From NCBI RefSeq assembly GCF_900169525.1, contig NZ_LT821239.1:310001-374000 (forward strand): 64,000 nucleotides of DNA, read 5' to 3'. The notes under the pieces are model-generated. The model ran no database searches, had not been told where the DNA came from, and saw only the letters and a program-made list of their open reading frames with translations. This DNA is from Corynebacterium pacaense. GTDB lineage: Bacteria; Actinomycetota; Actinomycetes; Mycobacteriales; Mycobacteriaceae. Made by a program: the position numbers and the translations under genes. Below are positions 1-64,000 of the stretch, one piece after another; the stretch's first letter is position 1; every line of letters starts with the position of its first letter.

Positions 1-875
1 GCACCGTGGACACCCCGCGGTTGGTTGTCTCGATGATTAGCCACGGCGCTCCCGGCGACACCTTCTGGGATCTGGTGCGCAAGGGAGCGGAGGATGCCGC
101 CCGCAAGGACAACATCGAACTGCGCTACTCCTCAGATCCCGAGGTTCCCAACCAGTCCAACCTCATTCAAACGGCCATCGATTCAGGTGTGGATGGAATC
201 GCCGTGACCCTGCCCAACGCCGATGCCCTCGGTCCCACAGCGAAAAAGGCGGTGGATGCGGGCATCCCGGTCGTCGGGCTCAATGCGGGTATGGACAGCT
301 ACCAGACCTACGGTCTCAGCGGCTTCTTCGGTCAGGAGGAGAAGGTGGCCGGAACGAGGGCGGGGGAGCGGCTCGCGACCGACGGGGCGAAGCACGTCCT
401 GTGTGTTATTCACGAGCAGGGGAACTCTTCCCAGGAGTCGCGCTGTGCAGGCGTCGCCGAGGGTGCGGGAGTAAAAGTGGAAACCATCTATGTCAACGGC
501 CGGGATCTGACCGCGGTGCAGTCGACGCTCCAGGCGAAACTCTCCCAGGATCCCGGAATCGACTGGGTGATGGGCCTGGTCGCCCCGGTGGCACTGACCG
601 CCGTGAATTCGGTGCGGGATTCCGGTTCGCAGGCGAGGATCGCCACCTTTGACACCAACGCCGCGCTGGTCACGGCGATCCGCAACGGTGACATCCAGTG
701 GGCGATTGATCAGCAGCCCTATCTCCAGGGTTACATGGCTGTCGACGCCATCTGGTTGGCGCACCGCAACGGCACCACCGTCGGCGGCGGACGCCCCGTC
801 TACACCGGCCCCAGTTTCGTGGACGCCTCCAATGTCGATGTCATCGCCGATGCAGCGACGGCGGGTCTGCGATGA
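1..875 (+). CDS. Sugar-type ABC transporter substrate-binding protein (5' partial)
   Basis: Periplasmic-binding-protein-like protein of the ribose/galactose family (type 1 fold). The visible part begins with a VVSMISHGAPGDTFWDLVRKGAEDAA stretch split over the first 30 residues, the usual start of the mature domain, and continues through DSGVDGIAVTLP and the C-terminal lobe (ATFDTNAAL, IDQQPYLQGY). No signal peptide is visible and the frame stays open to the window edge, so the GTG at 6 is probably internal and the gene starts outside the window. The stop overlaps the downstream permease start by 4 nt (ATGA), giving an SBP-permease-ATPase operon. It would capture a sugar or sugar-like ligand outside the membrane. 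The ligand cannot be read from the sequence. Confidence 0.85.
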   Translation, partial: TVDTPRLVVSMISHGAPGDTFWDLVRKGAEDAARKDNIELRYSSDPEVPNQSNLIQTAIDSGVDGIAVTLPNADALGPTAKKAVDAGIPVVGLNAGMDSYQTYGLSGFFGQEEKVAGTRAGERLATDGAKHVLCVIHEQGNSSQESRCAGVAEGAGVKVETIYVNGRDLTAVQSTLQAKLSQDPGIDWVMGLVAPVALTAVNSVRDSGSQARIATFDTNAALVTAIRNGDIQWAIDQQPYLQGYMAVDAIWLAHRNGTTVGGGRPVYTGPSFVDASNVDVIADAATAGLR

Positions 876-1867
876 ATCTGATCATGCGCGCCATCCGACG
901 CCCCGAGCTGACCAGCCTGCTGGGTGCGGTGGTCATCTTCACCGTCTTCATGCTCGTCGCACCGGCCTTCCGTTCCTGGGATTCCATGGCCACCGTGCTC
1001 TACGCCAGCTCCACCATCGGCATCATGGCCGTGGCGGTCGGCCTGCTCATGATCGGTGATGAATTCGACCTCTCCACCGGTGTCGCGGTGACCACCGCGG
1101 CTCTGGCGGCGTCGATGCTGTCCTACAATCTGTGGCTCAACACCTGGGTCGGAGCCCTCCTGGCTCTCCTCATTTCCCTGGCCATCGGATTCTTCAACGG
1201 ATTCCTGGTGGTCAAGACCAGGATCGCCTCATTCCTGATCACCCTCGCCTCATTCCTCATGCTCCAGGGCCTGAACCTGGCGTTGACCAAGCTGATCTCC
1301 GGAGCCGTGGCAACCCAGACCATCGCCGACATGGAGGGCTTCCCCTCCGCCCGCGCGGTGTTCGCCAGCTCCGTCCCGATCTTCGGCGTGAATGTCCGGA
1401 TCACCGTGTTCTGGTGGATCCTCTTCGTGGTCCTCGGCAGTTTCCTGCTGTACAAGACGCGTTTCGGCAACTGGATCTTTGCCGTGGGCGGCGATCAGGA
1501 GGCGGCCCGCGCGGTCGGTGTCCCGGTCCGCAGGGTGAAGATAATTCTGTTCATGTTCGTCGGTTTCGCGGCCTGGTTCCTCGGTATGCACAACCTGTTC
1601 CTCTTTGATTCGATTCAGGCCGGCCAGGGCGTGGGCAATGAGTTCCTCTACATCATCGCCGCGGTGATCGGTGGCTGCTCCATGACGGGTGGTCGTGGCA
1701 CCGTGATCGGCACGGCGATCGGTGCGTTGATCTTCGGTATGACCAATCAGGGCATCGTGTATGCGGGGTGGAATCCGGATTGGTTCAAGTTCTTCCTCGG
1801 CGCCATGCTGCTGTTCGCGGTGATCAGCAACAACCGCTTTGCCAGGTTCAACGAGGAGCGATCATGA
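872..1867 (+). CDS. Sugar-type ABC transporter permease (RbsC-like)
   Basis: Integral membrane permease of the ribose ABC family (331 aa), with about 8-10 hydrophobic segments. The conserved family signature GGDQEAARAVGVPV (about residues 208-221) and the C-terminal GGCSMTGGRGTVIGTAIGALIFG segment are present. The ATG at 872 overlaps the stop of the binding-protein gene and its own stop overlaps the ATPase start, so the three genes are translationally coupled. It should form the transmembrane pore with the ATPase encoded next. Family assignment is firm; the transported substrate is unknown. Confidence 0.9.
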   Translation: MNLIMRAIRRPELTSLLGAVVIFTVFMLVAPAFRSWDSMATVLYASSTIGIMAVAVGLLMIGDEFDLSTGVAVTTAALAASMLSYNLWLNTWVGALLALLISLAIGFFNGFLVVKTRIASFLITLASFLMLQGLNLALTKLISGAVATQTIADMEGFPSARAVFASSVPIFGVNVRITVFWWILFVVLGSFLLYKTRFGNWIFAVGGDQEAARAVGVPVRRVKIILFMFVGFAAWFLGMHNLFLFDSIQAGQGVGNEFLYIIAAVIGGCSMTGGRGTVIGTAIGALIFGMTNQGIVYAGWNPDWFKFFLGAMLLFAVISNNRFARFNEERS

Positions 1868-2628
1868 GCGAACTGATTCAACTGCGCGACATCTCCAAAG
1901 ATTACGGTGCCTTCCGTGCGCTGGAGGGTATCAATCTGCAGGTCAATGCGGGGGAGGTGACCTGCGTGCTCGGCGATAACGGAGCCGGTAAATCCACTCT
2001 GATCAAGATCCTCTCCGGGTTGCACCCGGCGTCCTCGGGGGAGATCATCGTCGACGGGGAGTCGGTGGATTTCTCCTCACCACGCGATGCGATCGGCGCC
2101 GGAATCGCCACCGTCTACCAGGATCTCGCAGTGGTGGGACAGATGAGCGTGTGGCGCAATTTCTTCCTGGGCCAGGAGCTCACCGGACGCTTCGGCACGC
2201 TCCGCGAGCAGGAGATGCGCAGCATCACCGATCAACAGCTGCGCGAAATGGGCATTGAGCTTCACGACGTCGGCGTTGCCGTCGCCTCACTGTCCGGCGG
2301 ACAGCGGCAGGTTGTGGCGATCGCCCGCGCCATCTACTTCGGCGCCCGCGTGATCATCCTCGACGAGCCGACGGCCGCCCTGGGTGTAAAGCAGTCCGGC
2401 ATGGTGCTGCGCTTCATCGCGGCGGCCAGGGATCGCGGGATCGGCGTCATCTTCATCACGCACAACCCGCACCACGCCTACCTGGTCGGCGACCACTTCG
2501 TGTTGTTGAACCTCGGCCGTCAGGTGCTCGATGTTCCCCGCAGCGAGGTCAGCCTCGAGCAGCTGACCGTCGCCATGGCCGGAGGCGGCGAGCTGGACTC
2601 GCTCAGCCACGAACTCGATCGGGGATAG
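1864..2628 (+). CDS. Sugar-type ABC transporter ATP-binding protein
   Basis: ATPase of 254 aa that powers the upstream permease. Walker A is GDNGAGKST, the signature is LSGGQRQ, Walker B is VIILDEPTAALG and the H-loop is ITHNPHHAY. Only one nucleotide-binding domain is present, whereas many RbsA proteins have two, so it probably works as a homodimer. The start at 1864 (MSELIQLRDISKDYG) is chosen because it overlaps the permease stop (ATGA); a longer frame upstream runs inside the permease gene. The stop lies 3 nt from the convergent gene ending at 2632. Confidence 0.9.
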   Translation: MSELIQLRDISKDYGAFRALEGINLQVNAGEVTCVLGDNGAGKSTLIKILSGLHPASSGEIIVDGESVDFSSPRDAIGAGIATVYQDLAVVGQMSVWRNFFLGQELTGRFGTLREQEMRSITDQQLREMGIELHDVGVAVASLSGGQRQVVAIARAIYFGARVIILDEPTAALGVKQSGMVLRFIAAARDRGIGVIFITHNPHHAYLVGDHFVLLNLGRQVLDVPRSEVSLEQLTVAMAGGGELDSLSHELDRG

Positions 2629-2631
2629 TTC

Positions 2632-3357
2632 CTACTTGTCGCTCTGGTCGCGCTGCGGTGCATTCCTGGCGTCGAACTCCGCCTGGACCTCTTCACCGAT
2701 CTCCTCCGCGGCCGTGGTGTCCGGGGTGATGTCAGCGGCGTCCGTTGGCTGCTCCTCGGCCTCCGCGGCCTCATCGGCCTCATCGGCCTCATCGGCCTCA
2801 TCGGCCTCGTCCACGAGGTCCTCGGGAACCTCCGGGTCGGTCTGTCCGGTCTGGGTCGAGTAGACCAGCTTTGATTCCCGATCGCCCTGCTCCTCGACGC
2901 GCGGAGGGACGGTGCCCGGGGTGGATTTGCGGTTGAGCAGTACATAGGCGGCGCCGGCGATACCGGAAACTACCACCGTTGCGATGGAGAGCTTGCTGAA
3001 GGTTCCCAGACCCTTCCGCTCCGCCTTCTTTGCAGCCTTTGACGCCTTGACCTCGGCCTTCGCTGCCTTGCGACGCGCCTTCCTGCTCAGCTTCCCGCCG
3101 GTGGTTGCCAGTTCCGTGCTCTTCTGCTCGGCAAGATCGCGAGCCTTCTCAAAACGCGCCCGCGCAGCCCTTGTGACGTTGCCGGCTGCCGCAACCGTGT
3201 CGTCGTAAAGCTCTTCTGCCTTGGGAACGTACGTTTCAGCAGCCTGCGACAGGGCATCGTAGGTTTCGGAGGCCTTCTTCTCCCGGTACTTCCTGAAGGA
3301 ATCATATGCTGCGCTCGCTCCGTTGAGGGCGAGCTGGAAGTTGGATAATGCGCTCAT
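2632..3357 (-). CDS. Single-pass membrane protein with basic coiled-coil region and acidic tail
   Basis: Protein of 241 aa, function not recognised. Residues 1-120 are Ala/Lys/Arg-rich and likely helical ([25 protein letters not shown] over about 91-115). One membrane segment follows at about 122-142. The C-terminal tail is strongly acidic, with a DEA triplet repeat ([15 protein letters not shown]) encoded by a 9-bp tandem repeat at about 2770-2812. The start at 3357 ([10 protein letters not shown]) has a purine-rich RBS just upstream on the minus strand; the longer open frame would run antisense through the cyclophilin gene. It is divergent from ppiA, in a conserved corynebacterial neighbourhood. 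The tandem repeat makes tail length likely to vary between strains. Confidence 0.75.
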
Positions 3358-3419
3358 GGAGTTCTCCTTGATATGGGAAAGAGGTCTATGGCAAACCACA
3401 TTAGTGAATCTGGTGGCGC

Positions 3420-3433
3420 TATGATGGAACGCA
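3420..3433 (+). promoter_or_regulatory. Candidate -10 element placing the ppiA transcript start on its ATG
   Basis: TATGAT at 3420-3425 is a good -10 hexamer. Its expected start point, 6-8 nt downstream, coincides with the ATG at 3433. This suggests a leaderless ppiA mRNA. No convincing -35 is visible, which is common in corynebacteria. Confidence 0.4.
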
Positions 3434-3957
3434 TGACTTTGAAGACCGCAACCGCGATCCTGCACACCAACCGCGGAGATATTTCCGTTGATCTCTTCGG
3501 CAACCATGCTCCCGTGACCGTCGAGAACTTCGTTGGCCTTGCCAACGGAACCAAGGAGTACCGCTCCGAGAACGCCTCCGGAACCACCGAGGGTCCCTTT
3601 TACGACGGCAGCATTTTCCACCGCGTCATCGACGGTTTCATGATCCAGGGTGGAGATCCCACCGGCACCGGCCGTGGCGGCCCCGGCTACAAGTTCGCCG
3701 ATGAGTTCCACCCCGAGCTCCGCTTCGATCGCGCCTACCTGCTGGCGATGGCGAACGCGGGCCCCGGAACCAACGGTTCCCAGTTCTTCATCACCACCAC
3801 CCCCACCCCGCACCTGAACAACGCCCACACCATCTTCGGTGAGGTCACTGATCCGGAGTCGCAGAAGGTCGTCGACGCCATCGGCACCACCGCCACCGAC
3901 CGCATGGACCGCCCGACTGAGCCGGTTGTCATCGAATCCATCGAGATCGTGGAATAA
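3433..3957 (+). CDS. ppiA: Cyclophilin-type peptidyl-prolyl cis-trans isomerase
   Basis: Cytoplasmic cyclophilin of 174 aa that catalyses cis-trans isomerisation of Xaa-Pro bonds. Core motifs are [37 protein letters not shown] and HTIFGEV, carrying the active-site Arg, Phe and Gln. No signal peptide is present. The frame extends upstream, but [15 protein letters not shown] at 3433 matches the normal cyclophilin N-terminus and fits a leaderless start, because a TATGAT -10 lies just upstream. The ATG at 3421 is an alternative start. A strong terminator follows before the rhomboid gene. Confidence 0.93.
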
Positions 3958-3975
3958 CTCCTTCTCATCCAGTTG

Positions 3976-4010
3976 AACAGGTCCCGCCATTGATGGTGGG
4001 ACCTGTTTTC
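3976..4010 (+). terminator. Rho-independent terminator after ppiA
   Basis: Stem 3976-3988 (AACAGGTCCCGCC) pairs with 3995-4007 through 13 pairs including one G-U, with a 6-nt loop, and then runs into T residues. It separates ppiA from the rhomboid gene. Confidence 0.85.
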
Positions 4011-4026
4011 ATATAAAGGCACCTTC

Positions 4027-4683
4027 TTGAAGCTCTCAGCGATCTACCGTCAGGCACCGGCCAGCACCGCCATCTCTCTTGGGATCATTGCCGTGTACCT
4101 GGTCACCGCGTTTCAATCCCATTCGGTCCTGAACAACCTCTGGGACAGTCGGCTCGCGGACGACTGGATCCTCTGGGCACCCGCCATGGGAAGCGGTTTC
4201 GGGCCGCTCAGGGCCGTCGGCGCGATGTTCCTCCACATCGGACCCGGGCACATGCTGATGAACCTGCTGCTCCTGTGGTTGCTCGGCCGAGAGATAGAGG
4301 GATTCTTCGGCGCCTGGCTGTTCACCCTGATCTACTTCGTCGGTGGGATCGGAGCCTCCGCGGCGGTGGTGTGGTTCGATCCCCTTTCACCGACAGCCGG
4401 CGCCTCGGGCGCAATATACGCGATGATGTCGATCCTCGTCGGATTGTTTGCCGTCCGGGGCGGGGATCTGAGGGCGCCTTTGGCACTGATCGCAGTCAAC
4501 CTCGGCTACACCTTCCTCGCGGTGAATGTCTCACTGTGGGGACACGTGGGTGGACTCATCGCCGGCGCACTGCTCGCCTGGCCACTTGTCCGAGCAAGGA
4601 CCCGCAGAACTCAGTGGGTGATCGCACTTCTGGGCCTGGTGATCGTGGTCGCCGCACTTTTGCTCGGTATTCCCCAGAAATGA
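4027..4683 (+). CDS. Rhomboid-family intramembrane serine protease
   Basis: Polytopic protein of 218 aa. The catalytic serine is in GASGAIYAMM (about residues 132-141) and the catalytic histidine in WGHVGGLIAGALLAWP (about 171-186). The upstream HIGPGHMLMNLLLLWLLGREIE segment holds the conserved His/Asn of the family. Six or so membrane helices fit the basic bacterial rhomboid fold, which cleaves transmembrane substrates inside the membrane. The TTG start at 4027 has an AAAGG RBS at 4015-4019. It follows ppiA as in other corynebacteria. It is the last core gene before the CRISPR region. Substrates are unknown. Confidence 0.88.
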   Translation: MKLSAIYRQAPASTAISLGIIAVYLVTAFQSHSVLNNLWDSRLADDWILWAPAMGSGFGPLRAVGAMFLHIGPGHMLMNLLLLWLLGREIEGFFGAWLFTLIYFVGGIGASAAVVWFDPLSPTAGASGAIYAMMSILVGLFAVRGGDLRAPLALIAVNLGYTFLAVNVSLWGHVGGLIAGALLAWPLVRARTRRTQWVIALLGLVIVVAALLLGIPQK

Positions 4684-4803
4684 CGCGGCATCCTGCTATG
4701 GGAAGTGAGGATGCTGGTCGGGCGCGAATTGCCCCTTCTCCGTACTGTCTTCATGGAGCAGGATAGAACTGGAGCGGGCGTGGGCCTGGATCTGGGAGGT
4801 GTG

Positions 4804-7800
4804 GGACCATCCCCGCCTGAGCGGGGAGAACGCGGTGCGCGTCTCAGCGTGAGCGTGCTTCTCCGGACCATCCCCGCCTGAGCGAGGAGAACACGATCGC
4901 CGAATCCCTCGACAAGCTGGGGCAGGGACCATCCCCGCCTGAGCGGGGAGAACCCCCCACGTGGGCCACCGGCGTCGTGATAGTGCGGACCATCCCCGCC
5001 TGAGCGGGGAGAACCAGTTCCAAAACATGTAGTTCATGTTTGTAACAGGACCATCCCCGCCTGAGCGGGGAGAACGTCGAGCGGATACCCTCGGGGAGTC
5101 GTGCCTGGGGACCATCCCCGCCTGAGCGGGGAGAACCCAGGGCTTCTGCTGGTGAGGCGAGGGCTGCTGGGACCATCCCCGCCTGAGCGGGGAGAACTCG
5201 ACCTCGATGCCTGCCCCGCGCACGTAGTCCGGACCATCCCCGCCTGAGCGGGGAGAACTTGACATGACCCCACCATTTTGAGAAAGGAGAGGGACCATCC
5301 CCGCCTGAGCGGGGAGAACTTGACATGACCCCACCATTTTGAGAAAGGAGAGGGACCATCCCCGCCTGAGCGGGGAGAACCCGACGAGAGCGATGAGTTC
5401 GTCCTTGGACTTGGGACCATCCCCGCCTGAGCGGGGAGAACGCCGAAGTAATCGACATCGCCGAGCGACTGAGCGGACCATCCCCGCCTGAGCGGGGAGA
5501 ACCGGGCCGACAGCACCAGCAGCGCCTGTATCACCGGACCATCCCCGCCTGAGCGGGGAGAACACCCGCCGCGTCCACCACGAGCTCACCCACGAGGGAC
5601 CATCCCCGCCTGAGCGGGGAGAACTCCGCAAATACGGGCAACCCACCAGCCCCAATGGGACCATCCCCGCCTGAGCGGGGAGAACGACTTTGTGGCCTTC
5701 TTCGTGGCGTTCTCGATCGGACCATCCCCGCCTGAGCGGGGAGAACCGCATGTGAGGGAGCGCGGTGGCGGTGGGCTGGGGACCATCCCCGCCTGAGCGG
5801 GGAGAACTACTCGTATCCGATACCCGGAATGCCATACCAGGGACCATCCCCGCCTGAGCGGGGAGAACCCCCTTTCAGGCTAGTGCTGCTGGTGTTAATA
5901 GGGACCATCCCCGCCTGAGCGGGGAGAACTCTTCATGATTCTCTCCTGTCTTGGAGCTGGTGGGACCATCCCCGCCTGAGCGGGGAGAACTTTTGTGCGT
6001 GATTCCGGTATGCGCATCCCACCGGACCATCCCCGCCTGAGCGGGGAGAACGTCGGAGAATGTCCCCGCGCCGCCGATCGCCTCGGACCATCCCCGCCTG
6101 AGCGGGGAGAACCTAATAGCGAGGAACCCCCCACCCGCGAGGACAGGACCATCCCCGCCTGAGCGGGGAGAACTGCCGGCGCGTGAGGAGCGGGACATCG
6201 CGGAGGGGACCATCCCCGCCTGAGCGGGGAGAACAGCCAACCCCCACAGGTGCGTTCTCGCGCCGGGGGACCATCCCCGCCTGAGCGGGGAGAACCCCGA
6301 CCCCTGGGCGCGCCCGAGCCCACGACAAGGACCATCCCCGCCTGAGCGGGGAGAACTCACCCAGCCCGCGAGCGAGAATGATGCGGGCCGGACCATCCCC
6401 GCCTGAGCGGGGAGAACGGTGAGCGTGAGCGATCCTGCGGACGCGGACAGGGACCATCCCCGCCTGAGCGGGGAGAACCAGTTTAAGATCGCCCATTCCG
6501 GGGGAAGCTCCGGACCATCCCCGCCTGAGCGGGGAGAACGATTCCGCGCCTGCTCACGATCGGGTGGGCTGGGGACCATCCCCGCCTGAGCGGGGAGAAC
6601 GAGAGGAACACCGTGATATTCGATAAGCAACCGGGACCATCCCCGCCTGAGCGGGGAGAACCTAATGGCGAGGAAGCCGCCACCGGCGAGGACAGGACCA
6701 TCCCCGCCTGAGCGGGGAGAACCCGCGGGCTGTACTCATTGATCATCGACCTGACGGACCATCCCCGCCTGAGCGGGGAGAACGGTCGTGGCTACGGATC
6801 GCTGGGATGGCGGGGGGGACCATCCCCGCCTGAGCGGGGAGAACACCACATTCTCCAGCGCAGCGAGAAGGCCGGGGGGACCATCCCCGCCTGAGCGGGG
6901 AGAACGGCGCGCCCAGGGGTCGGGGCAACGCTGGAGCAGGACCATCCCCGCCTGAGCGGGGAGAACCTCACCCGGGCGGGAAACCAGGGGTGAGGGGCAG
7001 GACCATCCCCGCCTGAGCGGGGAGAACTCCTTACCCCCGGCCGCAAGCTCGTCTTGTTGCGGACCATCCCCGCCTGAGCGGGGAGAACCGCATATCTCGA
7101 AGAAGTCCGCGACGGGAAAACGGACCATCCCCGCCTGAGCGGGGAGAACATGTCCAGCTGTCGGCGCGTGTCCACCTTTGGTGGACCATCCCCGCCTGAG
7201 CGGGGAGAACGAGGGTGGGGGCGATTTTGGCGTTTGCTAGTAGGGACCATCCCCGCCTGAGCGGGGAGAACCACTCCCATCACATGCGCCTGCGCCTGCA
7301 CACAGGACCATCCCCGCCTGAGCGGGGAGAACGGTCGTGGCTACGCATCGCTGGGATGGCAGGGGGGACCATCCCCGCCTGAGCGGGGAGAACGCGCGCT
7401 CCTCGGGGGTCATATCGGCAAGGGTCGGACCATCCCCGCCTGAGCGGGGAGAACGCGGGGCCGTACCACCGAACAACCATCTTCACGGGACCATCCCCGC
7501 CTGAGCGGGGAGAACACCTCCCCCGAGCCACTGTTGTAGTTGCCGCCGGGACCATCCCCGCCTGAGCGGGGAGAACCACTCCCATCGCATGCGCCTGCGC
7601 CTGCACACAGGACCATCCCCGCCTGAGCGGGGAGAACGCGGGTGATGTGCTCCGCAATCAGCTCCGCGGCGGACCATCCCCGCCTGAGCGGGGAGAACCT
7701 CCTCATCGCCACGACACGCCCCTGCATCCGCGGACCATCCCCGCCTGAGCGGGGAGAACCAGAACGGCGGGTTTTCGTCTGCCCCGTGTACAGGACCATC

Positions 7801-9713
7801 CCCGCCTGAGCGGGGAGAACGAATTGCCTCAATTTGCGCAGCACAACGCAATAGGGACCATCCCCGCCTGAGCGGGGAGAACCCGATGATTAAGGATGCT
7901 CAGGTGCAGGTCGCGGGACCATCCCCGCCTGAGCGGGGAGAACTCCGCTACGGACCCGTCAGCCCGGTATCGAACGGGACCATCCCCGCCTGAGCGGGGA
8001 GAACAACCTCAGCAAGTTCAGGGCTGGTGGGCAACAGGGACCATCCCCGCCTGAGCGGGGAGAACTCACGGTCTGCATATACGCATCCATCTCCTCAGGG
8101 ACCATCCCCGCCTGAGCGGGGAGAACCTGTCCTTCCGGGACACTGCCCCTCACCCCTGGGGACCATCCCCGCCTGAGCGGGGAGAACTCACCATCAGGAT
8201 CATTCGACAAATCTGAGCCCGGACCATCCCCGCCTGAGCGGGGAGAACACCACCGGCCTTGCCTGCATAAATCGCGGCGAGGGACCATCCCCGCCTGAGC
8301 GGGGAGAACCATTCGCGTCGTACCCTGAGCCTCGGCCCACGACGGACCATCCCCGCCTGAGCGGGGAGAACGCGACAAGCTGGCCTGCAAGGTAGGTGTC
8401 CACCGGACCATCCCCGCCTGAGCGGGGAGAACGTCGCCTTCGTGGGCGCCTGCAGAATCGCCTTCGGACCATCCCCGCCTGAGCGGGGAGAACCCAGGGC
8501 CGGATGTCGGTAGTCGGTATCCTCCGGGACCATCCCCGCCTGAGCGGGGAGAACGTGTAGTGATTGAAAAATTATGAGCAGTTCGGGGGACCATCCCCGC
8601 CTGAGCGGGGAGAACTTATTGATGAGGTGAATCGGACATCGGCGCGTGGGACCATCCCCGCCTGAGCGGGGAGAACGAGTCCGTGTAGTCGTGGTTCCAC
8701 ACGCGCAGGGGACCATCCCCGCCTGAGCGGGGAGAACGCGGGCCTGAAAGATTCTGTTTGACTACTTGTGGGACCATCCCCGCCTGAGCGGGGAGAACCC
8801 GTCATCGACAGTGACCCCGGCTCCGCCCGGGGGACCATCCCCGCCTGAGCGGGGAGAACCGTCGGTAAAGCTGCCGTCGTCGCGAAGACGCGGGACCATC
8901 CCCGCCTGAGCGGGGAGAACGCTCCGAGGGTCGGGTGCTGCTCCAAAATGATAGGACCATCCCCGCCTGAGCGGGGAGAACTGGTCGGATGACGGCTCGC
9001 GGTTTTCGGTGTCTGGACCATCCCCGCCTGAGCGGGGAGAACGCCTGCGTTTCAGCCAGCGCGTACGCGCCGCCCGGACCATCCCCGCCTGAGCGGGGAG
9101 AACGTACATGTACCCGTTGCGACGAGGCTGGGTGGCGGACCATCCCCGCCTGAGCGGGGAGAACGGTATCTCCCTGCGCCATGACTACTCATTCCCAGGA
9201 CCATCCCCGCCTGAGCGGGGAGAACGGTGCGCATCGGTGCGGGAGCGGGCTGCGGCGGGGACCATCCCCGCCTGAGCGGGGAGAACGGCCTCCCAGATCA
9301 CAGTGCAGGAGGGGTGCGAGGACCATCCCCGCCTGAGCGGGGAGAACAAACCGCCGCGCTGCTGGTTGCCCTGCTGTGGGGGACCATCCCCGCCTGAGCG
9401 GGGAGAACTGAAACACGTGTCACCACTTGCATAACATTTTGGGACCATCCCCGCCTGAGCGGGGAGAACTTCGAGAAGCATCTTGAGCAGCTGTTGTACT
9501 CGGGACCATCCCCGCCTGAGCGGGGAGAACCCATATCCGCGCTCGGTTGTTGACTTCCTCGACGGACCATCCCCGCCTGAGCGGGGAGAACTCGACGACC
9601 ACAGTCACCTGGCCGTCATGCTGCGGACCATCCCCGCCTGAGCGGGGAGAACGGCGGTGTTGCCGGCGGCGAGGGTGTCGCCGTCGGACCATCCCCGCCT
9701 GAGCGGGGAGAAC
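4804..9713 (-). CRISPR. Type I-E CRISPR array, distal block (81 repeats, 80 spacers)
   Basis: A 28-bp repeat recurs with a 61-bp period and 33-bp spacers. Two spacers appear to be one base longer, from the offset between first (4804) and last (9686) repeat starts. The repeat contains the palindrome CCCCGC-CTGA-GCGGGG. Read on the minus strand it has the layout of actinobacterial type I-E repeats, with a GTTCT lead, the stem and an ATGGTCC handle, so crRNAs run right to left. The repeat at 4865 has one change (position 4885), typical of the old, leader-distal end. Spacers 5259-5291 and 5320-5352 are identical. No cas leader lies at its right end (9714); the array is separated from the leader-proximal block by a 3.2-kb insert. 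Confidence 0.97.
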
Positions 9714-9836
9714 CCACAAGGTGTCACCCGTCTGGGGGTGGGCTATTTCCTGATCGAAACATACATGTCACTTTCAACTTTCTAGCAGGTTATAGTCAGA
9801 AAAATAATATTAATGCTTTCGCAAGGAGTGCTTTAG
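9714..9836 (+). promoter_or_regulatory. AT-rich junction and promoter region of the LGFP gene
   Basis: The first 33 nt after the last repeat (9714-9746) have spacer length and may be an orphan spacer at the insertion junction. Beyond this the DNA is AT-rich. TATAGT at 9791-9796 is a -10 candidate and AAGGAG at 9823-9828 is a strong RBS 8 nt before the GTG start. No similarity to the cas2-proximal leader is visible. Confidence 0.45.
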
Positions 9837-11435
9837 GTGTTTCGAAGAAAACTGGTCGGTGCGCTCGCATCGACCCTAATCGCTGTGGGCTTGCTATCCC
9901 CGGTGGCTACCGCGCAATCGGAACGGATTATTGCCCCGGAGGACCGTGACACCTATGTCTCAGAGTTCCAATACGATGTGAATAATCCCCCAGTCGTTGA
10001 TGGTGTCGGCGGTCTCACGGAGGCTGAAATCGCTGAGATCCAGGACAAGATCCAGCAGGCAGAGGCCTCCGGCCCACCGCAAGATGAGATCATCCCCGGT
10101 CAGATGTGGTCGGACAAGGTCGGCATCCCCGAGGGTTACGACAAGACAGAAGCCGACCGCTCCGAGGTCGCGATCGCCACAGAGCAGTCCCAGCCGCAAG
10201 CACGGACATTCATGGCAACGGCGGAGCGGTGCAAGTCGTTCTGGTTGATCCCGTTCAAGGTGTGCGGGGAGATCCTGGATCGCTACGAGGCTCTGGGCGG
10301 AGAAACCAGTTGGCTTCTGCTGCCCATCGAACACCAGTCGATCAACCCCGACGGCCAGGGCCACCGTCAGCGGTTCGTCGGCGGCGTCATCTACCAGCAC
10401 CCCGATACCGGAGCGCATGCGGTCTCACCGATGACAATGGCTCTGTGGCAGCGTCACGGCTGGGAAGCCGGCTGGCTTGGCTACCCTCTCGGCGGTGAAG
10501 TTCCGGTGGAAGGATCCACCACCATTGACGGTGAGATCAGCGGCTGGGTTCAGCAATTCCAGGGTGGGCGCGTCTACCGCACCCCAATCTTGGAAGGCTT
10601 TCAGATTGCCAGTATCAACGGAGTCATCCTCGATAAATGGCTCGAATTGGGGGGACCTTCAGGGTATTTAGGATTTCCAATAGCTGATGAGGCCGGGGTC
10701 ACAGATGGAATGGGACGTTTCAGCATCTTCCAAAGAGGAGAAATCTATTGGGCCCCCGGGCTAGGGGCTCATGCTGTTTCTGGGACGATCCTGGACGACT
10801 GGAAAAGTGCAGAGGGGCCAGCTGGAGATTTTGGCTACCCAATTGCCCCGATGGAATGGGTTGATGAGTTCACTTACATCCAGAGTTTCGAAGGTGGAGA
10901 AATCCAAGGCGAAGTCTCTCAGGGTTTTGCTCCACGCGGTCTAACCAGTCAGTACATACAGGCTGATTCCCAGGAAGAAGCAGATGCTTATTTTGATGCG
11001 ATTGAAGATGAGTGGATTGCAGAGAGTCTAGGATCCCCCGGGATTTCCCTTATGCAGAAAGGTGCACCTGTTACGTATGGACCATGCATCCTAAAGCCAA
11101 ACAATATTCATATAAGGACAAAAAGTGGGGAGAGTGATTTCGGAATTGTAGGGTTTAAGCCATCGACAACTTGCACTAAACCGGTTTCATCAATCCAGCA
11201 CACAACAAACTTAAGGTATAAATACTATCAGTGGTGGTTGAAGGCAGCTTCTGCAACTGCATATTCAGATCCGGGGCTCACCACAACGCTTGTTCAGAAA
11301 AACATAGAACACCATTGTCGTGGACATGTTGATACCTGGTTTTGGGGCACTGCAGCTGGTGTCATTAACTACGGCGGAAAAGAATATTACGCTAGGGTTT
11401 ATCCGGACATCGCAAGATTTTCCTGCCGGGTATAG
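9837..11435 (+). CDS. Secreted LGFP-repeat protein with a novel C-terminal region
   Basis: Exported protein of 532 aa. An N-terminal signal peptide (MFRRKLVGALASTLIAVGLL, then SPVATAQS) ends near residue 27. Residues about 150-370 hold tandem LGFP-type repeats (WLLLPIEHQ, GWLGYPLGGE, GYLGFPIADEAG, GDFGYPIAPMEW), a module typical of mycolata cell-wall-associated proteins. The last ~130 residues, starting at YGPCILKPNN, carry several cysteines and are not recognised. From about 10,620 onward base composition becomes visibly AT-richer than in the first half, so the 3' part may have another origin. GTG start with AAGGAG RBS at 9823-9828. It lies inside the insert that splits the CRISPR array and is followed 8 nt later by a small gene. 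Confidence 0.8.
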   Translation: MFRRKLVGALASTLIAVGLLSPVATAQSERIIAPEDRDTYVSEFQYDVNNPPVVDGVGGLTEAEIAEIQDKIQQAEASGPPQDEIIPGQMWSDKVGIPEGYDKTEADRSEVAIATEQSQPQARTFMATAERCKSFWLIPFKVCGEILDRYEALGGETSWLLLPIEHQSINPDGQGHRQRFVGGVIYQHPDTGAHAVSPMTMALWQRHGWEAGWLGYPLGGEVPVEGSTTIDGEISGWVQQFQGGRVYRTPILEGFQIASINGVILDKWLELGGPSGYLGFPIADEAGVTDGMGRFSIFQRGEIYWAPGLGAHAVSGTILDDWKSAEGPAGDFGYPIAPMEWVDEFTYIQSFEGGEIQGEVSQGFAPRGLTSQYIQADSQEEADAYFDAIEDEWIAESLGSPGISLMQKGAPVTYGPCILKPNNIHIRTKSGESDFGIVGFKPSTTCTKPVSSIQHTTNLRYKYYQWWLKAASATAYSDPGLTTTLVQKNIEHHCRGHVDTWFWGTAAGVINYGGKEYYARVYPDIARFSCRV

Positions 11436-11443
11436 GAACAAGA

Positions 11444-11896
11444 GTGGCAACCTCATACGAGCTGAAGCATTTTCCTCAGAGAATCTATATCTGTTATCTG
11501 CAGGAGTCTTTGCAGCTTAGGCAAAGGGTCCTGGCGATCGTTCCCACTCTTGAAGACGCAAGAGCTATTGCGAAACGTCATAATGACTCCATGTTTCATG
11601 TCTATTGGAGTGAATGCGCCGTGGATTGTGGCAAGAACTCTAGTTGGCGCCCGGTCCATGGAGAACCGGTCATTGTTGCTTTCAGCCCTGGTTACAGCAT
11701 GGAGGAGGGGGCTTGCCCAGGCGGTGAGGAGCCGGTTGATGTTCGAACCTTCCTGGATCGAAATACTGCAGTGAACTACCTGAGGTGGTTCGACCGAAAT
11801 TTGTCTCCCGAATTTTGGGAACACGAATTTTGGGAGGTTGAGCTCGGATGGGAAGCATCAGGACTCAAGGAACTGATGAAGAGTTGGCAAGAATAA
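11444..11896 (+). CDS. Small cytoplasmic protein in operon with the LGFP protein
   Basis: Soluble protein of 150 aa with no signal peptide and no recognised domain. It is Trp- and acid-rich at the C-terminus (YLRWFDRNLSPEFWEHEFWEVELGWEASG). The GTG start at 11444 sits 8 nt after the LGFP gene stop, with AGGAAC as a weak RBS, so the two are probably co-transcribed. A large secreted protein with an unusual C-terminus followed by a small cytoplasmic acidic protein resembles effector/immunity gene pairs. That is only an inference from layout. Confidence 0.6.
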   Translation: MATSYELKHFPQRIYICYLQESLQLRQRVLAIVPTLEDARAIAKRHNDSMFHVYWSECAVDCGKNSSWRPVHGEPVIVAFSPGYSMEEGACPGGEEPVDVRTFLDRNTAVNYLRWFDRNLSPEFWEHEFWEVELGWEASGLKELMKSWQE

Positions 11897-12046
11897 TAGC
11901 TGGCGGCACAATTGGGAAAGCATCCATCTATCAGTCCCAGTCAACATGTCTCCCGTGTAGAGGACTTCTGAAAATGACAGTCCCGCTTGGAAAAGTACCA
12001 CCCCAGGACCGCAACGTGCCAGTAGTTATCTCTATGTCAGGGCCGG

Positions 12047-12576
12047 TCAGCTGTCAGCCAGCGTGCGGTATAGGGTGGCCCTACTGATACCAAGGTCTGT
12101 GGCGATAGCTACCTTGGGCTCACCTGCTGCTGCTCACCTGCTGCTGCTCACTGCCGTGCTTCTTCGGCCTTTCTGTGGTCAGGGCGCGTTTGCGGCCTTT
12201 ATATTTGCCGGCCTTTTCGCCAGGGCTATGCCCTCAGCCTGCCGCTCCCGGATAATCGATCGCTCAAACTGAGCGAATGAGCCGAGGATGCCCAGCATGA
12301 GGTTGTCTCAGGAGATCTCCCGACCCGTCGCAAAGGTCAGTCCTTCTTTGATGAAGTGCACGCTCGCACCCTTCTCAGCGATCTGGTCGATCAGTCCCTG
12401 CAGATCAGTCAGGGAGCGGGCCAGTCGGTCAATCGAGGCGATCAGCAGTTGATCGTGTTCACGCAGGAAGCCGATGCAGTCTTCGAGTCCTGCCCGATCA
12501 TCTCGCGCTGCCGGGCGAGGTTCTACTCCGCGGTCGAGACCCGGAGATACGAGACGCACGGTCCCCGATGGGTAGC
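12047..12576 (-). pseudogene. Decayed serine recombinase (resolvase/invertase family)
   Basis: Remains of a Tn3-resolvase-like serine recombinase can be followed in all three minus frames. The N-terminal catalytic motif SYLRVSTAE is followed by a TAG where Gln is expected, then NLARQREMIG. After a frame change, LLIASIDRLARSLTDLQGLI and HFIKEGLTFATG continue until a TGA at 12308-12310. The next part (LMLGILGSFAQFERSIIRERQ, EGIALAK) is followed by another frameshift. The DNA-binding HTH end is recognisable as KVAIATDLGISRATLYRTL before a TGA at 12047-12049. At least one nonsense change and two or three indels make it inactive. It is probably the remnant of the mobile element that brought the insert into the CRISPR array. 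Confidence 0.85.
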
Positions 12577-12960
12577 ACTATCTTCTCGCTGGTTCGTGGC
12601 CACGATCGTGGCAGTCTCGTCTTGGTCGACGTCGTCATTCCTGGACTCGTCGTCACTGACGGCCTCGCTGTCATAATCAATGGTGTTCTGCCAGGCGGAT
12701 GGGTTCCAGCCGTCGAAGCGCACGTCGCGCGGATGAAAGTGCTGGACCTCGCTCCATTGCTGATCGCCTCGATAGAGACGGGCTTTGATGACGTGTTTAT
12801 AGACCCGCTGCACCGACAGTCGCCCCACGGGCTCGCCCGAGAGTCCGAGGTAGGTGGCATGACCGGGGTTGCTAGAGTGCTGTTCCAGAGCCTGCCGCCG
12901 TCATCGAGAATCAGATCCGTGTCGACCTGCTCGGCCTCATCCACCCAGGAACGACCGTAG
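12577..12960 (-). pseudogene. Gene remnant of unknown function abutting the array
   Basis: Minus-strand coding-like sequence runs up to the first repeat of the proximal array. One frame reads WVDEAEQVDTDLILDDG. After a +1/-1 shift it continues as RQALEQHSSNPGHATYLGL, SGEPVGRLSVQRVYKHVIKA, EVQHFHPRDVRFDGWNPSAW and an acidic tail. The frameshift and the abrupt end at the CRISPR repeat suggest a truncated, dead gene. I do not recognise the family. Confidence 0.4.
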
Positions 12961-15900
12961 GGACCATCCCCGCCTGAGCGGGGAGAACGCACACCTGTCG
13001 AGGATTTGGGCGTTGATCAGAGGACCATCCCCGCCTGAGCGGGGAGAACAAATCATCCACCCTGCCGGTCCACACAAACCCGGGACCATCCCCGCCTGAG
13101 CGGGGAGAACGCCGCCGCGATGGCCGAGCTGGCTAAGGGCGGGGGACCATCCCCGCCTGAGCGGGGAGAACGTGCCGGAGGTATGCCCACCCCACGGGCC
13201 GCCGGGACCATCCCCGCCTGAGCGGGGAGAACCGATGGCCGGACTCGCACGATTTGCGACAGGTCGGACCATCCCCGCCTGAGCGGGGAGAACTTGAGCA
13301 GCGCATTCAATGTCGCCACCTCCGACGGACCATCCCCGCCTGAGCGGGGAGAACGACACGCCTACCTGCTTCACGGGCCAGTTGAACGGACCATCCCCGC
13401 CTGAGCGGGGAGAACGCCTCCGTCCGCGGCCCATAGCTGACAGTCACCGGACCATCCCCGCCTGAGCGGGGAGAACGCCAGCGCGTACGCGCCGCCCTTA
13501 CCATCGAGGGGACCATCCCCGCCTGAGCGGGGAGAACCGCATAAATCGTTGCCAGCTTATTGTCCTGACGGGACCATCCCCGCCTGAGCGGGGAGAACTT
13601 ATTGCGCAGCAGGTCGCGGCGTTGGATTATCGGACCATCCCCGCCTGAGCGGGGAGAACAATTTGGTGAGATTCCGGTTTCGTCCCCTGAACGGACCATC
13701 CCCGCCTGAGCGGGGAGAACTAAGCCGGTCGCTCCGCATGCGGGCAGGGTGTCGGACCATCCCCGCCTGAGCGGGGAGAACTCGAGTGTATCAGGTGGTT
13801 GTCTGTGTTGGGGGGGACCATCCCCGCCTGAGCGGGGAGAACTCAGTAGTCGACGCCGCCAGGCTCAGAGCATCCGGACCATCCCCGCCTGAGCGGGGAG
13901 AACCCGATCTCGGCGCGGGGGATCGTGCCCTTCGGGGGACCATCCCCGCCTGAGCGGGGAGAACATTCTACATGGACAAGTCAGGGCGCAAGTGGGGGGA
14001 CCATCCCCGCCTGAGCGGGGAGAACTGTTGACCAGGAGTGCGGGCTTAGACGGCTGTGGGACCATCCCCGCCTGAGCGGGGAGAACTGCGCCTTCAAACG
14101 CAGATCCCAGCCCCCCCGCGGACCATCCCCGCCTGAGCGGGGAGAACAATGTGACAGGCGACGCAGTGACGATTGATTCAGGACCATCCCCGCCTGAGCG
14201 GGGAGAACATGCTCACCGATCTAGGGCAAAGGTTCCAGGCGGGACCATCCCCGCCTGAGCGGGGAGAACATACCAATAAAGCCAGTGACCGCGTTGATTG
14301 CCGGACCATCCCCGCCTGAGCGGGGAGAACCGAAATCATCTCCTATCTGCTGGCCGCGACCTTGGACCATCCCCGCCTGAGCGGGGAGAACGAAGTCGAA
14401 GCGGAGGAGCCGAAGATCGAAGACGGACCATCCCCGCCTGAGCGGGGAGAACCGGCCCAGGCTGGGGTGTACAGCACCGAGCGAGGGACCATCCCCGCCT
14501 GAGCGGGGAGAACAATATTGGGCGGTTGACTGCGCCGGTGCGGGAAGGACCATCCCCGCCTGAGCGGGGAGAACCAGGCCCGGAACCTTGAAGGTGCTGA
14601 GAAGGGGGGACCATCCCCGCCTGAGCGGGGAGAACATACCAATGAAGCCAGTGACCGCGTTGATCGCCGGACCATCCCCGCCTGAGCGGGGAGAACCCGC
14701 TGGCACATCGAGGAGGCACCGCACGGTTGGGACCATCCCCGCCTGAGCGGGGAGAACTTGCTGGCCGCCGTCCTGAAAACAAACAACACGGGACCATCCC
14801 CGCCTGAGCGGGGAGAACACAGAGGCAGCGTGTCAGAGCGGAAACCCGGTGGGACCATCCCCGCCTGAGCGGGGAGAACAGTGCGCCGTGCTTGGCCTGC
14901 ATGGCCAGCCCCGGACCATCCCCGCCTGAGCGGGGAGAACCGCGCGCCTTCTTCCGGGTGATGAGTACCTCGGGGACCATCCCCGCCTGAGCGGGGAGAA
15001 CAGCTGCTGGATGCCCTTACGCACCTGATCAACCGGACCATCCCCGCCTGAGCGGGGAGAACAATCTGGACGGGGCATTTGTCGAGGATCTGTTCGGACC
15101 ATCCCCGCCTGAGCGGGGAGAACTGACTACTAGGGAAGGGTGGTTTTGTGGGCGTCGGACCATCCCCGCCTGAGCGGGGAGAACAAATCCGTGCACACGG
15201 TGAGGACAGGCCCGGTCGGACCATCCCCGCCTGAGCGGGGAGAACTAACATGGCTTTGGGAGAGTGTCGTCAGCCCGAGGACCATCCCCGCCTGAGCGGG
15301 GAGAACTCACACAGAAAGGGGCCGTAATGACCCAGCTGAGGACCATCCCCGCCTGAGCGGGGAGAACCGCGTGATTGTCCCCGGCCACCGTGGTGCCAGC
15401 GGACCATCCCCGCCTGAGCGGGGAGAACAAGGAGTGGTCGCCGGGTGAGGGCGATGATCCGGGACCATCCCCGCCTGAGCGGGGAGAACGGATACTGCTC
15501 TGGCCGAGTCGAAGACGCAAAGGGACCATCCCCGCCTGAGCGGGGAGAACCTCACCTTCCTTGAGGAGTGGGATCTCGCAAAGGGACCATCCCCGCCTGA
15601 GCGGGGAGAACCTGCTGACGCCGAGGTGGTGCTCGGAGTCGCCCGGACCATCCCCGCCTGAGCGGGGAGAACGGAACCGCCCGCCCCAGATCGGAGACTG
15701 TTGCCGGACCATCCCCGCCTGAGCGGGGAGAACAAGCACTGGCCAACCTCGTCAACGCCGGGCTGAGGACCATCCCCGCCTGAGCGGGGAGAACGAGTCC
15801 GATAGCGCTGCCATCAACACCACCACCGGACCATCCCCGCCTGAGCGGGGAGAACGTAGAGACTGACTCTTCCGGTATGAGCTCCATGCGGACCATCCCC

Positions 15901-18900
15901 GCCTGAGCGGGGAGAACGTCGGAGGATAACCGGGCACTCGTGTTTCCGCAGGACCATCCCCGCCTGAGCGGGGAGAACGCATCCAGGTACTCATCGCCAT
16001 ATCCCATGCGCGGACCATCCCCGCCTGAGCGGGGAGAACCTATTTTGCTGCACCCGCAGGCGCTGACGAAGCGGACCATCCCCGCCTGAGCGGGGAGAAC
16101 ATCCCACAGAGATTTGAAAACCTCCCACACGCCGGACCATCCCCGCCTGAGCGGGGAGAACATCACGCGGAGACACCAGCTGCCCTGTCGTACCGGACCA
16201 TCCCCGCCTGAGCGGGGAGAACTCGACGGACGAATTCATCGCCTCCTCGAGTTCCGGACCATCCCCGCCTGAGCGGGGAGAACCTCACCTTCCTTGAGGA
16301 GTGGGATCTCGCAAGGGGACCATCCCCGCCTGAGCGGGGAGAACATGGCACTTCTCATTGAGCTGACCGCCTACCAGGGACCATCCCCGCCTGAGCGGGG
16401 AGAACGGAAGGTTCTGGGTCGTCGTCATTCTGGGAAGGGGACCATCCCCGCCTGAGCGGGGAGAACCTGAGTAAAGATTCCGGCGTCGTGGATTTTCTGG
16501 GACCATCCCCGCCTGAGCGGGGAGAACCCCCGCGCCGAGATCGGGCATGGCACTTCGGATGGACCATCCCCGCCTGAGCGGGGAGAACACTACCGGGGTT
16601 CCACGCACGCCCCAGAGTGACGGACCATCCCCGCCTGAGCGGGGAGAACGTGACCGCGTTGATCGCCTTGAGGAGACCATCAGGACCATCCCCGCCTGAG
16701 CGGGGAGAACTGCAGCAGGTACCGGCTGCGATGCAGGATGAAGGGACCATCCCCGCCTGAGCGGGGAGAACTACCCACTACCAGGGCGGAACGCGGAGGT
16801 CAACGGACCATCCCCGCCTGAGCGGGGAGAACTCCGCGAACGATCGCCCACGCTTCGCAGCCTCAGGACCATCCCCGCCTGAGCGGGGAGAACGGTCCGG
16901 TAAGTACGTAAAAACTGTGCTGGCGCGGACCATCCCCGCCTGAGCGGGGAGAACGCTTTGGCGACTGCTGCGGGTGCAGTGGGGAAGGGACCATCCCCGC
17001 CTGAGCGGGGAGAACTACTAAAGGAGAATGAAAATTGTCTAATCCCACGGACCATCCCCGCCTGAGCGGGGAGAACGGTGCTGAAGCCTGCAGCTCAGGC
17101 GTGCCCGCCGGACCATCCCCGCCTGAGCGGGGAGAACGCGGTTTCCTCCGCGGACCGCTCAAAAGTCTTGGGACCATCCCCGCCTGAGCGGGGAGAACCT
17201 GTCAGCGATTTGCTCGCTGACCCTACGCTCAGGACCATCCCCGCCTGAGCGGGGAGAACTGGATCAGATCGCCGTGTTCAAGGATGCTTTGAGGACCATC
17301 CCCGCCTGAGCGGGGAGAACATCCGTCGCTTGTCGATGAGGGACCAGGTGTCCGGACCATCCCCGCCTGAGCGGGGAGAACATGGCATCTCTCATGCCAC
17401 CGCCACCGGGCCTGGGACCATCCCCGCCTGAGCGGGGAGAACACTACCGGGGTTCCACGCACGCCCCAGAGTGACGGACCATCCCCGCCTGAGCGGGGAG
17501 AACGCCAACGCGGATGCGCCGCCGCTGGCGGTGGCGGGACCATCCCCGCCTGAGCGGGGAGAACTAGGCCCCAGCGGACGCGCTGGCTATAAGCAGGGGA
17601 CCATCCCCGCCTGAGCGGGGAGAACACTTCGAATGCGGTGCCTGCGAACTCCTGGGCCGGACCATCCCCGCCTGAGCGGGGAGAACGTTGCGGGGATGGT
17701 GATCCTGTGGGCGTGGGGGGGACCATCCCCGCCTGAGTGGGGAGAACGATCACCGCCGCCGGCACCAGGAGACTCAAGACGGACCATCCCCGCCTGAGCG
17801 GGGAGAACCTCGCTGCCACCGAAGCAGCAGCTGTCAGAGGTGGACCATCCCCGCCTGAGCGGGGAGAACCGCATTTGGGCCGGGTGTCTTTCGAGAAGCA
17901 CCGGACCATCCCCGCCTGAGCGGGGAGAACAATGTTGTCGTCCAGGTCGATGATGCCGGCGCCGGACCATCCCCGCCTGAGCGGGGAGAACTCACGGAAT
18001 CGCAGCTCGCCGCCGCGATCGGGGGGACCATCCCCGCCTGAGCGGGGAGAACAAGGGCGAGCCTCAGGCATTGGTCGCGGCGACGGGACCATCCCCGCCT
18101 GAGCGGGGAGAACCACCGCGATCTGATTCGACGCCAGCGCATCTAGGGACCATCCCCGCCTGAGCGGGGAGAACACAGACCCCAAAGGCCCGGGTAGCGA
18201 TGAAACCGGACCATCCCCGCCTGAGCGGGGAGAACCCCGTGCTCGTGCCGAGAGCGTCAGCGTACGAGGACCATCCCCGCCTGAGCGGGGAGAACTTGCC
18301 GAACGCGACCGCAGAATCAGACGCCACGGGACCATCCCCGCCTGAGCGGGGAGAACGTGGAGATCTCACCGACGACGGGGCGAACTAAGGGACCATCCCC
18401 GCCTGAGCGGGGAGAACGGTCGTGGCTACGCATCGCAGGTATGGCAGGGGGGACCATCCCCGCCTGAGCGGGGAGAACTCCCCGGGCGTATGTGATTCAA
18501 TTGATGTTCCCTGGACCATCCCCGCCTGAGCGGGGAGAACGCGTCGGTGACCTTCTCTGACCCCGCAGTGGCCGGACCATCCCCGCCTGAGCGGGGAGAA
18601 CCGCTCCTGCATCGCCCACGAGCTCGGCCATGCAGGACCATCCCCGCCTGAGCGGGGAGAACAAGGTCATAGTCGATGCGGATCGCGCCGGGCTTGGACC
18701 ATCCCCGCCTGAGCGGGGAGAACCCCGCAGCCGTATGCCCCGCACCGCGGCGAACGGGACCATCCCCGCCTGAGCGGGGAGAACTCATCGGTGAATAACC
18801 CGCACTGGGAGGTGACCGGACCATCCCCGCCTGAGCGGGGAGAACAGCGTGATCTCGCGATGGCCCGCGTGCAGGCAGGGACCATCCCCGCCTGAGCGGG

Positions 18901-21776
18901 GAGAACACGAAGGAAAATCTCATCGCCGCGTGGGATGAGGGACCATCCCCGCCTGAGCGGGGAGAACCATCCTGGGCCTGCCAGTCCGTGGCGGCAGCCC
19001 GGACCATCCCCGCCTGAGCGGGGAGAACTGGTGGATTCCACGGAGGAGGTCCAGGCCGCTCGGACCACCCCCGCCTGAGCGGGGAGAACGAGGACGGAGA
19101 AGATACCTGGATCGGCGTGACCGGACCATCCCCGCCTGAGCGGGGAGAACCGGGGGCACCCGATGTCTCACGGCATCTGTACGGGACCATCCCCGCCTGA
19201 GCGGGGAGAACCTGCCTTTCGGCCCGCTCTTCGCCGCGTACTGCGGACCATCCCCGCCTGAGCGGGGAGAACCAGGCGATGAAATACTGGCGGGCCTGCT
19301 TACCCGGACCATCCCCGCCTGAGCGGGGAGAACCCAGGGTTTTCCCTTGCCTTGCCTTGCCTCGCCGGACCATCCCCGCCTGAGCGGGGAGAACGATGCA
19401 TACACGCATTTGAATATGGTGCGCGGGGGACCATCCCCGCCTGAGCGGGGAGAACACGCCCGAGTAAATGACATTAAGCTCACCGGGCGGACCATCCCCG
19501 CCTGAGCGGGGAGAACACGGTGCATCTCTTGCTCCTGAAGCAGGGATGGGGACCATCCCCGCCTGAGCGGGGAGAACGCGGGGAGGGGCTCGTCGTCCCA
19601 GCCGTCGCGGGGACCATCCCCGCCTGAGCGGGGAGAACACGCTGGCGCGGTGCACGAACTCGGATTCACCGGGACCATCCCCGCCTGAGCGGGGAGAACG
19701 TGCCACCGGGTAAGTAGCGGTTGGCAAGGTTGGGACCATCCCCGCCTGAGCGGGGAGAACGCCGGGGTCAGCACCGGCTCCGGGCGCGCGAGCTGGACCA
19801 TCCCCGCCTGAGCGGGGAGAACCCCACCGTCAGGATCTTCCCGTCGGTGTCCATCGGACCATCCCCGCCTGAGCGGGGAGAACTGCAGCCTGCCGAAGGT
19901 CACAACCCGGTCACCCGGACCATCCCCGCCTGAGCGGGGAGAACACCGCTTCGCAGCTGGCGGACGACTTCATGGCGGGACCATCCCCGCCTGAGCGGGG
20001 AGAACTGGGCATTCCTCGGCACTATCGGCGCACACCGGGGACCATCCCCGCCTGAGCGGGGAGAACCTGGTCCAGTCGCGGGTGTCGATGCAGAATCAGG
20101 GACCATCCCCGCCTGAGCGGGGAGAACGCGTCGGACACCTTCTCCGACCCCGCAGACGCCGGACCATCCCCGCCTGAGCGGGGAGAACTCGGAGCCATCG
20201 ATGCCTAAGGTCGCGAAGTGCGGACCATCCCCGCCTGAGCGGGGAGAACTCCTCAATCATCTTGTCGTACTTCTCTGTCGCCGGACCATCCCCGCCTGAG
20301 CGGGGAGAACTAGTGGGTACCACGGGAAGAACATGGCCGGTGAGGACCATCCCCGCCTGAGCGGGGAGAACAGTGGGTGCAGGACGTGGCGACTCAGCAT
20401 GTCGGGACCATCCCCGCCTGAGCGGGGAGAACCGTTTTCCCACACGACGAGGCGGGGCCTGATGGGGACCATCCCCGCCTGAGCGGGGAGAACATGTCAT
20501 CGAACTCGGCGTCCTTGATCGGGCGGGGACCATCCCCGCCTGAGCGGGGAGAACAATCACTACACATTTGCGCAGCTAGCTACCCACGGACCATCCCCGC
20601 CTGAGCGGGGAGAACGCAGGGTCGGCCATCAGCTCAGAGACGGTGTACGGACCATCCCCGCCTGAGCGGGGAGAACTCAAGCTCGCCCGGGACAAGGCTG
20701 ATGTTGCGGGGACCATCCCCGCCTGAGCGGGGAGAACACGCCCTCCTCGCCGCGTCCGCCCCGGAGGCTGGGACCATCCCCGCCTGAGCGGGGAGAACGC
20801 GGTGACTCAGTGGTGAGGGGCATTGAGGGCAGGGACCATCCCCGCCTGAGCGGGGAGAACTGAATCGGTGGCAGGTAAGTCGGTGACTTTGGGGGACCAT
20901 CCCCGCCTGAGCGGGGAGAACCCTGTCGCTGACATTCTGGAAGTGCCGGAGCTGGGACCATCCCCGCCTGAGCGGGGAGAACTAACCCTTGTACAGGGGA
21001 TTCTCGGAGGCGACGGGACCATCCCCGCCTGAGCGGGGAGAACCGTAAGACGCAGGCACGTGCTGCTGGAGGCTGGGGACCATCCCCGCCTGAGCGGGGA
21101 GAACGCGCGGGCCGCGGGTGGTGACCCTGATGCAGCGGGACCATCCCCGCCTGAGCGGGGAGAACTTGAAGCCCTCATCCAGCGGATCACGCAGGACCGG
21201 ACCATCCCCGCCTGAGCGGGGAGAACAGCGACTTATTGATCTGGGCTTAGCGTCGAATGGGACCATCCCCGCCTGAGCGGGGAGAACTGGATGGTGCGTC
21301 GCGACGCACTGAGGGGGAGGGGACCATCCCCGCCTGAGCGGGGAGAACAGCGGGCGCAGGATGCCGGCCTGTCCATGGAGGAGGACCATCCCCGCCTGAG
21401 CGGGGAGAACCGGCGCATAAGCATTGGCAGGCGATCGCGGATCGGACCATCCCCGCCTGAGCGGGGAGAACTCAATGGAAATCAGTTCGGTTACCAGCCG
21501 AACAGGACCATCCCCGCCTGAGCGGGGAGAACGTCGGTGTAGCTGGGGGGGTGTCGGGGTGGCGCGGACCATCCCCGCCTGAGCGGGGAGAACCGATATG
21601 TGAGTTCTGAATAGTGAAATTTGTTGGGACCATCCCCGCCTGAGCGGGGAGAACCGGATCGAAAATTCCTTGATCGCGTCACCGGTCGGACCATCCCCGC
21701 CTGAGCGGGGAGAACGACGGGGGCGGGGAGTCGGTCGGCGATGAACCCGGACCATCCCCGCCTGAGCGGGGAGAAC
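12961..21776 (-). CRISPR. Type I-E CRISPR array, leader-proximal block (145 repeats, 144 spacers)
   Basis: Same 28-bp repeat and 61-bp period as the distal block. First and last repeat starts (12961 and 21749) differ by 144 periods plus 4 nt, so a few spacers are one base longer. The array lies directly downstream of cas2. The leader is therefore at its right end and crRNAs are transcribed leftward, newest spacers near 21.7 kb. Variant repeats occur at 17720 (change at 17738) and 19062 (change at 19068). Spacers at 16589-16621 and 17443-17475 are identical, and several others are near-duplicates. Long open frames through the array are produced by the repeat and are not genes. Confidence 0.98.
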
Positions 21777-21841
21777 ACTAGTTAACCAGCGATAAAGCTC
21801 GGTCCAACGCTGATTTTACATCACTTTGCTTTATTACGTCG
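21777..21841 (-). promoter_or_regulatory. CRISPR leader and candidate array promoter
   Basis: Only 44 bp separate the cas2 stop from the first repeat, so the leader probably reaches into the cas2 3' end. On the minus strand TAAAAT (21813-21818) is a -10 candidate preceded by TG. Transcription would start about 35 nt before the first repeat. The inverted pair CAGCG/CGCTG inside it may form a small hairpin. Confidence 0.5.
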
Positions 21842-22177
21842 ACGTGCTGCTCGCTGCCTGGAGGCGGATGACCAACCGGCTTTCATCGACCCTTTGGCAG
21901 TGCTAACCGGGTGTCGCATTAGAGAGATGCCGTCGAAGTCAGCAACTTCCCACTGACTCCGGTGCACCCGGATTTCAAAACCCTGCTCGTTGCTCCTGGT
22001 TGGGAAGGTCATAATCGCCCGACCGCTCGTCAGCGTCGAAACGATCAACTCCCAGAGTTCATCCCTCACTCTGGCGGTTGGTCGCCCTACGTAGACTCCC
22101 GGGCTTACCTCCAGGAGCCAGCGGGTGAGGTGTCCCCTCAACTTTTCGGGTGGCGAGGACAGAATGACAGTGATCAT
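21821..22177 (-). CDS. cas2: CRISPR-associated endonuclease Cas2, type I-E
   Basis: Cas2 of the I-E (CT1978) subfamily, 118 aa; forms the Cas1-Cas2 integrase that inserts new spacers at the leader end. The typical opening MITVILSSPPEKLRGHLTRW, GVYVGRPTARVRDELWELI and the FEIRVHRSQWEVADFDGI region are present. A basic tail (RQRAARRRNKAK) extends past the core. The ATG overlaps the cas1 stop by 4 nt. It is the last gene of the cas operon and borders the array. Confidence 0.95.
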   Translation of the reverse strand: MITVILSSPPEKLRGHLTRWLLEVSPGVYVGRPTARVRDELWELIVSTLTSGRAIMTFPTRSNEQGFEIRVHRSQWEVADFDGISLMRHPVSTAKGSMKAGWSSASRQRAARRRNKAK

Positions 22178-23154
22178 GGAGTTTCGTGCCCCGTCGTGCC
22201 GGAGCCATCGTAGTTGGTGCCGCCTGCGACGCGTTTATCTCCACCGTCCCAGAGCTGGACGACGTCGGCCCAAAATTCTTCGGAGCTGATCTCCTCGTCA
22301 TCGATGAGCAAAGTTTTCAGGTCTGCGGCAATGCGTTCGGCGAGCCGTAGCTCACGAAACTCGTCACGCATGGCGCGGCGGGTGATAGCGCTGACATCGG
22401 AGATCTCAGCGCGACCACTTTCATTGAGATCGGCAATGATCCGGAAGGACACGGGAATGGAAATTTCAGCTTTGTATAGATCTGCAATGTCGTAAACAAA
22501 ACTCCGATCATGGCCCGTGTGGACAAATCCCAGGCCCGGGCTGCAGCCCAGCGCCGCGATCACTGAATGACAAAGCCCGTACAGGCAGGTGTGTGCCGAG
22601 GATAGGGCCTGGTTGATGGGATCGCCGGCGAGGAAATCCTCGGGGTCATAGATCCTTCGATTCCAGTCCACGCCGAACTCCTCCGAGTTCTCACGATAGA
22701 TTCGACGAACGCGTGCGCCCTCCTTTCCGCGCAGTTGCTGCATCGTCAGTTTGGAGGTGTCCTCGTTCGGAAAACGCATGTCATACATGGCACGGGCGAC
22801 AGCGAGCCTGGACCGGGTGTTACTGACTTTTTCAGCCTGTTTGAGCAGAAGTCGGTCGGATCGGGCGATCGAACGGCCGTGTGCGTAGTAGCGCACGCCT
22901 TCCTCGCCGACCCAAACCAGGCTGCATCCGGAGTCGGAGACGACTGATACGGCCTGATGGGTGAGCCGCGTTCCGGGTCCGAGCAGAAGGACGCTCAAAG
23001 CGGCGACAGGGACGTGTACCACGCCGTTATCATCGGTGGCGGTCAGGGCACCACCGTCCCTTCCAAGCGTGCAGTGCTCCAAATATAGAAAGCTTATTCG
23101 GTCGGTCGCCCGGCTGAGTTGCTTGGGCGTGGACGGTGGCATTCCTGATTGCAT
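22174..23154 (-). CDS. cas1: CRISPR-associated integrase Cas1, type I-E
   Basis: Metal-dependent integrase of the adaptation complex, 326 aa. Recognisable I-E Cas1 features are the N-terminal LYLEHCTLGRDGGALTATDD domain and the catalytic C-terminal domain with SSAHTCLYGLCHSVIAALG, GFVHTGHDRSFVYDIADLYK and EISIPVSF, which supply the conserved His and Asp. The start at 23154 (MQSGMPPSTPK) is preferred over an upstream ATG at 23190, since it lies just after the cas6e stop with a TTGGAG RBS. It overlaps cas2, so adaptation proteins are co-translated. Intact catalytic motifs, and near-identical spacers in the array, suggest it has been active. Confidence 0.95.
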   Translation of the reverse strand: MQSGMPPSTPKQLSRATDRISFLYLEHCTLGRDGGALTATDDNGVVHVPVAALSVLLLGPGTRLTHQAVSVVSDSGCSLVWVGEEGVRYYAHGRSIARSDRLLLKQAEKVSNTRSRLAVARAMYDMRFPNEDTSKLTMQQLRGKEGARVRRIYRENSEEFGVDWNRRIYDPEDFLAGDPINQALSSAHTCLYGLCHSVIAALGCSPGLGFVHTGHDRSFVYDIADLYKAEISIPVSFRIIADLNESGRAEISDVSAITRRAMRDEFRELRLAERIAADLKTLLIDDEEISSEEFWADVVQLWDGGDKRVAGGTNYDGSGTTGHETP

Positions 23155-23158
23155 GGTA

Positions 23159-23812
23159 TTACTCCAATGGTGCGAGAGTGAGAAGACCACATCCGTAGCC
23201 TCGGGCTTTGCCGATTCCGTTGGTGAGCGCTGAGCGCAGCTGATCGGCCGCGGTTACCTCGAGGCTTCCATCGAATGTGACCTGCTGGATAGTTACCTTG
23301 CGGCCTTTCCGGTTGAACACCAGCCGGGAGGATCTGCTAACTGATGCGGTCAGACCATCAGTCTCACTGTTGATTGAAGCTCCGAGTTGATCCTGTCTCT
23401 GCTCAAGCCACTCAAGCTGGTGTGCGGAGGAGACATGAGCTTTTCGACGCTTCACCCCCTCCTCGGTCACGGTGCGCACAGGGTTTGCGGTAAGACGAAA
23501 GGCATACCTTTGGCCTTTGACGATCCGGTTGAGCATCGGGGTGTAATCACTTGACTGCCAGGATCGCTCCTGCGACCAACCTGCCTGTTCCTGGAGGTGC
23601 TCGAGGGAAGGAACGGTAGGGCTGACAACGTACAGGGCCGTTGTCTCCATCGTCTGATCAATGCGCCACAGCACGCGCCCCTCATCGCTGCTTTCAGCTG
23701 CGGCATCTGGCGGGAAGGAAGCGAGAACCGCCGCGTGCATCTTCTGGGGACTGGCGAGCAGCTCGCGTGTCTGTCTACGTTGAGGGTTGAGGTACATCCT
23801 CGATAGATACAC
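23159..23812 (-). CDS. cas6e: CRISPR RNA endonuclease Cas6e (Cse3)
   Basis: RAMP-superfamily endoribonuclease of 217 aa that cuts the pre-crRNA at the base of each repeat stem and stays bound to the 3' hairpin in Cascade. The N-terminus (MYLSRMYLNPQRRQTRELLA) and the catalytic-His motif SPQKMHAAVLASFP are family typical. The glycine-rich C-terminal loop is GIGKARGYGCGLLTLAP. The GTG start at 23812 follows the cas5e stop directly (TAGGTG); the ATG at 23797 is an in-frame alternative. Confidence 0.94.
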   Translation of the reverse strand: MYLSRMYLNPQRRQTRELLASPQKMHAAVLASFPPDAAAESSDEGRVLWRIDQTMETTALYVVSPTVPSLEHLQEQAGWSQERSWQSSDYTPMLNRIVKGQRYAFRLTANPVRTVTEEGVKRRKAHVSSAHQLEWLEQRQDQLGASINSETDGLTASVSRSSRLVFNRKGRKVTIQQVTFDGSLEVTAADQLRSALTNGIGKARGYGCGLLTLAPLE

Positions 23813-25632
<1,820 letters not shown>

Positions 25633-25652
25633 GGAAGTTTCCCTTCAGGGTC

Positions 25653-26264
25653 TTAGGATTGTGTGTTGGTGGACTTGGACGGGGCGGTGTAGAGCTGACG
25701 CCCCCAATTGAGGCGAACTCTGTCTCTGGCTTCCGGAACGTGGAAGTCGTAGATTTGTGATGCGAGCTCTACGAAGTCGAGAGGAATCTTCTCTCCCCGA
25801 AGTTGGGTGATCAGACTCCTCAGGTGCCAGAGCAGCTCATCGACGGAATCCGAGGTGGAAAGAGCGTTGAAACGTCGGAGAATTGGAGATTCCTCATTGA
25901 ATCCGTTGGCGGCATCCTTGAGGATGATGTAGCGGCGGACCCCAGTTCCGAGGCCCTGCCCCTTCTGGTGCATAAACTCGCCTCTTCCCTGCTGCTGGAT
26001 GGCGAAAAGCGCGAGAGCGTTGTGCACCGCTGTTTCACCCCAGCTCGGGGTGTCTGTAACCCCGACCAGCTGCTGGGGGAGATCGCCCAGAGTGATTCCC
26101 CAGACATCGGGGATCGAACCGGGAGACTGGTTGACTGCACGGCGAAGCCTGGCAAGGGTGGCCTTGGATGATGAGGTCTCAGCCCTGATTCCCGCTTCGA
26201 GTTCATGGAGTTTGCGGGCCGTATGGTTGGCTACCGCCTGACGCTTAGATATCGTCTGGTTCAC
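25653..26264 (-). CDS. cse2: Cascade small subunit Cse2 (CasB)
   Basis: Mainly helical protein of 203 aa, two copies of which stabilise the R-loop and displaced strand. Recognisable parts are ARLRRAVNQSPGSIPDVWGI, WGETAVHNALALFAIQQQGR and RYIILKDAANGFNEESPILRRFNALSTS. Its ATG overlaps the cse1 3' end by 20 nt. Position between cse1 and cas7e is the standard I-E order. Confidence 0.92.
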   Translation of the reverse strand: MNQTISKRQAVANHTARKLHELEAGIRAETSSSKATLARLRRAVNQSPGSIPDVWGITLGDLPQQLVGVTDTPSWGETAVHNALALFAIQQQGRGEFMHQKGQGLGTGVRRYIILKDAANGFNEESPILRRFNALSTSDSVDELLWHLRSLITQLRGEKIPLDFVELASQIYDFHVPEARDRVRLNWGRQLYTAPSKSTNTQS

Positions 26265-27921
26265 TGTGTGCTCCTTCCTTTTCGTTTGATGGGGATCCGA
26301 GAATCTTCTTCAAGGAGCCGTCGAGGCGGTTCATGGCAACCGGACCGGTAATACGCGTGGATTCCCGGACCCTTCCTGCCCAGACACTTGGTGGTTGACT
26401 CGCGAGAATCTGCTCGGCCTTTTCTTTGGCCGTCGAACGCAGCCTTTGGTTCCAGTCAGCCAACAACTCATCGGGATTCTCCGCCCTGGACAGATCCGCA
26501 ATCCACTCTCGGAAAGGCAGATCAATTGAGAAGTAGAATGCGCGTTGCACCTCATCGGAGTCGACGGCGCCATCTCCTGAAACCGCAAAGGCGATATTGT
26601 TGTTGAACTGCCGGAGGGCATAGTCGACCTCCTCGGTTCTGCGAATTGCCACGCGGGCGATCGATCTGAGTGTCTCGCCCTCAGGGGAAAGCAGGAAAGC
26701 AGAGACGTGGAGAGAATCGGCGAGGACGTCAGCATAGCTGGAGCTTTTTGCACCGTAGAGCATCGAGACCATACGCAGGCGAATCGGGAATGATGGTTCC
26801 AGGTATCCCTGTGCAGACAGCGTTCCCACCCATTCGACGTTCAGGGCAGGCTTCGAGGTCGGTGCGCCATCGGCGTATTTGGATTTGGCCTTTGCAAAGT
26901 CCTGGTTGGGGAGGAGGTTGGGCAGTGAGCGCCATACCGCGCGACCGGGCTGGAGTGTTGCAGGCATATACCGGATGGCCTTGGCCTTGGTGGACTGCGG
27001 ATCACTAAATCGCCAGGGGGTCATTGTTTCAATCGAGTCCTGGATCGTGTATCCAATGGCATCGCCATTCGTAATCAGCACCGCTGTCACTCTGTCGCCA
27101 TCCCATCGAAGTCGCAAACGGCGTTGGGGCCAGGTGAGCAGCTCGACGGGACCTGCAGCCGCATTCTCCGCGGTGGTTTCGTATCCCGACCGTGCTCCGC
27201 TGGTCAGCTGCTCCTCCAACTCCCACACGGGAACATCGAACTCGGAACCAGCCTGTTCCCGTGCAGGAACATAATTCAGTAACAGAGTCTCGCGGAGATT
27301 GTGGCCCTCCAGGATGGTGCCGCCGAGCCACCCCGCCCATCCGATTCCGAGAGGGTAGCCACGCCCCCCCTTGACCCGGGAATCACCTACGGCACCGGAC
27401 TTGATACCGGAGTAGTCATAGGCATTGGCGTGAATCAGGAACTGTGCGGCCTGTGCCGGACTGAGCGACTCGATATCGGTGCGCATGGTGAAGAGATCGC
27501 CCACCTCACCGGAATCGGGAATGAAGATGTCCAGCGATTTCCACTCGTTTTTCGATGTATGGAGATCGGCTACCTGAAGGAACGGCCTTTCCGGATGGCG
27601 TAGATCGAAGCGGTCATGGACCTCGGTGAGGTACTCCTGCACATCGTCGTCAAAGACAGTCTCTTCATCCCATTTCTGCTGCCAGTGACGAAGGGCCCTC
27701 ATCTTGTTGCGAAGCACCGGGCTATCCCAGGAGCGATAGAGAATGGCAAGGAGAACCCTGAGAATCGCGAAGTTCACTGTTTCCAGTGAAGCTGCGAGTC
27801 GCTGGTATCGATCTGCGTTTTCGAGTAGTTGCCTGATTGAAACCGTGGACGGCGTGGAGTCGACGCTGAGGACCTCGATCCAGGGCTCATCGAGAAGATT
27901 GAAACTCTGATGTTCACTCAT
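26245..27921 (-). CDS. cse1: Cascade large subunit Cse1 (CasA)
   Basis: Large subunit of 558 aa that reads the PAM, opens the target and recruits Cas3. The N-terminus (FNLLDEPWIEVLSVDSTPST) is diagnostic. The PAM-sensing/zinc-region equivalents around HANAYDYSGIKSGAVGDSRVKGGRGYPLGIGWAG fall at about residues 158-192. The C-terminal four-helix region follows. Start ATG at 27921, 33 nt after the cas3 stop. The PAM cannot be deduced from the protein by eye; see the mini-CRISPR entry for an indirect hint of AAN. Confidence 0.94.
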   Translation of the reverse strand: MSEHQSFNLLDEPWIEVLSVDSTPSTVSIRQLLENADRYQRLAASLETVNFAILRVLLAILYRSWDSPVLRNKMRALRHWQQKWDEETVFDDDVQEYLTEVHDRFDLRHPERPFLQVADLHTSKNEWKSLDIFIPDSGEVGDLFTMRTDIESLSPAQAAQFLIHANAYDYSGIKSGAVGDSRVKGGRGYPLGIGWAGWLGGTILEGHNLRETLLLNYVPAREQAGSEFDVPVWELEEQLTSGARSGYETTAENAAAGPVELLTWPQRRLRLRWDGDRVTAVLITNGDAIGYTIQDSIETMTPWRFSDPQSTKAKAIRYMPATLQPGRAVWRSLPNLLPNQDFAKAKSKYADGAPTSKPALNVEWVGTLSAQGYLEPSFPIRLRMVSMLYGAKSSSYADVLADSLHVSAFLLSPEGETLRSIARVAIRRTEEVDYALRQFNNNIAFAVSGDGAVDSDEVQRAFYFSIDLPFREWIADLSRAENPDELLADWNQRLRSTAKEKAEQILASQPPSVWAGRVRESTRITGPVAMNRLDGSLKKILGSPSNEKEGAHSEPDDI

Positions 27922-27954
27922 TTCCTCCTCCTTTCCGCTTTGATGTCCGTGGTG

Positions 27955-30726
27955 TCATGTTTGGTTCTCCTTTCTTTCCATGAGCAGCCCGAGCTGCTCG
28001 TCGTAGGTGAAGATGTACCTCTCAACTTCCCGGGTGAGGTTTTCATCCAGAACCAGGGGGAGAGTTCCTTTCAACCACCTTGATTTCTGCCAGGATTCTT
28101 GGCCGTCCGCTTCCAGATTGCTAAGGTCAGAATCCGAGAGAGACCATTGCGGAAGACGAACCGTGCATGTAGCGAGGGTCCTGGCATGGGAGTACTCCAG
28201 TTCCATCATTCCGTCCACAGGAACGCCTTCAAGGGCATTGATATGGGGCAGGGCAAACAGCCGGCCACCGATGTTCTGTACCACCACAACCTCGAAGGAT
28301 TCATCGGCATCCCTGACTTGAGCGACGGTTGCCTGTTCATCGGCCAGGGAAGGCTGTCGGCTCCAACCCGCGAGGTTTCCGTTGAGGGGGACCGGGATCC
28401 GGCAGTGTTTGGCCCGTGCAATCTGATCCTGTTCGAATCTTCGTTCATCGGCACGTGCGGCGTCCCACTCCTCCTTCCACCCGGCGGGTGGGAACTGGTT
28501 GGTGTCATATGAGGCTGACACCAGACTTTCCACATCCGTAGGGGTGGTAATCCTTCCACCCGAGGCAAGCGAATGATCTGCAAGCACACGGATCGATCTG
28601 AGCAAAGGTGCATCACGATAAACCAGCCTGCTCCCGATCTGGATGTCGGGAGCCTGGCCTGAAGTGTCTGGAACACCAGCACCGAAGATGGTCAGGGTTG
28701 GTTTCTTCAGAGCATCGGGGCGGGAATCGTTGAGCATCTGGTGCCTATGGAGGCGACCGATTCTCTGGATGATGAGGTCGGTGGGCGCAATATCGGTGAT
28801 CATTGCATCAAAGTCGAGGTCAAGGCCCTGCTCAATGATCTGGGTGGATACGACAATGAGCTTCCTCGGGCGTTCTGAACCGGCCTTGCGTCCCAGTTGG
28901 CGTACCAGCTCGGATTCCATGTCCACCCGGTCGGTTGTAAGGAAGCGCGAATGCAACAGCACCGTGGCGTCTTCTCGGGCCACGATCAGCTGAAAAAGAG
29001 ACTGGGCGCGGGACACCGTCGAGCAAATGATTGCGATGCAGCCGCCATCGGAGGACAGATCGAGCGCACGTTCCGCCATCTCCTCAAGATCTCCCTCGGC
29101 AAAGGAAAAGTAGGTGGTGCGGGTCAGCCCGTCGTGATCTGGTGCCACCGTGCCGGTCTTGTAGCCATCGGTCCAGGTAACCCGTGGGTAGATCGGGCTC
29201 TTGTCAATGCGTGCGGCGGCTCCGCTGTAATGGGAGGCACCTTGGTGGTAGGCGTCGATAAGTTCCTTTCTGGTAGCGGGTGGCAGAGTGGCCGACAGTG
29301 CGATTACCGGTACGCCGTAGAAGCCGAGCCATTCGAGTAGACATGTGGTGTAGACCCGCATGTATGCATCGGCGGCGTGGATCTCGTCGATGATGACAAC
29401 TTTGCCGGCGAGACCCAGATGGCGGAGAACATTGTGCTTCGACTGGAGGACCGCAAAGAGAATCTGATCAATGGTTCCCACGGCCACGGAAGCGAGGAGG
29501 CCGGTCTTGCGTCCCTGGAACCATTGCGTTGCCTCCAGGGATGTTCGGTCGTTCGAGTCCTCATCGTCATAAACCCCGGAAATCGTCCCTGAGGTGATCG
29601 TACGGAACTCTTCGTTGAACTCGGATTTGCCGTGCGCCAGGACTGTGGAGACCGAGCCGGTGGTGCCCGAGTTAGAAAGCCATTCAGCAACGCGGCTGAA
29701 AATGGCATCTGAGGTCACGCGGGTTGGTTGGGCAAAGAAGAGTCCGTTGAAACCGAGCTTGTCTGCCGTGATGTCGGCGAGAGCCAAAGCCGCCTCGGTT
29801 TTTCCGGAACCTGTCTCGTTCTCAATAATGGTCAGTGACGGTCGGGTCTGGACATTTCCGAGCTCGATGACTGCTTTCTGGACGTTCCGCAAGGTGGCCG
29901 ACGGGGGCAGGGCGAAACGGTGCATGAAGCTCTCGGCGCTGACCGGGGATGGCCTCCAGTGTTCTCCCAGGTTGATTCGCGCCCACGCATCCTCGACGCG
30001 GTATTCCTGCACCTGCGGTTCACCGTTGGTGAGTGGAAAATTGTCCTCCGATGAGGCGATCCAGTCTGCGGAAATGAGAATCCCGGTGATCAGCGCCGCG
30101 GTCGCGGTGGATGCGATGTTGTCTTCCGAGTCCTCGCTGAAGACCGTGGCCAGATCCCCTATTGTTTGTTCATCGAGGTCGAGTTCCGCTGCAAGCGCAT
30201 CAAGCAGGGTGAAACGCGCATTCTGCCATTCCGGCCAGTTCCGGATTTCGCGCTTAAGGTCATCCGATGCAACGGATATTTCGCTGAAGGTGCCGTGGTG
30301 TCCGGCAATCACGGAGAACCAGAATTCACGATTAATCGGTGTGAGTGGTTTTCCGGTGCGGTTCTCCAACCACGCGAGGAGCGTATGGGCGCTGATGATG
30401 GAGTGAGGATTTGCGGACATCTCCTTTGACGTCACGTCTGAACGATAGCCGGCGTTGGAGACCCTGTAAGAGAGGGCGGGGACCTTCTGCTGGAAGTAGG
30501 GTGATGCCTTCCCCACATCGTGGGAGAGGGCTGCGAGCGTGAGAACTGCTTCCAGGGGTGCACCTTCCAGGACATCATCCAGAAAATCCCGGGTCGCTGG
30601 AGAAAGCAGAGAGTCAGCTACATCACAAATGACCGCGCTGATGTCACGGCTGTGCTGGAGTAGAGACATGAACTCGGAACTCTTCTTGTTGTGCTTCGCC
30701 CAGAACAGTTGTAGATCTACTGGCAA
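27955..30726 (-). CDS. cas3: CRISPR-associated helicase-nuclease Cas3 (type I-E)
   Basis: Effector nuclease-helicase of 923 aa, recruited by Cascade to shred targeted DNA 3'-5'. An N-terminal HD nuclease domain (HSRD near residue 25, ALSHDVGKASPYFQQK, VIAGHHGTFSE) is followed by a superfamily 2 helicase: Walker A ENETGSGKTEAALA, DEIHAADAYMR, LSATLPP and QRIGRLHRHQ. The frame opens further upstream, but I choose TTG at 30726 (product starting LPVDLQLFWAKH) because GGGAGG at 30733-30738 is an excellent RBS and the region upstream carries the promoter. All catalytic motifs look intact. First gene of the cas operon and probably the controlled step of interference. Confidence 0.93.
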   Translation of the reverse strand: MPVDLQLFWAKHNKKSSEFMSLLQHSRDISAVICDVADSLLSPATRDFLDDVLEGAPLEAVLTLAALSHDVGKASPYFQQKVPALSYRVSNAGYRSDVTSKEMSANPHSIISAHTLLAWLENRTGKPLTPINREFWFSVIAGHHGTFSEISVASDDLKREIRNWPEWQNARFTLLDALAAELDLDEQTIGDLATVFSEDSEDNIASTATAALITGILISADWIASSEDNFPLTNGEPQVQEYRVEDAWARINLGEHWRPSPVSAESFMHRFALPPSATLRNVQKAVIELGNVQTRPSLTIIENETGSGKTEAALALADITADKLGFNGLFFAQPTRVTSDAIFSRVAEWLSNSGTTGSVSTVLAHGKSEFNEEFRTITSGTISGVYDDEDSNDRTSLEATQWFQGRKTGLLASVAVGTIDQILFAVLQSKHNVLRHLGLAGKVVIIDEIHAADAYMRVYTTCLLEWLGFYGVPVIALSATLPPATRKELIDAYHQGASHYSGAAARIDKSPIYPRVTWTDGYKTGTVAPDHDGLTRTTYFSFAEGDLEEMAERALDLSSDGGCIAIICSTVSRAQSLFQLIVAREDATVLLHSRFLTTDRVDMESELVRQLGRKAGSERPRKLIVVSTQIIEQGLDLDFDAMITDIAPTDLIIQRIGRLHRHQMLNDSRPDALKKPTLTIFGAGVPDTSGQAPDIQIGSRLVYRDAPLLRSIRVLADHSLASGGRITTPTDVESLVSASYDTNQFPPAGWKEEWDAARADERRFEQDQIARAKHCRIPVPLNGNLAGWSRQPSLADEQATVAQVRDADESFEVVVVQNIGGRLFALPHINALEGVPVDGMMELEYSHARTLATCTVRLPQWSLSDSDLSNLEADGQESWQKSRWLKGTLPLVLDENLTREVERYIFTYDEQLGLLMERKENQT

Positions 30727-30750
30727 TTGACACCTCCCAAAGAAACTTTG

Positions 30751-30785
30751 AATATTGAACTTCCTAGACAGTAGATCATTGTATA
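30751..30785. promoter_or_regulatory. cas3 promoter and candidate target of the mini-CRISPR RNA
   Basis: TACAAT on the minus strand (30778-30783) is a plausible -10 for the cas operon, with transcription starting near 30771. On the plus strand AA at 30751-30752 and T at 30753 precede ATTGAACTTCC (30754-30764), identical to 11 consecutive guide positions of the pseudo-spacer at 30959-30979. A full 32-nt Cascade footprint from 30754 would reach 30785 and cover the -10. Confidence 0.55.
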
Positions 30786-30832
30786 TCGAACCCCGCTGAT
30801 TCGCGGTTGATCTTCTCAACTGCGGTGGACAT
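30776..30832 (-). CDS. Possible 18-codon leader ORF upstream of cas3
   Basis: A minus-strand ATG at 30832 opens MSTAVEKINRESAGFDIQ and ends at TGA 30776-30778. AGGAG at 30844-30848 lies 11 nt upstream, slightly far for an RBS. The ORF overlaps the predicted cas3 -10, so it would belong to a different transcript. In CreTA modules a tiny toxin ORF/RNA sits beside the mini-CRISPR; this one has no obvious rare-codon run. Weak evidence, recorded for its position. Confidence 0.2.
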   Translation of the reverse strand: MSTAVEKINRESAGFDIQ

Positions 30833-30884
30833 GTTTAGAACATCTCCTAAGAGTTGAAGTGGGAAGTCGGCCATTGTCCATGGA

Positions 30885-30930
30885 AAACACCCCCGTCTGC
30901 TCGAATTCTTTCGAACAGACGGGGGTGTTT
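30885..30930 (-). terminator. Strong terminator closing the mini-CRISPR transcript
   Basis: A perfect 15-bp inverted repeat (30885-30899 with 30916-30930) with a 16-nt loop. On the minus strand the arm ends TGTTTTCC; on the plus strand it ends TGTTTAA, so it may act in both directions. It directly follows the second degenerate repeat and isolates cas3 from upstream transcription. Confidence 0.85.
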
Positions 30931-31007
30931 AATGTAGCCCCACCTGAGTGGGGAGAAGATCCACCTTGGAAGTTCAATGGGATCATCCCCGGTGTCTGCG
31001 GGGAGGG
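30885..31007 (-). ncRNA. Degenerate mini-CRISPR: candidate Cas-regulating (CreR/CreA-like) RNA
   Basis: On the minus strand a pseudo-repeat (31007-30980) ends in GGGGATGATCC, one base from the canonical GGGGATGGTCC handle end. It is followed by a 21-nt pseudo-spacer (30979-30959) and a second pseudo-repeat (30958-30931). In the second, the stem reads CCCCAC-GTGGGG instead of CCCCGC-GCGGGG: two compensating changes that keep the hairpin. A terminator follows at once. The layout repeat-short spacer-repeat-terminator beside a cas operon matches the CreA/CreR class of degenerate CRISPR RNAs that guide Cascade to promoters. The guide matches the cas3 leader over 11 nt beside an AA. Structure is seen directly; function is inferred. 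A -10-like TACTAA lies near 31028-31033. Confidence 0.65.
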
Positions 31008-31271
31008 AAGGGTAACCCACCCCCAAACTTAGTACATCGAAGGTCCAATAAAGTGGGCGCAACAAGGTTGGCAGGGGTGTCCTGAGGTCACCTCCGAATA
31101 GACGGAGCGCCCATTTGTGTGGCCAACCTGTTTCCTTCCCCGGCACAGCTGCAGGGGAATCCAGGGGAGACCGACCGTTGACACGGCCACCAACCTTCTT
31201 CGGTCCTTCCACACCCTGTGGTCAAGAGAAGTCGGGTTCCTCACATATAGATGAAGTGCTGAATCACAGTG

Positions 31272-31639
31272 TTGTTCACAGGGGCGCGACCGGCAACGGG
31301 CAATCCACACGAGCCGGAGTTGTCCACAGAGGTTATCCCCAATGTGGATAGTCACATTCTTGTAATTTCCACTCCTCACTTTCTAACAGCGGATTCGAAC
31401 ATGGATATGGGGTGCAAAAACTACCCTGAGCCGGGGATCTTATCGAACACAGACTTACAGTGGTGGAAACTGTTCACAGAGTTATCCACAGGCTGTGGAA
31501 AGGTAGTCCACTCCTCGGTTGCCCCGGGCCCATGAATTCATGCACAGTTTTATGCACAAGGTGTGGATAACTTTCATTCAGTTCTCCACCCCTTGTTATC
31601 CACAGTTGTATGTGGATGGATCCCCGAGTTTGTGGATAA
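31272..31639. other. DnaA-box cluster in the cas3-araC intergenic region
   Basis: Five sites match TTATNCACA exactly: 31482-31490 (+), 31550-31558 (+, TTATGCACA), 31562-31570 (-), 31596-31604 (+), 31631-31639 (-). One-mismatch boxes lie at 31272-31280, 31320-31328, 31333-31341 and 31343-31351 (-). Nine sites in under 370 bp with mixed orientation is the density of a replication origin or a DnaA-titrating locus. No dnaA, dnaN, rpmH or rep gene is in the window. The interval 30833-31892 otherwise contains only the mini-CRISPR, and no convincing gene. Confidence 0.75.
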
Positions 31640-31892
31640 CTGCCATCCGGCAGACGGCCTGGTATCGCATTTTCTATGGTCGCAGCGATAGCGGAGCCCC
31701 TTCCGATGGGAGCAAAGGCGCCTATGGAAGGAGTTGCCCGGGCAGCCCCCACCCGGATCACCCCATTCTCATGCGCACCCCACACATTTCAGCCCGGGCG
31801 CCGCAGCAACCTAAGAGAATGACCGAAAGGGCGAGGACCCGTGAATGCACCCCATTGAAGGGCACCCCATTAGCCAGAGAACCGTCGCTGAA

Positions 31893-33299
31893 TCAGGACA
31901 TGACCGGTCCCGGAATCTGTCTGTTGGCGCTCTGAAAGTCGGTGGGGGAGAGTCCGTGGGTGGCGGAGAAGGCGCGGGAGAATGCGGAGAGGTGGGAGTA
32001 TCCGAGATTTCTGGCCACCACGCTGGGTTGAAGGCCCCGACTGAGTTGAATCCGGGCGAGGGTCATCCTTCGGATCACGCTCCAGCGCTGGAAGTCAGTG
32101 CCGGTGGAGGCGGTGAATGCGTCGGCGCGAACTCGGCTGGACATGGATTTATCCACTTGACGTCTCTGTGCGATGCGCACCGCAATGGTGAGAGCTTCCC
32201 TGGCGTCGGTGGCCATTCCCGACGGTGTGCCCTGCCGGTTCAGCAGCAGGAAGGCCCGATCCGTCGGATGGTGCGCGGGTTTGAGCGGGGTGTAGGTAAA
32301 GACCGCACAATTGATCAGTGATTCCACCGATTCTGTGCAGTGGATGACCCTCAGCTGTTCTGCGGTGATTGCCTCGGCGGTGGGTGTCCTGAAACCCACA
32401 GGCAGAAGAAGTGAACCGCCTGGGGAGCGGACGTCCAGACGCAGACCCGCCGGGAGTATCAGTGCATCGCCCTGTTCGAGGAGTATCTCCCGTCCCGCCA
32501 CCTGCGCGGTGGAGGTGCCCCGGTAGGCCCAGACCATGATGTGGGAGCCGTTGATGCGCGTCCAGGTGGTACTGGCCGGGATCTCTCCCACCTCGAGCTG
32601 TGAGATGTCCCGCCACAGACCACGATTCCGACGTCTGACCTGACCCGGGCTCATTCCCGCATGGGTTTTCAGCGCCCTGGACAAGCTGCTCGCACCTGAG
32701 AATCCGACGTGGTGAGCGGCCCATTCGGCCGAGTGCCCGTCGGAGAGATAGGACAGCGCCAGGCTCAGTCTCGTCCGGGTACGCCACACGCTGATGCTCA
32801 TTCCGGTTTCCTCGTGGAATCTCCGTTGCAGCGTCCGCTCGCTGATCCCGATCCGTCTGGCCATGTCAGCGATGGCGTCGTTGTCCACGGGGTGGGTGAT
32901 GATCCTGCGCGCAGCCTTGAGGGCGTATTCATCCCGCGGCAGGGGTGGTGACAGTGGCGTTCCGGCGGAAACCGCGGTCAAAAGTGAGTCCAGGAACTCC
33001 CGGCGGTCCGGATCGGTCTTGAGATAGCCGAGGCACTGGGCGAATTCATACATCAGTCGTTCCCCCAGCCGGGCGGACACCTCGATGAGTGCGAAGGTGA
33101 CGTTCCGCTCCGCCGGGAGCGGAACGGGGATCACCACGGAGCTGTCGTCCGCACGCAGATGCAGTTCCTCCCCGGCCGGGCATAGTGCCGCCTGTCCGGT
33201 GGAGAGCCTGATGGATGTGCGCCCGATCCGCAGATCGGCCGTCCCCCGGCGGATCCACATCAGCATCGGGGTGTTAAGAATCTGGCGGTTGAGGAACAC
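31893..33299 (-). CDS. Tandem (double) AraC-family transcriptional regulator
   Basis: Protein of 468 aa built of two AraC units. Residues about 1-110 form a cupin-like sensor and 125-215 an HTH (IADMARRIGISERTLQRRFHEETG, HVGFSGASSLSRALKTHAGMSPGQVRRR). A second sensor-like half (about 235-345) is followed by a second AraC HTH (about 370-460: VRADAFTASTGTDFQRW, ARNLGYSHLSAFSRAFSATHGLSPTDFQ). A normal AraC regulator is 250-320 aa with one unit. GTG start at 33299. It is divergent from the siderophore transport operon with only 59 bp between them and a DtxR-like box in the gap, so it probably activates that operon in response to iron or a siderophore. Confidence 0.85.
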   Translation of the reverse strand: MFLNRQILNTPMLMWIRRGTADLRIGRTSIRLSTGQAALCPAGEELHLRADDSSVVIPVPLPAERNVTFALIEVSARLGERLMYEFAQCLGYLKTDPDRREFLDSLLTAVSAGTPLSPPLPRDEYALKAARRIITHPVDNDAIADMARRIGISERTLQRRFHEETGMSISVWRTRTRLSLALSYLSDGHSAEWAAHHVGFSGASSLSRALKTHAGMSPGQVRRRNRGLWRDISQLEVGEIPASTTWTRINGSHIMVWAYRGTSTAQVAGREILLEQGDALILPAGLRLDVRSPGGSLLLPVGFRTPTAEAITAEQLRVIHCTESVESLINCAVFTYTPLKPAHHPTDRAFLLLNRQGTPSGMATDAREALTIAVRIAQRRQVDKSMSSRVRADAFTASTGTDFQRWSVIRRMTLARIQLSRGLQPSVVARNLGYSHLSAFSRAFSATHGLSPTDFQSANRQIPGPVMS

Positions 33300-33308
33300 C
33301 CTTCTAAA

Positions 33309-33327
33309 TTAGGTGAGCCTATGGTAA
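33309..33327. promoter_or_regulatory. DtxR-type iron box between araC-like gene and siderophore operon
   Basis: The 19-bp site TTAGGTGAGCCTATGGTAA matches the DtxR consensus (TTAGGTTAGCCTAACCTAA) at 15 of 19 positions, with a near-perfect left half. It sits in the 59-bp divergent promoter region and could repress both directions when iron is plentiful. Confidence 0.75.
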
Positions 33328-33358
33328 TTCACAAGAGTTCACCCTTGAAAGGAAACAC

Positions 33359-34336
33359 ATGGCGAAAACACTGAAGCTGCTGGCCGCGGCGCTGGTGGCA
33401 CTCCTGGCCGCGGGCTGCGGCCAGGCTGCAACCGATACCCCGGTAGCAACAGCGGGAAATGATGGCTCCTGGCCGCGAACCATCACCCACGCTGTGGGTG
33501 AGACGACGATCCCGGAGAAGCCGTTACGGATCGTGTCCACCTCGCCGTCGATCACCGGCACACTGCTCGCTGTCGACGCCCCGGTGGTGGGCACCGCGTC
33601 AGCCCTGGTAACCGCGCTGACGGATGAGAAGGGATTTTTCACCCAGTGGGCCGGGGTCGCCGATGAACGCGGGGTGGAGGTGGTCTACCCCAACCTTGAG
33701 GTCGATCTCGATGCCATCGACGCTTTCGCACCTGATCTGATCATCGGCTCGATTTCCGGGGGCGACGCCGTGGCCAACGAGTATGAGCAGCTCAGTGATA
33801 TCGCCCCCACGATTCTACTGAACTACGCGGAGCCTTCCTGGAGGGAGTTGACCCGCACCATAGCGGGGATCACCGGTACTGAGGAGAACGCCGAACAGGT
33901 GTTCGCTGACTATGAGGCCTTTGTCGATGAAAAGGCGCAGGAGATCCACCTCCCCGAGCAGCCGGTCTCCGCACTGGCCTACCTGGGGGCGGACGGCGGA
34001 TGGGTGTTCGATCCCGACAGTCAGCAGGCGGACCTGCTCGCCAGCATCGGATTCGACTACGTGGGTGTCAGTGACCGGTACACGACACAGAGCAACAACG
34101 GCGTGTCCGTGGTTACCCCGGAGAACCTGCCCGCGGCCCTGGAGCAGGCCCGGACGCTCTTCCTGGTTCCCACCGGTGGGCCGGCCCCCACCGGTGAGTT
34201 CACCGCGAACCCCCTTCTGGGAAATCTTCCCGCTGTGACCGGAGAACGCGTGTTCTCCCTCGGCGGGCAGTCCTTCCGACTCGACTACTACAGCGCCAGG
34301 GCAACCATTGAGCATTTGGTCGAACAGTTCAGTTAA
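33359..34336 (+). CDS. Iron-siderophore ABC transporter substrate-binding lipoprotein
   Basis: Lipoprotein of 325 aa in the FepB/FecB family (type III binding-protein fold). The signal peptide ends in a lipobox LLAAGC (Cys at residue 20). The domain carries IVSTSPSITGTLLAVD, DAFAPDLIIGSISGG and the C-terminal FRLDYYSARATIEHLV. ATG at 33359 with GAAAGGA RBS. A DtxR-like box lies just upstream. It should bind a ferric siderophore at the cell surface and pass it to the two permeases downstream. The siderophore is not predictable here. Confidence 0.9.
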   Translation: MAKTLKLLAAALVALLAAGCGQAATDTPVATAGNDGSWPRTITHAVGETTIPEKPLRIVSTSPSITGTLLAVDAPVVGTASALVTALTDEKGFFTQWAGVADERGVEVVYPNLEVDLDAIDAFAPDLIIGSISGGDAVANEYEQLSDIAPTILLNYAEPSWRELTRTIAGITGTEENAEQVFADYEAFVDEKAQEIHLPEQPVSALAYLGADGGWVFDPDSQQADLLASIGFDYVGVSDRYTTQSNNGVSVVTPENLPAALEQARTLFLVPTGGPAPTGEFTANPLLGNLPAVTGERVFSLGGQSFRLDYYSARATIEHLVEQFS

Positions 34337-35312
34337 GAGAACCCTCCTCCTGATCACGGGAGCGGTCGGTGTGATCACCGTATCGGCGATCTCAAGCCTG
34401 CTGTGGGGCTCCGCCGGAGTGGAACCGGGCGCGGTGGCATCGGCGTTCACCGATTTCGACGCCTCCAACAACGACCACCTGATCATCCGCCATTCCCGCC
34501 TCCCCCGTCTCATACTCGGTCTCATCGTCGGCGTGGCCCTGGGTCTGTCCGGTGCGCTGATGCAGTCGCTGACCAGGAACCCGCTGGCTGATCCGGGGAT
34601 ACTCGGGATCAATGCCGGGGCATCGGCCGCGGTTGTGATCGCCATCGCATACTTCGGCGTCACCGATGTCGGGGGCTATCTGTGGTACGCACTCTTCGGT
34701 GCGGCCGCGGCCACGGTGCTGGTGTATCTGCTCGGTGGCACCTCGCCGGCGCGGATGGCACTCGCGGGTGCCGCACTATCCATGGCGGTCGGAGCCGCGA
34801 CCTCGATGGTCCTTGTGAGCAATGAACACGCATTCAACCAGTTCCGGTACTGGACCGTGGGGACGCTGCAGGGCAGGGGAATGGAGATCATCGTGGCGGT
34901 CTCGCCCTTCATCGCCGTGGGAACCCTCATCGCCCTGCTGCTCGCACGCGCGCTGAACGCCATGGCGCTCGGCGAGGAATCGGCAAAGGGACTCGGCGTC
35001 AATGTCGCCGTGATCCGCGCCGGGTGTTTCGGGGCGGTGGTCCTGCTGGCGGGGGCGGCGACGGCTGCCGCCGGCCCCATCGGCTTCATCGGTCTGGCGG
35101 CACCGCACATTGTCAGGCTCATCGTCGGTCCGGATAACCGGCTTGTGCTGCTCGGCGTGCTGTTCACTGCGCCTGCGCTGTTGATCATGGCCGATGCCGT
35201 AGCCAAGGCCGCCGCGGCCCCGGCCGAGCTGCAGACCGGAATCGCCGCGGCGGTGCTCGGTGGGCCGGTGTTCATCGCACTGGTGCGTTCCAGGAAGGTG
35301 GTGGCCCTGTGA
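34308..35312 (+). CDS. Iron-siderophore ABC transporter permease (FepD-like)
   Basis: FecCD-family permease of 334 aa with about 9-10 membrane helices. Motifs include RLPRLILGLIVGVALGLSGA, QSLTRNPLADPGILGINAGA and GFIGLAAPHIVRLIVGPDNR, the last being the ATPase-coupling loop. The ATG at 34308 overlaps the binding-protein gene by 29 nt; no better in-frame start exists before the first helix. It forms a heterodimer with the next permease. Confidence 0.9.
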   Translation: MSIWSNSSVKRTLLLITGAVGVITVSAISSLLWGSAGVEPGAVASAFTDFDASNNDHLIIRHSRLPRLILGLIVGVALGLSGALMQSLTRNPLADPGILGINAGASAAVVIAIAYFGVTDVGGYLWYALFGAAAATVLVYLLGGTSPARMALAGAALSMAVGAATSMVLVSNEHAFNQFRYWTVGTLQGRGMEIIVAVSPFIAVGTLIALLLARALNAMALGEESAKGLGVNVAVIRAGCFGAVVLLAGAATAAAGPIGFIGLAAPHIVRLIVGPDNRLVLLGVLFTAPALLIMADAVAKAAAAPAELQTGIAAAVLGGPVFIALVRSRKVVAL

Positions 35313-36319
35313 TCACCAGACTTCGCGCCGGGGAGCTGTCCCTGCGCTATCATCGCCGCACGATGGTTGTCATTGCGCTCAGTGGCGCGGCGCTTGTGAT
35401 TCTGGTTCACCTGACTCTCAGTGCGGGTCAGCTGAGTGGCAGGGAGGTCTGGGATGGAATCATCGGCCGGGGGGACGTTTCCGTGGTTCGCTCGGTTCAG
35501 TCCCGTAGGCTTCCGCGCGTGCTCACCGCCATTGGCGTCGGTGCCGCCCTGGGGGTCTCGGGTGCGGTGTTCCAGTCGGTATCGCGCAATGTGCTCGCCT
35601 CGCCGGACATCATCGGTTTCACCACCGGGGCGGCCACGGCGGCGGCGGTGCAGATCATCTATTTCAATGGCGGGGTGGTGGAAACCGGACTGGCCGCCAT
35701 ACTCGGTGGACTGTTCACGGCGGTGTTCGTCTACACCATGGCCAGGCAGGGAGGCAGTACCGGTGGTCTGCGGTTGATTCTGGTCGGCATCGGTACCGGT
35801 GCCTTCGTGGGGGCCGTGCGCGATTTCCTCATGGTGCGCGCCGATATCACCGATGCCTCCGTCGTGCAGCTGTGGTCGGCGGGTTCGCTGAGCGGCCGGG
35901 GCTGGGAACACGCAGCGCTGATTCTCGGCGTGTGCCTGCTCCTTGTGCCGGTGCTCGGCCTGATGGCCGGGAAGCTGTTCCTCATTGAAATGGGCGATGA
36001 TGTCGCCGGTGGTCTGGGAGTCGCCGTAGAGATGACACGATTCGCGGCGATCATCCTCGCGGTGCTGCTGGTGGGAGTGGCCACCGCGGTGGCCGGGCCA
36101 ATCTCCTTCATCGCGTTGGCCGCCCCGCAGATCGCGCGGCGGCTCACGCGGGCGCCCGGGGTGCCGGTGGGGGCGTCGGCAAGCATCGGTGCGATTGTGC
36201 TGACCGCCGCCGACCACCTGGCGCAGCACGTTGACATTGGTCTGCGCACGCCGGTGGGGCTGGTCACCAGCCTGCTGGGCGGACTGTATCTGTTGTGGCT
36301 TCTGAGAAGGGAGAAATGA
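35309..36319 (+). CDS. Iron-siderophore ABC transporter permease (FepG-like)
   Basis: Second FecCD-family permease, 336 aa. It contains SRRLPRVLTAIGVGAALGVS, FQSVSRNVLASPDIIGFTTGA and ISFIALAAPQIARRLTRAPG. The GTG start overlaps the previous stop by 4 nt (GTGA), and its own stop overlaps the ATPase start. It pairs with the FepD-like protein to form the membrane channel. Confidence 0.9.
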   Translation: MITRLRAGELSLRYHRRTMVVIALSGAALVILVHLTLSAGQLSGREVWDGIIGRGDVSVVRSVQSRRLPRVLTAIGVGAALGVSGAVFQSVSRNVLASPDIIGFTTGAATAAAVQIIYFNGGVVETGLAAILGGLFTAVFVYTMARQGGSTGGLRLILVGIGTGAFVGAVRDFLMVRADITDASVVQLWSAGSLSGRGWEHAALILGVCLLLVPVLGLMAGKLFLIEMGDDVAGGLGVAVEMTRFAAIILAVLLVGVATAVAGPISFIALAAPQIARRLTRAPGVPVGASASIGAIVLTAADHLAQHVDIGLRTPVGLVTSLLGGLYLLWLLRREK

Positions 36320-37098
36320 TGCTGCAGACTGAATCCGTGAGGATGGGCTACGGCGAGCGGACGGTCGTCCGCGAGCTCACGCTCGAGATCCCGCAGGGGG
36401 GATTCAGCGTGATCGTCGGCCCCAACGGCTGCGGGAAGTCGACGGTGCTGCGCACCCTCGGTCGCATGCTGCGCCCACAGGCGGGGCGGGTGCTTATCGA
36501 CGCCCGGGACATCCGTTCATTGCGCACCAGGGAGGTTGCACGCAGGATCGGACTGCTGCCGCAGTCCCCGCACGCCCCCGACGGCGTGACCGTGGCGGAC
36601 CTGGTGGGCAGGGGACGTTATCCACACCAGCGGATCTGGAGGCAATGGTCGCGCGAGGATGAGAGGATCGTCGCGCAATCCCTCGAAGAGGTGGGCCTGC
36701 TCGATTGCGCAGACAGGGCGGTCTCCGAACTCTCCGGTGGCCAGCGCCAACGGGCGTGGATTGCCATGGCACTCGCCCAGCAGACCCCCATTCTGCTACT
36801 CGACGAACCGACCACCTACCTCGACATCGCCCACCAGATCTCCGTGCTCGACCTGTGCTCAACGCTGCACGAACAGGGCCGGACCCTGGTCATGGTCCTC
36901 CATGACCTGAACATGGCCGCCCGCTACGCCACGCACGTCATCGCTATGCGTGACGGCGGCATCATCAGGCAGGGGCGGCCCGAGGACGTATTCACCGAAA
37001 CGATGCTCAGAGATGTTTTCGATCTGGACGCATCGATACTCAAGGATCCCAACAACGGACGACCCCTCATCGTCCCCAAAGACAGGAGAAATCAATGA
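36316..37098 (+). CDS. Iron-siderophore ABC transporter ATPase (FepC-like)
   Basis: ATPase of 260 aa. Walker A is GPNGCGKST, the signature LSGGQRQRAWIAMALAQ, Walker B ILLLDEPTTYLDIAHQ and the H-loop VLHDLNMAARYA, the standard siderophore-ATPase set. Of the two adjacent ATGs, 36316 overlaps the permease stop (AAATGATG) and has GAAGGGAG as RBS. It powers uptake through the two permeases. Confidence 0.93.
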   Translation: MMLQTESVRMGYGERTVVRELTLEIPQGGFSVIVGPNGCGKSTVLRTLGRMLRPQAGRVLIDARDIRSLRTREVARRIGLLPQSPHAPDGVTVADLVGRGRYPHQRIWRQWSREDERIVAQSLEEVGLLDCADRAVSELSGGQRQRAWIAMALAQQTPILLLDEPTTYLDIAHQISVLDLCSTLHEQGRTLVMVLHDLNMAARYATHVIAMRDGGIIRQGRPEDVFTETMLRDVFDLDASILKDPNNGRPLIVPKDRRNQ

Positions 37099-37895
37099 CC
37101 AACCCCGATGGACTACTGCGCGAAAACGCCCACGACCGTGACATCTCCGAGATCAGGGCAACGATCACGGCGGTGGACAGGCCCTCTTTCTCCCTGCTCC
37201 GCGTCACCGCGCACCTGCCCGGTGCGGCACAGAATCCGGTGTGGGGCATCCCCAACGTGGCTGTCCGCTTCTATCTCGACGATGCCACACGGGTGTACAC
37301 CGTCCGCTCATTCGACCGTGCCTGCGAATCGATGGTGGTCGATGTGGTCCAGCACGGCCACCCCAGCCCCATGATGAGCTGGTCGGAGACAGTGGCACCG
37401 GGAGATGAGCTGACCCTGACCGGACCCCGCCCGCACTTCCCCCTGCCCCCGGGTGGGAAGGTGGCACTCTTTCTCGATGACACCGCCATTCCCGCGCTCG
37501 CCGCGATCATGGACCAGTGGCCGGCAGGGGTCGGCGGTGTGGGATGGGTGGTCACCGAGGATGTCGCCGCCTTCGAGGAGCTCCCGCACATCGAGGGATT
37601 GGAGCTGCATCTGCTCGCGCCGGGGGATCAGCCCCTCGCGGATAAGGCCCGCGAACTTCCGAACCCGTCAACCCATGTCGTGTGGGCGGCCGGTGAACGC
37701 GATGAGATGAAGAGCATCCGCGGGTACTTCCGCAGGGACATCGGGTTGGAGAAGGAGTCGGTCGCGGTGTTCGGATACTGGAAGAAGGGAACCACGAACA
37801 CCCGGATCGACCAGGTCCGTAGGGATCATTACATGAGGTTGCTGGCGGAGGGCGGCGATCTCGAGGGCTTTGATGATCTGTCTCTGGAGATCTGA
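37095..37895 (+). CDS. Siderophore-interacting protein (ferric-siderophore reductase, ViuB/SIP family)
   Basis: Cytoplasmic flavoprotein of 266 aa predicted to reduce ferric siderophores and release Fe(II). Features are an FAD-binding half (VRFYLDDATRVYTVRSFDRA, DVVQHGHPSPMMSWSETVAPGDELTLTGPR) and an NAD(P)H-binding half with FLDDTAIPALAAIMDQWPAG, WAAGERDEMKSIRGYFRRD and GYWKKGTTN. The ATG overlaps the ATPase stop by 4 nt, making it the fifth gene of the iron operon. The logical order is uptake, then iron release. Confidence 0.92.
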   Translation: MTNPDGLLRENAHDRDISEIRATITAVDRPSFSLLRVTAHLPGAAQNPVWGIPNVAVRFYLDDATRVYTVRSFDRACESMVVDVVQHGHPSPMMSWSETVAPGDELTLTGPRPHFPLPPGGKVALFLDDTAIPALAAIMDQWPAGVGGVGWVVTEDVAAFEELPHIEGLELHLLAPGDQPLADKARELPNPSTHVVWAAGERDEMKSIRGYFRRDIGLEKESVAVFGYWKKGTTNTRIDQVRRDHYMRLLAEGGDLEGFDDLSLEI

Positions 37896-37927
37896 CGCCG
37901 GAGCAAGGTGGAATCAATCCTCCGGTG

Positions 37928-38146
37928 TTACCCGGGCCACTGCTCCGGCTCCCACCGCAGGAGATCCCCCGGCTGGCAGTCGAGGGCCCTGCAGAGACCG
38001 GAAAGGGTGGAGAATCGGATCGCCTTCGCATGACCGTTCTTGAGCACCGAGAGGTTCGCCGGGGTGATGCCGACCTTCTCGGCGAGGGAAGCCACCGTCA
38101 TTTTCCGGCGGGCGAGCATGACATCGAGGTCAACGACGACGGACAT
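37928..38146 (-). CDS. Small XRE-family HTH regulator (YozG-like)
   Basis: DNA-binding protein of 72 aa consisting of one helix-turn-helix (MTVASLAEKVGITPANLSVLKNG, RFSTLSGLCRALDCQPGDLL), close to the YozG/Cro type. The ATG at 38146 abuts the stop of the DUF2975 gene, so both are co-transcribed. Regulators of this kind are commonly paired with DUF2975 membrane proteins. It probably binds the operon's own promoter, where an ATATCG/CGATAT inverted repeat is seen. Confidence 0.88.
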   Translation of the reverse strand: MSVVVDLDVMLARRKMTVASLAEKVGITPANLSVLKNGHAKAIRFSTLSGLCRALDCQPGDLLRWEPEQWPG

Positions 38147-38610
38147 CAGATGACCGCCTCCAGCTCGGTGGAGAACCCAACCGCCTGGACCAGCAGCATG
38201 CGCTGGACATAGACGAGCATCGCGACACCGGCCACCAGAAGGGCGGGCACCGCTCCGATGAGGATGACCCCCGGGGCATCATCGATCTCGCCGACGATGT
38301 AACCCAGAATCAGCACGAGGATCGCTGCGATTCCAATAGTCCTGATGATGTGATCAACCCAGCGGAATGCGGCAGGGGAGAACACGGTCCCTCGGCCCAC
38401 CAGGATGAGCAGTTGCCATACGCACACCATGGCCACCTCCACGCAGATCAGCCCGATCACGAGAATGGCCACAACCGCGGTCTCGGCCGCCCCGGCTGAA
38501 TCTGTCGGGTCCAGGAAAACCGAGGCAATCAACAATGCCTGGATACCCAGGCAGCCCATGAATCCAACGGCGAGCACGACCCGCAGCAGGATGACGATTC
38601 GTGTAGTCAT
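38146..38610 (-). CDS. DUF2975-family membrane protein
   Basis: Four-helix membrane protein of 154 aa (helices about residues 7-27, 44-66, 90-110 and 122-144). It matches the DUF2975 layout, including the central GRGTVFSPAAFRWVDHIIRTIG loop. The ATG at 38610 is chosen for its AAAGGCG RBS; in-frame ATGs at 38625 and 38637 are alternatives. Coupled to an XRE regulator. Biochemical role unknown; it may sequester or modulate its partner at the membrane. Confidence 0.85.
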   Translation of the reverse strand: MTTRIVILLRVVLAVGFMGCLGIQALLIASVFLDPTDSAGAAETAVVAILVIGLICVEVAMVCVWQLLILVGRGTVFSPAAFRWVDHIIRTIGIAAILVLILGYIVGEIDDAPGVILIGAVPALLVAGVAMLVYVQRMLLVQAVGFSTELEAVI

Positions 38611-38644
38611 GGCAACGCCTTTCATATCGAAAATCAATACTATA

Positions 38645-38661
38645 ATATCGTTAATCGATAT
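38645..38661. promoter_or_regulatory. Inverted-repeat operator candidate of the DUF2975-xre operon
   Basis: ATATCG-TTAAT-CGATAT forms a 6-bp perfect inverted repeat 35-50 bp upstream of the DUF2975 start, inside an AT-rich promoter. It is a natural site for autoregulation by the XRE protein. Confidence 0.45.
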
Positions 38662-38704
38662 AGAACGTCAAGATTCCCGGAGGCGGGACCCTCGACCAAC
38701 GGCG

Positions 38705-38744
38705 AGGCGCGGGTGCGGCACACATCTTTGTGCCGCACCCGCGC
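38705..38744 (-). terminator. 17-bp GC-rich hairpin between crgA and the DUF2975 promoter
   Basis: A perfect 17-bp stem (38705-38721 with 38728-38744), 6-nt loop CATCTT. It follows crgA by about 20 nt. There is no T-tract on the minus strand, so it may act as a weak or factor-assisted terminator. Confidence 0.6.
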
Positions 38745-38764
38745 CCCGGGGAGGAAGTCGGTGT

Positions 38765-39037
38765 CTAACGCCAACCCATGGTCATCAGCAGCCCGATGAC
38801 GAGGAGACCGAATCCGATGCCGTAGTTCCAGGCTCCGAGTTCGGCCATGAACCCGATCTCCTGGCCGGCGAGATAGTTGGTGATCAGCCAGGCAAGGCCG
38901 ACGATCATGAAGGCGAACATCAGCACCTTGTACCACATCGGCGTTCCGGAGGAATTGATCTTCACCGGAGTGCGGTTTGCGCCCGGGGCACTAGACACCG
39001 GTGCCACTGAGTTCTTTGTAACCTTTGCCTTGGGCAT
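38765..39037 (-). CDS. crgA: Cell division protein CrgA
   Basis: Small actinobacterial divisome protein of 90 aa with two membrane helices (about [20 protein letters not shown] at 35-54 and [19 protein letters not shown] at 71-89) and a basic soluble N-terminus ([10 protein letters not shown]). The linker [20 protein letters not shown] is the CrgA signature. In mycobacteria CrgA interacts with FtsZ and septal PBPs. It stands next to pknB, the conserved place in corynebacteria. Confidence 0.93.
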
Positions 39038-39121
39038 TGTTCACACCTTCATCTTCTCGTTGTTTGCGCAGAGGCAATCATAGATAGTTAGAGCTTAACG
39101 TACCAGCCGGTCCGGTGACAT

Positions 39122-41029
39122 CTACCCAGCGGGCCCGGAGGGGACCAGAGCCCCCAGATCGAATTGATAGAGTCTCACTGTCACCGTGGCGTCCTTTCTG
39201 AACACCGAACCTGGGGCGGGGCTCTGGAAGCCGATCTTGTTCTGATCGACCAGGGCGGCGGTGGGGATCGGATCCGCGGTCACCATCGCGGAATCGGGCC
39301 CGGTCCATCCTGCCGAGCGCAGGGCGGCCAGGGCCTCCTGCGTGGTCAGCCTGGCCAGATCTGGAGCGTTGACCAGCATCCCATTGGAGATCTGCACGCT
39401 CACGGTCGAACCGCGGTTGATCTGGTTTCCCTCGTCGCTGACACTGAGCACCTGGCCCTCCGGTTCCTGGCTGTCCACGTACTGCAGGCGTGGCACGAAG
39501 CCGAGGGAGGTGAGGTTGCCCTCCGCCTGGGTCCACCGCATTCCGGTGATGACGGGCACCCTCACCTGGGTAGCCCCGGTGGATACCGTCAGTGAGACCG
39601 AGGTGCCCGCGCTGACCTGCTCACCGGGCGCCGGTGACTGCGAGATCACGGCACCGGAGCTGACCTGGTCGGAGTTCTCCTGCCGAACGGTCTGGTTCAG
39701 GCTGAGGCCCACCGCCTCCAGTGCGCTGGCTGCCTCCTCCAGCGACATCCCCGTGACATCCGGGACCTGAACCATTTCGCGGCCACTCGAGACGGTGAGG
39801 GTGATGGTGGCGCCGCTGCGCACCTCAGAACCGACATTCGGTGAGGTGCGTAGAACCAGGCCGTCGGCCACGTCCGGGCTCGGTTCCTCGGTGAGGCTGA
39901 CATCAAAGCCTAGCTCCTGGAGCTGGGCTATCGCCTCGTCCTGCCGGAGACCGACCACGTCGGGGATCTGCTGGGTGACGGTGGTTGAGCGGTTGGAGGA
40001 GAGATCGTAGGTGAAGGCACCGGCGATCCCGATGACCGCGAGGGTGAGGATGACTGCCAGCGCCCCCAGCCAGCGGCGACGCCGACCTGCGGTGTTCCTG
40101 GGTGCGGGCGGGGGCGTCGATACGCTCTTGGTCAGGTTCTGCGTCGGTTCCTCCGCGATGTGCGTCCGGGCGGCGTGCGAGACCGCGTTCCGGGACAGCA
40201 GTTCCAGGTCCGCGGCCATCTCCGCGGCCGTCTGATAACGATCGGCCGGGTGCTTGGCCATCGCGGTGAGCACCACGGCATCGACGTTCAGCGCCGCCGT
40301 CGGCGTGAGATCGGCGATATAGGCGGAGGGCGGTGTCGGTTCCTCCTGGACATGCTGATAGGCCACCGCGAAGGGGGACTCCCCCTCGAAGGGCGGCCTG
40401 CCGGTGAGGATCTCGTAGAGGACGCATCCGGTGGCGTAGACATCGGAGCGCGCATCGGCGGGCTTGCCGCGTGCCTGCTCGGGGGAGAGGTACTGTGCCG
40501 TGCCGATCACGGCGGAGGTCTGCGTCATGGCCGAGGTCGAGTCATCGAGGGCGCGAGCGATGCCGAAGTCCATCACCTTCACACCGCCGGTGTTGGTGAT
40601 CATGATATTCGCGGGTTTGACGTCGCGGTGGATGATGCCGGCGTCATGGGAGGCCTGAAGAGCCTGGCACACCGGGATCATCACCTCCGCGGCCCTGCTC
40701 GGTGTCATCACACCATCCTCACGGACGATGTCGCGCAGATTCCGGCCATTGACCAGTTCCATGACGATATAGGGAATGGACACCCCGTCCCGCTCCACCT
40801 CGCCGGTATCGAAGACGGCCACGATGCACGGATGGCTCAGCTTCCCGGAGTTCTGTGCCTCCCTGCGAAAACGCTCACGGAAGGTGGCATCCTTGGCCAG
40901 ATCGATGCGGAGCATCTTCACCGCCACCTGCCGGCCGATGAGGGTATCGGTGGCCACGAAGACCTCGCTCATGCCGCCGGAGCCGATATTGGCACCCAGC
41001 TCATAGCGATCAGCAATCACGAAGGTCAC
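39122..41029 (-). CDS. pknB: Serine/threonine protein kinase PknB with four PASTA domains
   Basis: Transmembrane kinase of 635 aa that senses cell-wall fragments. The kinase domain occupies about 1-280: IGSGGMSEVFVA, catalytic lysine VAVKML, HRDVKPANIM, DFGIARA, activation segment TSAVIGTAQYLSPEQARG. A single membrane helix lies at about 327-350 (WLGALAVILTLAVIGIAGAF). Four extracellular PASTA repeats follow (IPDVVGLRQDEA, VPDVTGMSLEEA, VPVITGMRWTQA, and NAPDLARLTTQEA). The GTG start at 41029 would overlap the ancestral pknA stop (GTGA), but pknA now stops 162 nt earlier, so the coupling is lost. In actinobacteria this kinase controls cell elongation and division proteins. Confidence 0.95.
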   Translation of the reverse strand: MTFVIADRYELGANIGSGGMSEVFVATDTLIGRQVAVKMLRIDLAKDATFRERFRREAQNSGKLSHPCIVAVFDTGEVERDGVSIPYIVMELVNGRNLRDIVREDGVMTPSRAAEVMIPVCQALQASHDAGIIHRDVKPANIMITNTGGVKVMDFGIARALDDSTSAMTQTSAVIGTAQYLSPEQARGKPADARSDVYATGCVLYEILTGRPPFEGESPFAVAYQHVQEEPTPPSAYIADLTPTAALNVDAVVLTAMAKHPADRYQTAAEMAADLELLSRNAVSHAARTHIAEEPTQNLTKSVSTPPPAPRNTAGRRRRWLGALAVILTLAVIGIAGAFTYDLSSNRSTTVTQQIPDVVGLRQDEAIAQLQELGFDVSLTEEPSPDVADGLVLRTSPNVGSEVRSGATITLTVSSGREMVQVPDVTGMSLEEAASALEAVGLSLNQTVRQENSDQVSSGAVISQSPAPGEQVSAGTSVSLTVSTGATQVRVPVITGMRWTQAEGNLTSLGFVPRLQYVDSQEPEGQVLSVSDEGNQINRGSTVSVQISNGMLVNAPDLARLTTQEALAALRSAGWTGPDSAMVTADPIPTAALVDQNKIGFQSPAPGSVFRKDATVTVRLYQFDLGALVPSGPAG

Positions 41030-41141
41030 TGGTTTCCTCCAACATCAAGTAGTCGGTCGAGCGAGTCCATCAGTTCCTCCTCGGGGGCGGCCGAGGTCGC
41101 CGGGACCGAGGTCTGGGTGGGGGTGGACGGCTGCAGGTGCG

Positions 41142-41237
41142 AAGAGGTCTGCGACTGCGGCGTGCTCGGCTGAGAGGGGGGCGTTGTTTAAGAGGTCTGC
41201 GACTGCGGCGTGCTCGGCTGAGAGGGGGGCGTTGTTT
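41142..41237. repeat. 48-bp perfect tandem duplication in the 3' end of pknA
   Basis: 41142-41189 and 41190-41237 are identical. Although 48 is a multiple of three, the junction creates TAA (41190-41188 on the minus strand) in the pknA frame. Confidence 0.95.
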
Positions 41238-42471
41238 CGTTCCTCGTCGTTGTCCGCTCGGATGTCGTGGGCGCCGTGGTCGGGGGCGGGGGCTGATAGG
41301 ACGTCGTCGGCGCGGGCCGGTAGGAGGTCGTCGATGACTGGGTCGGGGTGTAGGTCTCGGTGATCGTTTCCGGGGTGGTGGTCTCCCCGGTTTCGGTGTT
41401 GAACAAAATTCCCGTCGCCCCGGCGTAGATAACCGCCCCGATGATGATGGCCAACAGGGCCGCGATGAACAGCCCGATTCCGATCCCCGAACTGCTGCGC
41501 GCGGGGGCCGGACTGACCGCGGTGGTCGGGCGTGCAACCTTGCCCAGCATCGCGGTTGATGCGCTTGGCGACGGCGCCACCGCCACGGTCTCCATCGCCG
41601 CGGTGCGCGGCTGCGGCGGGCGCTGGCCCGCACGGACGGCGGCGACGGCCAGAGCCATGGCGTTGCCGTCCGGGAAGCGCCTGGCGGGATCCTTGCGCAG
41701 CGCGATACCGATGAGTTCACGCGACTGCGCGGTGATGGAGGTCGGCATCTGCGGGGGCGCCTGGTTGATGTGCGCGATGGCCACGGAGACCGAAGAGTCA
41801 CCGTTGAAGGGCCGGTGGCCCGCCATCATCTCATAGCCGACAACACCGAGTGAATAGATGTCGCTGGCGGCGGTGACGGGCTTGCCCTGTGCCTGCTCGG
41901 GGGAGACGTACTGGGCGGTGCCCACGACCATGCCGGTGCGGGTCAGCGGCACCGCCGCCGCGGCCTTGGCGATACCGAAGTCGGTGATCTTGACGGTGCC
42001 GTTTGCAGTGATGAGCATGTTTCCGGGCTTGATGTCACGGTGGACCATACCCATGCGGTGAATCACAGACAGACCGTGTGCCGCCTGTTCCAGCACATCC
42101 AGAGCCAGGGACTCGGGCAGGGTGCCCTCCCTTTCGAGCATGTCGGCCAGGGACTCGCCACGGACGTACTCCATAACGATGAAACAGAAGGTGTGACCCG
42201 CCGGATCGGGGACCTCCCGGTAGTCATAGGTGTGCACCACGTAGTCGGACTGGATCTCCTCGGCGGCACTGGCCTCGTTGCGGAACCGGTTGAGAAACTC
42301 CACGTTGTCGGAGAACTCGGGGCGCAGGACCTTGATGGCCACCTCGCGGTCATGGACCACGTCATCGGCCAGCCACACGGTGGACATGCCACCGTGGCCG
42401 ACGATCCACTGCAACCGGTAGTCCTCTCCGATCAGTGCCTGGAGGCGATCTTTTCCGGAGTCGTCATTCAT
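41188..42471 (-). CDS. pknA: Serine/threonine protein kinase PknA, C-terminally truncated
   Basis: Membrane kinase of 427 aa. Kinase domain about 1-275: VGHGGMSTVWLAD, VAIKVL, HRDIKPGNML, DFGIAKA and TRTGMVVGTAQYVSPEQA. One membrane helix at about 333-352 (IGLFIAALLAIIIGAVIYAG), then a Thr/Pro/Ser-rich tail. The tail stops at a TAA created by a 48-bp tandem duplication. Past the stop the same frame stays open for 53 codons to a TGA at 41028-41026 that overlaps the pknB GTG, ending ELMDSLDRLLDVGGNQ. The original protein was probably 38 residues longer than the part shared now. The kinase domain itself is intact. Confidence 0.92.
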   Translation of the reverse strand: MNDDSGKDRLQALIGEDYRLQWIVGHGGMSTVWLADDVVHDREVAIKVLRPEFSDNVEFLNRFRNEASAAEEIQSDYVVHTYDYREVPDPAGHTFCFIVMEYVRGESLADMLEREGTLPESLALDVLEQAAHGLSVIHRMGMVHRDIKPGNMLITANGTVKITDFGIAKAAAAVPLTRTGMVVGTAQYVSPEQAQGKPVTAASDIYSLGVVGYEMMAGHRPFNGDSSVSVAIAHINQAPPQMPTSITAQSRELIGIALRKDPARRFPDGNAMALAVAAVRAGQRPPQPRTAAMETVAVAPSPSASTAMLGKVARPTTAVSPAPARSSSGIGIGLFIAALLAIIIGAVIYAGATGILFNTETGETTTPETITETYTPTQSSTTSYRPAPTTSYQPPPPTTAPTTSERTTTRNETTPPSQPSTPQSQTS

Positions 42472-42476
42472 ATCGT

Positions 42477-43898
42477 CTACCCTCCCGCCGCGTGCAGCAC
42501 GGTGCGTCCGATGGGGGCGGAGACACGGCCACCGGTTGCACCGGTGCCGTAGCCTCCGCCGTTCTTGACCAGAACAGCGACGGCGACATCATTGGAGAAG
42601 GCAACATACCAGTTGTGGGGCGGGGTGCCCTCATCGCCGTGCTCCGCTGTGCCTGTCTTGGAGGCGATCTGCACCCCGGAGTAGCCGTAGGTGCTGCGCT
42701 CGGAGGATTCCATCAGCTCGGTGATCTGTCCGGCGATCTCCGGGGCGATGCCCCCGGCCGACTCGGGTTTGGTGGAGCTGAGCTCCTTGAGATCCTGTCC
42801 GGTGACGCGGGACACCAGGTAGGGCTTCATGCGCACGCCACCGTTGGACACGGTGGCCGCCATGATCGCCGCCTGCAGGGCGGTCATCTCCACATCGCGC
42901 TGTCCGATGCTCGACTGCCCGAGCGCGGCGTCATCGGGAATGGTCCCGAGACCACCGGGGACATTGTCGATCCCCAGATCGTAGGTCTGCCCGACGCCGA
43001 AATCGGCTGCGGACTTGCGCAGCGCATCGACGCCGACATCGATTCCGGTCTCCACGAAGGCGGTGTTGCACGACAGTGAGAAGGCCGTCAGGAACGTGGT
43101 CGTGCCACCACCCGCACAGGCCTGACCTCCGTAGTTGGTCAGGGTGGTGTTGGTGTTCGGCAGCGTCACCTCGGAGGCGGCTGTCACGGTGGTGCTGGCG
43201 GAGTATCCGTGCTCCAGGGCAGCGGCGGTGGTGATGATCTTGAAGATCGACCCCGGTGGCAGTGATTCCTGGGTTGCATGGTTGAGCAGTGGTGACTCCG
43301 GGTTGGAGGTGTAGTCCCCCCACGCGGAATCCGCTGTCTGCGGATCGACGATCCCGTTCGGGTCAAAGCCGGGGGAGGACGCCATGGCCAGCACCTCTCC
43401 GGTGCTCGGACGAAGCGCCACCACGGCACCCTCGTAGCCGTTCTGCGTCAACTGGTCGTAGGCGGTCTGCTGCAGCTCGGGGTTCAGCGTCAACTCAATG
43501 TTCGCCCCGCGGGCGGGCTGGCCGGAGATGACATCGAGCCACCGCGAGGTGAACAGGGAGGAGTCGGTGCCGTTGAGAACGGAGTTGAATCCGGACTCGA
43601 GACCCGCGGCGCCGTAGATATCGGAGAGATAGCCGACCACGGGGCCGAAGGCCTCGGGACTGCTGATGTACCTGCGCTGGTAGAGGCCGTCGTCGTCCTG
43701 GAATGATTCGGCGAGGACCTGCCCACCGGCGGAGATCTGTCCGCGCGGGGTGGACTTCATCTCCAGGAAGGCGCGCCCGTTGAGGGGGTTGTTGGCCAGG
43801 TCGTCCTCGCGGAATCCCTGGATCCAGGTGAGGTTGGCCAGCAGGACCATCACCAGGAGAAGTGCGAAGCTGGATGCGAATTTGATTGACTTGTTCAT
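42477..43898 (-). CDS. pbpA: Penicillin-binding protein A (class B transpeptidase)
   Basis: Peptidoglycan transpeptidase of 473 aa with an N-terminal membrane anchor (SFALLLVMVLLANLTWIQG). The catalytic SxxK is SIFK in ESLPPGSIFKIITTAAALEHG, SxN is SCN in FSLSCNTAF, and KTG is in SKTGTAEHGDEGTPPHNWYVAF. It works with the SEDS polymerase RodA encoded just upstream in the operon (ATGA overlap), cross-linking newly made glycan during growth or division. The next gene, pknA, starts 5 nt after its stop. Confidence 0.94.
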   Translation of the reverse strand: MNKSIKFASSFALLLVMVLLANLTWIQGFREDDLANNPLNGRAFLEMKSTPRGQISAGGQVLAESFQDDDGLYQRRYISSPEAFGPVVGYLSDIYGAAGLESGFNSVLNGTDSSLFTSRWLDVISGQPARGANIELTLNPELQQTAYDQLTQNGYEGAVVALRPSTGEVLAMASSPGFDPNGIVDPQTADSAWGDYTSNPESPLLNHATQESLPPGSIFKIITTAAALEHGYSASTTVTAASEVTLPNTNTTLTNYGGQACAGGGTTTFLTAFSLSCNTAFVETGIDVGVDALRKSAADFGVGQTYDLGIDNVPGGLGTIPDDAALGQSSIGQRDVEMTALQAAIMAATVSNGGVRMKPYLVSRVTGQDLKELSSTKPESAGGIAPEIAGQITELMESSERSTYGYSGVQIASKTGTAEHGDEGTPPHNWYVAFSNDVAVAVLVKNGGGYGTGATGGRVSAPIGRTVLHAAGG

Positions 43899-45217
43899 GC
43901 CTCCACCTGCGCTTTCGTTATTACGGGCCGTCGTGCACTGTTGGATATCCGCAGGATGATGCCGAGCAGAATGTAGTTGGCCATCAGGGAGGACCCGCCC
44001 TGGGACATGAAAGGCGTGGTCAGGCCGGTCATCGGCATGAGCGCTGAGATGCCGGCGACCACCACGAATACCTGGATCATGATGGTGATGGACAACCCCG
44101 ACGCCACGAGCTTTCCATAGCTGTCGCGGGTATCCATGGCGGTCCGCATGCCCCGGGTGACAAACACCGCGAACAGGACGATGATCGCGGCCAGTCCGAT
44201 CAGTCCGAGCTCCTCGCCGATGGCGGCGAGAATGAAATCGGAATGAGCGACGGGCACCATATTCGGGTAGCCCTGGCCCAGGCCGGTGCCGGTGATTCCT
44301 CCCCAGCTCATCCCGAACAAGGCCTGGGAGAGCTGGTAACCGGTGGAATCATAGTGCGCCACCGGGTCGAGGAAGTTCTGCACGCGCTCCTGGATCTTGT
44401 CGGAGACCTGATAGACCGCGACCGCCCCGACCGACACCAGAATGGCTCCGATGAACAGCCAGGATCCCTTCCCTGTGGCCAGATAGAGCATGACCAGAAC
44501 CGTGGTGAACAGCAGGAGGGCGGGACCGAAGTCATTCTCACCGGCCATGATCAGGATGGCCAGGATCCACACCACCAGTATCGGGGCGAGGTCGCGCAGA
44601 CGTGGCAGATCCATGCCGAGGAAGCGGTAGCCGGCGACGGTGAACAGTGCCCGTTTGCTGGCCAGTAGCTGCGCGAAGAACAGTAGCAGCAGGATCTTGG
44701 AGAACTCGCCCGGCTGCACTGAGAAGGGGCCGAGGGTGATCCAGATGCGGGCGTCGGCATTGACACCCGAGGCGGGCCAGACCAGCGGCAGCGCCAGCAG
44801 CACCAGGCCGACGAGGCCGAGCAGGTAGGAATAGCGCGAGAGCGCGGTGTGATCAGGCAGGAGCACAAGCACCGCCACCATCAGGCACACTCCCACCAGG
44901 GTCCACATCAATTGGCTGTTGACGGTGGAGTAACCCGTGGCCAGGTCGAGACGGTAGATCATGATCAATCCGATGCCATTGAGCGTGGCGGCCACCGGAA
45001 GCATGATCTGATCGGCGTAGGGAGCGAAAATGCACATGGACACATGGGCGATGGTGAAAACCGCCATGAAGCCACCAATCAGGATGACGATGTTGATGTC
45101 GAGCTCATTGCCCTGCGCCAACTCGAGGTTGACCAGCATCACCGCGACGACGATGGTCGCCAGGACCAGCAGCCACATTTCCTTTCTGCGCAATGACAGC
45201 TTCTGAAGAAAACTCAT
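43895..45217 (-). CDS. rodA: SEDS-family peptidoglycan glycosyltransferase RodA/FtsW
   Basis: Polytopic protein of 440 aa with about 12 membrane helices. SEDS hallmarks are ITLGPFSVQPGEFSKILLLLFFA (conserved QPGEF/SK), MAGENDFGPALLLF with the catalytic-type Asp, YQLSQALFGMSWGGITGTGLGQG and HSDFILAAIGEELGLIG. It polymerises lipid II into glycan strands. ATGA overlaps at both ends couple it to ppp and pbpA. Confidence 0.94.
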   Translation of the reverse strand: MSFLQKLSLRRKEMWLLVLATIVVAVMLVNLELAQGNELDINIVILIGGFMAVFTIAHVSMCIFAPYADQIMLPVAATLNGIGLIMIYRLDLATGYSTVNSQLMWTLVGVCLMVAVLVLLPDHTALSRYSYLLGLVGLVLLALPLVWPASGVNADARIWITLGPFSVQPGEFSKILLLLFFAQLLASKRALFTVAGYRFLGMDLPRLRDLAPILVVWILAILIMAGENDFGPALLLFTTVLVMLYLATGKGSWLFIGAILVSVGAVAVYQVSDKIQERVQNFLDPVAHYDSTGYQLSQALFGMSWGGITGTGLGQGYPNMVPVAHSDFILAAIGEELGLIGLAAIIVLFAVFVTRGMRTAMDTRDSYGKLVASGLSITIMIQVFVVVAGISALMPMTGLTTPFMSQGGSSLMANYILLGIILRISNSARRPVITKAQVEA

Positions 45218-46536
45218 GACACCTCCCTGCAGTTGACTCCTGGTTCACTTCTGTCTCCGCCCGTCGGTTCCGCGTCGCCGACACGGGTGACACAGACCGG
45301 CAGGGCCTGCGCAGCCAGACGCTGCATCTGCGCCTGCACCTCGTCATAGGACCCCGAGGGCAGGCCATCGACGCTGCTGCGCACGGATGCGGGGAGGTCA
45401 CCGAGGGTGAACTCCGGGATATCGCCGCACTGCTCGTGCAGTGACAGCGCACCCTCCCGGTTCAGGCAGGCCACCTGGTAGGAGGAGTGGAGATCGCGTC
45501 CGAAGATGCGGACATCCACGCCCTGTTCCACCGTCAGCACATCCCTGTCACCCGAGGCCACGAAGAACGTGCCGTTAATACGGGAATAGCCCCACCATCC
45601 TGCGGTGACGAGACCGATGAGGAGGATCAGGGCTACTATCAGGACCGCAAGTCTGCCCGATTTCTGCGGAGGCGGTGGATCCTGAACCTGGGGTTCAATC
45701 TTCTTCGGCTCGCGGGAGATGGCCGCGGCACGTCCGGCGGAGGTGTCGGGGCGGGGATCCTCGGGCTGTTCGCCGTTGAGCGCTCCCGCGGTGAGGGGGC
45801 CGGTGGTTGGTGAATCATCCGCACCGGCCTCGACGACATCGGCGATGACGACGGTGACGTTGTCCGGTCCGCCCGAACGCAGCGCCAGATCAACCAGTCT
45901 CTTCGCCGCCTCGGCCGGGGTGCCCACCTTCAGGGTCTCCTCGATCGTGGAGTGGGTGACCGGATCGGACAGTCCGTCCGAGCACAGCAGCAGCCGGTCG
46001 CCGGGGTGGGCGTCGAAAAGCGTGAGCGTGGGGTCGACCGGGTGGCCGGTGTAGGCCTTGAGGATCAGCGAGCGCTGGGGGTGGGTGGAGACCTCCTCCG
46101 GATCGAGCTCACCCTTGTCCACCAGCGACTGCACGAAGGTATCGTCCACGGTGACCTGCGTGAGGGTGCCCTCGCGCAGCAGGTAGCCGCGGGAATCACC
46201 GACGTGGCACAGGCCGAGTTCACGGCCGTTGAACATGAAGGCGGTCAGGGTCGTTCCCATGCCGTCGCGGGCGGCATCCTCGCGGATGCCCTCGGCGATC
46301 GCGGCATTGGCCTCGGCGGCCACCATACCCATCAGGGCGAGCATGTCATTGTCGCCCGGATTCACATCCAGGTCACGCATGTGGGTGATCATCAGCTGGG
46401 ACGCAATTTCACCCGCCGCGTGACCGCCCATCCCGTCGGCCAGGGCGAGAAGGTGGGGACCCGCGTAAGCGGAATCCTCATTGTTCCCGCGCACCAGACC
46501 GCGGTCGGATGCCACCGCATATTTAAGTTTCAGCAT
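45214..46536 (-). CDS. ppp: PP2C-type Ser/Thr protein phosphatase PstP/Ppp
   Basis: Membrane-anchored phosphatase of 440 aa that reverses PknA/PknB phosphorylation. The cytoplasmic PP2C domain holds DRGLVRGNNEDSAYAG, ALADGMGGHAAGEIAS, HVGDSRGYLLR, LLLCSDGLSDPVT and GGPDNVTVVIADV, the metal-binding aspartates. A membrane helix at about 305-327 (LAVLIVALILLIGLVTAGWW) is followed by an extracellular part. The start at 46536 (MLKLKYAVASDRG) overlaps the fhaB stop (TGATG); the frame further upstream is antisense-like extension. Confidence 0.94.
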   Translation of the reverse strand: MLKLKYAVASDRGLVRGNNEDSAYAGPHLLALADGMGGHAAGEIASQLMITHMRDLDVNPGDNDMLALMGMVAAEANAAIAEGIREDAARDGMGTTLTAFMFNGRELGLCHVGDSRGYLLREGTLTQVTVDDTFVQSLVDKGELDPEEVSTHPQRSLILKAYTGHPVDPTLTLFDAHPGDRLLLCSDGLSDPVTHSTIEETLKVGTPAEAAKRLVDLALRSGGPDNVTVVIADVVEAGADDSPTTGPLTAGALNGEQPEDPRPDTSAGRAAAISREPKKIEPQVQDPPPPQKSGRLAVLIVALILLIGLVTAGWWGYSRINGTFFVASGDRDVLTVEQGVDVRIFGRDLHSSYQVACLNREGALSLHEQCGDIPEFTLGDLPASVRSSVDGLPSGSYDEVQAQMQRLAAQALPVCVTRVGDAEPTGGDRSEPGVNCREVS

Positions 46537-46997
46537 CAGGGAACAAGCCTCACTGTCGTTCGACCAATCCGGATGTCGGTGCCCACTCCGACCGCCTCGG
46601 GCTGATCGATCCGGACACCACCGACGAAGGTGCCGTTGCGGGAATCGAGATCCTCCACGAACCACTCGGAGCCACGCTTGAACACGCGCGCGTGCCTGCC
46701 GGAGGCGTAGTCGTCGCCGACGACGAAGGTGCAGTCGGGGCTGCGGCCGAGCACCATCTCGTCCTGGACCTCAATCGAGGAGCCCTTGGCGGGACCCTCC
46801 ACGACGGTCAGAAGACGCGGCTGGGTGCCGCGGTTGAGGGCACGCGCCAGACCCTGGGGCGCAGCGACCGAGCTTGTCGACGCCACACCCGCGCCGACCC
46901 TGAGGTCCGCACGCATGGCACGCAGTGCCAGCAGCACGAAAAACCACAACACCACGAGCACCACGACCCGCAAACCCAGGAGTACGAGGGAATCCAT
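46536..46997 (-). CDS. fhaB: FHA-domain protein FhaB (FipA-like)
   Basis: Protein of 153 aa with an N-terminal membrane helix (LGLRVVVLVVLWFFVLLAL) and a C-terminal FHA domain (about 75-150: EMVLGRSPDCTFVVGDDYASGRHARVFKR, DLDSRNGTFVGG). FHA domains bind phosphothreonine, here most likely on products of the co-encoded kinases. It ends in a 1-nt overlap with ppp. Confidence 0.93.
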   Translation of the reverse strand: MDSLVLLGLRVVVLVVLWFFVLLALRAMRADLRVGAGVASTSSVAAPQGLARALNRGTQPRLLTVVEGPAKGSSIEVQDEMVLGRSPDCTFVVGDDYASGRHARVFKRGSEWFVEDLDSRNGTFVGGVRIDQPEAVGVGTDIRIGRTTVRLVP

Positions 46998-46999
46998 AT

Positions 47000-47893
47000 C
47001 TAGCTCCTCGGGTTGACGATACGAACTTCAATGTTGGAATGGCCCACCGTGATCACATCACCATCAGCGAGCAGCCAGTTCTCCACCGGGGTGTCATTGA
47101 CCGTCGTGCCATTGGTCGACTTCAGATCAACCAGGATCGCATCCCTGCCATCCCAGGTGATCTCACAGTGCTGACGCGACACCCCCGTGTCCGGCAGCCG
47201 CAGATCCGCATCATTGGAACGGCCGATGATATTGGATCCCTCCTGGACCACGTAGGAACGGCTGGAACCGTCCTGCAGAAGCAGAGTCACGGTCGGGCCG
47301 GCATGGGTGGTGGTGGCCCCCCTCACCGCATCCACCTGGGACTGCGGAACACCCTGCGCCAGCGGGCGCGAGGCCGTCTGCGCGGGTAGGAACTCGGTGC
47401 CGGAGTAATCGGACATGTTTCTCGACTCACTTTCTGCAACAGCCACAACGCCATCGCCTTCCAAAGGCAGGAAGCCACTGTTCAACTCAGGGTCCGGATC
47501 CTTCTCCGACACCGACTTCAACTGACCCGTGTGCCGTGCCGAATCCTCGGCGATCAGCACAATAACCGGGCCGGCCAGGGACCAGTCACTATTCCTGCAA
47601 AATCTCGTCATCTGATCTGCGAAACCACTCGCCAAAGCCGGATGTTTATCCAGGAGATTGGAAAAATCCTTCGGGCTCACCGAGATCTTGAACACGTTTG
47701 GCGCCTCTACATAGCCATCCGCGGTGTGCACCACATTGTCCTCCGCCTCCTGCTTGAGCAGTTCCTCAAGCTCGGCCGGGACAAGTCGGCCACCGAAAAC
47801 GAAGGCCAGTGCATTGTCGAGGCCGCGCTGCAGGGAACTGTCCAGCTTCGCCAGACTGTTCAGCGCATTGGCCACACGACCGGAACCAGCCAT
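47000..47893 (-). CDS. fhaA: FHA-domain protein FhaA (DUF3662 + FHA)
   Basis: Protein of 297 aa. The N-terminal DUF3662 domain (about 8-125: FVFGGRLVPAELEELLKQEAEDNVV, YVEAPNVFKISVSPKDFSNL) is joined by a flexible linker to an FHA domain (about 210-290: NIIGRSNDADLRLPDTGVSRQHCEITWDG, LKSTNGTTVNDTPV). In mycobacteria FhaA links PknB signalling to the lipid II flippase MviN. First gene of the seven-gene operon that ends with pknB; 2 nt separate it from fhaB. Confidence 0.93.
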   Translation of the reverse strand: MAGSGRVANALNSLAKLDSSLQRGLDNALAFVFGGRLVPAELEELLKQEAEDNVVHTADGYVEAPNVFKISVSPKDFSNLLDKHPALASGFADQMTRFCRNSDWSLAGPVIVLIAEDSARHTGQLKSVSEKDPDPELNSGFLPLEGDGVVAVAESESRNMSDYSGTEFLPAQTASRPLAQGVPQSQVDAVRGATTTHAGPTVTLLLQDGSSRSYVVQEGSNIIGRSNDADLRLPDTGVSRQHCEITWDGRDAILVDLKSTNGTTVNDTPVENWLLADGDVITVGHSNIEVRIVNPRS

Positions 47894-48165
47894 TTGGACG
47901 CGACCTCCTTTAGAAATTCATTGGTGTTCCATAAGCGAAAACGCCCAGGGGCATGCCTTTGTCCCGCCATGTGACTAAAAAAAGTCACGCGGTCAGCTGC
48001 GGACTCAGCGCACGATAGGGTCATTATAGGGGTGCATGCAGCATTACCGAACTGACACAGCCAAACTTTACCCGTTCGTTGTGCATGGCAAAAGGATGGT
48101 TAGCCTGCGAATTTGGAGCTCACCGGGGTGTGCGTGTTATCTTTAACAAGTCGCACATGCGTACA

Positions 48166-48251
48166 GCCCGGGTGGCGGAATGGCAGACGCGCTGGCTTCA
48201 GGTGCCAGTGTCCGCAAGGGCGTGGGGGTTCAAGTCCCCCCCCGGGCACCA
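48166..48251 (+). tRNA. tRNA-Leu (anticodon CAG)
   Basis: Class II tRNA. Acceptor GCCCGGG (48166-48172) pairs with CCCGGGC (48241-48247). The anticodon arm is CTGGC-TTCAGGT-GCCAG with anticodon CAG. A long variable arm and the T-arm GGGGGTTCAAGTCCCCC are present. CCA is encoded (48249-48251). Its 3' end is repeated at 50405-50418, marking an integration site. Confidence 0.96.
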
Positions 48252-48276
48252 CAGTTTTTTTTAAAAGCATTACTGG

Positions 48277-48318
48277 CCGGAGACTCCACATTATAAGAAA
48301 TGTGGGCTCTCCGGTTTT
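48277..48318 (+). terminator. Terminator downstream of tRNA-Leu
   Basis: Stem starting CCGGAGA at 48277 pairs with TCTCCGG ending at 48314 (about 14 of 16 pairs, small internal mismatch), followed by TTTT. A T-run also follows the tRNA directly at 48255-48262. Confidence 0.8.
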
Positions 48319-48630
48319 CTCGCGTGGTTGCGTCCTTTGGTGTGGTGTATCTGTAACTGCGGGTGAGGACCTCATGAATCACGTGGGCGATCACCTCAGC
48401 CTCCTTGGATTCCTGGAGGAATCTTTCCCAGAAGCTCTCGAGATCTGGGTCATCGATAGGCGGTACCGCGCCGATCTCAAACTCTGCCTCCATGCTCAGA
48501 TTCTCGCACGCGGCTGGCAAGCGCTTGGACTTGGAGCGGTGCCATGGCAACAGCTCCACAAGCCAAGAAGTACTTCGCTCCCGATCTTCGTGAGGGATAG
48601 ATGAAGAGCTGTACGGGACCGGCGATAAAG
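48319..48630. other. Intergenic start of the tRNA-Leu island
   Basis: About 310 bp without a convincing gene. A minus-strand frame encodes FEIGAVPPIDDPDLESFWER and QESKEAEVIAHVIHEVLTRS, which looks coding-like, but it runs antisense into the terminator and tRNA. It may be a truncated gene remnant. Confidence 0.35.
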
Positions 48631-48663
48631 AGTAGGATTGAGTCCTACTGGAAGTGAGGACTC
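48631..48663. promoter_or_regulatory. Operator candidates upstream of parD
   Basis: Two overlapping inverted repeats just before the parD ATG: AGTAGGA-TTGAG-TCCTACT (48631-48649) and GAGTCCT...AGGACTC (48640-48646 with 48657-48663). ParD-type antitoxins typically bind such palindromes to repress their operon. Confidence 0.6.
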
Positions 48664-48666
48664 ATC

Positions 48667-48951
48667 ATGCGGACCACGAAGCAACTCAGCATCACTCTCC
48701 CGAACAACATGGCCGAGGCGTTGAAGGAGCGCGTCGCCTCTGGCGCGTATGCGAGTGAGAGTGAGGTCGTCCGCGATGGCCTGCGCGCTCTGTTCGCTCG
48801 CGAGGACGCGGTAGAGACCTGGCTGCGCTCCGAGGTCGTCGCCTCCTTTGACGAGCTGAGAGCTGACCCCTCGCAGGCGATCAGCTCGGAGGACATGCTG
48901 GCGTATCTTGCCCGTGTGCATCGGGAGCGGCTGGCTGAAAGCGGATCGTGA
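48667..48951 (+). CDS. parD: ParD/CopG-family antitoxin
   Basis: Antitoxin of 94 aa. The N-terminal ribbon-helix-helix part (KQLSITLPNNMAEALKERVA, YASESEVVRDGLRALFARE) binds DNA; the C-terminal part (ISSEDMLAYLARVHRERLAE) would wrap the toxin. It overlaps the toxin start by 4 nt (GTGA). Palindromic operators lie just upstream. Its partner toxin gene carries a frameshift, so the pair may no longer be a working addiction module. Confidence 0.9.
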   Translation: MRTTKQLSITLPNNMAEALKERVASGAYASESEVVRDGLRALFAREDAVETWLRSEVVASFDELRADPSQAISSEDMLAYLARVHRERLAESGS

Positions 48952-49261
48952 CCCGCACTGTCGTCTACCCGCCCCGCGCCAGCGGGCAACTCACCGATCT
49001 GTATCTCTGGATAGCGGAGCAGTCCGGCTTCCCAGATCGGGCCGAGGGATATGTGACGGCGATCTTCGACTACTGCGACAGCCTTGCGATGCTCCCGCTG
49101 GTGGGTGTGGTGCGGGATGATCTGCGGCCAGGGTTGCGGACGATCGGATTTCGCCACCGCGTGGTCATCGCCTTCGCCGTGACCGAGGAGACGGTCGAGA
49201 TTCACGGGTCTTCTATGGCGGTCGCGACTACGAAACCCTCCTCCGCGACGACACCGACTGA
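48948..49261 (+). pseudogene. parE: ParE/RelE-superfamily toxin with a C-terminal frameshift
   Basis: Toxin of the ParE family. The start RTVVYPPRASGQLTDLYLWIAEQSG, RAEGYVTAIFDYCDSLAMLP, GVVRDDLRPGLRTIGFRHRVVIAFAV and VEIHG are normal. At 49206-49208 one base is missing: the family's last strand (VFYGGRDYETLLRDDTD, stop at 49259-49261) is encoded in the next frame. The actual frame instead runs on to 49508, adding about 100 unrelated residues. The final strand is usually needed for toxicity, so this is probably inactive; a sequencing error in the G-run is the alternative. Confidence 0.8.
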
Positions 49262-49516
49262 CACCGCTCACAAGCACAGCGCCGAGCCACCGCATTGCGG
49301 GCCGGAGCGTCGGCGCTCCGCCTTCCTTTGCGCGAACCCCTCCCGCATCTGCTCGGCACGGACCGCCAGTGCTTGCTCTTGCGCCGTACGTGCGGCGGCT
49401 GCTTCGGTGCGCTGCCTACCGGATACGGGCTGCTGCCTGCTCGGGCGGGAGCGCTTGGAATTCGGCAATCTCCGCCCGAGCACCCTGCGCGGTGCGCGCC
49501 CACTGTAGGGCCTCGC

Positions 49517-50226
49517 CTTCCGGCCTGGCGAGTTCGTAATCGAGCGGGATACGACGTATCTGCCCCGCTTTCCGGGTTGGTTACGGCCTCTGCTGCCTGC
49601 GCATTCCGTCTCCCGGCTCGATGGTGTGAGCTGGTGCAACACACTGTCCATCGCGCTATCGCTCACTCCTGCATACGACATCGATGATGCCCGTGTGCGC
49701 TGGGACGTGAGGGCTGACGGGTTCCGGCTTCCGACCGAAGCGGAGTGGGAATGGGCATGCCACGCAGGAACAAGCGGTCCGCACTACGCCCCACTCCCGG
49801 ATATCGCCTGGACTGACGACGACGCGGTGAGCGGTCCGCAGCTGACTGGACGCAAACAGCCCAATGCCTTTGGCTTATACGACATGCTCAGCAACGTCTG
49901 GGAGTGGTTCTGGGACTTTGCCGACCCCGCTAGCTGTACTGACCGGGGAGGTTGGTTAACCGGGTTACCGGTGGCTGGGCTGATAAACACTGGAGCGTTC
50001 GCGCTTTTATGCGGCGCGGGAGCATGGCCGGTGCGGGAGCATGGCCGGTGCGCGGTTGGACGACGTCGGCTTCCGACTCGCTCAAGGTTCAGCGGGAGAA
50101 ACTGCCGACGATGCCGGACGAGGGTGGTCGCAACAGGCAGACGAGAAGCGGTCGAGAGTGGGCGGCCCCATACCGGTCGGCTGGACACCGCTTCGCATCG
50201 ACCCCGACTCTGAGGCGGACCATTAA
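49517..50226 (+). pseudogene. Broken FGE/SUMF1-like (sulfatase-modifying factor family) gene
   Basis: Remnant of a formylglycine-generating-enzyme-like domain. VSWCNTLSIALSLTPAYD, DGFRLPTEAEWEWACHAGTS, NAFGLYDMLSNVWEWFWDFA and GGWADKHWSVRA are clear family motifs. The expected RVFRGG join near 49930-49975 is disrupted. A 17-bp tandem duplication near 50022-50055 (AGCATGGCCGGTGCGGG twice) shifts the frame before RLDDVGFRLAQG. The 5' end lacks an N-terminal domain. Decay plus position inside the tRNA-bounded segment marks it as an old transferred fragment. Confidence 0.75.
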
Positions 50227-50641
50227 TCGCCAATCAAACCGGGTGCGTACGGCGTTTCATGTGCTAAGTCATGTGCTACCGACCGCGCAGGTGCGAGTAT
50301 CGCCGTGGAGTCATCCACAGGCTGGCCTCTCTGCAACCGCGGAATCATGCGGCAGAACGCCGATTCGCGATCCTATGCGCGTGGAGGAACCAGTCAGTTC
50401 ACATCCCCCCGGGCACCAATTCTGAAATAGTCGTGGGTAGCAAATCGATACTAGTACTAGCCTCGGCTTTTTTATCGCGGGGGCTGAATTATCGTGCCAC
50501 ATGCCGGGGGAGGTGGGTGCAATGATCGATTGGTCTCCTATTTTCGTGACAGGTTTCGCTTTTCCCGATCGGGGCGCGTGGGTGAGATGGCACAAATGTA
50601 CCGCCCTACCTCGGTGATCAGAGCCGAGATTGAGGAAGTGT
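50227..50641. other. Intergenic DNA holding the right boundary of the tRNA-Leu island
   Basis: CCCCCCGGGCACCA at 50405-50418 repeats the 3' end of tRNA-Leu, as expected for an attachment site left by integration. The rest shows no convincing gene; it separates the island from the hsdR 3' end. Confidence 0.55.
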
Positions 50642-53600
50642 TCACCCCACCTCCACTACAGAGTTGATCCTCTCCAACCTGCTCTTGAGGTCAATCACGA
50701 CGGCGGCGTTGTTATGGAAGACCTCAGTGACCCTGCCATAGCGGGAGAATGAATCATTGAAGGCCTCCTGCAAAGAGACCCCTCCGTTGCGCGCGAGAAC
50801 CTTGACCAGGTGGCGAATGTAGCCGATTTGGTTGGCGGTGAGTGTGGAGCCTTCAAGGAGGTCCGCGAATTCGGAGCGCATCGCATCTTCATCCAGTCCG
50901 ACAAGGCGACGGATGAAGGCGGGGATCGTGTCGCCGCCGAGGCTGAGACGCACTTCATCAACTCCTTCGAGGCCTACCTGCGCGATCATGGTTTCGAGGG
51001 CTTCGACATCGACATTCGTGAGGGGTCGGGCGGTGCGTAGTTTCTGCATGGCCAGGGAATCATGGTGAAGGGCCAATGCGGTGCGCAGCTGCTCTTCGAC
51101 GCGGCTGAGATTGATTCCGACGGCGGCGTGTGCGGTGGGGAGGTCAATTTCGGCGATTTCGCTGAACTCGTCCTCGACGTCGAGAACAACCACCTGGCGT
51201 TTGTTGCGCGGGATGAAATCGACGAGGTCGCGGATACTACGGCGAACTTTTTCCAGGTCATTGAGGGTGACGCCGTCCCACCATGCGGGGTCCAAAAGCG
51301 CCTCGAAGGTCGATGCTGCAGCGGCGACGTCGGGAAGCGTATCGACGACCTGCAGTAGCTCATCGGCGATCTGCTCGACGCGCCGGCGGTGCTGCTCCCA
51401 GGAGCCATCGGGGCTCAAAAGTCCTAATTGGAGCTGGAGGATGAGGAGATCGAAACGCTTGGCTGATTCTTGCTCCTTGATCGTGCCCAGGGGGAGGTGT
51501 GCAATGTGGTCGGTGAGTGCCTCGGCATCATTGTCGGAGAGGTGAGCCCAGGCTTCGGCGCGCTGGAATTGTTCGAGGACGGGACGGTCGATGGGGCGAA
51601 CCTGTATATGGAAGGGTGAGATTTGGCTGACCAGCTCATGCAGGTTCGTCGAGAGGGTTTCGCGAAGCTCCTCATCGCCGTCTTCTGCTTGATCGAGCTG
51701 TGCGATAAGGGCAACGCGGCTGGTGAAGAGCTTTTCTGAGAGGGAAAGTTGGCGTCCGGCTCCCGCGTCTTCGGGTTGTCCGTCGAGGAAGACGCGCGCA
51801 TTTCCGCAGAAATCAAGGACATGAAAATCCTTCTTGTGTAGCCCCTGGCCGAGAAGGTTTTTGCACAGGCGGGTACCGCGTCCCATCATCTGCCAGAATT
51901 TTGTGGCGGAATAGACGGGTTTGAAGAAGACAAGGTTGACCACTTCGGGGACGTCGACACCGGTGTCGAGCATATCGACGCTGATGGCTATGTTGAGTCC
52001 GCTGGTGGGGTTCTTGAATAGTCTGAGCGCCTCATCGGCATAGCGCGTGGAGTGGGTGATCACTGAGGCGGCTTTGCCGGAGTAGAGGGGGAAATGCTGG
52101 TCAAACTCCTCTTTGATCAGCGCGGCATGCTTTTGGGTGCGGGCGAAGATGATGGTCTTGCCCAGGAGGTCCCCGCCCTCCACTTTGGTCCCCTTTTCGA
52201 TGAGGGTATTCAAGACCTTGCGGATGGTGTCGCGGTTGTAGAGGCGGGAGTTGATTTCCGCGGGGGAGACTCCGTCTGGTGGGTCGAGGGGGTTGCCGTC
52301 TTCGTCGGAGCCCCAGTCGAGATCGTCCCAGGTCTGCTGGTCATCGGGGTCGAGGTCCTCGTAGCGCATTCCGCTGCGCAGGAAGAGGGAGTCCTGTTCG
52401 AAGATGCGGTAGGGCACGAGGAATTTGTCCTCGGTGGCCTGTTGGAGGGTGTAAGAGCCGGTGGGTTCGCGGCCGTCGATGTCGAAAAGCTGGTAGGTGT
52501 TGCGGTGGACGTCGTCTTTCGGGGTAGCGGTGAGGCCGAGGACGTAGGCGTCGAAGTAGTCGAGGATGCGCTTGAAGCGGTGGTAGATCGAGCGGTGGGC
52601 TTCGTCGATGATGATGAGGTCAACGTCGAAAGGCCGGAACTTTGCCGGATGCACTCCGTCGTCGTTGATCAGGCTCATCATGGTCTGATACGTGGACACG
52701 TAGACCTCGCCGACACCGTCGGGATCTTTGAGTAGGTTGACCGGCGCTGATTCGGGGTAGTGGACGGTGAAGTTGTCGTGCGCTTGATCGACGAGCGCGG
52801 TGCGGTCCGCGAGGAAGAGCACACGGCCCACCCACCGCGATTCGCGCAGGAGCTTGGCGGTGGCGATGGCCACACGGGTCTTTCCGGTGCCGGTGGCCAT
52901 GACGAGCAGTGCACGGCGCTTGAGCTGTGTCTCGAAGGCTTCGGTGACCCTGCGGATCATTTCTTGCTGGTAATCACGTCCGGCTATCGACGGATCGACG
53001 GTGGCGGTAGCCAGCGGCACCCTGGTGGATCGGCGGTTGATCATTGCCCGCAGGTTCTCTGCGGTGGGATAGCCTTCTACCTGGCGTGGAGGGTATCCGC
53101 GTCCGGTTCCGGGGAGATTAGCGGCGTCATCGGTGAGTTCGATGAGGTAGCCGTTGGTGCAGAAGATGATCGGGCGTTGGCCGCATGCAGCCTCGATGGC
53201 GTCCGCGTAGAGCCGGGCTTGGACGGCACCGTCGCTGAGGTTCGCACTGGATTTCTTGGCTTCGACGACGGCTAATGGCTTTCCATCATCGTCCCACAGC
53301 ACATAGTCCACGTAGCCGGTACCGCTGCGGGTGCTTGCGGAAATGGGCATGCCCTGGACTCGGTATTCAGCCGTGACATTGCGGCCGAGGTGGAAACTTG
53401 CGGCGGCGAGCATCGGGTCGATGAGATCGCGCCGGGTGTCCGCTTCACTGATAGTCGGAGGCAGCGCCGGTTTGGTACCAGCGCCGGTACGGGCGGCTAG
53501 TTCGTCGCGGAGTTGAGTGCGGAGGCGGTCGATTTCAGCGTCGCGCTCCGCGCTGATGCGTCGAAGTTCCTCCTGCGCTGCGAGCAGTTCGGCCTCGGTG

Positions 53601-54172
53601 GCGGCCTTTTCCTCTTCGGCCTGTGCGTTGCGGGCGGCGAAGGCGGCGCGTTCCTTGGCGTGCTTCTCGGCTTGGTCGAGGTGTTGCTGTTCGACGTCGC
53701 TGAGCAGCAGTGCGGTCTTGTTTAGCTCTGCATCCTTGGCTTCAAGGTCGGCGGCGAGCTTTTTCACCTGCACTCGGGTGATGGGCGTTGATGTGGGCGT
53801 GGCCCAGCTGAGGACGTCGAAAAGCTGCATGAGCACCCGCACCGACACCTGCCGCGAAATCGGTTCGGTGCCATGGACGGCGGCGTTGCCGCGCAGCCGG
53901 ATGAAGTGCATTTTGTCCAGTTGCATTGTCGTTGCGATGGCCGTGAAGCGGCGGTCCTGGAGGAGGGCGAACAGGCTGGTGTCGCTTGCCTCATCGAGGT
54001 TGCGGAACTCGCAGATGTGGCGGACAACCCGTTCGAGGACGCGCCGGGAGAAGAAGCAGGACGCCACCGGGTTCGACAGCGCATTGCGCTCGGCCTCGCG
54101 GCAATCGTAGAGCAGTGCCGGCCATACCCGGCCCACGAACGCGAAGTTGGTCTGCGGTGTCGCTGTGGTCAT
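50642..54172 (-). CDS. hsdR: Type I restriction enzyme subunit R (HsdR)
   Basis: Restriction and translocation subunit, 1176 aa. An N-terminal DUF4145-like region and a coiled coil (about 150-215) precede the PD-(D/E)XK nuclease part ([21 protein letters not shown], about residues 283-303). The SF2 translocase has Walker [31 protein letters not shown] and a [10 protein letters not shown] motif VI. The C-terminal EcoEI-type domain binds the methylase. It is downstream of hsdS with a 157-bp gap. Confidence 0.93.
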
Positions 54173-54329
54173 GGGTGCTCCGGTGCTGGTGGCGAGGGTA
54201 TCTGAGTTGATTGTAGCGGGGTTGCTCGGAGGCGTTTGAGTGATCGCTGCTTATCGACGCCCCTGGCACGCCGAGTTACAGCTTTCAGGATGTATTCGAG
54301 AGAACTGGGATCGCTAGCGGGCAATTGGC

Positions 54330-55523
54330 TCACGCAACCGAAGCTGGAGACGAACTTAAGAATCCCGAAAGAGATCCTTGAAACGCACGTGCCTTTAGCG
54401 ATGTTGAAAGCTCAAGACAAAGGGCTTGTTTCTTGGATAATTCCTGCCTCAGGACTTCTATTGATCTTAGTGAGTTGACCCACTCTAACTGCCTAGACAT
54501 TTCGGGAGCTGGCAAGGGAAGTTTCTTGATGATCCCCATGTTCAGCCCAGCCATCACTGCTCCTTTGGTCTGTTGCATGAGGCTCTGGCGAACCGAAGGA
54601 TGCCAGAGGAAGGAAGCTCGAAGGAACTCGGGAAGAATGCGGCAATGATCTGTTGTAATGGCACAAATATGCTTGGTATTGATCGTTGTCGGGATGTTGT
54701 CAGGGACGATCGCGCAACGTCCGGTGGTACCCATTATTGAAACTAGGACGTCTCCAGGAGTCACCTTGTATCGCCTGAGTTCGTCGTATTTCTCAGGAGT
54801 TATGAATCGTTGTTTAACCCACTGGAATCTATTGGCAACGACATTGTCTAAGCCCAGCACGGCGATCCCCTCCGAGACGAATTCATCGTGCCTAAGCTGA
54901 CTTCCAAACGGACCAGTGCGAATCGAGCCCTTGCCTTGAGCAGCAACTTCCTGAGTCGTTGTTGTAGTCGGGTCGTTACCGAAAGACTTCAAGTACGAAA
55001 ATTTCTCAAGCTCATCGAGCCTAGATATTTCCTGGTCGAGACTACTTGAAATTCGATGGTTGAGATCTAAGATCTCCGCGATCCGCCGCTGCTCGGCGAG
55101 TGGGGGGAGTGCGGGGATACTAAGGTTTAAGAAGTTCTGTACTGAACTTCTCCGCCTTCGTGGTACAGAGCCAAACGCAATGGAGTCGTACTTGGCGATC
55201 ATTTGGGGGCTCAGCAAGAAATGCTGTGCGAAAGCGGGATCTAGCCCTGATTTAACTCTAAAAGTTGGATAAAGCGGAGAAATCACACCTTCAATGAACT
55301 CGCAGTTTCTTGCAATTGCTCCAGCCCAAAGAAGATAGGGATTAAAGGCAAACTCGTCTTGATGGATGAGTTTATATTTGCTTGTGTCTTCTGTAGCCAA
55401 CCGCTTATTGAAACGGTCAGATTGTCTAACAAATCCATTCCTTTCAGTCAGTGTGAGTACTTCCGGTGAGGACCCCAGCCTTGGGTTTTCTTTGAACTCT
55501 ACGAGTATGTCTTTAACCTTCAT
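54330..55523 (-). CDS. hsdS: Type I restriction-modification specificity subunit S (HsdS)
   Basis: Specificity subunit of 397 aa with two target-recognition domains. The first ends in FLNLSIPALPPLAEQRRIAEILD plus a helical spacer; the second contains GSIRTGPFGSQLRHDEF, GDVLVSIMGTTGRCAIVP and ends with KKLPLPAPEMSRQLEWVNSL and a second helix. Each half recognises one part of a bipartite DNA site. Base composition is lower in GC than the flanking hsdM and hsdR, usual for horizontally shuffled hsdS. Its ATG overlaps the hsdM stop. Confidence 0.9.
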   Translation of the reverse strand: MKVKDILVEFKENPRLGSSPEVLTLTERNGFVRQSDRFNKRLATEDTSKYKLIHQDEFAFNPYLLWAGAIARNCEFIEGVISPLYPTFRVKSGLDPAFAQHFLLSPQMIAKYDSIAFGSVPRRRRSSVQNFLNLSIPALPPLAEQRRIAEILDLNHRISSSLDQEISRLDELEKFSYLKSFGNDPTTTTTQEVAAQGKGSIRTGPFGSQLRHDEFVSEGIAVLGLDNVVANRFQWVKQRFITPEKYDELRRYKVTPGDVLVSIMGTTGRCAIVPDNIPTTINTKHICAITTDHCRILPEFLRASFLWHPSVRQSLMQQTKGAVMAGLNMGIIKKLPLPAPEMSRQLEWVNSLRSIEVLRQELSKKQALCLELSTSLKARAFQGSLSGFLSSSPASVA

Positions 55524-57079
55524 TTCAACATATCCTCCAACGCGCTCAACCCTTCAGCGATCTCGCGGTCGAGTGCTTTGATCTCGGCGAGGATGTCGAG
55601 GGGGTCGCGGGTTTCCTCGACGTCGAGAATGATCTCTTTGTAGCGGTTCATCGAGAAGTCGTAGTCGGCGGCCCTGATCTCCTCGGCAGGTACGGTGAAG
55701 GACTGCTCGGTGCGGGCTCGGGCGCGTTCGCTGGTGGTGCGCTGGTTCCAACGGGCGAGGACATCGGGAAGGTTGTTGGCCTTGTGCTGTTCCTCGGTAA
55801 GAGTGGCCGGATCGGGGTGATCGTCAGGATCTTCTGGATTTTTGTCTTGGACGGTGGGGGTGGGGCCGAGGAGGTGGGTGCCAAGAAGCGGAGTGCGCTT
55901 GTCATCGAGGGAGAAGCCGTCGGCGGTGATTTCGTAGAACCACACATCATCGGTGGCTCCGCGGTCGGTGCGGGTGAAGCAGAGGATGGCAGTGGATACG
56001 CCGGAGTACGGCTTGAAGGTGCCGGAGGGAAGTTTGATCACGGCGTCGAGGCGTTGATCATCAAGCAGGTGCTTTCGCAGCTGCTTATGGGCCTTGGTGG
56101 AACCGAAAAGCACACCCTCTGGGACGATAACCGCAGGTCGACCACCGGGTTTGAGCAGGGTGAGGAAACGGGTGAGGAACAGCAGTTCCGTCTTCTTGGA
56201 AGTGATCAGACCAGCGAGGCTGGGATCGAGATTGGTCTCATCGATGCTGCCTGCGAACGGTGGATTGGCTAGCACCAGATCGAATGCTTCGCGGTCCTCG
56301 TCGGGGATTTGCTGGAGGGAATCGCGGTAGCTGATATTCGGGTTCTCGAATCCGTGCATGAACATGTTCATGGCCGCGATGCGGACCATGGTGGAGTCAA
56401 AGTCGAATCCGGTGAGGCCGGAAGCTTCGTAGAGTGCGCGGAGGCGGGCGTCGTAAAGCTCGTCCTCGTGCCGTGTGCGGGTCCATTCCGCCGCAGCCAC
56501 GAGGAACCCGGCGGTACCTGCCGCCGGATCGATGACGCGCTGGGTGGGGGAGGGGCGCATCAGTTCGACCATGAGATCGATGATGTGGCTGGGTGTTCGG
56601 AATTGTCCGTTCGTGCCCGACGTGGCGATTTTGGAGAGCATGTACTCGTAGAGATCGCCGGTGATGTCCTTGTTGGCGAAGGACAGATCGTTGACCTGAC
56701 GCATCACGCTAATCAGGGTCGCGGGGCTTTCTACGCCGAAGTTGGCATTGCTCATGTGCTGACCGAAACCCGTGCCGCCGAGCGTTCGGAGGAAGGGGAA
56801 GACCTCGGAGACGATCAGCTCGCGGCGCTGCGTTCCATCGGAAACTTCCATAAGGTTGCGCCAGCGAAGGCGCTGGTGATCGGTGTCGAAGATATCGGCG
56901 GTGGAGGGTTCGACGCCGATGGAGCGCTGGAAATCATTGTTGGCCTGGCGGTCATCGAGCTGCTTCATAAACAGCAGATAGGTGAACTGCTCAATCACCG
57001 TGATCGGGTTTGATATTCCGCCCGACCAGAAGGTATCCCAGATTTTGTCCACCTGGGACTTTAATGCGCCTGTGATCAT
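55520..57079 (-). CDS. hsdM: Type I restriction-modification methyltransferase subunit M (HsdM)
   Basis: Adenine N6-methyltransferase of 519 aa. The helical N-terminal domain (KSQVDKIWDTFWSGGISNPI, QFTYLLFMKQLDD) precedes the SAM-binding motif RVIDPAAGTAGFLVAAAEW and the catalytic NPPF in DLVLANPPFAGS. The start at 57079 (MITGALKSQVDKIWD) is the family N-terminus; the frame upstream adds 29 unlikely residues. It is the first gene of the minus-strand hsdM-S-R operon and divergent from an AlbA_2-type gene. Confidence 0.92.
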   Translation of the reverse strand: MITGALKSQVDKIWDTFWSGGISNPITVIEQFTYLLFMKQLDDRQANNDFQRSIGVEPSTADIFDTDHQRLRWRNLMEVSDGTQRRELIVSEVFPFLRTLGGTGFGQHMSNANFGVESPATLISVMRQVNDLSFANKDITGDLYEYMLSKIATSGTNGQFRTPSHIIDLMVELMRPSPTQRVIDPAAGTAGFLVAAAEWTRTRHEDELYDARLRALYEASGLTGFDFDSTMVRIAAMNMFMHGFENPNISYRDSLQQIPDEDREAFDLVLANPPFAGSIDETNLDPSLAGLITSKKTELLFLTRFLTLLKPGGRPAVIVPEGVLFGSTKAHKQLRKHLLDDQRLDAVIKLPSGTFKPYSGVSTAILCFTRTDRGATDDVWFYEITADGFSLDDKRTPLLGTHLLGPTPTVQDKNPEDPDDHPDPATLTEEQHKANNLPDVLARWNQRTTSERARARTEQSFTVPAEEIRAADYDFSMNRYKEIILDVEETRDPLDILAEIKALDREIAEGLSALEDMLK

Positions 57080-57178
57080 GGAGTACAGGGTAACGGTTGA
57101 GGTGGACGCCGATTCTATGGGGCGCGCGGGAGTGTTCGAAAAGGCGCAATTGGGGGGTGTAAACATGGCGAAATAGTG

Positions 57179-57244
57179 AAAGTTGGAAAGTGCGAAAGTG
57201 TGAAATTGGGACTCAAAGTTGGAAACAAATAGTCAAAGTTGGAA
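57179..57244. repeat. Three AAAGTTGGAA direct repeats in the hsdM / AlbA_2 divergent promoter
   Basis: AAAGTTGGAA occurs at 57179-57188, 57215-57224 and 57235-57244, with a looser copy (GAAATTGGGA) near 57202. They fill the 186-bp gap between the divergent hsdM and AlbA_2 starts and look like iteron-type protein-binding sites. Confidence 0.7.
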
Positions 57245-57265
57245 TGAAGAATGTAAATTGTAACC

Positions 57266-58999
57266 ATGACCTGGAATGCGAAGTCTCTAGCCCGGATTCT
57301 CCGTGACCTTCGGAGGTTCGGAAGCGATAACACCGCGATTGAATGCAAACGCGCAGGTAATGGGGCTAAAGACGATACTTTTGAGACTATTGCGGCATTC
57401 GCGAATATGCCAGAGGGTGGCACTCTTCTTTTGGGAATTGAGGAGAACGCGAATTTTCGAGTTTCCGGTGTCAGTGATGCTCATAATGTGGAAAGTCGTA
57501 TTGCCAATACGACGCGGCAGGCTATCGTGCCGGCTCCTCTTCTCACTTTTGTGCATATTGAGATCGAGGGGAAGACCGTTCTGGTCATTGACGTCACGGC
57601 CCTGTCTCCTGAGTTTAAACCTGCGCGGTTTAAGAATAAGGCGTATCTTCGCCAGTCCGACGGAGACTACGTCATGAACGAAAATGACCTTCGAATGATC
57701 GAAATCGCGGCACTGCATGCCCACGACCATGTGCACTACGACATGGAGATTCAGGCTGGTACCAGCGCAGCAGAACTGGATTCGACTCTGCTGAAGCAGT
57801 ATCTGAACAGTGCCCGCCGCAAGAACGACCGCGTCGCCAAAATTGCTGATGACGGCCAGCTTCTCCAGATCACTGGTGTGACGGACAGTAATGGGCAGCT
57901 CCGCATGTGCGGGCTTTACACCATGGGATATCTGCCGGAGGAAAAATTCCCTTCACTCGCGGCAACGGCTGCGGTGAGGGTTCCCCACAATGATCTCGGG
58001 GTGCGCACCAGGAATCTGAGGGACTTCGGAGGCCCGGTTCCTCTCCTGTTGGAGGAGACAATGGATTGGGTTCGGGACAATATATCTGAGGAACGTGCGT
58101 ACAGCGCGGACGGGCATATGGAATCCCGCCCTGAATTCCCGATGTCGGCGGTACGCGAGATATTGGCCAACGCATTCGTGCACCGAGATTTGGGCCCAAA
58201 CACTGTCGATGCAGGTAAGCGAGTGGAAATCCGAGTACTTCATGATCGGCTCATCATCAAGAGTCCGGGTGGATTGAAAGGATTATCCATTGCCCAGCTG
58301 GAGTCATCTGACCTGGCCAAAGTGGCTGTAAACCAGCGGGTTTATGAGATCGCAAAGCGACTTGAAACATCGGACGGTCGCCCCATTATTGAGGGTGAGG
58401 GCGGTGGCATCCAGGAGGTTTATCACGCGATGCGCATGGCTGGAAAGCCGGATCCGCTGTTCTTTGATAATGGTGTGGCGTTCACTGTGAATCTCCTTCG
58501 CGCGAACCGATACGATGGGGAAGAACAGGAGTGGCTGCGTACGATTCCCGGTCCACTGTCATGGATTAAGAAGGAAATCCTCGTGGGGCTGTTTCGAGGC
58601 GAAACCTGGGCGAGATCCAAGGCGGTGAAGGAGTTCATCCGCGTTGCACCTCAGGATGTATTTCGAGACATTGAAGAAATGATCCGGGCGGGGCTTGTTG
58701 ATGAAACTGACGGAGAATTGCGGTTAGTCTCCGATCGCGAACCACCGCGGGAAACTGAGCCGACAGTGGAAGCACTCACGATGGCGGATGTCCGTGCGCT
58801 GGGTCCGAACACGGAGGCTGTTTATCGGTCGATCACGGCGGGAAATGACACTGTTCTACGTATGACAAACAACACCGAACTCTCCGAGGGGCAGGTGCGT
58901 TACGCACTCGGACAGCTTATCGACGCCAACCTTGTATCCATGATGGGAGGACGAGGGAGGCGCGGCACCCGGTACGAAGTGAATGGTGAAGGCATCTGA
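57266..58999 (+). CDS. AlbA_2 (Schlafen-type) domain protein with GHKL ATPase-like region
   Basis: Cytoplasmic protein of 577 aa. An AlbA_2/Schlafen-like domain spans about 15-135 (DNTAIECKRAGNGAKDDTFE, TIAAFANMPEGGTLLLGIEE, FKNKAYLRQSDGDYVM). A HATPase_c_4-type region lies at about 280-400 (VREILANAFVHRDLG, EGEGGGIQEVYHAMR). The C-terminus has winged-helix features (LSEGQVRYALGQLIDANLVSMMG). Such proteins are often called transcriptional regulators, and many sit beside restriction-modification or phage-defence genes. The divergent position and shared repeats suggest it may regulate hsdMSR or act in defence with it. Confidence 0.85.
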   Translation: MTWNAKSLARILRDLRRFGSDNTAIECKRAGNGAKDDTFETIAAFANMPEGGTLLLGIEENANFRVSGVSDAHNVESRIANTTRQAIVPAPLLTFVHIEIEGKTVLVIDVTALSPEFKPARFKNKAYLRQSDGDYVMNENDLRMIEIAALHAHDHVHYDMEIQAGTSAAELDSTLLKQYLNSARRKNDRVAKIADDGQLLQITGVTDSNGQLRMCGLYTMGYLPEEKFPSLAATAAVRVPHNDLGVRTRNLRDFGGPVPLLLEETMDWVRDNISEERAYSADGHMESRPEFPMSAVREILANAFVHRDLGPNTVDAGKRVEIRVLHDRLIIKSPGGLKGLSIAQLESSDLAKVAVNQRVYEIAKRLETSDGRPIIEGEGGGIQEVYHAMRMAGKPDPLFFDNGVAFTVNLLRANRYDGEEQEWLRTIPGPLSWIKKEILVGLFRGETWARSKAVKEFIRVAPQDVFRDIEEMIRAGLVDETDGELRLVSDREPPRETEPTVEALTMADVRALGPNTEAVYRSITAGNDTVLRMTNNTELSEGQVRYALGQLIDANLVSMMGGRGRRGTRYEVNGEGI

Positions 59000-59006
59000 G
59001 CTGTCC

Positions 59007-59279
59007 TCACTGAAGACGAGATCGGCTTGGGATTTCTCGGATTCGCTGCGACTCCTCCATCCACAGCTCCTTCACTATGCGCTCGGCCTCGTAGCTGATC
59101 TGGAAGTCCTGTGGTCGTTCCCTCCATCCGTTCTCTGTCGAGATTGCCTGATAGTGAGGGCTGTCCAATTCCTCGTCCTCCAGTTCTTCCTGAAGAAGCT
59201 GCTTAGTCACGACCCCGAGGTATTCCTCCCGGCTCTCTTCTTCCGTTGTCAGTCGCGTTAGATCGAGAATCTGCCTCAA
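59007..59279 (-). CDS. Small acidic hypothetical protein
   Basis: A 90-aa minus-strand ORF with a TTG start, converging on the AlbA_2 gene. The sequence is Glu-rich and helical in appearance (LTTEEESREEYLGVVTKQLL, ISYEAERIVKELWMEESQRI). No family recognised and no clear RBS. Codon use is plausible but the start is uncertain, since the same frame is open further upstream without a good start. Confidence 0.35.
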   Translation of the reverse strand: MRQILDLTRLTTEEESREEYLGVVTKQLLQEELEDEELDSPHYQAISTENGWRERPQDFQISYEAERIVKELWMEESQRIREIPSRSRLQ

Positions 59280-59720
59280 CTCAACCCGTCCGGCTCCTGG
59301 CGCACGCTGAGATTTCGCTGTCGGGGGTCTCTGGGGTGTGCCGTCCGCAACGTGTGAGCGACGTCGTTGATCGTTATCATTACAGTCCTTTTCGTTTGGG
59401 GAACTAAGCCTGTTGGTGTGATGTGAGTTCAGCGACTACGTCGGGTACCGCCACAACAACTCTTCAACAACTTCGCGCCAGGTGGGGGCTTCTCTAACAA
59501 ACTACATTGTCGTTTGCGATCCCGTCCTGTGGAAATGTCGGAACGATGTGGCTGGTGTAAGGCAAGTGAGAAGGTGCCTTCGGCAGAACGAGACCGCAGA
59601 ATACGCATAGTTATAAAAAGTTGTTTGAAACAACTCTTCAACAACTCGCGGCCGAGGGCGGGGTGTCGACAGGATTTTTTACAGAAACTACCCGGAAACA
59701 CCAACCGCACGGTACGGTAT
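59280..59720. repeat. Non-coding stretch with ACAACTCTTCAACAACT repeats
   Basis: About 440 bp without a gene I can support. The 17-bp sequence ACAACTCTTCAACAACT occurs at 59456-59472 and 59630-59646. The second copy overlaps a perfect palindrome AGTTGTTT-G-AAACAACT (59619-59635). The two copies share similar GC-rich 3' flanks, so they may be a small dispersed extragenic repeat. Confidence 0.5.
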
Positions 59721-59722
59721 TT

Positions 59723-59740
59723 CTAGACATCTTGGTCTAG
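59723..59740. promoter_or_regulatory. McbR-type palindrome upstream of the amino-acid transporter
   Basis: CTAGAC-ATCTTG-GTCTAG is an exact instance of the TAGAC-N6-GTCTA motif known for McbR, the TetR-type repressor of sulfur amino-acid metabolism in corynebacteria. It lies 60 bp before the first gene of the transporter operon, within the promoter zone. Confidence 0.75.
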
Positions 59741-59799
59741 CAACTGCTCGGTCCATCTCAGGGCACAGAGCATCACCATGAACCCAGGGAGAATCACCC

Positions 59800-60702
59800 A
59801 TGAGCCTTTTCGGAACCCACCGCGCATCCTGGAAGAAGCGCAGCACCATGATCGCGGGCGTTCTCGCCGCCGTATCGCTGGCGGTTGCGGGCTGCTCCTC
59901 CAGCGATACCGCGAGCTCCGGCACCTCCTCGGAGACCACGGCGGCCTCCGAGGTCGGCCGCACCGTCGATGAGATCAAGGAATCCGGCACCGTCCGCATC
60001 GGTGTCTTCGCGGACAAGGCACCCTTCGGGTCCATCGACAGCAGCGGCGACTACACCGGATACGACATCGTCTACGGCGACCGCATCGGCGAGGACCTCG
60101 GCGTCGAGGTCGAGTACGTTCCCGTCGAGGCCGCCTCGCGCGTGGAATTCCTCGAATCCGGCAAGGTGGACATCATCCTTGCCAACTTCACCGTCACCCC
60201 GGAGAGGAAGGAGAAGGTCGACTTCGTCAACCCGTACATGAAGGTTTCCCTCGGCGTGGCATCACCGAGTGACAGGGAGATCACCGACCCGGAGCAGTTG
60301 AAGGACGCCAGCATCGTCGTGGTCAAGGGCACCACCGCCGACACCTTCATCGAGGCGAACTACCCCGATGCGAAGGTGCAGAAGTTCGAGCAGTACACCG
60401 AGGTCACCAACTCGCTTCTCGACGGCCGCGCCGACGCCTGGGTCACCGACAACACCGAGGCACTCGCCTGGACCGGCGCCCAGGAGGGCTTCTCCACCGG
60501 GATCACCTCCCTCGGCGACCAGGACACCATCGCCGCCGCCGTGGCCAAGGGCAACTCCACCCTCCTGGAATGGCTCAACAACCAGCTGACCGACCTGGCC
60601 GGTGAGCAGTTCTTCCATAAGGACTTCGAGCAGACGCTCGAGCCCGTCTATGGCACCGACATCTCCGCCGATGAACTCGTGGTTGAGGGCGGCAAGCTGT
60701 AG
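59800..60702 (+). CDS. Polar amino-acid ABC transporter substrate-binding lipoprotein (possibly cystine)
   Basis: Lipoprotein of 300 aa, family 3 solute-binding protein. Signal peptide with lipobox LAVAGC (Cys about residue 31). The fold shows VRIGVFADKAPFGSIDSSGDYTGYDIVYGDRI, VPVEAASRVEFLESGKVDIILANFTVTPERKEKVDF and RADAWVTDNTEAL, features of Glu/Asp/Cys binders. The McbR-like box upstream suggests the ligand is a sulfur amino acid such as cystine, although the protein alone would also fit glutamate or aspartate. An attenuating hairpin separates it from the permeases. Confidence 0.85.
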   Translation: MSLFGTHRASWKKRSTMIAGVLAAVSLAVAGCSSSDTASSGTSSETTAASEVGRTVDEIKESGTVRIGVFADKAPFGSIDSSGDYTGYDIVYGDRIGEDLGVEVEYVPVEAASRVEFLESGKVDIILANFTVTPERKEKVDFVNPYMKVSLGVASPSDREITDPEQLKDASIVVVKGTTADTFIEANYPDAKVQKFEQYTEVTNSLLDGRADAWVTDNTEALAWTGAQEGFSTGITSLGDQDTIAAAVAKGNSTLLEWLNNQLTDLAGEQFFHKDFEQTLEPVYGTDISADELVVEGGKL

Positions 60703-60715
60703 ACCTGCGGATACG

Positions 60716-60753
60716 GCGCCCGCCTATGGATGCTTCCATAAGCGGGCGCGTTT
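60716..60753 (+). terminator. Partial terminator between binding-protein and permease genes
   Basis: GCGCCCGC (60716-60723) pairs with GCGGGCGC (60742-60749), with an inner TATGGA-TGC-TTCCATA pairing, then GTTT. Such a hairpin after the first gene usually raises binding-protein expression over the membrane parts. Confidence 0.75.
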
Positions 60754-60783
60754 CCCTTTCCACCCCAGGACAAAAGGAGTCTC

Positions 60784-61443
60784 ATGGACTATGCGGTGAT
60801 TGTGGAATCGCTGCCGGTCTACGGCGAAGCGGCCCTGCTGACGCTGCGCATCGGGGCGGTGGGCATCGTGCTCGCGCTTACGGTCGGTCTGACCTGCGCG
60901 ATCATTCAGGTCTTCCATATCCCGGTGCTGCGTCAGGTGGTCGCCGCCTACATCGAGTTGTCGCGCAACACCCCGCTGCTGGTGCAGCTGTTCTTCCTCT
61001 ACTTCGGCCTGCCGAAACTGGGGGTGGTGCTCAGCGCGGAAGCCTGTGCCTATATCGGACTCGCCTTTCTCGGCGGTTCCTACATGTCGGAGGCGTTCCG
61101 CTCCGGGTTCGAGCAGATCGCACCGATCCAGTCCCAGAGTGCGCAGGCGCTCGGCTTCAACCGCGGTCAGATCATGCGCCATGTGCTGTTCCCGCAGGCC
61201 TTCTCCTACGCCATCCCCGCGCTGACCGCGAACGTGATCTTCCTGATCAAGGAAACATCCGTGTTCTCAATTCTCGCGCTTCCGGATCTCGTCTATGTGG
61301 CCAAGGAACAGATCGGAAATGACTACACCACCTCGGAGGCTCTCGTGGTGCTCGTCCTCTTCTACCTGGTGATTCTCCTGCCCATCTCGCTGCTCGCGGC
61401 GCTGGCCGAAAAGAAGGTGCGCAATGTCTATCTTGGACAGTAG
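60784..61443 (+). CDS. Polar amino-acid ABC transporter permease 1
   Basis: HisM/GlnP-family permease of 219 aa with about five helices. Typical motifs: YIELSRNTPLLVQLFFLYFGLP, GGSYMSEAFRSGFEQIAPIQSQSAQALGF and QAFSYAIPALTANVIFLIKETS. The ATG has AAAAGGAG upstream. The 3' end overlaps permease 2 by 20 nt. Confidence 0.92.
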   Translation: MDYAVIVESLPVYGEAALLTLRIGAVGIVLALTVGLTCAIIQVFHIPVLRQVVAAYIELSRNTPLLVQLFFLYFGLPKLGVVLSAEACAYIGLAFLGGSYMSEAFRSGFEQIAPIQSQSAQALGFNRGQIMRHVLFPQAFSYAIPALTANVIFLIKETSVFSILALPDLVYVAKEQIGNDYTTSEALVVLVLFYLVILLPISLLAALAEKKVRNVYLGQ

Positions 61444-62140
61444 TCAGTTCCTTCTCGCCGCCGCGGAACCCGGGTACGCCGTCCTCTTTCAGGGCTCGAA
61501 CTTCATCCGCCTGCTCGCGGGACTGTGGGTGAGCGTGCGGATCGCGCTCATCGCGATGGCGTTCTCCGTGGTTCTCGGCCTGGCCCTGGGCGTGATCATG
61601 ACGAGCCGGAGCATCGTGGTCAGGGTGATCACCAGGATCTACCTCGACTTCATCCGTGTGATGCCTCCCCTGGTGCTGCTGTTCGTGGTGTTCTTCGATT
61701 CCGCCACGCTGCTCGGGGTCAATCTCTCCGGTGAGATGGCTGCGGTGATCGTGTTCACGCTGTGGGGTACCGCGGAGATGGGTGATCTCACCCGCGGAGC
61801 CCTCCAGGCCGTCCCGCAGCACCAGTACCAGTCGGCCATGGCGATCGGCATGAACAAACTCCAAATAGCCCGCTATGTGGTGGTGCCGCAGGCCGTGCGC
61901 TCACTGGTACCCAATGTGGTCAACCTGAGCACCCGCATGATCAAAACCACCTCCCTGGTGGTGCTCATCGGGGTCATTGAGGTGCTCAAGGTGGGGCAGA
62001 GCATTATCGACGCCAACCGCTTCGACTACCCCGACGCCGCCCTCTGGGTCTACGGTGCCGTGTTCGCGCTGTACTTCATCGTGTGCTTCCCCATCTCCTG
62101 GTTCTCCAGGCAACTCGAAAGGAAATGGAAACTGGCATGA
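61424..62140 (+). CDS. Polar amino-acid ABC transporter permease 2
   Basis: Second HisM/GlnP-family permease, 238 aa. It contains YLDFIRVMPPLVLLFVVFFD, GTAEMGDLTRGALQAVPQHQYQSAMAIGM and VVPQAVRSLVPNVVNLSTRMIKTTSLV. It forms a heterodimer with permease 1. The stop overlaps the ATPase ATG. Confidence 0.92.
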   Translation: MSILDSSQFLLAAAEPGYAVLFQGSNFIRLLAGLWVSVRIALIAMAFSVVLGLALGVIMTSRSIVVRVITRIYLDFIRVMPPLVLLFVVFFDSATLLGVNLSGEMAAVIVFTLWGTAEMGDLTRGALQAVPQHQYQSAMAIGMNKLQIARYVVVPQAVRSLVPNVVNLSTRMIKTTSLVVLIGVIEVLKVGQSIIDANRFDYPDAALWVYGAVFALYFIVCFPISWFSRQLERKWKLA

Positions 62141-62901
62141 GTGAGCCGATTCTGACGCTTGAGAGCGTGGAGAAGATCTACCCGACCGGGGTGAAGGCAC
62201 TCAAGGATGTCTCGCTGAGCGTGCAACGCTCCGAGGTCATCGCCGTGATCGGACCCTCCGGCTGTGGCAAATCCACCCTGCTGCGCACCGTCAACGGGCT
62301 CGAGGATATCCAGGGCGGGTCGATTACCTTCCACGGCGACAAGCTCAACGTCCGCGGCACGAAGTGGGAGCAGGTGCGCCAGCGCATCGGCATGGTGTTC
62401 CAGTCCTACGAGCTGTTCCCGCACCTGAGTGTGATGGGTAACCTGCTGCTGGGGCCGACCGTCGTTACGCATAGGGACAAGGCAACTGCGCGGGCGCAGG
62501 CGGAGAAACTCCTCACCCGTGTCGGCCTGCTCGACCGCGCAGATTCCAAACCCCACCAGCTCTCCGGCGGGCAGAAGCAGCGCATCGCCATCGTGCGCGC
62601 GCTGATGATGAACCCCGAGGTCCTGCTTCTCGACGAAATCACCGCCTCCCTCGACCCCGAGATGGTCCGCGAGGTCCTCGACGTGGTGCTGGAGCTGGCG
62701 CGCGAGGGCATGACCATGCTCATTGTCACCCACGAGATGGGCTTCGCCCGCGCCATCGCCGACCGCGTGGTATTCATGGATGCCGGGAGGATCGTGGAGA
62801 TCGACACACCCGAGCGCTTCTTCACCGCCCCCTCCTCGCAGCGCGCCGCGACGTTTCTGGATACCTTCGTCTTCCAGGACCCCGGGACGGGTGCCCCGTA
62901 A
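62137..62901 (+). CDS. Polar amino-acid ABC transporter ATP-binding protein
   Basis: ATPase of 254 aa. Walker A is GPSGCGKST, Q-loop FQSYELFPHLSVMGN, signature LSGGQKQRIAIVRALMMNP and H-loop VTHEMGFARAIADRV. Walker B reads LLLDEITASLDPEM, with Ile where most homologues have Pro. ATG at 62137 overlaps the permease stop (ATGA); the longer frame upstream lies inside the permease gene. Confidence 0.92.
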   Translation: MSEPILTLESVEKIYPTGVKALKDVSLSVQRSEVIAVIGPSGCGKSTLLRTVNGLEDIQGGSITFHGDKLNVRGTKWEQVRQRIGMVFQSYELFPHLSVMGNLLLGPTVVTHRDKATARAQAEKLLTRVGLLDRADSKPHQLSGGQKQRIAIVRALMMNPEVLLLDEITASLDPEMVREVLDVVLELAREGMTMLIVTHEMGFARAIADRVVFMDAGRIVEIDTPERFFTAPSSQRAATFLDTFVFQDPGTGAP

Positions 62902-63095
62902 CAAACTGCGTGCCCTGCTCCCGCGTCCTGGGAAAAGGCGGAGCCGAAACGGGTGTTGTACGGACTTTGTGACAAGGCGGTGCCACGACCACCCGAATGA
63001 GTCGAGACCCGGAAGGTGCTGTGGCGGGGCGTCGAAAGGCGGGGATCGTCGGGGTGCCCCTATGCTGGGGCCACACTCTGAAAGGAATCCTCACC

Positions 63096-63992
63096 ATGGC
63101 TGATAGAACGATCGTCATTTCCGGGGCGTCCGGCCTCATCGGTACCGCGCTGGTCAAATCCTTCGCCGCGGACGGTGTGGCGGTGAAAACACTGGTAAGG
63201 CACACTCCTGAAACCCGGGGCGAGGTGTATTGGAATCCGGCGGAGGGACAGCTGGACGCCGAGGAACTGGTCGGTGCGCAGGCGGTGATCAACCTCAACG
63301 GTGCCTCCATTTCCCGGCTTCCGTGGATACCGTCGTACCGGAAAACCCTGCTATCGTCGCGACTTCAACCCACGAACACACTGGTCAACGCCCTGAAGAA
63401 GCTGGGAGCCGACGCACCCCGGCTCGTTTCCGCCTCCGCGGTCGGCTTCTACGGGAGCCTCCCGGGGGAGACCATCTCGGAGTCCACCGTCGCCGGTGAC
63501 ACCTTCCTCGCCGACGTGTGCATCGCGTGGGAACGCGCGGCACAGGGCGCGCCGGGCCCGGTGTCCCTGCTGCGCACCGCTCCGCTGCTCCACAGGCGGG
63601 CGCTGCTCAAACCGTTGATACCGCTGACGAGGTTCGGACTCGCCGGGCCGCTCGGCTCCGGTCAGCAGTACTGGCCGTGGATCTCGCTCACCGATGAGGT
63701 CCGCGCCATCCGGCATATCATCGATGAGGGAATCGACGGCCCCGTCAACCTCGTCGGCCCGGAGGCGGTGACCGCCAATGAGACGGGACGCTACCTCGCG
63801 CACAGGCTCCACCGGCCGTTTCTGCTCCCGGTGCCGGCCTGGGCCCTGCGGGCGGTGCTGAGCAGGCAGGCCGCGGACTCCCTGCTGCTTGCCGACGCCC
63901 ACGTCCTACCCACCGCCCTCACCGACTCCGGCTTCACTTTCATCCACCGCACCGCGGCGGAAGCGATCGATGCTGCGTTGTCGGGACGCTGA
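63096..63992 (+). CDS. TIGR01777-family NAD(P)-dependent epimerase/SDR
   Basis: Extended short-chain dehydrogenase-like protein of 298 aa. The Rossmann motif is ISGASGLIGTALVKSF; INLNGASI, LVSASAVGFYG and the C-terminal DUF1731-like segment (RPFLLPVPAWALRAVLSRQAADSLLLADAHVLPTALTDSGF) match the family. The start at 63096 (MADRTIVISG) has GAAAGGAA as RBS; the open frame from 62997 is not needed. Some homologues are associated with cell-division phenotypes (SulA-like naming), but no reaction is established. Confidence 0.88.
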   Translation: MADRTIVISGASGLIGTALVKSFAADGVAVKTLVRHTPETRGEVYWNPAEGQLDAEELVGAQAVINLNGASISRLPWIPSYRKTLLSSRLQPTNTLVNALKKLGADAPRLVSASAVGFYGSLPGETISESTVAGDTFLADVCIAWERAAQGAPGPVSLLRTAPLLHRRALLKPLIPLTRFGLAGPLGSGQQYWPWISLTDEVRAIRHIIDEGIDGPVNLVGPEAVTANETGRYLAHRLHRPFLLPVPAWALRAVLSRQAADSLLLADAHVLPTALTDSGFTFIHRTAAEAIDAALSGR

Positions 63993-64000
63993 CTCCGCCT

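Follow-up and report, generated by a model that had tools for sequence, protein, structure and literature searches.

A crRNA-like element beside the type I-E cas operon of Corynebacterium pacaense that probably represses this operon, and its counterparts in the genus

Introduction

CreR is a crRNA-like RNA that is encoded beside cas genes and has a limited match to a cas promoter, and it has been found in CRISPR-Cas systems of types I-B, I-E and V-A (Liu et al. 2023, as summarised in passages of PMC12737573 and PMC13131331). The same passages describe CreR as a sensor of the crRNA level and of anti-CRISPRs, and CreRs of type I-E are already published, as cited in a passage of PMC13131331. The element that is described here resembles CreR in that it is predicted to give a crRNA-like RNA, adjoins cas genes and has a limited match at a presumed cas promoter. 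It differs, going by the descriptions of CreR, in that one genus was followed and its class sampled, in that two guide lengths 12 nt apart occur, and in that the promoter region of either cas3 or cas8e is targeted.

The second related system is CreTA, the antitoxin RNA of which, CreA, is known from type I-B (PMC8501985, in part) and type I-F (PMC10097628, in part). As in CreTA, at least in the section of PMC8501985 that describes it, there are degenerate repeats, a seed of positions 1-5 and 7-11 with positions 6 and 12 unpaired, a PAM, and a target in a promoter. The target here is the cas operon, however, and no toxin gene is seen. In work ascribed to Workman et al. 2021, a natural single-guide RNA is said to autoregulate Cas9. 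That RNA is similar in that cas genes are repressed by the effector that they encode, through a guide that matches in part, but the class, the effector and the RNA are others. Finally, shortened guides shift type I-B effectors from cutting to repression, according to parts of PMC10989794 and PMC10551041, but those truncated crRNAs were engineered, whereas the short guides described here are natural, conserved and of type I-E.

Among the literature matches listed, the scope of which did not extend to the likeliest sources (Liu 2023 and Shmakov 2023), no report was recognised of natural guides shortened by 12 nt or of a CreR in this genus. The kind of element is already known; added here are its survey through the genus, its two guide lengths and its change of target promoter.

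The type I-E locus

The window, i.e. the whole analysed stretch of 64,000 nucleotides (contig NZ_LT821239.1, positions 310,001 to 374,000), contains a complete type I-E cas gene set according to family matches, and thereby the cognate effector genes that belong to a CreR. All genes are on the minus strand: cas3 (27955-30726; TIGR01587, TIGR01596) is followed after 33 nt by cas8e, also named cse1 (26245-27921; TIGR02547), and then by cse2 (25653-26264; TIGR02548), cas7e (24511-25632; TIGR01869), cas5e (23813-24511; TIGR01868), cas6e (23159-23812; TIGR01907), which encodes the predicted processor of the element RNA, and cas1e and cas2e (21821-23190; TIGR03638, TIGR01873). A CRISPR array on the same strand (12961-21776) adjoins the cas genes and is the presumed source of competing crRNAs. 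Its repeat, in crRNA sense and thus on the minus strand, is GTTCTCCCCGCTCAGGCGGGGATGGTCC, and as 226 copies with at most 5 mismatches are present in two arrays, a single CreR would compete with more than 220 crRNAs. The two arrays (4804-9713 and 12961-21776) are both very long, have the repeat in common and lie 3.2 kb apart. One array spacer matches a phage at 31 of 33 positions, the match being preceded by AA and then G; this was the sole match against phage records.

The element and its target site in the window

Upstream of cas3, the minus strand between 30885 and 31008 reads as a degenerate repeat, a 20-nt guide, a second repeat and a hairpin, which amounts to a mini-CRISPR with two degenerate repeats adjoining the cas operon, as is typical of CreR. 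The first repeat, R1 (30979-31008), has a 5-bp stem (31003-30999 with 30991-30987), followed by the 8-nt 5' handle ATGATCCC at 30986-30979. Next comes the guide (30959-30978) with the seed ATTGAACTTCC (30978-30968), and then the second repeat, R2 (30931-30958), which has lost the tag but has a perfect 6-bp stem, CCCCAC/GTGGGG. The preliminary description was right about two diverged repeats on the cas-coding strand, and also about a stem kept by compensation, which in R2 involves one compensated pair; the pseudo-spacer, to which it had assigned 21 nt, is 20 nt long once the 8-nt tag is counted. The claimed terminator was found as a terminator-like, nearly symmetric hairpin of 21 pairs (30885-30930, minus strand), and it is probably mostly this hairpin that causes the folding z of -7.9 of the whole element. 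In ungapped comparisons with the array repeat, R2 differs at 9 and the R1 region at 13 of 28 positions, and as the spacing is also 12 nt below that of the array, the element does not qualify as a CRISPR array.

The first 11 guide bases recur exactly on the plus strand at 30754-30764, directly behind the PAM AAT at 30751-30753 (together 30751-30764), and positions 13 and 14 match as well. The match next to the AA at 30751-30752 that the preliminary description had pointed out is exact, and it exceeds chance. PAM and seed together, AANATTGANCTTCC, occur once in the 3.03-Mb genome, where about 0.4 occurrences are expected by an estimate for 12 fixed bases, and in the upstream regions of the 95 other loci described below the window guide reaches 9/11 at best beside AA. 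What decides in favour of the window match is the comparative test across the loci of the genus, i.e. a comparison of sequences.

The true start of cas3 is probably the TTG at 30726-30724 behind the proposed ribosome site GGGAGGTG at 30738-30731 (30724-30738 on the minus strand, by sequence reading), rather than the ORF start at 30819, and this places the target upstream of the gene instead of within it. The target is 27 nt from the proposed start, too short a distance to hold a separate toxin gene. The sequence TACAAT at 30778-30783 (minus strand, found by eye) is the presumed -10 element of the cas3 promoter; on the minus strand, a strict sigma-70 scan detected a promoter neither for cas3 nor for the element. 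A 20-nt protospacer would extend from 30754 to 30773, away from cas3, and across the presumed transcription start. The site thus combines a seed match at positions 1-5 and 7-11 with a PAM at the putative cas promoter, as in CreR. Just upstream of the presumed -10 element, at 30788-30808, there is an imperfect inverted repeat, AACCGC...GCGGGGTT, which may be an operator of another regulator.

It is very likely that this two-repeat mini-CRISPR is a CreR, the crRNA-like RNA of which is predicted to load into type I-E Cascade and would likely repress the promoter of the cas3-led operon of the locus by means of the 11-base seed next to the AA PAM.

Elements and targets across the genus

A Cas3 search of 242 genomes of the genus gave a match at E 0.001 or better in 112 genomes, from which 97 loci were taken, one per genome, and 15 genomes with weak Cas3 matches (E 2e-47 or weaker) were left out. 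Locus L052 was set aside because its stretch contains a run of N, and 96 loci remained. An early list of 44 loci still included L052, and six chance or array-derived rows were discarded from that list by eye (L030, L041, the first rows of L004, L031 and L046, and the second row of L029). Upstream distances refer to the conserved WAK motif of cas3 and not to the annotated start. The loci are related to one another, and all counts below are therefore not counts of independent events.

A target-blind caller, designed after the first loci had been viewed, searched for an R1 hairpin, an ATGNNCC tag and an R2 stem 12-48 nt further on, and it returned such a candidate in 55/96 loci. In 47 of these 55, the guide matches at least 9/10 seed positions (position 6 ignored) within 420 nt upstream of cas3, compared to 50/2970 with swapped pairings. 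When the PAM requirement was dropped, there were still 47 loci, all of them with AA at -3 and -2 (AAC in 39, AAT in 5, AAG in 2 and AAA in 1), and the flanks of the eight low-scoring candidates were mixed. Four of the low scorers (L012, L017, L103, L104) have a 9-10/10 match some 2.8 kb further on, at the junction of cas3 and cas8e, and such a match is also found in L015, which the target-blind caller had missed. The seed matches of L030 and L116 reach 8/10 at most, the candidate of L035 resembles an ordinary array unit, and for that of L125 no seed match was found.

A wider caller, which admitted an R2 spacing of 24-26 or 36-38, required the PAM AA and allowed targets in the cas3 upstream zone as well as in the cas3-cas8e gap, found element and target in 67/96 loci. 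For this, 182 candidates were tested, shuffled guides gave 10/1820, and a second row of L117 was an array self-match and not counted. The PAM of the window, AAT, is a minority form (7/67 loci). Together with the seed match in the window, these 67/96 loci with a match to their own cluster suggest that the element is likely a built-in brake on the production of the defence system, and they show how common crRNA-like self-regulation may be in one genus. The wider caller gave no element with target in 29/96 loci, among which L006, L062 and L125 run to the end of their contigs, cas3 is incomplete in L124, other subtypes are the probable assignment of L069-L072, L030 and L116 are the two with seed matches of 8/10, and in 19 the element seems to be absent or to have been missed.

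Position of element and target

The target lies upstream of cas3 in 58/67 loci and between cas3 and cas8e in 9/67, and in 4 of these 9 the element is also in that gap. In 52 of the 58 loci with a cas3 target, the target is on the other strand and further upstream, between -339 and -82 relative to the WAK codon, and in the remaining 6 it is at -52 to -41. The cas3-cas8e gap measures -17 to 187 nt in 57 loci with a cas3 target and 72 to 351 nt in the 9 loci with a cas8e target (p = 0.0014, uncorrected for kinship, with gaps taken from the ORF calls of a script, some of which are doubtful). That the choice of target follows this gap is only partly borne out, as the ranges overlap. In L012, L015, L017, L103 and L104, the element is upstream of cas3 and the target at the cas3-cas8e junction, some 3 kb away, and in L012 and L015 the target site starts no more than a few bases from the stop codon of cas3.

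These positions bear on two other explanations. The guide might repress a toxin gene and thereby make Cascade addictive, as CreA does, and the layout with two degenerate repeats, a seed of 1-5 and 7-11 and a promoter target is indeed common to both (PMC8501985, in the section on CreA). But with 27 nt from the target to the proposed cas3 start in the window, without a toxin gene, and with targets in front of cas3 in 58 and between cas3 and cas8e in 9 of 67 loci, a function as such an antitoxin is very improbable. Nor is the element easily seen as a leader or attenuator that acts in cis on the cas transcript instead of as a guide that acts in trans: in the window it is located upstream on the cas strand and ends in a strong hairpin, which would suit an attenuator, but in 51/67 loci it is on the strand opposite the cas genes and cannot be a simple leader there, and in 5 loci it is about 3 kb from the target, on the far side of cas3, which makes this explanation highly improbable.

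Covariation of guides, targets and repeats

Among the 67 loci, 56 guide seeds and 59 target seeds can be told apart. Near relatives have one-base changes in guide and target alike, for example at position 2 (L020/L022) and at position 5 (L022/L110), and there are also a few uncompensated changes among them, such as in L031/L050 and L042/L117. Loss of the seed match in relatives that keep the repeats had been named as the result that would speak against a regulatory RNA, and the opposite is seen between species, since 67/96 loci retain both the element and its match, and the seeds differ among them (56 in all). The genus-wide covariation of guide and target thus supports the initial proposal of a CreA/CreR-like RNA that is aimed at the cas3-led operon.

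The repeats are also conserved in their roles. Of the R2 repeats in the 67 loci, 55 show the canonical stem and none carries the tag; that R1 carries the tag follows from the construction of the search. The R1 stems co-vary, with 348/402 cells paired versus a maximum of 325 in 2000 shuffles when the loop was re-chosen, and with 307 versus a maximum of 288 in a control with a fixed loop. A kept handle in R1 and a kept hairpin in R2 is the pattern that Cas6e processing would need. A hairpin of at least 7 bp within 70 nt after R2 is present in 23/67 loci, i.e. the terminator-like hairpin is not general. Upstream of the tag, the motif TANNNT peaks at -30 (20 hits in the 67 loci) and at -42 (18 hits), with a mean of 4.3 per 3-nt bin, and peaks at such fixed places upstream of R1 are in line with a promoter of the element's own. 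Upstream of cas3 in L017, R2 is followed by a further full spacer and a canonical repeat, as in a three-repeat mini-CRISPR.

A decaying leftover of a CRISPR array with an inherited or accidental seed match could account for the divergence of R1 and R2 from the array repeat (13 and 9 of 28 positions). It would not account for a layout that is kept in 67/96 loci with co-varying seeds, for the co-varying R1 stems, or for a short spacing of 24-26 that occurs in 0/89 other repeat-tag-repeat units; the covariation at the sequence level already contradicts decay, and there is hardly any likelihood left for it.

The extent of the match can be examined in the 47 target-blind loci, in which the selection threshold inflates the counts at positions 1-11, with the exception of 6, and leaves those at 12-16 unaffected. 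Matches at positions 6 and 12 occur in 16/47 and 11/47 loci, with 19.2 and 7.3 expected if these positions are free, whereas position 13 matches in 42 (18.1 expected), position 14 in 31 (13.4), position 15 in 25 (13.2) and position 16 in 22 (11.8). From position 17 on (11/47, 9.0 expected), matching is near background, and the complementarity is thus limited and not of full length, as in CreR. Free positions 6 and 12 with kept positions 13-16 are the footprint expected of Cascade, and CreA of type I-B has the corresponding seed of 1-5 and 7-11 with 6 and 12 unpaired (PMC8501985, in the section cited above). The loci thereby give natural sequence evidence on how Cascade may read DNA, namely with AA as the PAM, with a seed of positions 1-5 and 7-11 beside which 6 and 12 are free, and with pairing to about position 16. 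Position 18 matches below expectation (6/47 versus 13.5), and 12/22 full-length guides match at position 20 and likewise 12/22 at position 21; kinship may explain both.

Proposed function

The CreR reading, which is preferred here, implies that the RNA is transcribed from a promoter immediately in front of R1 and then cut by Cas6e, by which it would receive its 5' handle from R1 and its 3' hairpin from R2. Loaded with this RNA, Cascade would bind over the start of cas transcription and, as pairing ends at about position 14-16, would repress the cas promoter and not cleave it. By analogy with published CreRs, ordinary crRNAs or anti-CRISPRs that divert Cascade would release the brake, and if anti-CRISPRs do so, the loci would also sense phages that carry anti-CRISPRs.

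Two guide lengths

In the target-blind set, 34 loci have a distance of 24-26 between the handle and the R2 stem, and another 21, which include the array unit of L035, have 36-37; no other distance between 12 and 48 occurs. The modes of this distance are 25 and 37 nt, and the short class is thus 12 nt short. The 89 other repeat-tag-repeat units of those loci, mostly array units, measure 37 or 38, and none 24-26. Evidence for the two classes comes from the target-blind caller (12-48), since the wider caller admits just 24-26 and 36-38 and is not independent in this respect. A quick Cas3 tree was made with 63 of these 67 loci, and some of its long branches were flagged; on it the length class needs seven changes, at least 6 of which are backed by well-supported branches.

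In Cascade, each Cas7 covers 6 nt of the guide, and a guide shortened by 12 nt would therefore drop two Cas7 and one Cse2. The window guide, which is 12 nt shorter than ordinary crRNA guides, would accordingly give a smaller Cascade. It is conceivable, with a likelihood that we place a little under even, that the brake is a machine physically distinct from the immune complex: the regulatory guide, which in the majority of these bacteria is 12 nt shorter than the array crRNAs, would build a mini-Cascade that lacks two Cas7 and one Cse2 and that occupies the promoter but cannot call in Cas3, the genus would have switched at least 6 times between a small and a full-size repressor with no other lengths, and the repressor would have been re-aimed at whichever promoter drives the Cascade genes.

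Engineered type I-B systems offer a comparison. In one of them, guides of up to 24 nt repress without interference or priming, with weak priming at 24 nt on another target (PMC10989794, in part), and in another, guides of up to 26 nt repress instead of cutting (PMC10551041, in part). The PAM-like AA and the perfect seed might suggest that in certain conditions the guide brings about true cleavage of the cas promoter or primed adaptation there, but this is extremely unlikely in view of the background-level pairing beyond position 16 and of those type I-B spacers of up to 24 nt, with their weak priming on another target at most. For CreR-like repression in type I-E, the two guide lengths pose the question whether the size of the effector, as set by the guide, separates repression from cutting.

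Elements outside the genus

Outside the genus, 39 loci were surveyed, 11 from other genera of the family and 28 of the best matches in 394 genomes of the class. A credible element with target was found in 8/39 (0.5 expected by shuffling over 340 candidates); 11 rows had been returned, 3 of which were dropped, i.e. L083 with an odd spacing of 19, and L129 and the first row of L133 with array-like repeats. The spacings in the 8 loci are 25, 25, 26, 26, 28, 37, 37 and 38, and the 28 of L085 is an exception to the two-class rule that lies outside the genus. In L085, at -798 and -654 from cas3, the element has a 23-nt guide and its target is some 650 nt upstream of cas3, possibly in the promoter of another gene, which might be a CreTA-like arrangement.
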